Assembly: GCA_001918745.1 (NCBI GenBank)
Contig: MNGN01000021.1
Span: 1 to 37,540 of the forward strand
Origin: Crenarchaeota archaeon 13_1_40CM_3_52_17
Lineage (GTDB): Archaea; Thermoproteota; Bathyarchaeia; 40CM-2-53-6
Reading direction: 5' to 3'
DNA: 37,540 nucleotides
In this document: in pieces, positions 1 to 37,540 of the stretch
How the letters are laid out: every line of letters starts with the position of its first letter
Position numbering within the stretch: position 1 is the stretch's first letter
Made by a program: the position numbers and the translations under genes
The notes under the pieces: generated by a model
Databases searched by the model: none
What the model saw: only the letters and a program-made list of their open reading frames with translations
What the model was told of the DNA's origin: nothing

Positions 1-785
1 CTAAGGAGGAGGTCGCTGGTCTTATCGTAGTTGAAATCGAAAGACAATACCAGGTTGTTGGCGAAAGGAATCGTTGATGGCGAAGTAGCGCTCGGATCGG
101 GGAGAATTAAGGGTCGCGAGAGACTGAAAACCAATGTCCATGCGGCGCGTGTCCCGAGGAGGCCTCCAAGATCAACGCCGGATGTCCTAGTGACATTGGT
201 CGGAAACACGAGTACTGGAATTGTCTGATTCAGTTTCAGGGGTCCGTTCACCCACCACATGGTGTAGGGCGGTCGGGACACCATGGTGCTGTCGAACGCT
301 GACATTGACGAACTCCAGTTAGCGCCTGCAGGTAGATTACTAGTCATACTGGTCTGAGCCATCTGGAGGACCTGATCGATCTCTGGCATGATTAGGGGGA
401 GGAGAGTTACGATTCGAGTGGCTAGATTGATGGACTCATTGAAGCTACGAGGGGAATGAGCGGCTGGCGAGACACCGGTATCACTGGATATTGTGAGATC
501 CCGGGTGACGATTAGGGAGGCGGTAGTGTTGTTGAGATCGATGACAGTCCAGTCAAGTGTCCCGTTTATGTCGAGGGTAGAAGGAATAGTCGCTATCATC
601 GGACATACGATTGTGTTGGCCGATGTCGAGACCCCCAAGGCCTCACAAGACTGGAGAAATGAGATAGAAGCCGATAGGTTGTAACTTGTCTGCGCGCCCT
701 TCTGAAGGGACGGAGCCGCGCCTACAGGCACCGTAATCAGCAACAGCAGAGTCAAAGCCTCGAGTACGACTAATGTCCCTCGCAT
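1..785 (-). CDS. Secreted protein of unknown function (partial)
   Basis: The reverse strand reads without a stop from an ATG at 785 to the window's left edge, giving 261 residues with the C-terminus missing. The N-terminus is a clear signal peptide: a short charged start, a leucine-rich core at about residues 5-21, then Gly-Ala-Ala-Pro-Ser. The mature part is rich in Ser, Thr and Asn, carries several N-x-S/T sites and has a WWVNGP stretch near residue 196. This fits an exported or surface-anchored beta-rich protein. No metal motif or known family is recognisable. It lies downstream of the NapH-like gene on the same strand with about 116 bases between them, so co-transcription is possible but not shown. 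I assign no function. Confidence 0.6.
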   Translation of the reverse strand, partial: MRGTLVVLEALTLLLLITVPVGAAPSLQKGAQTSYNLSASISFLQSCEALGVSTSANTIVCPMIATIPSTLDINGTLDWTVIDLNNTTASLIVTRDLTISSDTGVSPAAHSPRSFNESINLATRIVTLLPLIMPEIDQVLQMAQTSMTSNLPAGANWSSSMSAFDSTMVSRPPYTMWWVNGPLKLNQTIPVLVFPTNVTRTSGVDLGGLLGTRAAWTLVFSLSRPLILPDPSATSPSTIPFANNLVLSFDFNYDKTSDLLL

Positions 786-901
786 AACGACTCACGCGTT
801 TGGCTAGGTTACACTAAGTCTCGTAAAAAGGGTTAACGGTTCCACCCGTTTACGGAATCATTCTCAAAGTCCGTGAATGGGTGTTGGGGAATTATCCGAT
901 C

Positions 902-1924
902 CTAGGGGAACTTTGGCGAAAGCGCGCCGGCAGGACACGCATCAATGCATGCCATGCAAAGAATGCACTCCGAGTCGTTGAACTTTTTCCAGTCCAGGTC
1001 CAGTATTGGTATTTGCATTGGACAGGCTGTCTCGCACTCCTTGCAGTTTGAACACTTGATTGGGTCCCGGTGCATTCCGAGTAGACTGTTTTTCTGGAAG
1101 ACTGCCATGATTCCTCCGACGGGGCAGATATATCGGCACCAGAATCTGGGGATTCGCCATGCTGCATAGATGAACCCTATCAGGATGAGAATGTTGACCC
1201 AGGTGAGGACCGAGATGCTTCCCAGCCAAGAGCCAATGTTAGCCGCGGAAAGATCCGAAACCTGAGCAGTTCCAAGGAACCTCCAGGAGTGGGCTAGCAA
1301 AACGGGTAGAGTTCCGAAGAGGGTGCCGTCAGGTGTTATCGCGATGAAGAGACCGGAGGCTAGGTCGGATCCGAGACTTTGCTTGTAATCTGATCCAACA
1401 CCGTAGTATAGGGCGAGACCGAGAGTACCACTAATCAAGAAAGTGATACCGACTAGAACATACTTCAGTCGAATCCAGTATTCGTGCGTCCGTGTCTGAA
1501 CTGAATCAACTCTTCCCTTGATTCCCGTAATGACGTCTTGAAGGAATCCGACTGGGCAGATCCAGCCACACATGAATCTGCCTAGGACCGCTCCGACCAC
1601 GAACATTATCCCAATTGGTAACCATGGAAAGGCGGCCTGCGACAAAAGCAGTGTAGTCGCGTCTAACGTTGAGCCGATCCCGCCCTGTGCTTTTACACTG
1701 GCAACAACCGGGAGTACAACCCATGATCTTGCTCCATCAAACGATGGATTCAAACGAGAGATAGCGAGCCCGGCGAACAATAGAAAGAATCCGAGCTGCA
1801 CGATCGTCCTGATGGGCCAGTAGTAGATTCTACCCCGTCGTAGTGTCCGCCAGAATCTTTTGGCAATGCCGACTTGCGGTTCGCTTGTAGCAACGGGTTG
1901 CATTGGAATACCTAGCTTAACCAA
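902..1924 (-). CDS. NapH/NosR-type membrane polyferredoxin
   Basis: This 340-residue membrane iron-sulfur protein belongs to the NapH/NosR/CcoG-type group. It has several membrane segments (about 38-57, 101-120, 152-175 and 238-256), two CxxxCP motifs on the membrane face (CGWICP with C119/C123; CRYICP with C263/C267), and two C-terminal [4Fe-4S] ferredoxin motifs (C291, C294, C297, C301 and C320, C323, C326, C330). Family members pass electrons between quinol and periplasmic partners, or in CcoG reduce copper for oxidase assembly. The immunoglobulin-like tail of CcoG is absent, so NapH-like is the better label. It is divergent from the Rieske/cytochrome b operon, which suggests a quinol-linked or copper-linked role (inference). 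The start shown is TTG; an ATG at 1903 is an equally good choice. Confidence 0.8.
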   Translation of the reverse strand: MVKLGIPMQPVATSEPQVGIAKRFWRTLRRGRIYYWPIRTIVQLGFFLLFAGLAISRLNPSFDGARSWVVLPVVASVKAQGGIGSTLDATTLLLSQAAFPWLPIGIMFVVGAVLGRFMCGWICPVGFLQDVITGIKGRVDSVQTRTHEYWIRLKYVLVGITFLISGTLGLALYYGVGSDYKQSLGSDLASGLFIAITPDGTLFGTLPVLLAHSWRFLGTAQVSDLSAANIGSWLGSISVLTWVNILILIGFIYAAWRIPRFWCRYICPVGGIMAVFQKNSLLGMHRDPIKCSNCKECETACPMQIPILDLDWKKFNDSECILCMACIDACPAGALSPKFP

Positions 1925-2009
1925 GGAAGGGAACGAACTGCCGTACGAGTTGCTGGATCGTGGTCCACTGTTCTGAGTAGACGCCCAGCATCATGGCCGC
2001 CAGACCCAA
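1917..2009 (-). CDS. Possible tiny single-helix membrane protein upstream of the NapH-like gene
   Basis: A short reverse-strand frame ends with TAA at 1919-1917, overlapping the TTG start of the polyferredoxin gene. From a TTG at 2009 it would encode about 30 residues: a hydrophobic stretch (LGLAAMMLGVY) followed by an amphipathic tail (SEQWTTIQQLVRQFVPFLG). The frame is open for a few codons further upstream, to about 2049, with more hydrophobic residues, but no ATG or GTG lies there. The amphipathic tail after a helix is the look of a small subunit of a membrane complex. The overlap would couple it to the downstream gene. No ribosome site is visible, so it may be chance coding. Confidence 0.25.
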   Translation of the reverse strand: MGLAAMMLGVYSEQWTTIQQLVRQFVPFLG

Positions 2010-2150
2010 GAATAGTGTGAGAGTTGCGATGACGCGATTCAGATTGGATCACTTAACTCGGCGAATCAGTTTGGCAACCCCCGAGTTTTCCGTAGTTATA
2101 TTGTTTCCCAAGACCAATGTCAGTTCGGTTATCGCGTATCATATAGACAA

Positions 2151-2160
2151 GTCTTTAATA
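2151..2160 (+). promoter_or_regulatory. Putative TATA box for the Rieske/cytochrome b operon
   Basis: The AT-rich element CTTTAATA lies about 55 bases before the preferred start of the Rieske gene. An archaeal transcript would begin about 26 bases downstream, leaving a leader of about 30 bases that includes the ribosome site. This rests on position and composition only. Confidence 0.35.
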
Positions 2161-2199
2161 GCGTGGAGACGGAGCGAGCCAAAATTATTCTTGAGCAAC

Positions 2200-2204
2200 G
2201 GAGG
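2200..2204 (+). promoter_or_regulatory. Shine-Dalgarno site that decides the Rieske start
   Basis: GGAGG is 8 bases from the ATG at 2213 but only 2 bases from the ATG at 2207. The spacing favours the 2213 start, so the protein begins MDDEKP. Confidence 0.55.
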
Positions 2205-2212
2205 ATATGTTC

Positions 2213-2914
2213 ATGGACGATGAGAAGCCGATTGCGTCCACGACCTCCGCGCCTGCTCCTACATCTACACCTCTACCTTCCTCATCGCCCACTTCGGCTG
2301 CGCCGATCAAGAGTCCTCTGATCTCACGAAGGAGATTCCTCCAAGGAGCTCTGGCCGCATCCGCGGTCCTTGCGGCAGCCTCTGTCGGGGCCTCAGGGCA
2401 AATACTAGGGCCCCTCATTCCTTCCTCAGCCACAAGCCAAGAAATTATTAGCTGGACACAACTCGACAATCAATACCAACAGGTAAAATCAAAACCGAGC
2501 GAATTTCAACCGATAAACTATTCGGAATTCTTCTACTACCCCTACGATTCCTCCGTCAGCCCTTACTACAAGAACGTAATAGCGAGACTTCCTGACCCAC
2601 TGGTAAATCCGGACCCGTCATACTCATCAGATCCCATCCTCAAGCATGTTGTTGCGTTCAATGTTACATGCGTTCATTTGAGGTGTCTCGTAAATCCCGG
2701 ATACGCGGGAAACCCTGGCTCGGGCGAGTTTCGACTTCAATGCCCATGCCACGGCAGCCAATATAGGTTGACCGATGCTGTGCCTGTTGCCGGCCCAGCC
2801 TATGACCTCGGGTTGAATCCTCTTCCTAAAGTCCAACTCTCAGTCGACGCGAACGGAAAGATCAGCGCTATAGGGAAATTGAACGGAGAACCCGGAATTG
2901 GCCGCACCCAGTAA
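2213..2914 (+). CDS. Rieske iron-sulfur protein
   Basis: This is the [2Fe-2S] subunit of a cytochrome bc-type quinol-oxidising complex, 233 residues. The cluster motifs are complete: CVHLRC gives ligands C153 and H155, and CPCHGS gives C177 and H180; C158 and C179 are placed to form the usual disulfide. A proline/serine/threonine-rich N-terminus of about 35 residues precedes a twin-arginine signal (SRRRFLQG, about 38-45) and a single alanine-rich membrane helix. This implies Tat export with the cluster domain outside. The stop overlaps the start of cytochrome b by 17 bases, so the two are translationally coupled. In Sulfolobus the comparable proteins (SoxF, SoxL) pair with a cytochrome b in the same way. 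Confidence 0.93.
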   Translation: MDDEKPIASTTSAPAPTSTPLPSSSPTSAAPIKSPLISRRRFLQGALAASAVLAAASVGASGQILGPLIPSSATSQEIISWTQLDNQYQQVKSKPSEFQPINYSEFFYYPYDSSVSPYYKNVIARLPDPLVNPDPSYSSDPILKHVVAFNVTCVHLRCLVNPGYAGNPGSGEFRLQCPCHGSQYRLTDAVPVAGPAYDLGLNPLPKVQLSVDANGKISAIGKLNGEPGIGRTQ

Positions 2915-4328
2915 CAAGAAGAAGGGCGTCCTCGACCCTATCATCGCCCTCCTCAAATGGACATGGGTGAGGCTTGAGCGCACACTCCTCCTCGGACTCA
3001 AGATAGTCTTCCCTTCCAGATTCATCAGCCCCCTCGGCTTTCTGGGAATGCTGACGCTGATCGTGTTCATAATTCTCGGCGTCACAGGTGCCCTGCTGCT
3101 CTTCCACTTTACACCCTTCTTCGGCAGCTGCCCACCGGCTGCCAACGGCACCAGCTACGTTCCAACTGCGACGTGCAACCAAGCATACAACAGCGTACAA
3201 TCGATAAACAGCAATGTTGCGTGGGGATCGATCATCCGGAACATCCACTATCATGCATCCAACGCTATGGTTCTTCTTGCGGTGATGCACATGTTCTACC
3301 AGTATTTTGGAGGTCGATACAAGCTCCGGTACGAGATTCTCTGGGTAACCGGAATTATCCTCGGAGTCGTCACGGTAATCGAGGCCTACACGGGTTACGA
3401 TTTGATCTTTAACATTCGAGGACAACTCGCAATTAATATTGGACAGACTCTCACGTTCTACAGTCCAGTCATTGGGGCCGATCTCGCCCGAATAATATTC
3501 GGGTTCAGCTTCAACGATCTTGCGATTCGATTCTACGCATTCCACGTGTTTATTATTCCAATAATCATGCTGGCAATAATGGCAGTTCATCTTCCACGGA
3601 ACCTTGTGCTGGACATACCCGTCGCATCTGCGATCACAGGGGTTATCTTGATCATGGGCGGACTCTTCCCCGTAGACGTCGGCATCAAGTATGACCCGAA
3701 CGTCCAGACCCAGATCACGTTTCCAGAATGGTACTTCACCAGCCTCTACGCTTTCATCAGGGTTAGAGGACTCGCACCCTTCATAGCGGGAGCTATAATC
3801 CCCGCGGTATTCGTCCTGATTTTCACCGTGGCCCCGTTCTTTGATCGTGGTAGAAAGATAGCAATGATCGACCGGCCATTCTGGGTTGCCCTCGGTGTGG
3901 CATCTCTAGGCCAGATCGCGATAGTTACGGTATGGGGCTTCCGAGCCGCAAACCCACTCGTTGTCCTTACAGACCCCGGACAATTGGTGATCGATCCAAC
4001 TCTCTTCTTCGGCTCACTACTCCTGTCAATCGCGTTGGGATACGGCTTCACCTACGCTTTTGTAAGGTGGAGGCGAGCCAAGATAGATGCCCTTCGCGCA
4101 GCTAGAAAGCCGATACCATTTCGAAGACTACAGCCGTACATCTTTTCCAAGAGCGAAGTCTACTCCCTACTAGGCGGGTTGCTTTTGCTGCAGGCTTTTC
4201 TAGACTTGTCCATTTTCCGGGCCCTCCTAGAAAATCTGAACAATTTCGTCTTGCTTGAAATCGGGATGGTGCTCGTCGCGTTCGCCGCGGCGGTTCATAT
4301 ATACAGGATCTCCAGCCAGGCAAAGTGA
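2898..4328 (+). CDS. Cytochrome b of a bc/b6f-like complex
   Basis: This 476-residue membrane protein holds two b hemes and the quinol sites. Heme ligands are visible as H117 and H131 in one helix and H216 and H231 in another. The 14/15 spacing is the cytochrome b6-like arrangement. The Qo-site motif PEWY is at 276-279. The N-terminal four-helix core is followed by the subunit IV-like half and then by extra helices to about residue 474, so core and C-terminal domains are one polypeptide. The start is TTG inside the end of the Rieske gene. The next gene is a CuA-type cupredoxin rather than a cytochrome c1, and I see no c-type heme site. Confidence 0.92.
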   Translation: MAAPSNKKKGVLDPIIALLKWTWVRLERTLLLGLKIVFPSRFISPLGFLGMLTLIVFIILGVTGALLLFHFTPFFGSCPPAANGTSYVPTATCNQAYNSVQSINSNVAWGSIIRNIHYHASNAMVLLAVMHMFYQYFGGRYKLRYEILWVTGIILGVVTVIEAYTGYDLIFNIRGQLAINIGQTLTFYSPVIGADLARIIFGFSFNDLAIRFYAFHVFIIPIIMLAIMAVHLPRNLVLDIPVASAITGVILIMGGLFPVDVGIKYDPNVQTQITFPEWYFTSLYAFIRVRGLAPFIAGAIIPAVFVLIFTVAPFFDRGRKIAMIDRPFWVALGVASLGQIAIVTVWGFRAANPLVVLTDPGQLVIDPTLFFGSLLLSIALGYGFTYAFVRWRRAKIDALRAARKPIPFRRLQPYIFSKSEVYSLLGGLLLLQAFLDLSIFRALLENLNNFVLLEIGMVLVAFAAAVHIYRISSQAK

Positions 4329-4337
4329 TCGATAGTC

Positions 4338-4928
4338 TTGCAGGTCTCGAAAAGACACTTACCCGTCGTCGGCTTGTTGGGACTAGTGGTCATAGCCGCC
4401 GCGGGAGGAACCGTCTATTACTACCAGTTTCTAACCCCTCACCAATCAAGTTGCGGTGTTCCCTCCCACCGACTCATATTCATGACCGCTGAAATCCAAG
4501 AAGTTGGGGGCTTCAAAGTCTACAACACAGCGTTCCTGAACCAGACTACCCTACCAGGATTCAATGCTTCTGGGCCTGTTCTTGCGGGCGTCAGCTTCAA
4601 GGATTACAAGCCCTCATCAAATGACAATAAGACGATCAACGTGAACGTAGGCGATGAAGTTACCTTCTACATCCATTCCATCAACGCCAGCGACGCGAGA
4701 CAAGTTTCGAGCTCGCACGGGTTTCAGATATCCGGCCCAGCTACACTTGCCGTGGTGAGTGGGAGCCTCCCCGCAGCAGGAGCCACGATTCCCTTCGGCA
4801 CGTGGTTCAGCGTCACGATCAGATTTGACACCTCTGGGGCATACCTTTACTTCTGCACGGTCGTGTGCAGCGCCCAACACGGTTCCATGAACGGAAACAT
4901 TTCCGTCTCTTGCGGAACGTCGGTTTGA
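4338..4928 (+). CDS. Membrane-anchored CuA-type cupredoxin
   Basis: This 196-residue protein has an N-terminal helix (about 8-29) and an extracellular cupredoxin domain. The C-terminal loop C173-x3-C177-x3-H181-x2-M184, with an upstream His in a SSHGF context (H127), is the full ligand set of a binuclear CuA site as in oxidase subunit II. A type-1 blue copper protein would have one Cys. It lacks the two-helix hairpin of a normal subunit II, which is encoded separately at 31753-32445. The gene follows cytochrome b by 9 bases and precedes heme O synthase. Its likely role is electron acceptor for the Rieske protein, replacing cytochrome c1 (inference). An alternative is subunit II of a second oxidase encoded elsewhere. 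Start TTG. Confidence 0.8.
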   Translation: MQVSKRHLPVVGLLGLVVIAAAGGTVYYYQFLTPHQSSCGVPSHRLIFMTAEIQEVGGFKVYNTAFLNQTTLPGFNASGPVLAGVSFKDYKPSSNDNKTINVNVGDEVTFYIHSINASDARQVSSSHGFQISGPATLAVVSGSLPAAGATIPFGTWFSVTIRFDTSGAYLYFCTVVCSAQHGSMNGNISVSCGTSV

Positions 4929-4945
4929 AAAAGTCGTGGTAGCAT

Positions 4946-5872
4946 GTGGTATCTGAGCTTCTGGTCGACCGTCACTTCCAAACCTCACTAAATGAACGAG
5001 TTCACACATACTACGAGTATACCAAACCAAAGATCTGGTATCTACTAGTTTTCACCTCTCTCACCGCAACGTTCGTTGCAGGAAGTCTACTCCCAAACGG
5101 TCTTTCTCCAGCCAAATGGATCATAGCAGCTGTCGCCATCACATCAGGATGCGCAGGATGCAACGCCCTGACCAACTATATCGACAGAGACATTGATGCG
5201 GTGATGAACCGAACCAGACACCGCCCCATTCCAAGCGGGAGAATTACCCCCAGGGCTGCGCTCCGATTCGGGCTCGCGTTAGTTGCAATATCCATCATAT
5301 TGTCATTCACACTAAACCTCCTATCGGTGCTCTGGATGGCGCTTGGAGTCCTCGATAACGTCGGAGTCTACAGCCTACTTTTGAAAAGACGCAGCGCCCT
5401 CAACATTCTCCTAGGAGGATTCAGCGGCGGACTGCCTGTCCTCTTCGGATGGTCCGCAGCTACACCCGGCCCAATCGGATCCATCTCGCTGCTTCCAATT
5501 CTCATGGCGGGGCTAGTGTTCCTATGGATCCCGATTCACATATGGTTCCTCGCAGTTACGTATCGAGCGGATTACGCAAAAGTGGGGGTCCCAATGCTCC
5601 CGGTCGTAATTGGATCTGTACCAGCGATTCGACTCATAGTAATCTTCTCAATGATCTTCTTTCCGTTTTCTATAGGCGTCTACCTACTCGGCCACTTCCG
5701 CCTAGTCTACGGTCTAGTCGCACTCGCCGGTGGGTTAGTCATTCTCGTTGGAAGCGTGTGGGTTCTCTACAAACCGACGGAGATGAACGCTTGGAAAATG
5801 TTCAAGATCACGAGCCCATATCTCTTCTTACTATTTCTGGCAATGATAATAGACGTGGCAGTGAGAGCCTAG
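4946..5872 (+). CDS. ctaB: Heme O synthase (protoheme farnesyltransferase)
   Basis: This 308-residue UbiA-superfamily membrane enzyme attaches a farnesyl-type chain to heme B, giving heme O, the precursor of heme A. The first aspartate-rich motif has the CtaB form: N73 ... NYIDRDIDAVMNRT (77-90), followed by RP. About nine membrane helices and the length are normal for CtaB. The GTG start is 17 bases after the cupredoxin gene, so it belongs to the Rieske/b operon. Heme A synthase is at 32529-33014, and together they supply the oxidase at 29328-31748. A quinone or lipid prenyltransferase of the same superfamily is less likely because of the YIDRDID and NRTxxRP signatures. The 3' end overlaps the convergent reductase gene by 4 bases. 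Confidence 0.9.
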   Translation: MVSELLVDRHFQTSLNERVHTYYEYTKPKIWYLLVFTSLTATFVAGSLLPNGLSPAKWIIAAVAITSGCAGCNALTNYIDRDIDAVMNRTRHRPIPSGRITPRAALRFGLALVAISIILSFTLNLLSVLWMALGVLDNVGVYSLLLKRRSALNILLGGFSGGLPVLFGWSAATPGPIGSISLLPILMAGLVFLWIPIHIWFLAVTYRADYAKVGVPMLPVVIGSVPAIRLIVIFSMIFFPFSIGVYLLGHFRLVYGLVALAGGLVILVGSVWVLYKPTEMNAWKMFKITSPYLFLLFLAMIIDVAVRA

Positions 5873-7047
5873 GCCAGCAGTCTCATGAACGTGCCCATGC
5901 CCCCAGGAATCTGGCACATTATCACGTCCGCAATTCTCTTCGTGCCCATCATCCGCAACATCAAGTCGAAGAGAAACCTGTGAGCCATGACCCTATCTGA
6001 GGCTTGACGCATCAGCTTCGAGTTCTCCATCTCCAGACCAATCTGCTCCTTCCACGAGGCCTCATAGCTTGACAGGGGTGTCTGATGCTCGAAGTAGTTG
6101 ACTGCTGCCTCCGCTGCCAAATCTCCCGTTATCAGGGCGGTCTGTATCCCACCACCATTAGTAGGCATAACCATTCCAGCAGCATCGCCAACCGCCATAA
6201 CTCGATCAGAATAAGTCCGTGAGAGAGGTCCGTCGACTGGAAGGCTGTCACCGATCATGGAAGCTTTCTTTCCGCCAACCAGGCGTTTCGAGGCAACCGT
6301 GTTCTTCTCAATGAACCCCGTGAGGAGGTCGCGTATCTGCCAGTCTCGTCTGACATAGGGTTCTCGGATCCCGATCCCAACGTTTGCCCTGCCATGTCCT
6401 TTCGGGATTATCCATCCATATCCTCCGGGGGAGTATCGCGGGTCCATGTACATCTCTGCGACATCTTGCTCGACGTTGAGGTCGGTCATGAGATACTCTA
6501 TGTTCGTGGCGACCGCGTACGGACCCGCATAGGCTCTCTCCGGAAGCCCAGCTCTCTCCGCCGTCTCACTTGGATAGCCGTCCGCTGCAATGATAACATC
6601 TCCATGGACCGCTTTTCCTCTGGTCGGTCCAACCCAGCCTCCCTGATCATCGGGGAAATAATGGGCTTGAACACCGATGTCGACATCTGCTCCATGACTC
6701 TGCGCGATATCTCCGAGGTGACTCTCGAAGACATGGCGATCGAGAATGTAGGCCCCGAATGGAAATTCGAACTCGTGACCCTTTGGGCTAATCAATCGAA
6801 TGGAACGACAAGTCGTATCGATAGACTCTGGCGGGGCGTCGATCACGTCTAGATTCTTGACTCGCGGAACGAGTTTCTCCATCTCGGCTTTGACCGGAAA
6901 ATATTCCCCGCACCGGACCGGTGTGCCGAGGATCTTCTTCTTCTCGAAGACCTTCACCTTCAAGCCCTTCTTTGAAAGATGGACCGCGGCAGAAAGACCA
7001 CCAGGGCCACCTCCGACGATTACGACATCATACTTGCTTCCGTTCAA
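5869..7047 (-). CDS. Geranylgeranyl reductase family flavoprotein
   Basis: This 392-residue FAD enzyme reduces isoprenoid double bonds, in archaea typically those of geranylgeranyl ether lipids or of the menaquinone side chain. The N-terminal FAD fold has GGGPGG at 12-17. The family motif GYGWIIPKG is in the middle, and the second FAD motif, GDAAG, is followed by a glycine-rich NGGGIQ stretch. An RCGEYFP segment near 45 sits where the family has a conserved Cys. The length is usual. It starts with TTG and converges on ctaB. A polyprenyl diphosphate synthase at 26433-27365 could supply substrates. Whether it acts on lipid or quinone cannot be decided from sequence. Confidence 0.88.
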   Translation of the reverse strand: MNGSKYDVVIVGGGPGGLSAAVHLSKKGLKVKVFEKKKILGTPVRCGEYFPVKAEMEKLVPRVKNLDVIDAPPESIDTTCRSIRLISPKGHEFEFPFGAYILDRHVFESHLGDIAQSHGADVDIGVQAHYFPDDQGGWVGPTRGKAVHGDVIIAADGYPSETAERAGLPERAYAGPYAVATNIEYLMTDLNVEQDVAEMYMDPRYSPGGYGWIIPKGHGRANVGIGIREPYVRRDWQIRDLLTGFIEKNTVASKRLVGGKKASMIGDSLPVDGPLSRTYSDRVMAVGDAAGMVMPTNGGGIQTALITGDLAAEAAVNYFEHQTPLSSYEASWKEQIGLEMENSKLMRQASDRVMAHRFLFDLMLRMMGTKRIADVIMCQIPGGMGTFMRLLA

Positions 7048-7147
7048 TCGCCAGCTCTTCTCCTAGTGTATTCGACTTGAAACGGTCGGTTGAAGTGATT
7101 TATGGGTTTGGCCCGGTTCACACTTGTTCGCGCGATCTGGTGAATAG

Positions 7148-7156
7148 ATTTATAAT
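7148..7156 (+). promoter_or_regulatory. Putative TATA box for the pyrophosphatase operon
   Basis: ATTTATAAT lies about 65 bases before the TTG start of the pyrophosphatase. A transcript would begin near 7178 with a leader of about 39 bases containing an AGGA ribosome-site candidate at 7204-7207. It is one of the best TATA matches in the window. Confidence 0.45.
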
Positions 7157-7216
7157 CCGCGCGGAGGCGGATTGACGGAAATTCCATAGTTTGAAAAAAT
7201 AGCAGGAACCAAAAAC

Positions 7217-9409
7217 TTGGCGTTCGACCCTCTTCTACTAACGACCTCTCTCGCTGCGGTCGGGGTCATCGCCTCGATAATTCTCGTTCTCTCCGTCAAG
7301 AAGTATCCCACCGGGAACGAGAAAATGGTCGCGATATGGAGAGCGATCATGGAGGGAGCGAACGCATACCTGAGACGACAGTTCCGGACGATCGGTGTTA
7401 TCGCGGGAATCATCGCTCTCGTTATCCTCGCAGCCTTCAGCGCAACCTTCAGCTTGAGTTATGGCGCCGAGATCGCCTTCAGCTTCCTTCTCGGAGTCAC
7501 TTTCTCCCTTGTTGCAGCCTACATCGCAATGTATTCTGCCACGAACGCGAATGTACGGTCCACGGCAGCTGCGGAAAAATCGACCTATCTCGCCTTGAAG
7601 GTGGCCACGCTAGGAGGAGGGGCGCTTGGACTCGCTGTGATCAGCATGAGCCTGTTGGGCCTGTCGATCCTTTACGCTGCCTTCCGCGATCCAGGGGTCC
7701 TAGCAGGATTCGGATTCGGTGCATCGCTGGCTGCTCTGTTCGCCCAGCTTGGCGGAGGAATATTCACAAAATCAGCCGATGTCGGCGCCGACCTCGTCGG
7801 TAAAGTCGAAGAAAACTTTCCGGAAGATGACCCTCGAAACCCTGCCGCCATAGCTGACAATGTCGGCGACAACGTTGGGGATGAGGCTGGAAGGGGAGCC
7901 GACCTCTTCGAATCACTCACTGCCGAGAACCTTGGAGGCATGATAATCGGCCTTATCGTCTCAATCATTCTATTCCAAGGAATCAGCGTTTACTACGTAA
8001 CAATGCCTCTGATCGTTAGATCGCTCGGGATAATCGCTACGTTCGTCGGTCTCGCCGTCGCAATTTACGAGAAGAAATTCAAGAATCCGATCAAGCCTAC
8101 TCGAGACGGGCTCCTTGTGGCGTCTGTTGTCGCCGCGATTCTAATGTTTGTCGCCACGTGGTACGTCTTCGGTCCGTCCGGAGTGACACCCAACGGGAAT
8201 GCTCTTGCGGCATACGCCCTCTACGGCTGCATGGTATCAGGACTCGCCGCGGGGTTGTTGATAGTGCTCTATACCGAATTCTACACGGGGTCTGAGGCCA
8301 AGTCTGTAATTACGATAGCTGAGAGATCCAAGTCAGGACCTGCGTTGACCATAATGTCCGGCACAGCGGTAGGGATGATTTCAAGCGGACTCCCGGTCAT
8401 TACAGTAGCGATCACACTTCTCATCTCCTTCGGCCTCGGAGAGCAATTCGCGGTACAGGCCGGAATTGGCAACCTGTTTCTAGGTGGCGTTTACGGGACG
8501 ACTATGGCAACGATGGGTATGCTCTCAACCGCGGGAATCGTCTTGACAATGGATGGACTGGGCCCGATCGTCGACAACGCAGGCGGCATAGCAGAGATGT
8601 CCGGTGCCCCTCCTGAAGTCCGAGAACGAATCGATCCGTTGGATGCGCTAGGCAATACCACAAAGGCGCTCACAAAAGGATACGCGATGGGTTCGGCAGC
8701 GCTAGCATCACTCTTGCTCTTTCAGGCATTCGTACTAGAAGTTGCACGATACCAGGCCAAGATAATCGACCTTACAGCCATCACAAGCGCTCAAGCCAGC
8801 GATCTAGGAACCAAACTGTCAAGCCTCGGGGCCTCGCTCGCCCTCAACCACCCTGATGTGGTCATTGGCGCCTTAATCGGTGCAATGCTTCCCTTCGTGT
8901 TCTCGGGAACAGCCATCAATGCGGTAAGCGTTGGTGCTTATCGAATGGTGGAAGAAGTCCGTAGACAGCTCAGAGAAATCCCGGGACTGAGAGAAGGAAC
9001 CGTCAAGCCGAACTACGCGGCGGCAGTAGACATTTCGACAAGAACTGCTCTCCGGCTGATGGTAGTCCCAGGTGCAATCCCAGTAGTAACACCCATAGTT
9101 GTAGGAGTATTTCTCGGATGGGCCGCAGTCGGAGCATTAGTTGTGGGGGCTACACTTTCCGCCATACCTTTAGCCATCATGATGATGTGGGGAGGAGCCG
9201 CGATGGACAACGCGAAAAAGTATGTTGAAGCAGGACACTTCGGAGGTAAGAACACTGAAACACACGCTGCAACAGTCGTCGGTGACACGGTTGGCGATCC
9301 CTGGAAGGACACGGCTGGACCAAGCCTGCACATTCTCATCAAGCTCCTTAACACGATTTCCTTGGTCTTCATCCCGCTCTTCTTGGTGGCCCTGATTTCT
9401 CTAGCTTAG
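7217..9409 (+). CDS. hppA: Membrane-bound proton-pumping pyrophosphatase (K+-independent type)
   Basis: This 730-residue, roughly 16-helix enzyme couples pyrophosphate hydrolysis to ion pumping. The substrate loops are intact: DVGADLVGKVE at 188-198 and DNVGDNVGD at 214-222, with the late VGDTVGDPWKDTAGPS stretch. The diagnostic position reads GNTTKALTKG, with K483 and T486. In this family Lys at that site marks K+-independent H+-pumping enzymes, where K+-dependent ones have Ala. It starts with TTG behind a good TATA box and leads a three-gene operon with an ATPase-arm-like coiled-coil protein and a two-helix membrane protein. In the cell it would conserve energy from biosynthetic pyrophosphate and feed the same proton gradient as the respiratory chain. 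Confidence 0.96.
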   Translation: MAFDPLLLTTSLAAVGVIASIILVLSVKKYPTGNEKMVAIWRAIMEGANAYLRRQFRTIGVIAGIIALVILAAFSATFSLSYGAEIAFSFLLGVTFSLVAAYIAMYSATNANVRSTAAAEKSTYLALKVATLGGGALGLAVISMSLLGLSILYAAFRDPGVLAGFGFGASLAALFAQLGGGIFTKSADVGADLVGKVEENFPEDDPRNPAAIADNVGDNVGDEAGRGADLFESLTAENLGGMIIGLIVSIILFQGISVYYVTMPLIVRSLGIIATFVGLAVAIYEKKFKNPIKPTRDGLLVASVVAAILMFVATWYVFGPSGVTPNGNALAAYALYGCMVSGLAAGLLIVLYTEFYTGSEAKSVITIAERSKSGPALTIMSGTAVGMISSGLPVITVAITLLISFGLGEQFAVQAGIGNLFLGGVYGTTMATMGMLSTAGIVLTMDGLGPIVDNAGGIAEMSGAPPEVRERIDPLDALGNTTKALTKGYAMGSAALASLLLFQAFVLEVARYQAKIIDLTAITSAQASDLGTKLSSLGASLALNHPDVVIGALIGAMLPFVFSGTAINAVSVGAYRMVEEVRRQLREIPGLREGTVKPNYAAAVDISTRTALRLMVVPGAIPVVTPIVVGVFLGWAAVGALVVGATLSAIPLAIMMMWGGAAMDNAKKYVEAGHFGGKNTETHAATVVGDTVGDPWKDTAGPSLHILIKLLNTISLVFIPLFLVALISLA

Positions 9410-9424
9410 CCAGGTCGGGCGGAT

Positions 9425-10375
9425 TTGAGTAGCCCTGCCAAAAGCAGCGTTCTAAGAGCGATCCTAGCTGACGACGCATCGGTGAGAATTGCAACAGCAC
9501 TTGGCACGCCAGGAAAAACGGAGTCGAGAAAGATCGCGCTTAGTTCAGGACAGCTAACAACCGAGCAAATTGTCGGTCGCATCAAAGAACTCTCGAAACT
9601 GCGAGATGAGATCCTCCAAGTCATGCGACAGCTCAACTTGACAAGGGAAGCGGCCTCGAGCAGTGTTGATCAGCTGGATTATGATAGTGAACTGGAATCG
9701 TCGAAGCGAGAATTGGAGGAGGCTAGAAACGAGTACCAAGAAGTTCAGGGAAAGATCGAGAAGGTCCAGCGACAGATCGATGAGTCCAAGAAGAAGATCG
9801 CGGCGCGCACAGAATTATCTCAAACCGGTTTCGCGACCGACCAGTTAGAATCCGAGGCCAAGGATTTTCGAAGAGTCTTAGGACGTTTGCCCGTTAAGAA
9901 ACTAGACACCGCACAGAAGGCCTTGCAGTCACAAGTCAAAGACCAAGCTATCCTCGCAGTCGGCAATAGGAAACAGGACACGTTTTACGTCCTCGTTGCC
10001 GCACCAAAAGACAGGTTTTCCCAAGCGCTTCAAACACTTCTTCTCTATGACTTTACGCCTATTGAGATTCCCGAACACGAATTAGCCGATGCAAAGTCGG
10101 AGATTCAAGCAGACGAAGAGAAGGCGAAATTGCTATCCAAGGAGCTTGAAGGGTTGAAGCTGCAGTTAGACGATTTGCGTCGAAAGGCAGAGCAGACCCT
10201 GAACCGGAGGCTTGACGAAGTCGTCGATAATTTGATGCTGTTCCGCGGAATCCTCAAACTTGGCGATGGTGCCCCAGCCTCCCGTATCTACGCTCGACTG
10301 GAGAGAGTTGTTCCAGTTGAAATCGTGAACAGTCTGACCAGAAAAGGGATCGTCGAATTGGAGTCTTCCTCGTAG
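9425..10375 (+). CDS. Soluble coiled-coil protein resembling the N-terminal arm of ATPase subunit I
   Basis: This 316-residue hydrophilic protein has no membrane segment. Its layout is a short N-terminal part, a coiled coil (about 85-130), an alpha/beta domain (about 150-218: GRLPVKKL, then FYVLVAAPKD, then DFTPIEIPE), a second coiled coil (about 220-275) and a C-terminal tail. This order and the strand-helix pattern match the cytoplasmic half of A/V-ATPase subunit I, where the same domain carries the stalk. The membrane half is missing, and a complete subunit I is encoded at 13951-15936. It follows the pyrophosphatase by 15 bases with a TTG start. It may be a soluble regulator or scaffold of the pyrophosphatase or ATPase (inference). 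The homology call rests on pattern and needs a profile search. Confidence 0.55.
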   Translation: MSSPAKSSVLRAILADDASVRIATALGTPGKTESRKIALSSGQLTTEQIVGRIKELSKLRDEILQVMRQLNLTREAASSSVDQLDYDSELESSKRELEEARNEYQEVQGKIEKVQRQIDESKKKIAARTELSQTGFATDQLESEAKDFRRVLGRLPVKKLDTAQKALQSQVKDQAILAVGNRKQDTFYVLVAAPKDRFSQALQTLLLYDFTPIEIPEHELADAKSEIQADEEKAKLLSKELEGLKLQLDDLRRKAEQTLNRRLDEVVDNLMLFRGILKLGDGAPASRIYARLERVVPVEIVNSLTRKGIVELESSS

Positions 10376-10389
10376 AAGAGCGCATATTT

Positions 10390-10995
10390 GTGAGCGGCCC
10401 AGACCTCGAAGCACAAGCAACACCGCGAATAAAGAGTGCGCTGAACGCCGCGATTGAACAAACGGGAAAGGAAGAATTTGCCAGATTATCAGGAACTAGA
10501 ACCTCAGATCTAGACAGAATCCTGGAAGGAGAGGGGGGGTTTGTCGCGGTAGCAATCGTAACGCTAGCATGCCAAATTAACAGAAGCCACAACGACCCCG
10601 ACCCTGCACATTCGAGCATTAGCGAGTGCATGAGAGGAGCAATTTTGAGATTGCCCCAACGAGCGGACGGCACCGATATGGTAGCCCCCAATGAGTCTTC
10701 GACCCCGAGAACCCGACGAGCTCGCTTCTCAAAGGTTCAAAGGGGTGCCGGACGAATCTATGACCCTTCAGTGCTTCGAATAACGGGATTCAGTGTCAAT
10801 CTGTTTACCTTTCTCGTGCTGGGATATTTCTTAGGCGGAATAGTGTTAGGGCCATTGTTTGGACTTGGCTCATGCGTGGGAGTTATGGCTATATCGCCAT
10901 GGATCGCTCCATGCGCAGGTTCCGGGATAGGACTCGTGGTCGGATCAGTTGTTGGGCTTGCATACACATACTACTATTTCGTCAAGAGACTTTGA
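10390..10995 (+). CDS. Two-helix membrane protein, pyrophosphatase operon
   Basis: This 201-residue protein is not assigned to a family. Residues 1-130 are soluble: a predicted helical part (about 12-62), then a low-complexity charged linker rich in Arg, Ser and Pro (about 90-120). Two hydrophobic hairpin helices follow (about 134-160 and 175-197), ending in YYYFVKRL. The glycine-rich hairpin with a basic end recalls the AtpZ/AtpI-type accessory proteins of ATP synthase operons, but this is only a resemblance. It starts with GTG 14 bases after the coiled-coil gene and ends the operon before a terminator-like hairpin. With its neighbours it suggests an accessory function tied to the pyrophosphatase. 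Confidence 0.6.
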   Translation: MSGPDLEAQATPRIKSALNAAIEQTGKEEFARLSGTRTSDLDRILEGEGGFVAVAIVTLACQINRSHNDPDPAHSSISECMRGAILRLPQRADGTDMVAPNESSTPRTRRARFSKVQRGAGRIYDPSVLRITGFSVNLFTFLVLGYFLGGIVLGPLFGLGSCVGVMAISPWIAPCAGSGIGLVVGSVVGLAYTYYYFVKRL

Positions 10996-11019
10996 GATCG
11001 TCCGGTTGACGGCAAACGA

Positions 11020-11039
11020 GTGACGCCTCACGATTTTTT
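11020..11039 (+). terminator. Hairpin plus T-run after the pyrophosphatase operon
   Basis: A small inverted repeat (GTGA, loop CGCC, TCAC) is followed within two bases by six T residues. It lies 24 bases after the last gene of the operon. T-runs end transcription in archaea even without a strong hairpin. Confidence 0.4.
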
Positions 11040-11087
11040 CGCTTCGCTTCTCCACAACAGTTTTAGCCGAGAACAGTAGGCGCCGGA

Positions 11088-12131
11088 ATGGTTGTCGAAA
11101 CCGATTTGCTAACGACGCCATTCACCAAACTAGTCGGGTGTAAGGTACCAATCCAGCAAGCAGGTATGGGACCCCTAGCAAACCCGAAACTTGTCTCGGC
11201 TGTCACGAACGCAGGGGCCTTGGGAATGCTCTCCGGAATGGTAATCGACTCAGTCGACTTGTTGGAGAGGGTGCTGCGAGAGGTAAAGGATTCCACCACG
11301 GGCCCCTTCGGGGTGAACTACATCGTTCCACTGATGGAACGCGGAGAACTCGAACAGATGGTACCGGTCGCTGCTCGGTACGCCCGAGTTGTAGAGTTCT
11401 TCTACGGCTGGCCGGACGAGTCGCTTGTTCAAATGGTCCATCAGGAAAAAACACTTGTCTCGTGGCAGGTTGGGTCAAAGGAAGAAGCAAAAGCAGCGGC
11501 GGACATTGGCTGCGACCTGATTGTAGCACAAGGGATAGAGGCGGGCGGTCATGTCCGGGGACAGATAGGCCTACTGCCATTACTAAGCGAGACCATTGAG
11601 GCGATAGGCGGCAAGGTTCCTATCATCGGAGCCGGCGGCATTGGGACAGGCCGATCGATGGCTGGGGTCCTCGCGGCCGGAGCCTCTGCAGTCAGGGTCG
11701 GCACACGGTTCGTCGCATCCGAAGAAGCTCAGGCCCATCCGGATTACGTGAATGCGCTTGTCAACGCCGAAGCGAAGGATACCATTTACACAGACAGGTT
11801 CAACGTGGAGTGGCCGATCCGTGCATCCCACCGCGTGTTGCGTTCCAGCCTCGAAGCTGCCTCGAACTTCAAAGGAGAAGTTGTGGGAACCTCCTCCAAC
11901 ATATACACACAAAAGAAATACGACATCCACTGTTTCGAGGAAGCAGTCCCGATGAAACACTCGACGGGCAATATAGAGGCGATGCCCCATTGGGCCGGAG
12001 AATCGGTAGGCGGAGTGAAGAGGCTTCAACCCGCGTCGGAAATCGTGCGAGAACTCAACGATGATGCTGAGAAGACCCTAATCCGTTGGGGCAACAAGAT
12101 CGAGAGTCAGACTGTCCAACAGCCCGTTTAA
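11088..12131 (+). CDS. Nitronate monooxygenase-like FMN enzyme
   Basis: This 347-residue TIM-barrel flavoprotein belongs to the 2-nitropropane dioxygenase/nitronate monooxygenase family, which also includes FabK-type enoyl reductases. Visible marks are the N-terminal PIQQAGMGP start of the barrel, the IEAGGHVRG motif with its family His near 152, and the GAGGIGTGR phosphate-binding loop followed by VRVGTRF. The length is usual. It is a single gene on the plus strand between the pyrophosphatase operon and the converging ATPase operon. A T-rich element (GTTTTAG) about 25 bases upstream of the ATG would suit a leaderless transcript. The natural substrate cannot be told from sequence, and nothing nearby points to nitroalkane metabolism. 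Confidence 0.85.
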   Translation: MVVETDLLTTPFTKLVGCKVPIQQAGMGPLANPKLVSAVTNAGALGMLSGMVIDSVDLLERVLREVKDSTTGPFGVNYIVPLMERGELEQMVPVAARYARVVEFFYGWPDESLVQMVHQEKTLVSWQVGSKEEAKAAADIGCDLIVAQGIEAGGHVRGQIGLLPLLSETIEAIGGKVPIIGAGGIGTGRSMAGVLAAGASAVRVGTRFVASEEAQAHPDYVNALVNAEAKDTIYTDRFNVEWPIRASHRVLRSSLEAASNFKGEVVGTSSNIYTQKKYDIHCFEEAVPMKHSTGNIEAMPHWAGESVGGVKRLQPASEIVRELNDDAEKTLIRWGNKIESQTVQQPV

Positions 12132-12325
12132 ACCAAGCTGGTTTCTATGCAGTTCTCCGGTAGCAGTCACCGCTTCTCTTTCGTGTTTCTCTATCCGTCC
12201 GACAACTGAACAATGACCTCCGTAGTCCTTGGAAAGCTCTGCTTTCTGCTGAGATTGTTCCGCAGCGCTTCGGTATGCGCAGGTATCTAGTTTGACACAC
12301 AGAAGCGAACTTTGGGAATATCCCC

Positions 12326-12342
12326 TTTTCTTGTCAAGAAAA
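12326..12342. repeat. 17-base palindrome in the convergent gap
   Basis: TTTTCTTG and CAAGAAAA flank a single T, a perfect 8-base inverted repeat. A wider pair, TCCCC at 12321-12325 and GGGGA at 12356-12360, surrounds it. It lies between the 3' ends of the converging monooxygenase and ATPase subunit C genes. That suits a shared terminator or a protein-binding site. The rest of the 12132-12377 gap shows no gene. Confidence 0.35.
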
Positions 12343-12377
12343 CTCTAGCCAGCCAGGGGAGTCCGAAATCTCAGGAA

Positions 12378-13451
12378 TCACTCGGGAATCGCGACTAGGG
12401 ATCTTATCTGGTCTGGCTTCATTCCCGCCCCAACTCCCGCGACGATAGCCGCGAGATTTCTGGCCTCATTCTCCTTAACGACCAAGAAAGCAAGAACAAC
12501 TCCTAGGGTGTATGGGAATCCAAGGAATATCCTCTTGCTAATGTGGGAAGCGTGTTTTCTTGACGCGACTTCAAGGAAGGAGAGAGACTTTGTTTCTTCG
12601 TACTTCTGCCTAGCACCTGAGAGGATGCTGTGGTAGTATGGATGTGAGGATGCTAGATCGAGAGCTTGAGTAACGTCCTGAGCGACCAGCAGCTGGTCTA
12701 TCGTCCGATCGTCAAGCTTCCAAGACGAGGGGATGAGGTGATAGCGCACATTAGGGATCCCGATCAGTTTGCTTCTTAGTATGATAGCCAGGTTTGCAAG
12801 GTCAATCGTTCCTCCGGCTATGGGAAGACAGCTTTCTCGGTCGAACCCTCGAAGTTTGCGGTTCACGTAATTGTAGAAGCGTTCCTCTCCCCAGCCGCTA
12901 ATAACGTCTCGAACGAGGGAGGCTCTTTCGCCCGCAAGGTCCTCCATGGAGAAGCTCTTCACTCGGCTTACCAGTGCTCTATCGCCAACAATTCCAACAA
13001 TTGTCCGGAGATCATCCATCGAATAGAGACGGTGAAGCTCAGCCTCCTTGAGGAGGGCCAGGGGCTGGCGAGTTGACACGAACTCCTCCCAACTCTTGCC
13101 CTGAGCTTTGAAAACTACTATCGCGGCAAGGTCGTAGGCGTCGAAACGACGGCTAAACTCGAGGAGAAAGCTTCGCGCTGATCCTTGGGAAGAAGAAATG
13201 AGTATCTTAACTCCTCGAGCGAAACCTAAACGTACAGCTCTCTCCGTCTCTAGGGGGGTAGACCCGTCTCTTAGTTCCGAGAGTTCCTTGCCATATGGCC
13301 CATCTGCAAGGACCCCCAAGATCTCACTTTGTGTCCGGAACTCCGCAAGAGAATGGACCTGCTGCCGTTCCAAAAGTTTGCCTTTTTCTCCCCGAATCTT
13401 CGCGATAATGTAGTTGTCTCGAACGATATGGGATATAATCTCAGTTCCCAC
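12378..13451 (-). CDS. atpC: A/V-type ATPase subunit C
   Basis: This 357-residue subunit C (eukaryotic subunit d) is the cone-shaped socket linking the central stalk to the membrane ring. It shows the family's all-helical composition, an N-terminal Ala/Leu pattern, the central NRKLRGFD region, and the typical C-terminal RNLAAIVAGVGAGMKPDQI segment, where the family has RNLR-I--GK--GL--E-I. The length is close to usual. The start is GTG at 13451, 12 bases after subunit K. It is the last gene of the H-E-I-K-C operon. In most archaea the genes F, A, B and D would follow; here a convergent monooxygenase gene comes next. Confidence 0.88.
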   Translation of the reverse strand: MGTEIISHIVRDNYIIAKIRGEKGKLLERQQVHSLAEFRTQSEILGVLADGPYGKELSELRDGSTPLETERAVRLGFARGVKILISSSQGSARSFLLEFSRRFDAYDLAAIVVFKAQGKSWEEFVSTRQPLALLKEAELHRLYSMDDLRTIVGIVGDRALVSRVKSFSMEDLAGERASLVRDVISGWGEERFYNYVNRKLRGFDRESCLPIAGGTIDLANLAIILRSKLIGIPNVRYHLIPSSWKLDDRTIDQLLVAQDVTQALDLASSHPYYHSILSGARQKYEETKSLSFLEVASRKHASHISKRIFLGFPYTLGVVLAFLVVKENEARNLAAIVAGVGAGMKPDQIRSLVAIPE

Positions 13452-13463
13452 GATGGGTCGCTG

Positions 13464-13946
13464 TTACTTTGCTTGTAGAACGAGCAGTAGAGCTGTGACG
13501 AGCGCGTAGATCGCCAGAGCCTCTGCCAGTATCAGCGTGATAACTGCTCTTGAGAATATATCCGGTTTCTCCGCCGTTGCGGCGGCTAGAGCGCTCCCAG
13601 ACGTCCCTATTCCAAATCCAGCGCCGAGGGCGGCTGCACCCATTGTTAGTCCGCCGGCGAAGATTCTGACTGAGCCAGCGAGGGTAAGCGTGTCGGTGAT
13701 GTGGAAGACCGAGAGAAGACCAACTACGAGGCCGTATATTGCGAGGGCTTCGGCGAGGATCGTAGCGATGAAGGTCTTGAACATGACCTCAGGCCGTTCG
13801 ACCCCTGCACCGGCAATAGCCGGCCCGGAGATTCCTATTCCAATTCCGGCACCAATGGCGGAGAGGAGGACGCTTAGTCCGCCGCCTAGTCCGGCCCAGA
13901 ATGTGGGGCACAGAGTAACAGACGTTAGGGTAGCGCAGTCAACCAC
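13464..13946 (-). CDS. atpK: A/V-type ATPase membrane ring subunit K (four-helix form)
   Basis: This is the proteolipid of the rotor ring, two fused helical hairpins of about 80 residues each. Both hairpins have a glycine-rich first helix (IGAGIGIGIS; LGAGFGIGTS) and an LAEALAIY motif with the ion-binding glutamate (E66 and E142), so both halves keep the proton site. No Na+-type extra ligand pattern is obvious. The frame is open to 14030, which would overlap the essential end of subunit I by 80 bases. I choose the GTG at 13946, 4 bases after the subunit I stop, which gives 160 residues. Many archaea have a single-hairpin K, so the doubled form is notable. Confidence 0.85.
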   Translation of the reverse strand: MVDCATLTSVTLCPTFWAGLGGGLSVLLSAIGAGIGIGISGPAIAGAGVERPEVMFKTFIATILAEALAIYGLVVGLLSVFHITDTLTLAGSVRIFAGGLTMGAAALGAGFGIGTSGSALAAATAEKPDIFSRAVITLILAEALAIYALVTALLLVLQAK

Positions 13947-13950
13947 TTGG

Positions 13951-15936
13951 TTACACAGTCCAACCAGTAGGCTCTCGGTAAGGCGCGAATGACAGTCCCG
14001 ATCCTTCATAAAACTTGCTAAACCATTCAACCCAGTGAAGCCTCAGAGTTTGCACGAAAACGATCAAACCCTCTAGAATCATTACCAAGAGATTTCCGGC
14101 TACGGCGCCCACTATTCCGAAGGAAGTGAAGAAGGCGAATTTTATTGCAAAGTCCGCTAGGTTGAGCGCCCAGATTCGAAGATAGGACAGCGTATTGCTT
14201 CCTGCGCTGATGAACACTTCGAAGAAGTGGAGAGGTCCCTCCTTCACCGCCATTATACCCATCGGTATGAACAACAGTACGAGCAGTGCAGGGTTTTGCA
14301 GGAGCACTCCGAACTTGTAGCCTGAGATGACGACCTGTGCTGCGAGATAGATGAAGGTGATGTAGAACCACGCCCAAGAAATCGGTCCGTAGAATGCGTG
14401 CTTGATCTCGTGATTCCGTACTTTATTGTATGTGCTGATTACTAGGCCCGAGAGGTAGTGTCCTACTCCGAACAAGAGTATCACAGACATATAGATGAGA
14501 AGGTGGGAAATATCCGGGGTGGCCGCGAAGGCTCCCTCGTTCGGGTTGAAGAAGGGTCGAAGGCCGAAGACCGCTTGGGACTCAAAACCGAAAAAGTCAC
14601 CGAAGAGAAACCCGAAAATTGTTATGCCAATGCCTAGCATAACTATGAGTTCCGCGCCGTTAACGAACAATTGTCCGATCTCGAAGATCTTGGCTTTTCT
14701 TCTCTTCAGCCACAAGAGAAAGAGGCCTAGAGCCAGGAAGAGTGGACCCTCACCGAAGTCTCCGAACATCAATCCGTAGATCAGCGGAAAGGTGAGAATC
14801 ATGAAAACCAAGGGATTTGTTTCGTTATAGGAGGGGATGCCAAAATTGTCGATCACGGACTGCAACGGCGTGCTCCAACCAGGGACTCTAACGAGCGTCG
14901 GTGGAGTCTGATGCTCCTCAGCTTCAAGGGCATTTTCTAGCGATCTGCCGTGAGGGACCTTGCGCGTGTCTTGAGTGTTCTCTATGTGAACAGAAACGAG
15001 TCCGTTGCAGGCCTTCGAAGCTCCTTCTGTCAGTGTCTGGACACTATCCTCGGCGACCCATCCTCGCAGCATGTAAGTCGACTCTGTAGTAGACGAGTTT
15101 GAGATGGCTCTGGATCGGGCTTCCAGAATCTCTGTGAGATACTCTAGAGTCTTGAGCCTCGGTCCGTACTCTTTTGTGAGGAGTTCACGCTGGTGGTCAA
15201 GCTTTCTCGCCACGTCCTCGATCTCCACGAGTCGGCTATCAGTGAATTTCTTAGCTTCCTTGGGGTCTGACGGAAGTTCTGCCCAAGGCTCTTCTACTTT
15301 TGCACCTAGTGCTGTGGCCGCTTGTTTTGCATCGTCTTCGAAGGCTCGGGGAAAAATGGCCAAGAAAGTTTGAGTTCTCTCTGCACTATGGGTGATGACG
15401 AAGATCAGATTTCCGTATGTCAATTCATCCAAGTCTCTCTGAATCGAAACGGTTGACTCTCTTGCACATTCTCCAGCGAGAGTGACGAGGAATCCGCTGC
15501 TTCCAATAGTACCGAGCGGCATTCCTACGGCTTCTAATCCTGAAAGGAAACGTGAGAGTTCCGAAGTTCTCTCCTTGTCAGCTAGTAGTTTGCCTTGCGA
15601 TTCCTCTAGTTGGCGGACCGACCCTTCGAGTTTTGAGGTTTCTTGGTCGAGGAAGAGGGCGAGCTCATCGATGTTGTGAGTCGGAGCTTCAATTTTCTCA
15701 GGTTGGACCTCAACCTGTTCAAGAGCTGCGGCAAGCGCGGAGATGCGGTTCCTGATCGTCGCGGATTTCGACAGCAGGCTTGTAGCTTCAAATGGCATTG
15801 CGCCCGGCGGGAGCTGTTCGTCCTCAATCGTCATGAGGTGAATCATCTGTTCTCTTCCAGCGTAGGAGAGGAGGTGGGGCAGCTCGTCTTTTGCGATTAT
15901 GATGCTGACCTGATGCATCGTCTCTGGTCTTAGCAC
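13951..15936 (-). CDS. atpI: A/V-type ATPase subunit I (stator, subunit a)
   Basis: This 661-residue subunit has a cytoplasmic half of about 320 residues with two coiled coils and an alpha/beta domain, then a membrane half of about eight helices. It anchors the peripheral stalks and forms the proton half-channels. The essential arginine is in SYLRIWALNLADFAIKF, matching the family's SYLRLWAL-LAH. The FGDFGEG and GDFFG loops typical of the membrane half are present. The start is GTG at 15936, 11 bases after subunit E; an ATG seven codons in (15918) is possible. A shorter protein at 9425-10375 repeats only its cytoplasmic architecture. Confidence 0.95.
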   Translation of the reverse strand: MLRPETMHQVSIIIAKDELPHLLSYAGREQMIHLMTIEDEQLPPGAMPFEATSLLSKSATIRNRISALAAALEQVEVQPEKIEAPTHNIDELALFLDQETSKLEGSVRQLEESQGKLLADKERTSELSRFLSGLEAVGMPLGTIGSSGFLVTLAGECARESTVSIQRDLDELTYGNLIFVITHSAERTQTFLAIFPRAFEDDAKQAATALGAKVEEPWAELPSDPKEAKKFTDSRLVEIEDVARKLDHQRELLTKEYGPRLKTLEYLTEILEARSRAISNSSTTESTYMLRGWVAEDSVQTLTEGASKACNGLVSVHIENTQDTRKVPHGRSLENALEAEEHQTPPTLVRVPGWSTPLQSVIDNFGIPSYNETNPLVFMILTFPLIYGLMFGDFGEGPLFLALGLFLLWLKRRKAKIFEIGQLFVNGAELIVMLGIGITIFGFLFGDFFGFESQAVFGLRPFFNPNEGAFAATPDISHLLIYMSVILLFGVGHYLSGLVISTYNKVRNHEIKHAFYGPISWAWFYITFIYLAAQVVISGYKFGVLLQNPALLVLLFIPMGIMAVKEGPLHFFEVFISAGSNTLSYLRIWALNLADFAIKFAFFTSFGIVGAVAGNLLVMILEGLIVFVQTLRLHWVEWFSKFYEGSGLSFAPYREPTGWTV

Positions 15937-15947
15937 GAGATGGAGAC

Positions 15948-16553
15948 CTACTCACCAAATATGTTTGAAGAGATTGTCGTTAGGAGCTGGTTGTCCAGTC
16001 TTTCGATGCGAGCCTTGAATGAATTGTTGAAGCTCATCTTTCCCTCGGGGTCACTTGCAATTACGCCTCCTAGCTCGTCGATCGCTATCTCAACAGCGAG
16101 GAATTTTGTCCCCTTGGGCAACACTTGTCCCAGAGATTGGAGACTTTTCTTCTCCGTATTCCGAAAGCCAACTTTCACTACTGCGTTGTCTGTTCCGACC
16201 GCCTCAACCGCTTCTAGCGCGAGACGTTTCAATGTCGACTCGAACTGGTCTGTTCTAGCGATGTCCGAGAGACGCTGTTCGACCGATTTGAGAACACTTT
16301 GAACGATCTTGTTCTTCTCTTCAAGGATCCTCAGTCGATTCGCCCTTATTCTGGAGCTTAGGATGCTCCTTCTGATGCTCTCGGCCTCCAAACTGGCTCT
16401 TGATAGAATATCGTTCGCTTCTCGTTGCGCTTGGGCTCGAGACTCTTCTAGAATCTGCTTGGACTTTTCTTCTCCCTGCTCGACGATACCAGCAGCTTTT
16501 AGTCTTGCGTCTGACAGAATCCGATTATGAAGCTTTTCCAGAGACTCAGCCAT
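15948..16553 (-). CDS. atpE: A/V-type ATPase subunit E (peripheral stalk)
   Basis: This 201-residue subunit has a long N-terminal helix rich in Ala, Glu, Arg and Lys (about 1-100) and a compact C-terminal alpha/beta domain. It pairs with subunit H as the stator stalk. The helix contains the usual heptad pattern and the C-terminal part carries LGGVIASDPEGKMSFNNSF, the family's GG---------N-T/SF-hairpin region. The ATG start is 3 bases after the subunit H stop and the gene precedes subunit I. In the common archaeal order E follows K, so its place between H and I is a small rearrangement. Confidence 0.93.
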   Translation of the reverse strand: MAESLEKLHNRILSDARLKAAGIVEQGEEKSKQILEESRAQAQREANDILSRASLEAESIRRSILSSRIRANRLRILEEKNKIVQSVLKSVEQRLSDIARTDQFESTLKRLALEAVEAVGTDNAVVKVGFRNTEKKSLQSLGQVLPKGTKFLAVEIAIDELGGVIASDPEGKMSFNNSFKARIERLDNQLLTTISSNIFGE

Positions 16554-16556
16554 TTT

Positions 16557-16874
16557 TCAACCGCCTAGAACCAATTCAACGGCTTTCTTCGCGGCAACGT
16601 CTTTCCTGTCCTCGAAGAGCTTCTTGTAATTTTCAAGTAGAGAGTCGGTTTCCACGTCTGAGCTTCTCGCGTCAGCCTCCGCCTTCTCCCGCGTTATTCG
16701 AAGCATCTGGACTTTCCGCTGTTCTGCTTCAGATGTTGAGGTTTGCCGAACCTTTTGGGCTTCTTCTGATGCACGAGCCAGAATCTCTTCAGCCCTTAAC
16801 TGAGCTTCTTCGACGATCCGTTTCGCTTGACCCTCAGTTTCCACAATCTTCCTTACAGCTTCGATTCCAGACAA
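16557..16874 (-). CDS. atpH: A/V-type ATPase subunit H (peripheral stalk)
   Basis: This 105-residue, nearly all-helical protein is rich in Glu, Ala, Lys and Arg with a continuous coiled-coil pattern from about residue 8 to 95, as in subunit H/G. It forms the heterodimeric stator stalk with subunit E, which follows directly. The start is TTG at 16874. It is the first gene of the H-E-I-K-C operon, and a TATA box lies about 65 bases upstream. Sequence alone is weak because coiled coils are low in information, but position and length make the call firm. Confidence 0.85.
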   Translation of the reverse strand: MSGIEAVRKIVETEGQAKRIVEEAQLRAEEILARASEEAQKVRQTSTSEAEQRKVQMLRITREKAEADARSSDVETDSLLENYKKLFEDRKDVAAKKAVELVLGG

Positions 16875-16935
16875 GCGATTTCTACTCCAAATACACCATT
16901 AGACCGCGTTTTCGAATGCCCAGTTTAGATGCGCG

Positions 16936-16944
16936 CTATAAAAC
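16936..16944. promoter_or_regulatory. TATA-like element in the divergent ATPase/amidohydrolase gap
   Basis: CTATAAAAC reads GTTTTATAG on the other strand. For the ATPase operon it would place a transcript start near 16913 and a leader of about 40 bases. For the amidohydrolase gene it would place a start near 16967. Which direction it serves cannot be told. Confidence 0.4.
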
Positions 16945-17008
16945 TGTTCGAAGAAGGGTTTTGATACAGTTTCCAACCCTTTACTCTACATACAAGGATT
17001 GGTGAAGA

Positions 17009-17584
17009 GTGCCCGTAAAGATCATTCACCCTGATCACGTGGAAATCGTTGGTCTCGGACGCGTTCTCCTGACCGCTCCACATGCAACGAGCGCTGACGC
17101 AGATCTTCACACCGGACAAATTGTTGAGGAAGCAGCGCTGACTTCTAGGTCGTTTGCCGTCATCGGCAAAGTCGACAAAGAATTCCTGGACTGGAACCGA
17201 ATTCAGTCCGCGCAATCGGAGTTCAGAAAGGGCATCGAAGGATTCGTGTCGGAAGATGGAATTAGGTATATTCTTGACATCCACGGAAAAAAAGAGCCAG
17301 GCGTGGACATTGGGACGGGGCAGACGTGTTCTGAACCGACGACCGAGCTAGTAAGGTCACGGTTGGCCAAAGACTTCACGGTAAAGGTGAACAGCGAGCA
17401 CAAGGGAGACGAACCTGGAAGCGTAATCACAAGCAACAACCGAACAGATGCGAAAGGCAATTTCGCTGTAGAGACTATCCAAATTCGCTTCGGTCATGAA
17501 GAGAGACAGCTTCTGAGAGAGAAGGTGATTATGGACATCTCAGAGATAGCGGACATACTCAACGCGCGACTAGAGCCCTCGTGA
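17009..17584 (+). CDS. N-formylglutamate amidohydrolase-like protein
   Basis: This 191-residue protein shows the metal-site outline of the N-formylglutamate amidohydrolase family: APHA with H25 near the N-terminus and DIHG with D90 and H92. A late VETIQIR segment (E154) stands where the family has E-x-R or E-I-R. It is shorter than typical members of about 250-270 residues, so it may be a compact archaeal version with a different amide or peptide substrate. The start is GTG with GGTGA just upstream. Its 3' end overlaps the convergent nuoN gene by 15 bases. Nothing nearby suggests histidine degradation, where the classic enzyme acts. Confidence 0.65.
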   Translation: MPVKIIHPDHVEIVGLGRVLLTAPHATSADADLHTGQIVEEAALTSRSFAVIGKVDKEFLDWNRIQSAQSEFRKGIEGFVSEDGIRYILDIHGKKEPGVDIGTGQTCSEPTTELVRSRLAKDFTVKVNSEHKGDEPGSVITSNNRTDAKGNFAVETIQIRFGHEERQLLREKVIMDISEIADILNARLEPS

Positions 17585-19039
17585 ACCGACTAGTGCAGCG
17601 GCAGCACTTTGAGCTAGGCGAATCCAAGGGTCGGGGTAAATTCCAATGGCGAAGATCAGAATCGTGGCAGCCCAAAGGACCGCCATATAGACGCGCGGTT
17701 CAGCAATCCTAGACTGATCTTGTGGTTCGTCAAAATACATCCTCTTGATCAACCAACCATAGTAGCTCATGCTGAAGCCGCTGTTAATCAGAGCCGCCAA
17801 CGCTAGATAGCCACCCCAAGTGTAAGGCGAATAGATCGACCCTGTGAACAGCATGACTTTGCTGAAGAACCCATTGAGGGGAGGCACACCGGCAAGGCCG
17901 AGAAAAATTACTGCAATACTCAAAGATGTTTGCGGCATTCTTCGAGATAACCCATTGAAAGAATCGAGATCCGTAATCGACAGCTTGGTTGCAACTGCCG
18001 CCGCAGCGACGAATGCAGCTGTCTTCAGGATTGCATAATTCAGAACGTGAAAGAGTCCGCCGGCCAAACCCAATGGCACATTGGTCGTCGTGAATGGAGT
18101 GGCGAGCGCCATTAGGATGTAACCTGCCTGGGCAATGCTGGAATAGGCGAGGAGTCTTGTGAAGCTCTTTTGCATCAGAGCTGCAACGTTTCCGACACTC
18201 ATTGTCACTACGGCTACGATCGCAAAGGTCGAGTAGAAATCCACGTTGAAAGCTGAGATCCCTACGATGAATACTCGAAAGGCCGCCGCGAATGCTGCCA
18301 TCTTCGCACCGGCGGCCAAAAACGCACCAATCGTCACTGGAGCGCCTTCGAAGGCATCGGGTATCCACATGTGAAACGGAACGACTGCCATCTTCACCCC
18401 GAATCCAACGATAAACAGGACAATCGCGAGGACCCCGAATGGACGAACATCTGGTCCCGCGGTCGATAGAGAGCTTGCAATGGCTGTGAGCCCAGTGGAG
18501 CCAGTGATTCCGAAGACCAGGGAAATGGCGTAAACAAGGAGTGCGGAGGAAAGTGCTGAGAGGACGAAGAATTTCATAGCTGCTTCGTTGGAATTCGGGT
18601 CCTTCTTCCTGAACGCGGTCAGGGCATACGTGGGAATGCTCATCAGCTCCCAACCAACGTAGAGAAGTATAAGATCCATTGAGGCTGCTAGGACAATCAT
18701 TCCGAGGGTCGAAAGGAGCAGAAGGCCGAAGAACGGTCCCTTGTTGGGATCCTCTCGCATGTACTGAAGCGAGGCTATGGTCACGAAGATCGCGACGATC
18801 AGCAGGACTCCTGAGAAGAACAGGGTAAATAGATCAACTTGGAATCCCCCGAAAGATACTGGAGCAGAGCTTGTGAACCCAAGCCATACCGTGGATACCA
18901 GGGCGATGGCCAAACCTAGTATACAGACAAATGGTGCGAAACCGAGCTTCGATTTTTTGAAACGGAGAAAGCCGGCAGGCGTGGCGAGTAGTCCAAACAC
19001 AGCAAGGCTGAGAAAAGGGGTCAGCGAAAGCAGAGCCAA
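17570..19039 (-). CDS. nuoN: Complex I subunit NuoN
   Basis: This 489-residue antiporter-like subunit of the complex I membrane arm has about 14 helices. The pumping residues are visible: the TM5 glutamate in YVGWELMSIPTYAL, a TM7 lysine in GFGVKMAVVPFHMW, and the TM12 lysine in LNGFFSKVMLF, the NuoN/L-type residue where NuoM has Glu. DLILLYVGWELM before and PVTIGAFLAAGAKM after are standard landmarks. The start is TTG 6 bases after the first NuoM-type gene. It is the last gene of the complex I operon. Confidence 0.93.
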   Translation of the reverse strand: MALLSLTPFLSLAVFGLLATPAGFLRFKKSKLGFAPFVCILGLAIALVSTVWLGFTSSAPVSFGGFQVDLFTLFFSGVLLIVAIFVTIASLQYMREDPNKGPFFGLLLLSTLGMIVLAASMDLILLYVGWELMSIPTYALTAFRKKDPNSNEAAMKFFVLSALSSALLVYAISLVFGITGSTGLTAIASSLSTAGPDVRPFGVLAIVLFIVGFGVKMAVVPFHMWIPDAFEGAPVTIGAFLAAGAKMAAFAAAFRVFIVGISAFNVDFYSTFAIVAVVTMSVGNVAALMQKSFTRLLAYSSIAQAGYILMALATPFTTTNVPLGLAGGLFHVLNYAILKTAAFVAAAAVATKLSITDLDSFNGLSRRMPQTSLSIAVIFLGLAGVPPLNGFFSKVMLFTGSIYSPYTWGGYLALAALINSGFSMSYYGWLIKRMYFDEPQDQSRIAEPRVYMAVLWAATILIFAIGIYPDPWIRLAQSAAAALVGSRGL

Positions 19040-19045
19040 TCTAGA

Positions 19046-20536
19046 TCATCTTGCTCCAAGACCAACTATGGTTCCAACCCATTTCTCCACTGTCGGAGCT
19101 ATCACACTCCCTAGTATCGGGGGCGGATACACGCCAAAGATCAACAATGGCACAAGAAAGGCGACAAGAATCAGGATCGAATGAAGATGCAGCTCGTTCT
19201 TGGGGCCGACCGGGGGTGTCATCGCCACGCGCCGAAGCATCCAGAGGAAGTATCCGACAGTCAGGGCTGGAGCGACTATGGCGATTGCGAAGAGATAGCT
19301 CACGCTGAGAGCACCCTGGATCACGAGGTATTCGCTGATGAAGTTGGCAAACCCGGGAACCGCCATAGCGGCCATCGAGGCCAAGAAGAGAAGTGAAACC
19401 GTCTGAGGCATCTTCCCTCTTAGTCCTTTGAGTTCGTCGATATTCCTGGTGCCTGTGTGTTCATGGATGTATCCAGACATGAGGAAGAGCATTCCGATAG
19501 CGAGTCCATGGCTGAACATCTGAAAGACTGCTCCTGAGACTCCTGCAACTGTTGCAGTGAATGCTCCGAGGAGAACGTAGCCCATGTGATTGACGCTGGT
19601 TAGGGCAATCATTCTCTTGATGTCCTTGGCGACCAGTGCGACTGAGGCACCGTAGATCATTGTGATGAGGCCGATGGTGGTAAAGTAGGGCCAGAGAACA
19701 CTCACCGCCTTAGGGAAGAGTAGCAAGTTGTACCTGATCAATCCATAGCCTCCCATCTTGAGAAGCAGGCCGGCAAGGAGAACGCTTACCGGTGCAGGGG
19801 CCTCCACGTGAGCATCAGGTAACCATGTGTGAAGCGGAAATATGGGAAGCTTCACCGCGAACCCGACGAAGGTCGTGACAGCTACTGCGAGCTGGAGAGG
19901 CAGTGCAAGATTCGGGATCCTGACTGCGAGGACATCATAATCAAACGAGGGACCTCCAGGATAAGCCGAGGTTCCAGTCCACGCGTATAGAGCAAGAAAA
20001 CCGAACAACATCACCGCGCTACCGGAATATGTGAAAATGAGGAATTTCAGGGAAGCATATCTTCGTCGTGGTCCGCCCCAGATTCCGATGAAGAAAAACA
20101 TTGGAATGAGAACGATCTCCCAGAAGAGATAGAATAGAATCAGGTTGAGCGAGGTGAAGACGCCGATGATTCCGGTTTCGAAGATGAGAAAGAGAGCATA
20201 ATATTCGGCATGTCTGAATGTTATCTGATCCCAAGATCCCGCGGCCGACAGGAGGCTTAGGAATGTGGCTATCATCAGGAGCGGGAGGCTTATCCCGTCA
20301 ATCCCGACTTTGTAGTTGAGGCCGAAAGACCCAGCCCATGGAGCGCTCTCAGAGAGCTGGAATCCTGCTTGGCCATATTGGAAAACTACTAGAATTAGGA
20401 TTGAGATAGCGAAGACGATAGCGGTCGTCCCCACTCCCAGAATCTTTGCCATTTTCGGGTTCTTCCTGCCGAGCAGAAATGTCGGTGCTGCGAGGACCGC
20501 GGGGAGAAATATTGCGATTGATAGGAGTCCGATCAC
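19046..20536 (-). CDS. nuoM: Complex I subunit NuoM (copy next to nuoN)
   Basis: This 496-residue antiporter-like subunit keeps all standard NuoM residues: E140 in FYLFWEIVLIP (TM5), K229 in FAVKLPIFPLHTW (TM7), K260 in LLLKMGGYG (TM8), the His in MFSHGLAIGM, and a TM12 glutamate in FANFISEYLV. HVEAPAPVS matches the usual HVEAPTPVS. The start is GTG, directly after the nuoL stop. This copy is the more canonical of the two NuoM-type proteins in the operon. The gene sits between nuoL and nuoN. Confidence 0.93.
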   Translation of the reverse strand: MIGLLSIAIFLPAVLAAPTFLLGRKNPKMAKILGVGTTAIVFAISILILVVFQYGQAGFQLSESAPWAGSFGLNYKVGIDGISLPLLMIATFLSLLSAAGSWDQITFRHAEYYALFLIFETGIIGVFTSLNLILFYLFWEIVLIPMFFFIGIWGGPRRRYASLKFLIFTYSGSAVMLFGFLALYAWTGTSAYPGGPSFDYDVLAVRIPNLALPLQLAVAVTTFVGFAVKLPIFPLHTWLPDAHVEAPAPVSVLLAGLLLKMGGYGLIRYNLLLFPKAVSVLWPYFTTIGLITMIYGASVALVAKDIKRMIALTSVNHMGYVLLGAFTATVAGVSGAVFQMFSHGLAIGMLFLMSGYIHEHTGTRNIDELKGLRGKMPQTVSLLFLASMAAMAVPGFANFISEYLVIQGALSVSYLFAIAIVAPALTVGYFLWMLRRVAMTPPVGPKNELHLHSILILVAFLVPLLIFGVYPPPILGSVIAPTVEKWVGTIVGLGAR

Positions 20537-22627
20537 TTAGCTGGCCCCGACGACGAACAACATGTAAGCGAGCAGGAGGATTATGCCAATTGCGAACCCG
20601 ATGACGTATTGCTCCGTCACCCCAGACTGAAGCCTTCGGAGAAGGTTGCTGAGCCTGGACCCGTACGATGCTACCTCGTTTGCTGCTCGGTCTACAACCT
20701 GAGTGTCGAGTTGATCACTCGCCCGTGAATAGTCCATTATGTCTCGACCAATTGTGTTGTTTAGCCTGTTCCAGATCCCCTGTTCAACGTAAGTGTAGAG
20801 TCCTTGGCTGGCCGCGAGTAAGCCTGAAACGAAGACTTTGTAGTAGATGGCATCGAGATACCAGCGTTTGTATAGGAATCGCTGGATCGGGTTCATGTCA
20901 ATTTTGACAACATAGTTTTTCCGGAAGTAAAGCAGGTAGGCAATTCCACCCCCAACAATCGCGGCAGCTGTGCTCACAGACAGCAAGAGGAGGTCAGTAA
21001 GGCCCGAAGCTGAGCTGACTACAGCAGGAAACTTGTAGACTGTTGAGCTGAAGGTACTCGCAACATATGTGGTCAGAGGACCGCTGTAGAGTGGATAAGC
21101 GAGTCCCAAGCCTAGACTGCCAAGAGCGAGAAGCAGGTAAGGAATGAGCATCGTAAGGCCAGCTTCGTGTGGATGCTTTCCACCTTCCATGAGGTCCTCA
21201 ACATGCTTGCTGGGCTTTCCGGCAAGTGTGATGCCCAACATTCGAACGGTGTAGAAACCGGTAATGAATGCTGTGAGGAGAGCTAGTCCGTAGAGGATGT
21301 ATTGTCCTCCGAGGAAGCTCAAAGAAAGTATCGCGTCCTTCGTCCAGAACCCGCTGAAGGGTGGAATGCCCATCAAGGAAAGCCCTGCCAACAGCATTGA
21401 AGCGGAGGTAAGCTTCATGGCCTTCGCCAGTCCTCCCATTTCGTCCATGAAACGAGATTCTGCAACGTGTAACACCCATCCCGCGGCTAGGAAAAGTGAG
21501 GCCTTGAATACAGCGTGGCTGAGAAGATGAAAGAGTCCAGCAGAATAGCCTGCGAGAAAGTTAGCGCTGAGCCCCGCGATTCCGAGGGCCAGCATCATGT
21601 AGCCGATCTGAGAGACGGTCGAATAGGCTAGTACCTTCTTTATTTCGCGAGCGACTGCGGCCTGACTGGCAGCTAAGAGTGCTGTAAACGCCCCTATCCA
21701 GGCGATGACTCCGAAGAATTGGTACACTTGGTTGAACTGAGAGAGGGCGATGAAGAATACGGGGCCCATCCTCCCGGTAAGGAAAACTCCGGCCTTTACC
21801 ATTGTTGCGGCGTGTATTAACGCGGAAACTGAGGCTGGACCGGTCATTGCATCCGGGAGCCATTCCTGCAAGGGAAACTGCGCCGACTTCCCGATCGGTC
21901 CTCCGAAGAACAGTAGAGCGGTAGGAAGTAGAAGACCTAGGCGAGCCAGATTTGCAGCCCAGCTCCCTGAGCTACCTAGTTGCGCTACGAGTTGGTTGTA
22001 GTTGAAGGTCCGCGCGAAGGCGAATATCAGAAAGATTGCTATCAGCAAAGCGATGTCTCCGATTCTTGTCATCACGAACGCTTTCATCCCCGATTTCGTC
22101 GGTGAGTATTCTTCCGAAACGCCTAGGGCTGTGTCGCCGGGGCTACCTACCCAGTACTTCGGCTCGTCGCGGTAATAGTGACCAATCAGTGCATAGGAGC
22201 AAAGGCCCACCCCTTCCCAACCGAAGAACATCATCAGGAGGTTGTCAGCGAGGACGAGCAGTAGCATGTTTCCGATGAAGAGGTTCATGAAGAACCAATA
22301 TCGTGTCAGGCCGAATTCGCCTTTCATGTATCCAATGCTGTAGATCATGATGAGAAGGCTGATCCATGCGACGATGTTCGCCATGAAGAGGCTGAGGGGA
22401 TCGACTAGAACTCCGGCAGTGATGTTGAGAGATGGAATCCACGCGACGGTGTAATCTCCAGCCGCGACCGTCAGCGCTGTTACCGTCGCTAACACCGCTG
22501 CTACAAAGGTAAAACCAACTGCTGCTATATCACGAACTCTAGAATGAATCTTGGCGAATAATGGGGTGAGAAGCGCGCCAACAAGGGGCGTCACCCAGAT
22601 GAGCCATGCGAGAAGAGAGCTAGCCAA
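20537..22627 (-). CDS. nuoL: Complex I subunit NuoL with long C-terminal lateral segment
   Basis: This 696-residue distal pump subunit begins with the NuoL core: FFGWEGVGLCSYALIGHY, the EWLPDAMTGPASVSALIHAATM stretch, HLLSHAVFKASLF, and a TM12 lysine in FSGFWTKDAIL. After the last core helices the protein has the lateral-helix region. YLDAIYYKVFV at about 590 is followed by a polar, helix-forming stretch up to RRLQSG at 664, then the terminal membrane helix. About 70 residues separate these two landmarks, longer than I recall for ordinary NuoL. A longer strut would be needed to span an additional NuoM subunit, which this operon encodes. The start is TTG 4 bases after the upstream NuoM-type gene. 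Confidence 0.93.
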   Translation of the reverse strand: MASSLLAWLIWVTPLVGALLTPLFAKIHSRVRDIAAVGFTFVAAVLATVTALTVAAGDYTVAWIPSLNITAGVLVDPLSLFMANIVAWISLLIMIYSIGYMKGEFGLTRYWFFMNLFIGNMLLLVLADNLLMMFFGWEGVGLCSYALIGHYYRDEPKYWVGSPGDTALGVSEEYSPTKSGMKAFVMTRIGDIALLIAIFLIFAFARTFNYNQLVAQLGSSGSWAANLARLGLLLPTALLFFGGPIGKSAQFPLQEWLPDAMTGPASVSALIHAATMVKAGVFLTGRMGPVFFIALSQFNQVYQFFGVIAWIGAFTALLAASQAAVAREIKKVLAYSTVSQIGYMMLALGIAGLSANFLAGYSAGLFHLLSHAVFKASLFLAAGWVLHVAESRFMDEMGGLAKAMKLTSASMLLAGLSLMGIPPFSGFWTKDAILSLSFLGGQYILYGLALLTAFITGFYTVRMLGITLAGKPSKHVEDLMEGGKHPHEAGLTMLIPYLLLALGSLGLGLAYPLYSGPLTTYVASTFSSTVYKFPAVVSSASGLTDLLLLSVSTAAAIVGGGIAYLLYFRKNYVVKIDMNPIQRFLYKRWYLDAIYYKVFVSGLLAASQGLYTYVEQGIWNRLNNTIGRDIMDYSRASDQLDTQVVDRAANEVASYGSRLSNLLRRLQSGVTEQYVIGFAIGIILLLAYMLFVVGAS

Positions 22628-22631
22628 GTGT

Positions 22632-24137
22632 CTATGATCCCACTATTGCTCTTGCAGCGGAAAGGAGTCGGCCGAGTATGGGTTCAGGATAGATACCCAG
22701 GATTATGGTAACGATGCTAAGGGTGATGAGAGGAAGAGTGATTGTCCAGGGCGCTTCCTTGACATTAGAGGTGTCCGAGTTTGGCGCTCCGAAGAAGATC
22801 TTTTTCATTGCCATCAGAGAGTAACCCGCAGTAAGGGCAGTGGCAACAATTCCCAGTGCCGCGATTACAAGGCGATATTCGGAGGCAGTATCCGTCGCTC
22901 TTACGAATCCACCTTGGAACAGGAAGAATTCGGATAGGAAGCCGTTTGTGGAGGGCAGGCCTGCGAGGGTCAGAGAGCCGATGAAGGCAGCGGTGGCCGT
23001 GATTGGCATTTTGCTGGCGAGTCCTCCGAGCTTGCTTAGGCTTCTCTCGCCGCGGACCTGAAGCATAACGGCGCCAACGACGATGAAGAGTATTCCTTTG
23101 GCAGTGCCATTGCTCACGTACTGAAACATTGAGCCAGAAACCCCAAACGAGTTGAATGCGGCGAGCCCGAACAGAATGTAGCCCATCTGGCTGATACTCG
23201 AATATGCAAGGAGTCTCTTGATGTCGTCTTGCACCAATGCCATCGCGCTACCGTAGATCATCGTAATGAGAGCCCACCCTGCAAAGAAAGCAGAGAAAGT
23301 GAGAAAGGCCTGCGGAAAGATCGTCATGACTATTCGAACGGTCGCGTACCCTCCTATCCCCGTCATGGCAGCAGCCAGAATAGTACTGATTGGAGTAGGC
23401 GCCTCGGCATAGGCTGATGGAAGCCAAACGTGAAGTCCGAACTGACCTATTTTGACAAAGAACCCGAAGCACATCGTTCCAACGATTCCAAGGCGGAGGG
23501 TTGTCGAAATGAGGCCTGGATTCACAGCGAGATTGCTGATGACGAGATCCATGTCGGTAGCGCCGGTCAGATAGGCGGTAACTAGTATTCCGACGAGGAG
23601 CACTAGCGCTCCTACATGGGTCCAGATGAAGTAAGTGAGCGAAATTCTCTCTTTCTCGCCGTATCCCCATTCAGCGATGAGGAAGAAGGAGGGAACAAGC
23701 ATGATCTCAAAGAAGAGATAGAACTCGATCAGGTTTGTGGCCAGAACAGTCCCGATCATTCCCAGGGAGTAGAGCGCGAACAGACTGTAGTAGAGGCCGT
23801 AGCGTCCTGGATCGTTGCCTATCCGTTGATGCATATAGGGGACGGAGAAGAGAGAGACCAGCGCCGTTAGGAGGCCTATGATGAAGAGAATGGGAAGGCT
23901 CAGATTGTCAACTCGGAAGCCAAAGTTTCCAATTGGAGACCATGAATATAGTTCCTGGTAGGTCCCTTGAGGGGACCCCGAACCTTGAAGCGCAGCGTAT
24001 AGGACCGTAACGAGCGGGATTAGAAGGAAGATGAAAGAAACGAATCCGGTTTTCTCTGTTAGCTTTTTAGAGAGAGCGTAGAGGATTGGAATCGCTAGCA
24101 GCGGCACGAGTATTGCGCCAATTAGAAGCAGTGTCAT
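22632..24137 (-). CDS. nuoM: Second NuoM-type complex I subunit, divergent at TM8
   Basis: This 501-residue antiporter-like subunit is NuoM-type by its TM12 glutamate (NGFLSEFFLF). It has E144 in FYLFFEIMLVP and K229 in FGFFVKIGQFGLHVW. It differs from the other copy in three places: the TM8 lysine is replaced by Gly (AMTGIGGYA, position 260), the usual SHG is SNG, and HVEAP is YAEAP. So the proton path may be altered or the missing charges supplied by a neighbour. It lies between nuoK and nuoL, where thaumarchaeal operons carry their single NuoM, so which copy is the extra one is unclear. The start is ATG at 24137. Confidence 0.9.
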   Translation of the reverse strand: MTLLLIGAILVPLLAIPILYALSKKLTEKTGFVSFIFLLIPLVTVLYAALQGSGSPQGTYQELYSWSPIGNFGFRVDNLSLPILFIIGLLTALVSLFSVPYMHQRIGNDPGRYGLYYSLFALYSLGMIGTVLATNLIEFYLFFEIMLVPSFFLIAEWGYGEKERISLTYFIWTHVGALVLLVGILVTAYLTGATDMDLVISNLAVNPGLISTTLRLGIVGTMCFGFFVKIGQFGLHVWLPSAYAEAPTPISTILAAAMTGIGGYATVRIVMTIFPQAFLTFSAFFAGWALITMIYGSAMALVQDDIKRLLAYSSISQMGYILFGLAAFNSFGVSGSMFQYVSNGTAKGILFIVVGAVMLQVRGERSLSKLGGLASKMPITATAAFIGSLTLAGLPSTNGFLSEFFLFQGGFVRATDTASEYRLVIAALGIVATALTAGYSLMAMKKIFFGAPNSDTSNVKEAPWTITLPLITLSIVTIILGIYPEPILGRLLSAARAIVGS

Positions 24138-24143
24138 TGGGGT

Positions 24144-24452
24144 CTATCCTTTCAGCTTTGATAGTTTCGACAGGTCTATGTCGGTGTTCAGTCTGGAGAC
24201 GAGGATGATTATCGAGAGCCCGACAGCCGCTTCCATCGCGGCGAGTGCGATGGTGAACAATACGAGGACTTGCCCGGTGACTATGGGAGGATTGCGCAGG
24301 CGGGCGAAGGCGATTATGTTCAGGTTGGCCGCGTTGTAGATCAACTCAACGGAGAAGAGAATGCGAATAGCGTTCCGTTTCGTCGTGAGACCATAGATTC
24401 CGATGCCGAGCAGGATTGTTGATACGGCGAAGAAACTCGACAGAGGCTCCAA
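24144..24452 (-). CDS. nuoK: Complex I subunit NuoK
   Basis: This 102-residue, three-helix subunit forms part of the link between the quinone site and the pump subunits. The two buried glutamates are present: E36 in FSVELIYNAANLN and E74 in AAMEAAVGL. The start is TTG at 24452, 3 bases after the nuoJ stop. Length and helix positions are normal. Confidence 0.92.
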   Translation of the reverse strand: MEPLSSFFAVSTILLGIGIYGLTTKRNAIRILFSVELIYNAANLNIIAFARLRNPPIVTGQVLVLFTIALAAMEAAVGLSIIILVSRLNTDIDLSKLSKLKG

Positions 24453-24455
24453 TTC

Positions 24456-24950
24456 CTACTCCCCCCTATCCGTCTTCGACAGAGCCAACGCACCGATTAC
24501 AGCAGCAGCCATGACTAGAGACATGAATTCTAGTGGAACGCCGTAACTCTTCAGGAGAGAAGTACTAAACAAAGAGAGAGCGCATCCGGATCCGCACGAG
24601 TCTGGTCCCGGAAAGGCCGTTGCGTTAGCCAGCGCCCCGGTCATCCCCAGCAGCAACGAAACGAGCATGGCAGCGAGAAGTGATACGCGTTTCAGCCCCA
24701 GCGGGGTTTCACCCTTCTTCGGCCCAACGAGCATGACAGTGAAAAGGATCAGAACTACGACTGCGCCGATGTACACTGCAATCTGAAACCAGCCAACATA
24801 AGCTGCGTCCAGAAGAAAGAACAACCCAGCCACTCCGAGGAAGGCGATTCCAAGTGCCGCCGCTCCGTAAACGAGATCTCTTGCTTCGATCGCGAGGATC
24901 GCAGCGCCGATCGTTACTGCCGCGAATGCTAGAAACAAGAGGTCTGTCAT
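24456..24950 (-). CDS. nuoJ: Complex I subunit NuoJ
   Basis: This 164-residue, five-helix subunit begins MTDLLFLAFAAVTIGAAIL. It has the family's long glycine-containing helix 3 (YVGWFQIAVYIGAVVVLILF), where NuoJ has a pi-bulge and the GA-V-VL-LF pattern. The frame is open well upstream into nuoH, but that part is not hydrophobic. The ATG at 24950, 8 bases after the nuoH stop, gives the normal start. The C-terminal end EFMSLVMAAAVIGALAL is typical. In Thaumarchaeota-type operons nuoI normally stands before nuoJ; it is absent here. Confidence 0.92.
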   Translation of the reverse strand: MTDLLFLAFAAVTIGAAILAIEARDLVYGAAALGIAFLGVAGLFFLLDAAYVGWFQIAVYIGAVVVLILFTVMLVGPKKGETPLGLKRVSLLAAMLVSLLLGMTGALANATAFPGPDSCGSGCALSLFSTSLLKSYGVPLEFMSLVMAAAVIGALALSKTDRGE

Positions 24951-24958
24951 TTTTGGGT

Positions 24959-25966
24959 TCAGAGCGTTGGGAGTCCTACGACCAGAAGGTAGGTTATGCC
25001 TATGTTGAGTATCGCAAGCGTGAGAAGAGTGGTCCAACCTGCTCTGAGAAGTTGGTCGAGGCGGACTCGCGGAAATGTGGATCTCAGCAGCATTATCAGC
25101 ACGATGATTATCAGAGTTTTGAGCAGCATCCAGAAGAGAGGAGGAAGAAAACCTGGTCCAAGGAAGCCTCCTAGATACATTACGCTGAAAAGGGCCGAGA
25201 AGGCGTAAAGCTTCACAAAACCGGGTCCTTGCGCTGCAAGGAAGAGGACGCCCGTGTATTCTGCCTGCCAACCCATCATGATCTCGGATTCGGCCTCTGG
25301 CAAGTCGAACGGAAGACGCTCCATCTCCGCGACGCTAGTGACCAAGAAGATGAATGCCCCAAGAGCTTGAGGAATGATGAACCAACCTGTGGATTGAGCG
25401 GCTACAATCTGAGCCAGGTTCAAGGTTCCCGCCATCATGATTACCCCGAGGGCGGACAGCCAGAGCGGAATCTCATACGCTGTCTGCTGAAAGAGCGCTC
25501 GCAGCCCTCCAATGAAGGGGAACTTGCTGTTAGCACTCCATCCCGCAAGCAAGATGAGAGTGGGAGACAAAGTTATGATAGCGAGAAAGGCGGGGAGTCC
25601 AACTTCGATATTCGCGATTTGAAGCCCCGGTGCAAACGGTATGAGTCCAACAAGGGCCGCGCCGAGGACGAGGCCTGTCGTTGGAGCCATTATGAAAAAG
25701 AAGGCATCAGAATTCTCTGGAACGAAGAGTTCCTTGAACGCAAGCTTGATCAGGTCCGCAAACATCTGCAGAATTCCTCCAGCCGGGCTCGCATAGAGCG
25801 GGCCGACACGGAGCTGGACCCTAGCCGTCAATTTGCGCTCTAACCAGCCGAGAAGCGCTCCTATGATTGCGATTGAGGTGAGGCCGGGGAAGAGTACTAT
25901 TTGTAGAAAGAGCGGGCTGGTAACCATGTCAACTATTGGTTGCAACGGCCCAAGCACCGACGCCAA
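24959..25966 (-). CDS. nuoH: Complex I subunit NuoH
   Basis: This 335-residue subunit lies under the quinone chamber and joins the hydrophilic and membrane arms. It carries the conserved ERKLTARVQLRVGP near residue 43, SVAEMERLPFDLPEAESE in the central loop and FPRVRLDQLLRAGW near the end. All acidic residues that line the chamber entrance in that loop are present. The TTG start follows GGAG by about 12 bases and the nuoA stop by 15. In the usual archaeal order nuoB, C and D would separate nuoA from nuoH; here they are adjacent. Confidence 0.93.
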   Translation of the reverse strand: MASVLGPLQPIVDMVTSPLFLQIVLFPGLTSIAIIGALLGWLERKLTARVQLRVGPLYASPAGGILQMFADLIKLAFKELFVPENSDAFFFIMAPTTGLVLGAALVGLIPFAPGLQIANIEVGLPAFLAIITLSPTLILLAGWSANSKFPFIGGLRALFQQTAYEIPLWLSALGVIMMAGTLNLAQIVAAQSTGWFIIPQALGAFIFLVTSVAEMERLPFDLPEAESEIMMGWQAEYTGVLFLAAQGPGFVKLYAFSALFSVMYLGGFLGPGFLPPLFWMLLKTLIIIVLIMLLRSTFPRVRLDQLLRAGWTTLLTLAILNIGITYLLVVGLPTL

Positions 25967-25981
25967 GCCCTGTGCGGACTC

Positions 25982-26353
25982 CTACCAGTTCTCCCGGTGG
26001 TTAGCGAGGTGAAGCGCATAGCCAAGAGGGATCAGGAGGACAACTATGAAGACAAGAACCGGAACTGACCCCGGCGCACCAAGAGCCCTCAGGTTCAAAC
26101 CCCATGCGAAAAGGAACATGGCGATGACATCATAGACGACAAACATGAGAAGGTAGGGATAGTACTGGATGATGAATCGAGTCCTACCAGGGCCGACAGC
26201 AATCTGGCCTGATTCGAATGGCTTCTTCTTTTCAGGAGTAGGTCTAGGGTCCTTTGGGGTGATGAAGAGCCTGAGAACGATGACGAGTGCGACGGTCGAG
26301 ACGAAGAGAAACCCGATGTAGGCTCCGATCTCCGGGATTCCCTGCGCGACCAT
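25982..26353 (-). CDS. nuoA: Complex I subunit NuoA
   Basis: This 123-residue, three-helix subunit is first in the operon. The loop that normally reads PYECG reads PFESG (46-49), so the switch cysteine is absent. The helix 2 motif usually written FDVE reads YDVI, keeping D75 but losing the glutamate. The overall spacing, RF--QYYPYLL---YDV, still identifies NuoA. The ATG at 26353 sits behind a strong TATA box. No peripheral-arm genes are seen between it and nuoH. Confidence 0.88.
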   Translation of the reverse strand: MVAQGIPEIGAYIGFLFVSTVALVIVLRLFITPKDPRPTPEKKKPFESGQIAVGPGRTRFIIQYYPYLLMFVVYDVIAMFLFAWGLNLRALGAPGSVPVLVFIVVLLIPLGYALHLANHRENW

Positions 26354-26395
26354 TTCTTGGACCCGTGCTCGATCTTCGAGCCACCGGGAGTTGAG

Positions 26396-26406
26396 CTATT
26401 ATAAAC
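26396..26406 (-). promoter_or_regulatory. TATA box of the complex I operon
   Basis: On the reverse strand the element reads GTTTATAATAG. Its centre is about 48 bases before the nuoA ATG. A transcript starting 26 bases downstream would have a leader of about 22 bases. It is the best TATA match in the window and marks the operon as separate from the upstream synthase gene, whose stop is at 26433. Confidence 0.5.
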
Positions 26407-26432
26407 GTTTGAGTTGGAGAGTAGTCTTGGCC

Positions 26433-27365
26433 CTATTCCTTCCTCTTCCATAGATAATCGGTGTATTCTTCGAGAATCTTCCGGTTTCTCAACCGTTTTA
26501 CCTTCCTCAATGAGGCCTTTGCCTCAATCGCGTAATCTCTCGCGCGTTTCCGAGCAAATTCCAAAGAGCCGGTTCTTCTCAGAAGCTGAAGGACCTCTCT
26601 ATTGCTGTGACTGTTGTTCGAGTTCAATACGTCCGAGTTGTGGTTTGGACGAGGCGCCTCATGAAGACAGTGGGAAGTTACAATGTTCGGTCCCTTCAAC
26701 AGTTGTTCCCCGGAGCCGTTGTGAAAGTCTAAGACGTCATCTTGAATCTGAAACGCCATTCCGCCTGACCTCCCGAATTTCTGCATGCTAACAAGATCCT
26801 TTCCACCTACTCCAGCTATCGCAGCTCCGATACCCGCGGCACTTCCAAACAAAGAGGCTGTCTTCAGATCAGCAATCGCGATACACTCGCTTACGCTCGC
26901 GTTCAAGTCGGAAATAATGTCTAGAAGTTCTCCCCTACTGACGTCCACCAGGGACGAGCCGATCATTCTCATTACCTCCTGGTTCTTGTAGTTCGACAAA
27001 AGCTGCACGCCTTTGGAGGCCAGGAATAACCCCGAGGTCAATGCCTTCTCGTTGCTGAACGCCATATGAACTGTCGGAGCACCCCTCCGAACCTGATCCT
27101 TATCGATAAGATCATCAAAAACGAGGGTTGCGGCGTGAATGATCTCAAGCGCTGCAGCAGCATCCAGGGCCTCGTTAGGGTCTCCTCCGAATGCCTTCGC
27201 AGAAAGAACGACCAACAACGGCCTACAACGTTTACCTCCAGTCTTGAACATGTACTTGATAATTTGATTAGCCTCCTCTCGGTCGAAATTCGTTTCAAGA
27301 GTATTGTCAATTTTCTCCTGAATCGGACCACGCCAACTCTTGAAGATCGGAGGAAAGACGCTCAT
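26433..27365 (-). CDS. Polyprenyl diphosphate synthase
   Basis: This 310-residue all-helical trans-prenyltransferase joins isopentenyl units to allylic diphosphates. It shows GGKRCRP at 43-49, the first aspartate motif DDLID at 84-88 and the second DDVLD at 209-213. The residues four and five before the first motif are small (A79, T80), which in this family favours C20 or longer products: geranylgeranyl diphosphate for lipids or a longer menaquinone chain. The stretch after the second motif is unusual: the common GK--G-DL sequence is replaced by HNGSGEQLLKGPNIVTS and an Asn/His-rich insert near 240-255. Catalytic aspartates are intact, so activity is likely. ATG start. Confidence 0.9.
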   Translation of the reverse strand: MSVFPPIFKSWRGPIQEKIDNTLETNFDREEANQIIKYMFKTGGKRCRPLLVVLSAKAFGGDPNEALDAAAALEIIHAATLVFDDLIDKDQVRRGAPTVHMAFSNEKALTSGLFLASKGVQLLSNYKNQEVMRMIGSSLVDVSRGELLDIISDLNASVSECIAIADLKTASLFGSAAGIGAAIAGVGGKDLVSMQKFGRSGGMAFQIQDDVLDFHNGSGEQLLKGPNIVTSHCLHEAPRPNHNSDVLNSNNSHSNREVLQLLRRTGSLEFARKRARDYAIEAKASLRKVKRLRNRKILEEYTDYLWKRKE

Positions 27366-27410
27366 TCAAATTTACCTGATCGAAATTTCAAGTAGCCTTT
27401 GTCCACACCC

Positions 27411-27420
27411 ATATTTAATC
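27411..27420. promoter_or_regulatory. AT-rich core in the synthase/blue copper divergent gap
   Basis: ATATTTAATC reads GATTAAATAT on the other strand. It lies 46 bases upstream of the synthase ATG (reverse) and 43 upstream of the blue copper ATG at 27463 (forward). It may serve one or both. A second element, TTTATACC at 27478-27485, would fit a later start of the copper protein. Confidence 0.4.
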
Positions 27421-27462
27421 GGTTGCAACGACACAAAATCCTCCTTGATTATCGGTATGTAG

Positions 27463-27954
27463 ATGCCTAAAACAACCTTTATACCAAAAGCCAGACAAGC
27501 GCGCGTAATTCAAGTGAAAAAAATGGAAACAACACCAAAACCGCCCGAAGCACCGAAGTCTAAGAGCAATCCGTGGAAGCTCATCGCGATCGTCGTAGTG
27601 ATACTAATCGTGGTCGGCGTAGCAGCGTACATTCTGACCTTACCGCCACCCTCTACAGCTGCGAACGTCCACATACAAGATGATGCCGCGTGCAGCCCTA
27701 ACGATGCTAGCTGCCTGTTCAGCCCAGCGTCCTACAACGCAACAGTGAACGGAAGTGGCGTGGTTTGGAAGAACGATGGCACGATCAACCATACCGTAGC
27801 TACCAACGCAACTCAGAACGGTAGCCTGCCAACATTTACTTCGTCCAATATCGGGCACGGCCAGACATACTCCTTCTCCTTTACCGCTGCGGGCACATAC
27901 CACTACTACTGCACAATTCATCCGTGGATGAAAGGCATCGTCATCGCAAAGTAG
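27463..27954 (+). CDS. Membrane-anchored blue copper protein (plastocyanin-like)
   Basis: This 163-residue protein has one N-terminal helix (about 39-60) and an extracellular type-1 copper domain. Ligands are H110 in TINHTVATN and C150-x2-H153-x2-M156 in YYCTIHPWM, the plastocyanin/amicyanin pattern. It probably carries single electrons between the Rieske/b complex and the CuA oxidase, whose genes lie 1 kb downstream on the other strand. Start choice is open: ATG 27463 gives a basic extension. A TATA-like TTTATACC at 27478-27485 suggests instead a nearly leaderless GTG at 27514 or ATG at 27523, leaving the helix close to the N-terminus. Confidence 0.87.
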   Translation: MPKTTFIPKARQARVIQVKKMETTPKPPEAPKSKSNPWKLIAIVVVILIVVGVAAYILTLPPPSTAANVHIQDDAACSPNDASCLFSPASYNATVNGSGVVWKNDGTINHTVATNATQNGSLPTFTSSNIGHGQTYSFSFTAAGTYHYYCTIHPWMKGIVIAK

Positions 27955-27990
27955 AACATCGCTTCCCACCAACTCTCCGATCATCCACTC

Positions 27991-28000
27991 TCTTTTTCCT
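27991..28000 (+). terminator. T-run after the blue copper gene
   Basis: TCTTTTTCCT lies about 37 bases after the stop in the gap between convergent genes. Pyrimidine runs end archaeal transcripts. There is no hairpin. Confidence 0.25.
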
Positions 28001-28049
28001 GGCTCTGAGTGACCGAATCAGACCAGAGCAAACTGAGCTTTCCAGAACT

Positions 28050-29018
28050 CTAAGACAGGACACAGGTGTCGAGGCTGCGTAACGACCTTGCCGATACAAA
28101 CGGGGTTGCGACTAGAACCGGTATGCTCACAAGAATCAACACAGTCTGAAGAGGGCCTAGGAAAAAGGATGCGGACAAAGCGCCAGTTCCACCGAGAAGT
28201 GAAATGAGGGCTAGCCCTGCGCAAGTCGGACAAGAAGTAAAAAGGCCGATGAAGGCGCCTAACCCTCCAAACCAGCCAAGACTAGCGTTCTTGGTTCGAA
28301 ACGATAGTGTAAAAATTGCAAAGCTTGCATTGAAACCTACTAGCCATGAAATTGAGGAGAGAAGAAGAAGGTTGATCGGAACGATAAGGAGCCCTAGATG
28401 TTGAGAGAGGTACACGACAACTTGTGGGGTTTGTCCGACTGGCCCGCAACAGGTAGCGATGGCCATCGAGGGTATCCCAACGTGATAAGCTTCTGAGAAA
28501 CTCAGAGCTGGTTGAAAGACGACAATTCCCGATGCAAACGCATAGAAGATGGCGTACACGAAGGCAGATGCGAGAAGTAGCCGCGAGTATCGGCTCTTAA
28601 CAAAAGCCGCGGCAACTATTCCTGAGGGTGACAACGGGTTTCCTGATGATTCGGCTAGCGACCGGTTGGTCAAGATATTCGTCCCACCATAGAACATCAA
28701 GCACAATCCGAACATGTCAACGGCCAAAGCAAGGTACGCGTAGCTTAGGACAAAGTCTTCGCTTCCGATGCCACCGTTGAGGTTCAACAAACCTATGACA
28801 GGGTAGGTGGTGAATCCGAAAATCACTAGAAAGGCGCCAAGAAGCACGATCTGCAATGATCGAGTGCGACGGGACGATAGACGGCTAGTCATTGCAGGAG
28901 TTTGCCGGTTGAATGCCGGACTGTTCGTGGTCTGTGAAGATACCCATTTCGACTTCTCATGTTCCGACCCACAATGTCCGGGGTATCCATCCCAGGCAAC
29001 ATGCATCTCAGTGGACAT
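28050..29018 (-). CDS. Polytopic membrane protein with Cys pairs, cox operon
   Basis: This 322-residue protein of unknown function has about eight hydrophobic segments from residue 55 on. Two Cys features stand out: CCGP followed by VGQTPQ near residue 187, and SCPTCAG near 265 at the mouth of a glycine-rich hydrophobic hairpin. A further Cys is near the C-terminus (DTCVLS). The soluble N-terminus, if translated from ATG 29018, has His and Cys residues (HVAWDGYPGHCGSEH); an ATG at 28892 would remove it. The gene overlaps oxidase subunit IV by 11 bases and ends the cox operon. A role in copper delivery or thiol chemistry for the oxidase is plausible from context only. Confidence 0.65.
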   Translation of the reverse strand: MSTEMHVAWDGYPGHCGSEHEKSKWVSSQTTNSPAFNRQTPAMTSRLSSRRTRSLQIVLLGAFLVIFGFTTYPVIGLLNLNGGIGSEDFVLSYAYLALAVDMFGLCLMFYGGTNILTNRSLAESSGNPLSPSGIVAAAFVKSRYSRLLLASAFVYAIFYAFASGIVVFQPALSFSEAYHVGIPSMAIATCCGPVGQTPQVVVYLSQHLGLLIVPINLLLLSSISWLVGFNASFAIFTLSFRTKNASLGWFGGLGAFIGLFTSCPTCAGLALISLLGGTGALSASFFLGPLQTVLILVSIPVLVATPFVSARSLRSLDTCVLS

Positions 29019-29319
29019 GTAGCTGTATGAAGACGAGCGACATCAGCAAGGAAGCTATGACGAGGCCGATCAGGACCCAAGACGACAGGGATTTTGGCTC
29101 GTATTTGAGGTGCTGGTAGAACAACGCTATCAAGAGCGCTTTCATCCCAGCCAAACCTAGAAGAATGCTAACTATCACACCATAAGAAAGTGCTATGGTT
29201 CCAAACAGCATTGCTACACCTGCCGACGCCGACGGATACAATGCCACTATGTTGACCTCTATGTCGGTACTTCCCACGAGAATCGCGAACACGAGAAGGT
29301 ACAGGTATGTGGTGTTCAT
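29008..29319 (-). CDS. coxD: Cytochrome c oxidase subunit IV (prokaryotic type)
   Basis: This 103-residue protein has three hydrophobic helices. The central MKALLIALFYQHLKYEPK at about 59-76 matches the KALLVA-FFMHLKYE signature of small prokaryotic subunit IV proteins (CyoD/COX4 type). The first helix contains charged residues in a STDIEVNIV stretch, which is less usual. It lies 8 bases after the fused subunit I+III gene and overlaps the next gene. It probably stabilises subunit I without binding cofactors. Confidence 0.78.
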   Translation of the reverse strand: MNTTYLYLLVFAILVGSTDIEVNIVALYPSASAGVAMLFGTIALSYGVIVSILLGLAGMKALLIALFYQHLKYEPKSLSSWVLIGLVIASLLMSLVFIQLHVH

Positions 29320-29327
29320 TGGATCAC

Positions 29328-31748
29328 CTAGATGAGATAAAACAAGGGGAAGAGAAAGACCCAGACAATGTCGACAAAGTGCCAGTAGAGGCCGAAGTGT
29401 TCTATTGCTTGATGATCGCCTTTGAGGTAGCGGCCTTTGAGAGTGTTGACTAGCAGGTACAGAGTCATGAGCATGCCCGCGAAAACGTGAACCCCGTGTG
29501 TTCCGGTTGTGATGAAGTAGCTAGTTGCCGGGAGGCCGTAGGCTACAGAGAAAACCCCGTGTGATCCGAGATAGACCCACTCCGTCGCTTTGATGTAAAG
29601 AAACGAAATCCCCAGCCCAAACGTGGCTATCAAGCTCACAATCAACCCGTTACGTGATCCTACTTTTGCCGAGACGAGAGCCATTATTGCCGTGAGACTA
29701 CTGGTGAGCAGAACAAGAGTCATTGCAAACCCGTTTCGGATATCGAAGAGTGACCCGACTTCCGGCCAAATCGGGGAGTTAGTTCGAACGAAAAAGTATG
29801 CGCCAATGAGCACTCCGAAAAAGATTACTTCGGCACCCAAAAAGGTCCAGATTCCAAGCTTTACGTTCGGAACCTCTCGGAATGGCCAGCTCTCGACATG
29901 AGACTCTTCGTGCACCGAGAACTTCTCTCTGCTGTAACCATAGAGTACGATGACCCCAAGGATGGCACCGTCCAGTATCAACGGCCAGAACGGCTGGAAT
30001 GTCACTGGGGTGGTCGGACTGCTAGGTTGTCCTATCGTTAGGCCGAGGAAGAAGATGAACGCTGCGAACGCCACGACAATAGGCCACGGGCTTAAGCCTT
30101 CAAAGTGAGAGTGCAGATAGCCGTCTCCTATCTTCGAGCCATTGGGATACCCAGCGCCATGTGGTAGTCCCGCACTGGTCCCGAAGTGATACGTCCCATC
30201 TTCGGCAATGGATGGTATTTTGTCAAAGTCATGGGCTGGTGGTGGGGAAGGAAGGGACCATTCCAGGGTCCAACCGTCCCAAGGATTCGGGCCGGAAGGC
30301 GGTCCTCTTCTCTGGCTAAGGAAGATGTTTACGAAGAGAAGTACCTGGGCACCACCAAAGATGAAACCGCCGAAAGTGGCAAGGGAGTTCAGTGATCCCC
30401 ATCCCGTGTCGGGGGCGTATGTCTGTATTCTCCGGGGCATATCTAGCAAGAGAAACATCGGAAAGTAGAGTATGTTGAATCCGATGAAGGAAACGATAAA
30501 GTGGATCTTGGCGACGGTTTCATTGTACATTCTTCCGGTAAATTTCGGAAACCAATAATACAATCCAGCGATCAGCCCCATGATGCTTCCTCCAACCATG
30601 ATGTAGTGGAAGTGCGCGACGACGAAATACGTGCCTCTCAACGCATGATCAAGAGCCACAGACGCGAGGTATACTCCGGTGATACCACCAATCACGAATA
30701 GGGCAATGGCTCCAAGCGCAAAGAGTGCGGCTGCCTTGAGCTTTACCCTCGCTTTTGTCAGCGTCTCGATCATTGCGATTACCATCACGTCAAAAGGCAG
30801 CGAAACCGCGATTGTTGTTACTGTATACAACTTGGTTGATGTCAATCCGATTCCAGTCACAAACATGTGATGACCCCAAACAATGAAGCTGATGACCGCG
30901 GCAGCTATCATTGAACCAATGACATACTTGCTGCCATAGAGAGGCCTTCGACTGAATGTCGGAATAACATCCGCGATAAGGCCAATGGCCGGAAAGAGAA
31001 CGATGTACACTTCAGGATGCCCGAAGAACCAGAAGACATTGTCCCAAAGCAGCGCTCCACCTTGAAGCGACGAGAAATAGAAGGTTCCGAACGCCCGGTC
31101 AACATAGAGCAGGAGAACGGCTGCTAGGAAGGATGGAAACGCGTAGAGCATCATGAAAATCGTCACCAGAATCGCCCACGGGAAAACCGGCATATTTCTC
31201 AGCTTCATGCCGGGAGCCCGCATCTTGAACATGGTCACAAGAAAGTTCACTGAGCTCATTGTTATTGAGACCGTAATCAGGATGAGAGCAGCAGCTCCAA
31301 CGTTGAGCCCTATTGAAGGAGCAAATTGAAATGCGGTCTGGGGAGAATAGAGCGTCCAGCCGAGGTCCGGGGCACCGAAGATGAAACTCATTATGATGGC
31401 AACGCCGCTGAACAGGTAGAACCAGTAGCTCATCGCGTTGAGCCTTGGGAATGCAAGGTCCCGAGCTCCAATTTGGAGTGGAATGATGTAGTTCGCGAAG
31501 CCAAACGCGAATGGTGATAGGACCCAGAATATCATTAGAAGGCCATGGACTGTTACGAACTGATTGTACAGGGTCTCGGTCAGTACATGGTTGTCTGGAA
31601 CTGACAGCTGTGTGCGCATAGTGACAGCCAGTAGTCCAGCCGCGACGAAGAAGAAGAGGGCCGTAACAAGGTAGAGAATTCCAACCTCCTTATGGTTGGT
31701 TGTGAACAGCCACCTCCGGACTCTGGGTGGAAAAATGTCCTGGCTCAT
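29328..31748 (-). CDS. coxA: Heme-copper oxidase, fused subunits I and III
   Basis: This 806-residue protein joins a subunit I catalytic core (1-490), a linker with about two helices (to 610), and a subunit III domain (about 620-806, with LGAE and GTHGVHVFAG). Fused I+III is known from SoxM-type oxidases. Ligands: low-spin heme H68 and H381, CuB H244, H293 and H294, high-spin heme H379. GHPEVY supplies Tyr248 and the D-channel glutamate E246; D97, N86 and N104 complete the D-channel. The K-channel is not standard: where A1 oxidases have PTGIK, this reads PFDVM, so Thr is F319 and Lys is M322, with D320 and E328 nearby. The ATG at 31748, 4 bases after coxB, is preferred over the longer frame overlapping coxB. 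Confidence 0.95.
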   Translation of the reverse strand: MSQDIFPPRVRRWLFTTNHKEVGILYLVTALFFFVAAGLLAVTMRTQLSVPDNHVLTETLYNQFVTVHGLLMIFWVLSPFAFGFANYIIPLQIGARDLAFPRLNAMSYWFYLFSGVAIIMSFIFGAPDLGWTLYSPQTAFQFAPSIGLNVGAAALILITVSITMSSVNFLVTMFKMRAPGMKLRNMPVFPWAILVTIFMMLYAFPSFLAAVLLLYVDRAFGTFYFSSLQGGALLWDNVFWFFGHPEVYIVLFPAIGLIADVIPTFSRRPLYGSKYVIGSMIAAAVISFIVWGHHMFVTGIGLTSTKLYTVTTIAVSLPFDVMVIAMIETLTKARVKLKAAALFALGAIALFVIGGITGVYLASVALDHALRGTYFVVAHFHYIMVGGSIMGLIAGLYYWFPKFTGRMYNETVAKIHFIVSFIGFNILYFPMFLLLDMPRRIQTYAPDTGWGSLNSLATFGGFIFGGAQVLLFVNIFLSQRRGPPSGPNPWDGWTLEWSLPSPPPAHDFDKIPSIAEDGTYHFGTSAGLPHGAGYPNGSKIGDGYLHSHFEGLSPWPIVVAFAAFIFFLGLTIGQPSSPTTPVTFQPFWPLILDGAILGVIVLYGYSREKFSVHEESHVESWPFREVPNVKLGIWTFLGAEVIFFGVLIGAYFFVRTNSPIWPEVGSLFDIRNGFAMTLVLLTSSLTAIMALVSAKVGSRNGLIVSLIATFGLGISFLYIKATEWVYLGSHGVFSVAYGLPATSYFITTGTHGVHVFAGMLMTLYLLVNTLKGRYLKGDHQAIEHFGLYWHFVDIVWVFLFPLFYLI

Positions 31749-31752
31749 ATGG

Positions 31753-32445
31753 TCACTTTGCACTGCCGTACCAATTCTGGAAAGCTGTGACATTCATCAC
31801 GGCCAGAGTTGCAATCATTCCGACGTGTCCGGTCCCGCACAGCTCAAAGCATTGGATAGTGTAATTCCCGGGCGTGTAGGGGATGAACCAGATTGTGTTG
31901 GTTCTTCCATGAATGGCATCTGTTTTGATCTTGAATTGTATTATGCCGAAATCATGGAAAACATCGGCGCTGGTAACGTCGAGAACGACCGTCGTGTCAA
32001 CCGGCACCCTGAAGAAGTTGGTGTATGTGTGATTGTTCGGATACCTGAAAACCCAATAGAATTGGTGACCCGTGACGTCGAGTCGTGGACAACTTTGTCC
32101 CGTGGCCTGGGTCTGATTGTACGCGGCAATGCCATAACACCATGTAGCGTTCGGTGGAGTATTCGGGAAAAGCGTGTCCACCGCGGCAAATGATGTTATG
32201 ATCAGGACAGCTAGGAGGAATGTCGAGAGCGTTACAGTAATCAAAACGTTTCGACCATGTCCCCGTGCGGTAGGAATCCGTCCCAGCCGAGGCGTATCTT
32301 CAGGATCGCTTGAAGACTTCTTCGAGCGATACCTGATTATTAGGTATGCCATCAACGCGAAAACGATCACACCAACAACAATGGCGAGATCGGTGAAGAT
32401 CCCGTATAGATTGTCGAAAATTACTTGAGTATTGGAGACCGCCAT
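31753..32445 (-). CDS. coxB: Cytochrome c oxidase subunit II (CuA)
   Basis: This 230-residue subunit has two N-terminal membrane helices (about 17-38 and 67-88) and a cupredoxin domain outside. The CuA ligands are all present: H164 in ADVFHDF, C199, E201, C203, H207 and M210 in QCFELCGTGHVGM. The aromatic GHQFYWVFRY stretch (126-135), the electron entry patch, is present. It is first in the operon coxB-coxA-coxD-membrane protein, behind a TATA-like element. It is not fused to a cytochrome c, which agrees with a copper-protein donor. A second CuA protein is encoded at 4338-4928. Confidence 0.95.
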   Translation of the reverse strand: MAVSNTQVIFDNLYGIFTDLAIVVGVIVFALMAYLIIRYRSKKSSSDPEDTPRLGRIPTARGHGRNVLITVTLSTFLLAVLIITSFAAVDTLFPNTPPNATWCYGIAAYNQTQATGQSCPRLDVTGHQFYWVFRYPNNHTYTNFFRVPVDTTVVLDVTSADVFHDFGIIQFKIKTDAIHGRTNTIWFIPYTPGNYTIQCFELCGTGHVGMIATLAVMNVTAFQNWYGSAK

Positions 32446-32483
32446 CTTCTATGTCTCTTGATTTTCCTCGTTTCGATCGCTCG

Positions 32484-32492
32484 TTTTTAAAG
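32484..32492 (-). promoter_or_regulatory. Putative TATA box of the cox operon
   Basis: The reverse strand reads CTTTAAAAA centred about 43 bases before the coxB ATG. The predicted leader is about 17 bases. The upstream ctaA gene is on the same strand and may also read through. Confidence 0.4.
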
Positions 32493-32528
32493 AGTTATGC
32501 ACTGACTATAACGAATGAGGAAAGCCAA

Positions 32529-33014
32529 CTATCCAGGTAGCAAGCGAGAGGAACCGGTAAGCCTTCTAACTGTAATCGCGTTAAGTATGACCGCGGAAAA
32601 TAATGCAGAGGCCACTGCGAGGTGCGCGGTACTCACTAGAGGGTCCAGAGCGGTTTTGACAGTCACCATCCCCAACAAAATCTGAACCAAGAGAACGAGA
32701 AAACTGGCGGTCGATAATTGCAGAATTCTCTTTTCTTCTCTGTATCGTGTCCAAGCGACTATCGTGGTTCCAAGTACGAAAAGCCCGACTACCAACGTGA
32801 ACAGCCGGTGAGTCCATTCCACTAGTACGGGTCCCGAAAGTGTTGGTACGACCTGTCCGTTGCATAGTGGCCATGAATCGGGGCCTGCACTACCACAAGC
32901 TAGCCCCGAACCGCTGAAGACCACGTATCCCCCGATGACGATCAAGATGTACGTGGAGAGTACAGATCCATATGCTAGGATTCTAAGGCCTAGGGTTTCC
33001 TTCAGTGAAGTCAT
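32529..33014 (-). CDS. ctaA: Heme A synthase, compact four-helix form
   Basis: This 161-residue enzyme converts heme O to heme A. It shows the conserved pair of cysteines in GSGLACG (C40) and WPLCNG (C51), EWTHR with E66 and H69 in helix 2, and HLAVA with H131 in helix 4. Full-length bacterial CtaA has eight helices in two halves; this is one half, as known from Aeropyrum pernix, and would act as a dimer or bind a single heme pair. It lies just upstream of coxB on the same strand. With ctaB at 4946-5872 it predicts an A-type heme oxidase. Confidence 0.92.
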   Translation of the reverse strand: MTSLKETLGLRILAYGSVLSTYILIVIGGYVVFSGSGLACGSAGPDSWPLCNGQVVPTLSGPVLVEWTHRLFTLVVGLFVLGTTIVAWTRYREEKRILQLSTASFLVLLVQILLGMVTVKTALDPLVSTAHLAVASALFSAVILNAITVRRLTGSSRLLPG

Positions 33015-33076
33015 AAGGCAGTATCTCGTCCCTGAGTTTTCTTCGGTGCTATTTAGCCACTGACCATCGAGAACTC

Positions 33077-33775
33077 TTACTTCGACCTAAGGATCTCGTC
33101 GGTCATGTTCTCCAATAGCTGACCGGGGTTCGGTCCCTTCACGACGCTACTCGAAACGAGCACTCCCCGAGTTCCAAGCTCAAGCGCCTTCCCGACATCC
33201 TCTGCGGTGCTTACCCCTGCTCCACACAGGATGTCAACGGAGCCGTTGACTGTCCGGATTCGTTTGATAGCGTGGGTTATCAGCTCCGGCCGAGCCTTCG
33301 AAACTGCAATCCCAGTACCTATCAGATCTGGAGGTTCTATAGCGATCATGTCCGGATTTAACGACGCTACGGCCGCACTCACTCCAGGAGTGTCGGTGCA
33401 GACCAGAGTTGCCAGATCCGAGACTCTTGCGAGAGAAAGTGCTTCCTCGATCTCAGAGATCTTGATTCTTCTCTCGGAGTGGTTTAGGATGGTTCCGGTG
33501 GCGCCAGCTGCTTTCACTGCCTCGGCCAAGATGTGGCCTGTGTACGCTCCGGGCTTGATGGGATCGATGTGTTGGCTGAAAACAGGTATCTCAACAGCCT
33601 CAGTCACGCTCTTCAGATCGGTGAACTGGGGCACAACCACGATGGTCACTCCGCTATCTTTCGAAACCTGGTTGGCGATCTTAGCGAGTTGAACGGCCCT
33701 CTTGCCAGTCGCCTCAATGTACGTCTTGAAATTCACAATAATGGGCGGAGCTCTAGCCCCTTTGATTCTGCTCAA
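33077..33775 (-). CDS. tpiA: Triosephosphate isomerase (archaeal type)
   Basis: This 232-residue TIM barrel interconverts dihydroxyacetone phosphate and glyceraldehyde 3-phosphate. The active-site residues are visible: N15 and K17 in VNFKTY, His in LNHSERR, and Glu in AIEPPDLIGTG. The phosphate loops GTG and CGAGVS complete it. The protein is about 20 residues shorter than bacterial enzymes, as in other archaea. The start is TTG 12 bases after the fructose-bisphosphatase stop, so it shares an operon with fbp and the aldolase: a compact gluconeogenic or glycolytic set. ctaA follows by 62 bases on the same strand. Confidence 0.93.
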   Translation of the reverse strand: MSRIKGARAPPIIVNFKTYIEATGKRAVQLAKIANQVSKDSGVTIVVVPQFTDLKSVTEAVEIPVFSQHIDPIKPGAYTGHILAEAVKAAGATGTILNHSERRIKISEIEEALSLARVSDLATLVCTDTPGVSAAVASLNPDMIAIEPPDLIGTGIAVSKARPELITHAIKRIRTVNGSVDILCGAGVSTAEDVGKALELGTRGVLVSSSVVKGPNPGQLLENMTDEILRSK

Positions 33776-33787
33776 CCCTCAGCGATC

Positions 33788-34708
33788 CTAGGAAAGCCCA
33801 GCTGCAATTCCTGAGAGTTCCTCAAACTCCAAAACCAAGTCCCTATTCCCCAAGTATGTAGGCACCCTTTGTGAGAGGCTTCGTGGCTCAACATCAAGAA
33901 TATTTCCTTTCCCAGTGCTCGCTTTTCCCCCAGCTCTCTCGGTGATGTATCCAATTGGATTTGACTCGAACTGCAAACGGTATTTTCCATCAGGTGCATC
34001 AAGCAAGTCTGGATAGGCGAAAAATCCACCCATACACAGTACTTGATTATAATCGCCGACAAATGATCCCCCATATCGAAACTTCAACTTCCTCCTCTCA
34101 AGCCTGTCCGCAAATTCTCTCACCATCTCCGTCCACTTGTCCCGGGATCCCCCAATCCCGTAGACCGAGCCTTTCTGTGGCAAACGGTGCGGCTCTCCGT
34201 TCGAGACAAACTTGGAGGCTCCGGTGCCCCTCCCTGCTGGAGCGGCGAGATAGACACCGCTCTTTGTCCCGATCACCGCCTCAACGTATGGTCCGTAGAG
34301 GAAGTACACTGCTGACAATAGATCGCGGCCCATCGCTGGCAAAGCCTTGTCGTGATAGATCCCGACTATTGTGCCCATGAGATTGTTCGTTCTGATGTTG
34401 GAGGACCCATCCAAAGGATCTAATGCAACAGTGTACTCACCGTGATCGGCGCTCATCACTGTCTCCATTTCCTCGGAAGCAACTTGTCTGACCAGTCCGC
34501 TTCTAAGTAATCTCTTGGTCAGAAGACCATTTGACCACACATCAAGTTCTGTTTGCTGATCTCCGTAAACGTTCACGCCTTCAGTCATTCCTAAAGTTCT
34601 CGGAATCTCCCGGACAATCCGCAAGCTCAGTTCAGCGAGAAGGTCCACGAGCTTGCCGAGACTCCGGTCTTCGCTCTCAAGAAGCTCGCGAAGTTTTCGT
34701 GCCGCCAT
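33788..34708 (-). CDS. fbp: Fructose-1,6-bisphosphatase, class I
   Basis: This 306-residue enzyme removes the 1-phosphate of fructose 1,6-bisphosphate, a committed step of gluconeogenesis. Metal-site residues appear in ASEE (E79, E80) and LDPLDGSSN (D97, D100). The sugar-phosphate motif KFRYGGSFVGDYNQ and the late GGKASTG turn match class I enzymes. Class I is less common in archaea than the bifunctional aldolase/phosphatase, so its pairing with an archaeal aldolase is of interest. Start ATG; the aldolase stop is 16 bases upstream. Confidence 0.9.
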   Translation of the reverse strand: MAARKLRELLESEDRSLGKLVDLLAELSLRIVREIPRTLGMTEGVNVYGDQQTELDVWSNGLLTKRLLRSGLVRQVASEEMETVMSADHGEYTVALDPLDGSSNIRTNNLMGTIVGIYHDKALPAMGRDLLSAVYFLYGPYVEAVIGTKSGVYLAAPAGRGTGASKFVSNGEPHRLPQKGSVYGIGGSRDKWTEMVREFADRLERRKLKFRYGGSFVGDYNQVLCMGGFFAYPDLLDAPDGKYRLQFESNPIGYITERAGGKASTGKGNILDVEPRSLSQRVPTYLGNRDLVLEFEELSGIAAGLS

Positions 34709-34724
34709 TGGAGAAGCTACTTCT

Positions 34725-35531
34725 TCACCGCGCTACGACAAGCTGCAACGCCTTATCGACTCCCCGGCCGTTGAATATGATCTCTTTCAAAGCCGACGCC
34801 ATCTTGAGCGGTTCTTGGTGCTGCCAGACGTTTCGTCCAACGGCGAGGCCAGCCGCCCCTGCATCCATCGCCCCCTTAACCTGGCTGAGAAAGGTTTCAT
34901 CAGTTGGAGCCTTCGGTCCGCCTGACATGAACACCTTGATCAGTCCTGCGGACTTGATCGCCCACTTGAAGGTTTCAGGCGACCCAGAGTACTTTATCTT
35001 GACCGCGTCAGCCCCAACTTCGAGACCTGCCCTAGCAGCATAAGACACGATTTCCGGACTCGTATCGTTCTTCACAGCCTCACCCCTCGGATAAATCCAA
35101 GCAATAGCTGGAATCCCGTCATCGTGGGCTTCTTCCTGAATCTCCCCAAACTCTTGAAGCATCACACTCTCGTGAGCACTGCCGAGATAGATAGTATACC
35201 CAACACCCTTCGCGCCCAAGCTGATAGCTTCCTCCACGCTGCAAACTTGAGTCGAGACCGGTTCACCCTTTGGCAGATTGGTTTTTCCATTAAGTTTCAC
35301 AATGAGCGGGACTTTCCCAGTATAGTATTTCTCAGCAATACCCTTGTGCAGAACAAGTCCAGTAAAATCTCCTTTTGCTGCGATGTCAAGGATATAGTTT
35401 GGATCGATGTTCCTATCGTTAAAATCCGCCGAGGGCCCGTGTTCGAAACCCTGATCATATGCAAGTAGCATTCCTTTCCCGTCTCTCAGAAAGTTGTTCA
35501 TGTTAGCCTTCAAGGATTTCTCCAAGTTCAA
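34725..35531 (-). CDS. Fructose-bisphosphate aldolase, archaeal class I (DhnA type)
   Basis: This 268-residue TIM-barrel aldolase uses a Schiff-base lysine. Landmarks are AYDQGFEHGP at 24-33, AIAWIYPRG at 142-150 and GADAVKIKYSG with the catalytic Lys (K178 or K180), then FMSGGPKAP for phosphate binding. It cleaves or forms fructose 1,6-bisphosphate; related DhnA proteins use other substrates, but the fbp and tpiA neighbours support the fructose assignment. It is first in the aldolase-fbp-tpiA operon. The start is TTG at 35531 with GAGGG about 4 bases upstream; an ATG at 35501 is the alternative. Confidence 0.9.
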   Translation of the reverse strand: MNLEKSLKANMNNFLRDGKGMLLAYDQGFEHGPSADFNDRNIDPNYILDIAAKGDFTGLVLHKGIAEKYYTGKVPLIVKLNGKTNLPKGEPVSTQVCSVEEAISLGAKGVGYTIYLGSAHESVMLQEFGEIQEEAHDDGIPAIAWIYPRGEAVKNDTSPEIVSYAARAGLEVGADAVKIKYSGSPETFKWAIKSAGLIKVFMSGGPKAPTDETFLSQVKGAMDAGAAGLAVGRNVWQHQEPLKMASALKEIIFNGRGVDKALQLVVAR

Positions 35532-35614
35532 AATTCCCTCTTCCCCACTTTAAACTAATCCTTGATCGCAACCCATGCTCACGATGCCGGGGAAACCGTT
35601 ATCGGACAACGAAT

Positions 35615-35620
35615 AGGAGG
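35615..35620 (+). promoter_or_regulatory. Shine-Dalgarno site that decides the flavoprotein start
   Basis: AGGAGG is 7 bases from the ATG at 35628. It overrules the longer frame from a TTG at 35562 and puts the start right before the FAD fold (MPRRIVIVGCG). Confidence 0.7.
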
Positions 35621-35627
35621 CGGCTCT

Positions 35628-37031
35628 ATGCCCAGGCGCATTGTGATCGTCGGATGCGGAGTCTCCGGCACAACCGCGGCGTTTCACGCGCGAAAAATAG
35701 ATAGGACAGCGAAGATCGTTCTGCTAGGCGACGAAGCTCTGCCTGAATATTCCAGGTGCGGCCTCCCCTACGCCTTCAGTCACGTCGTTCCAAGCCTCGA
35801 GGCACTGATCGGATACGATGAAGCCTTCTATGAACAGATGAACAGGATCGACCTCCGCCTCAGCTGGAAAGTAAATAGGATCGTTGTTGAGAAGCAAACA
35901 GTGGAAGCAGTTAGAACCAACGACGCTTCGACTGAGACTCTTCAGTACGACGCGCTAATTCTCACAACTGGGGCACGACCTAGCATCGTACCGGTACCAG
36001 GAGCCGACCTCAAAGGAGTGTTTACCATACGCACGATGAACGATATTCAAAGACTCACGGATCATCTTACGGAAAACAATGCTAAGCGAGTCGCAATTAT
36101 CGGAGCAGGATTAACAGGATCAGAGATGGCCGAAGCTCTTCTTCAACGAGGCGTGACCGTTATACAGGCGGAAATCGTCCCAGAAATTCTTCCTGTGATA
36201 CTCGATCCAGACATGGCCTCAATCATTAGAACACGAGCGGAGGAACATGGTGTCGAGTATCATCTGAACTCGACCCTTGAGGAGATCGTGGGTCGAAATG
36301 GGAAGGTTTCAGGTGTCCGTATTTCCGGAGAAGAGTACGGAGTCGATGCGGTTATTGTTGCAGTAAGGGTGAAGCCCAACACTGAGTTGGCCAAGAACGC
36401 AGGGATTGTCCTGGGGGAATCGGGCGGCATCAAGACTGATGAGCGCATGGCGACTTCCGCATCAAGCGTGTACGCTGCGGGTGATTGCATAGAAACATAC
36501 GATCGAATAACACGACGGAACGTATTCTTCCAACTTGCAACGACAGCTGTAAGACAAGCGCTGGTGGCAGGGACCAACGCAGCAGGGGGTAATGCAAAAT
36601 ATCCCGGGTCGACAGGGGTCACGACGGTCAAATTGTTCGGACTCGAGATAGCATCCTTTGGGCCCACCACAACAGCTTCGGAAGAAATCGGTATTCACCC
36701 GATATCCGTCAGAATTACCGGGTCCACACGGCTTCCTTACTACCCGGGGGGTAAGGAGCTCACTGTCAAGCTTCTCGCAGACTCCGAGGATGGGCGATTA
36801 CTCGGAGCTCAGCTCGTAGGTGAGGAAGGCGCCACTCTAAGAGCAAATTTCGCGTCCATAGCTGGACACTTGGGCTTGAGCGTCGAGCAATTCGAACAGA
36901 TCGAGACATGCTATTCACCACCATTAGCTCCAGTCTGGGACCCCGTAACAATCGCAGCTCAAGCGTTGCTACGGAGACTCCAAACCTCTCGGGGAGCAAA
37001 GTCACAAAAGCTCACAACAGTGGAGGACTAG
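35628..37031 (+). CDS. CoA-disulfide reductase / NADH oxidase-like flavoprotein
   Basis: This 467-residue enzyme belongs to the single-cysteine class of pyridine nucleotide-disulfide oxidoreductases. The FAD loop is GCGVSG (9-14) and the redox Cys is C44 in YSRCGLPY, the hallmark of CoA-disulfide reductases and NADH oxidases. The NAD(P)H loop is in IIGAGLTGSEMAE and the second FAD motif is YAAGDC. The C-terminal dimerisation domain is complete. Possible activities are CoA-disulfide reduction or NAD(P)H oxidation with O2; sequence alone does not separate them. It is followed by a 3-phosphoglycerate dehydrogenase-like gene after 2 bases, in the same operon. Confidence 0.88.
   Translation: MPRRIVIVGCGVSGTTAAFHARKIDRTAKIVLLGDEALPEYSRCGLPYAFSHVVPSLEALIGYDEAFYEQMNRIDLRLSWKVNRIVVEKQTVEAVRTNDASTETLQYDALILTTGARPSIVPVPGADLKGVFTIRTMNDIQRLTDHLTENNAKRVAIIGAGLTGSEMAEALLQRGVTVIQAEIVPEILPVILDPDMASIIRTRAEEHGVEYHLNSTLEEIVGRNGKVSGVRISGEEYGVDAVIVAVRVKPNTELAKNAGIVLGESGGIKTDERMATSASSVYAAGDCIETYDRITRRNVFFQLATTAVRQALVAGTNAAGGNAKYPGSTGVTTVKLFGLEIASFGPTTTASEEIGIHPISVRITGSTRLPYYPGGKELTVKLLADSEDGRLLGAQLVGEEGATLRANFASIAGHLGLSVEQFEQIETCYSPPLAPVWDPVTIAAQALLRRLQTSRGAKSQKLTTVED
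37022..37026 (+). promoter_or_regulatory. Shine-Dalgarno site of the dehydrogenase gene
   Basis: GGAGG lies inside the end of the flavoprotein gene, 7 bases before the ATG at 37034. Confidence 0.55.
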
Positions 37032-37033
37032 AG

Positions 37034-37540
37034 ATGCGAGTTCTCGTCTGTGACCCTATCCATAATGATGGATTAGCGATTCTCCGAGCCGCAAGCTTCC
37101 AGGTCGATGATCAGGCGGGCATTGACAGAACGAAGCTCCTGGAGGTGATCTCGAATTACGAGGTCGTTATTGTCCGCGGCAGGACGAAGATCGATGCTGC
37201 CGTGATAAGAGCAGCAGGAAAACTGAGGATCATCGGCAGAGCCGGAGTTGGACTTGACAACATCGATCTCGACGCTACTAGGGCTGCTGGCACGCAGGTC
37301 TGGAATACTCCCAGTGCGCCATCGACCAGCGTTGCCGAGTTAACCGTTGGTCTGATCTTGTCACTCTTGAGGAGGATTCCCTTCGCGGATCATGAGATGA
37401 AGGCGGGTCGCTGGATCAAGAACCAGTTGATGGGTGAGGAGTTGCAAGGCAAGAAGGTCGGTGTCATCGGACGAGCGGGCCGGATAGGGAATGAAGTGTC
37501 AAGAATTCTTACAGTGGGTTTCCAGGCGGAAGTTCTCGGA
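37034..37540 (+). CDS. serA: D-3-phosphoglycerate dehydrogenase-like protein (partial)
   Basis: 169 residues are present; the C-terminus lies beyond the window. The N-terminal half shows the D-2-hydroxyacid dehydrogenase pattern: VIVRGRTKID, IIGRAGVGLDNIDLDA near 67-82, and TSVAELTVGLILSLLRRIP near 98-116, as in SerA. The NAD loop reads GVIGRAGRIGNEV, one residue longer than the usual GIIGxGxIG form; this may be a small insertion or a base error. The first enzyme of serine synthesis is the best guess, but glyoxylate or other hydroxyacid reductases share these motifs. Start ATG with GGAGG 7 bases upstream. Confidence 0.82.
   Translation, partial: MRVLVCDPIHNDGLAILRAASFQVDDQAGIDRTKLLEVISNYEVVIVRGRTKIDAAVIRAAGKLRIIGRAGVGLDNIDLDATRAAGTQVWNTPSAPSTSVAELTVGLILSLLRRIPFADHEMKAGRWIKNQLMGEELQGKKVGVIGRAGRIGNEVSRILTVGFQAEVLG

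What the first reader, a model, noticed from the sequence alone, without database searches (positions are those of the whole stretch)
20537..24137. Complex I with two NuoM subunits and a lengthened NuoL lateral segment
The operon encodes M-L-M-N, two proteins with the NuoM-type TM12 glutamate. NuoL has about 70 residues between YLD (about 590) and RRLQSG (664), roughly 25 more than I recall for ordinary NuoL. A longer lateral helix is what a complex with one extra pump subunit would need. Complex I variants with a second NuoM have been described in some bacteria such as Nitrospira; an archaeal case would add a likely extra proton per turnover or a different redox span.
Basis: partly seen in the sequence, partly recalled or inferred. 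Interest (0 to 1): 0.72.

Follow-up and report, generated by a model that had tools for sequence, protein, structure and literature searches.

The report
Archaeal complex I with four pumps
A soil archaeon encodes a respiratory complex I with four instead of three proton-pump-like subunits and a side helix lengthened by about the amount needed to span the extra one; it is a real member of a type already described in bacteria and other archaea, and its relatives suggest that the helix grows by about 27 residues for each added pump.

Summary
On the minus strand the window encodes nuoA-H-J-K-M-L-M-N with gaps of 0-15 bases. Both Ms pass the curated NuoM model and carry the TM12 glutamate. NuoL has 75 residues between Y590 and R664, against 45 in E. 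coli and 49-50 in single-M archaeal relatives; the insert is 26 residues. No other antiporter-like gene was found in the 80%-complete genome. nuoB-C-D-I lie on a second contig beside an FrhB/FpoF-like gene; NuoF was not found. The Ms are not a recent duplication: M1 is the archaeal type, M2 the E. coli type. This is a '2M' complex I, a type reported for Nitrospira, marine Thaumarchaea and Angelarchaeales, so an archaeal case is not new; the host lineage is. Of 60 related complexes scored, all 22 with two or more Ms have a long lateral helix; the converse fails in five. Extra pumping remains inferred. Side finding: helix lengths cluster at ~50, 75-77, 102-104 and 131, and two lineages carry three M genes (one partly frameshifted). 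A helix acting as a modular ruler deserves more attention than the window's own complex.

The parts
25982..26353 (-). nuoA (123 aa)
   Evidence: NCBIfam NuoA models to E 1e-15, below their curated cut-offs; position next to nuoH
24959..25966 (-). nuoH (335 aa)
   Evidence: NF004741 317 bits, above cut-off 305
24456..24950 (-). nuoJ; the listed ORF is longer (to 25271), start placed at the ATG just after nuoH
   Evidence: Oxidored_q3 86 bits, above cut-off 33.2, matching only residues 124-264 of the long ORF
24144..24452 (-). nuoK (102 aa)
   Evidence: NF004320 88 bits, above cut-off 57
22632..24137 (-). nuoM1, archaeal-type NuoM (501 aa); TM12 Glu; Gly where E. coli has the TM8 Lys, as in most archaeal M1 proteins aligned
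   Evidence: TIGR01972 324 bits; residues; trees
20537..22627 (-). nuoL (696 aa) with lengthened lateral helix
   Evidence: TIGR01974 498 bits; alignments; AF2 model, mean pLDDT 76, HL as helices 590-637 and 645-666 but pLDDT below 50 over 626-681
20636..20860 (-). lateral helix HL, NuoL residues 590-664 (75 aa)
20702..20779 (-). 26-residue HL insert, NuoL residues 617-642; gap placement uncertain by a few residues
   Evidence: alignment with single-M order relatives
19046..20536 (-). nuoM2, E. coli-type NuoM (496 aa), TM12 Glu
   Evidence: TIGR01972 473 bits; residues; tree
17570..19039 (-). nuoN (489 aa), TM12 Lys
   Evidence: TIGR01770 328 bits, cut-off 332.6; residues

Best explanation
The locus encodes the membrane arm of a complex I with four antiporter-like subunits (N, two Ms, L). 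The usual 11-subunit core plus one M is completed by NuoB, C, D and I from another contig. Electrons probably enter from F420H2 through the FrhB/FpoF-like protein beside nuoI, or from ferredoxin, and pass to a membrane quinone; no NADH module was found. NuoL presumably sits at the far end, and its lateral helix, 26 residues longer (about 39 Angstrom if helical), reaches back past the extra M, so the complex likely moves one more proton per two electrons than an ordinary complex I, or uses the extra proton flow when run in reverse. Shown here: genes, family membership, residues, insert, conservation, association of insert with a second M. Inferred: assembly, subunit order, donor, direction and proton number.
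For: Both Ms lie in one tight cluster with L and N, and the MAG has no other antiporter-like gene. Curated family hits and key residues. 26-residue insert against single-M order relatives. 22 of 22 scored complexes with two or more Ms have HL of at least 75; 33 single-M ones have 45-53. In another family of the class, seven genomes with two adjacent Ms after L all have HL 77. NuoB, C, D, I on contig C9; FrhB/FpoF-like neighbour conserved in the genus.
Against: Five single-M complexes also have a long HL, so the insert alone does not prove a fourth pump. M1 lacks the TM8 lysine, so its pumping may differ. Peripheral and membrane genes are on separate contigs of an incomplete MAG. The phylogeny-aware sign test has too few independent pairs: 3-4 agree, none disagree, median p 0.25. 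By textbook potentials (own knowledge) F420H2 to menaquinone yields about 0.5 eV per two electrons, less than five protons against 150 mV need; ferredoxin or a higher-potential quinone would be required.
Confidence: 0.8

Rival explanations
1. M1 and M2 are alternative subunits: the cell builds two ordinary three-pump complexes, one with each M, and the long HL merely tolerates both.
For: M1 and M2 are old, distinct lineages; the AOA examined have an M1-type subunit alone.
Against: Single nuoL and nuoN in the MAG; none of the scored two-M complexes has a short HL. In the M1 tree the AOA nest beside a two-M complex and holding the two-M M1s together is rejected (p-AU 0.0027), which suggests that AOA lost M2 along with the HL segment, though the NuoL tree does not resolve loss from gain.
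Confidence: 0.1
2. The extra M assembles but adds no net proton; it lengthens the arm or tunes regulation, and stoichiometry stays at 4 H+ per 2 e-.
For: M1 lacks the TM8 Lys; the energy budget is tight for an F420H2 donor.
Against: TM5 Glu, TM7 Lys and TM12 Glu are kept in both Ms, and the TM8 change is also present where M1 is the only M, as in an AOA sequence aligned.
Confidence: 0.2
3. One M belongs to another machine such as an Mrp antiporter or a group 4 hydrogenase.
For: M1 also matches hydrogenase-4 and Mrp models below their cut-offs.
Against: The NuoM model scores best and passes its cut-off for both Ms; the MAG has no further antiporter-like gene; NuoD is Complex1_49kDa and its sequence shows no CxxC pairs.
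Confidence: 0.03

Closest known systems
2M complex I of Nitrospira and others (Chadwick et al. 2018, as cited in PMC9038741, PMC7300363, PMC9040806, PMC7419157; the paper itself is not held)
   Same: Second NuoM and an HL insert of about 26 residues
   Different: Archaeal host; no NuoF found here
2M complex I of heterotrophic marine Thaumarchaea, PMC7300363
   Same: Archaeal, extra M, no NuoEFG, aerobic organism
   Different: Different lineage; no F420-type gene beside nuoI is mentioned in the passages read
Complex I of Ca. Angelarchaeales, PMC9038741
   Same: Extra M, no EFG, complex I often near ATPase and cytochrome b genes, ferredoxin proposed as donor
   Different: Thermoplasmata. That paper credits AOA with a duplicated M; three AOA genomes searched here have only three antiporter-like subunits
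Complex_I_3 of Ca. Manganitrophaceae, PMC9040806
   Same: More than three pumps with a 26-residue HL insert
   Different: Bacterial, five pumps, uses MrpD-like subunits
Fpo/Fqo F420H2 dehydrogenase
   Same: FrhB-domain protein beside nuoI, no NADH module found
   Different: Two Ms; Fpo-specific NCBIfam models score below their cut-offs

Membership tests
2M complex I | Complex I membrane core A,H,J,K,L,M,N in one cluster | tested here: met
2M complex I | Second NuoM in the same cluster, both NuoM by curated model | tested here: met
   TIGR01972 324 and 473 bits, cut-off 263.8
2M complex I | HL insert of about 26 residues in NuoL | tested here: met
   26-residue gap; HL 75 against 45-50. Thermus was not aligned
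2M complex I | Core peripheral subunits B,C,D,I present | tested here: met
   B, C, D by Pfam; I by Fer4 motif, position and alignment within the genus
2M complex I | Four antiporter subunits in one particle and an extra proton | not testable with these tools
   needs structure and H+/e- measurement
Fpo/Fqo F420H2 dehydrogenase | FpoF-like F420 module | tested here: inconclusive
   FrhB_FdhB N and C domains, gene beside nuoI across the genus; F420 use and biosynthesis not tested
NADH:quinone oxidoreductase | NADH module NuoE,F,G | tested here: not met
   No Complex1_51K (NuoF) hit in the MAG, which is 80% complete; NuoE and NuoG not searched
Mrp antiporter or group 4 hydrogenase | Antiporter or hydrogenase partner genes around the second M | tested here: not met
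   The cluster is Nuo only; four antiporter-like genes in the MAG, all in it

The most novel reading that the evidence does not exclude
The NuoL lateral helix is a modular ruler that grows by about 27 residues per added antiporter subunit, so archaea hold complex I with three, four, five and perhaps six pumps; lineages with a long HL but a single M gene may place several copies of the same M in one complex. Support: HL of ~50, 75-77, 102-104 and 131, the 131 form with a visible internal repeat; three M genes beside HL 103 in G069, and beside HL 102 in a Borrarchaeota MAG whose first M is frameshifted; several HL 103-104 genomes with a single M gene, one of them a single contig.
Probability: 0.3. 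Interest if true: 0.8.

Novelty: new member of a known kind. Interest (0 to 1): 0.42.

Why it matters
It extends the four-pump complex I to an uncultured archaeal lineage with a cytochrome oxidase cluster, places an F420-type rather than NADH-type gene beside it, and indicates that the second M comes from a separate NuoM lineage rather than a fresh duplication. Its relatives offer natural variation in pump number, a way to test how complex I couples electron transfer to distant pumps and what sets its proton stoichiometry.

Tried and rejected
Chadwick 2018 is not held. Mrp or hydrogenase origin of one M: rejected. Recent tandem duplication of M: rejected by the tree. HL length as a strict count of M genes: rejected, five exceptions. 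An extra antiporter-like gene in G108 and one in G137 were checked as missing Ms: both score best, and weakly, against the NuoL model. Sign test: too few independent pairs. AF2 of single NuoL chains gives no confident HL path. One search failed to extract the extra loci because of a parsing slip and was redone. No paper on a terminal oxidase in soil Bathyarchaeia surfaced among the listed hits. Searches for HL or pump-number variants in archaea gave only the cases above.

Full report
Observation. The minus-strand cluster nuoA-H-J-K-M1-L-M2-N runs from 26353 down to 17570 with gaps of 0-15 bases (nuoJ start placed by eye after nuoH). Both Ms pass the curated NuoM model; N falls 5 bits short of its own. 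The MAG (1.78 Mb, 66 contigs, 80% complete) has only these four antiporter-like genes.

Anatomy. Against E. coli NuoM both Ms keep TM5 Glu, TM7 Lys and TM12 Glu; M1 has Gly where E. coli has the TM8 Lys, as do most other archaeal M1 proteins aligned, though not the Borrarchaeota ones. NuoL has 75 residues from Y590 to R664, E. coli 45, single-M relatives 49-50; two single-M members of the same order differ by one 26-residue gap. AF2 models HL as two helices followed by a TM helix, with pLDDT below 50 over residues 626-681, so its path is not established.

Peripheral arm. nuoB, C, D and I lie on contig C9 with an FrhB/FpoF-like gene directly after nuoI. That adjacency holds in ten of ten other same-genus loci fetched. 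NuoF was not found. NuoI of this MAG carries a 373-residue intein in its 4Fe-4S motif region; some relatives have it, some do not.

Taxon. 

Origin of the two Ms. In a 75-row tree M2 groups with E. coli NuoM (100*), archaeal M2s forming one clade (100*), while M1 lies in the archaeal group near AOA (quick method, with long-branch warnings). In a careful M1 tree the AOA sit with a two-M complex (L043), and holding the two-M M1s together is rejected, p-AU 0.0027 (the group was chosen after seeing the first tree, which weakens the p-value). Three AOA genomes searched have three antiporter-like subunits, and AOA NuoLs have HL 49-50. The simplest reading is that AOA lost M2 and the HL segment; the NuoL tree does not resolve it.

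HL and pump number. Among 60 complexes scored, 22 have two or more Ms, all with HL of at least 75; 33 have one M and HL 45-53; five have one M and HL 76-104 (G060, G077, G108, G126, L051). L089 and L103 were scored as single-M because their second hit sits near NuoN in the tree; that is a judgement. Independent pairs: 3-4 agree, none disagree, not significant. In another family of the class seven genomes have L-M-M and HL 77 (one of them, G055, is also among the 60), in a different gene order from the window where this was checked, and the Ms of that family examined have TM12 Lys. A further single-M complex there, G081, also has HL 77. G069 has N-L-M-M-M with HL 103; a Borrarchaeota MAG has M-M-L-M-N with HL 102, its first M broken by a frameshift; G084 and G101 have HL 131 with contigs that end inside M.

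Prior art. Extra-M complex I is reported in marine Thaumarchaea (PMC7300363) and Angelarchaeales (PMC9038741); the 26-residue insert is reported for Nitrospira 2M and Manganitrophaceae (PMC9040806). Chadwick 2018 could not be read. I found no mention of stepwise HL lengths in the passages and hits read, which is a limited search of an incomplete library.

Verdict. A genuine 2M complex I in a host lineage for which I found no report; function inferred.

Noticed in passing
L009 (G000:C9) 10717-12330: NuoI carries a 373-residue intein in its second 4Fe-4S motif region (LAGLIDADG_3 above cut-off; Hint and intein-splicing models below theirs); present in some genus members, absent in others.
   Followed up: partly
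L190 (G069) 4087-12462: N-L-M-M-M cluster, five antiporter-like subunits, HL 103; all three Ms have TM12 Lys instead of Glu.
   Followed up: partly
L151/L152 (Borrarchaeota MAG, same contig as L064): M-M-L-M-N with HL 102; the first M is split by a frameshift (166-aa and 361-aa frames overlap).
   Followed up: partly
L185 (G084) and L186 (G101): NuoL with HL of 131 residues holding a repeated ~27-residue unit; contigs end inside the following M.
   Followed up: partly
L184 (G108), L187 (G077), L188 (G126): HL of 103-104 with only one M gene found in the genome; G108 is a single contig.
   Followed up: partly
G037, G038, G039 (AOA; L072, L075, L097): Three antiporter-like Nuo subunits and HL 49-50, at odds with the statement in PMC9038741 that AOA have a duplicated M.
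   Followed up: partly
window 29328-31793: COX1 and COX3 domains fused in one 821-aa protein, with COX4_pro, COX2 and COX15/CtaA genes nearby.
   Followed up: no
window 2207-16874 and 27463-27954: Rieske and cytochrome b genes, a UbiA prenyltransferase, an H+-pyrophosphatase and V/A-type ATPase subunits share the contig with complex I, as does a plastocyanin-type protein.
   Followed up: no
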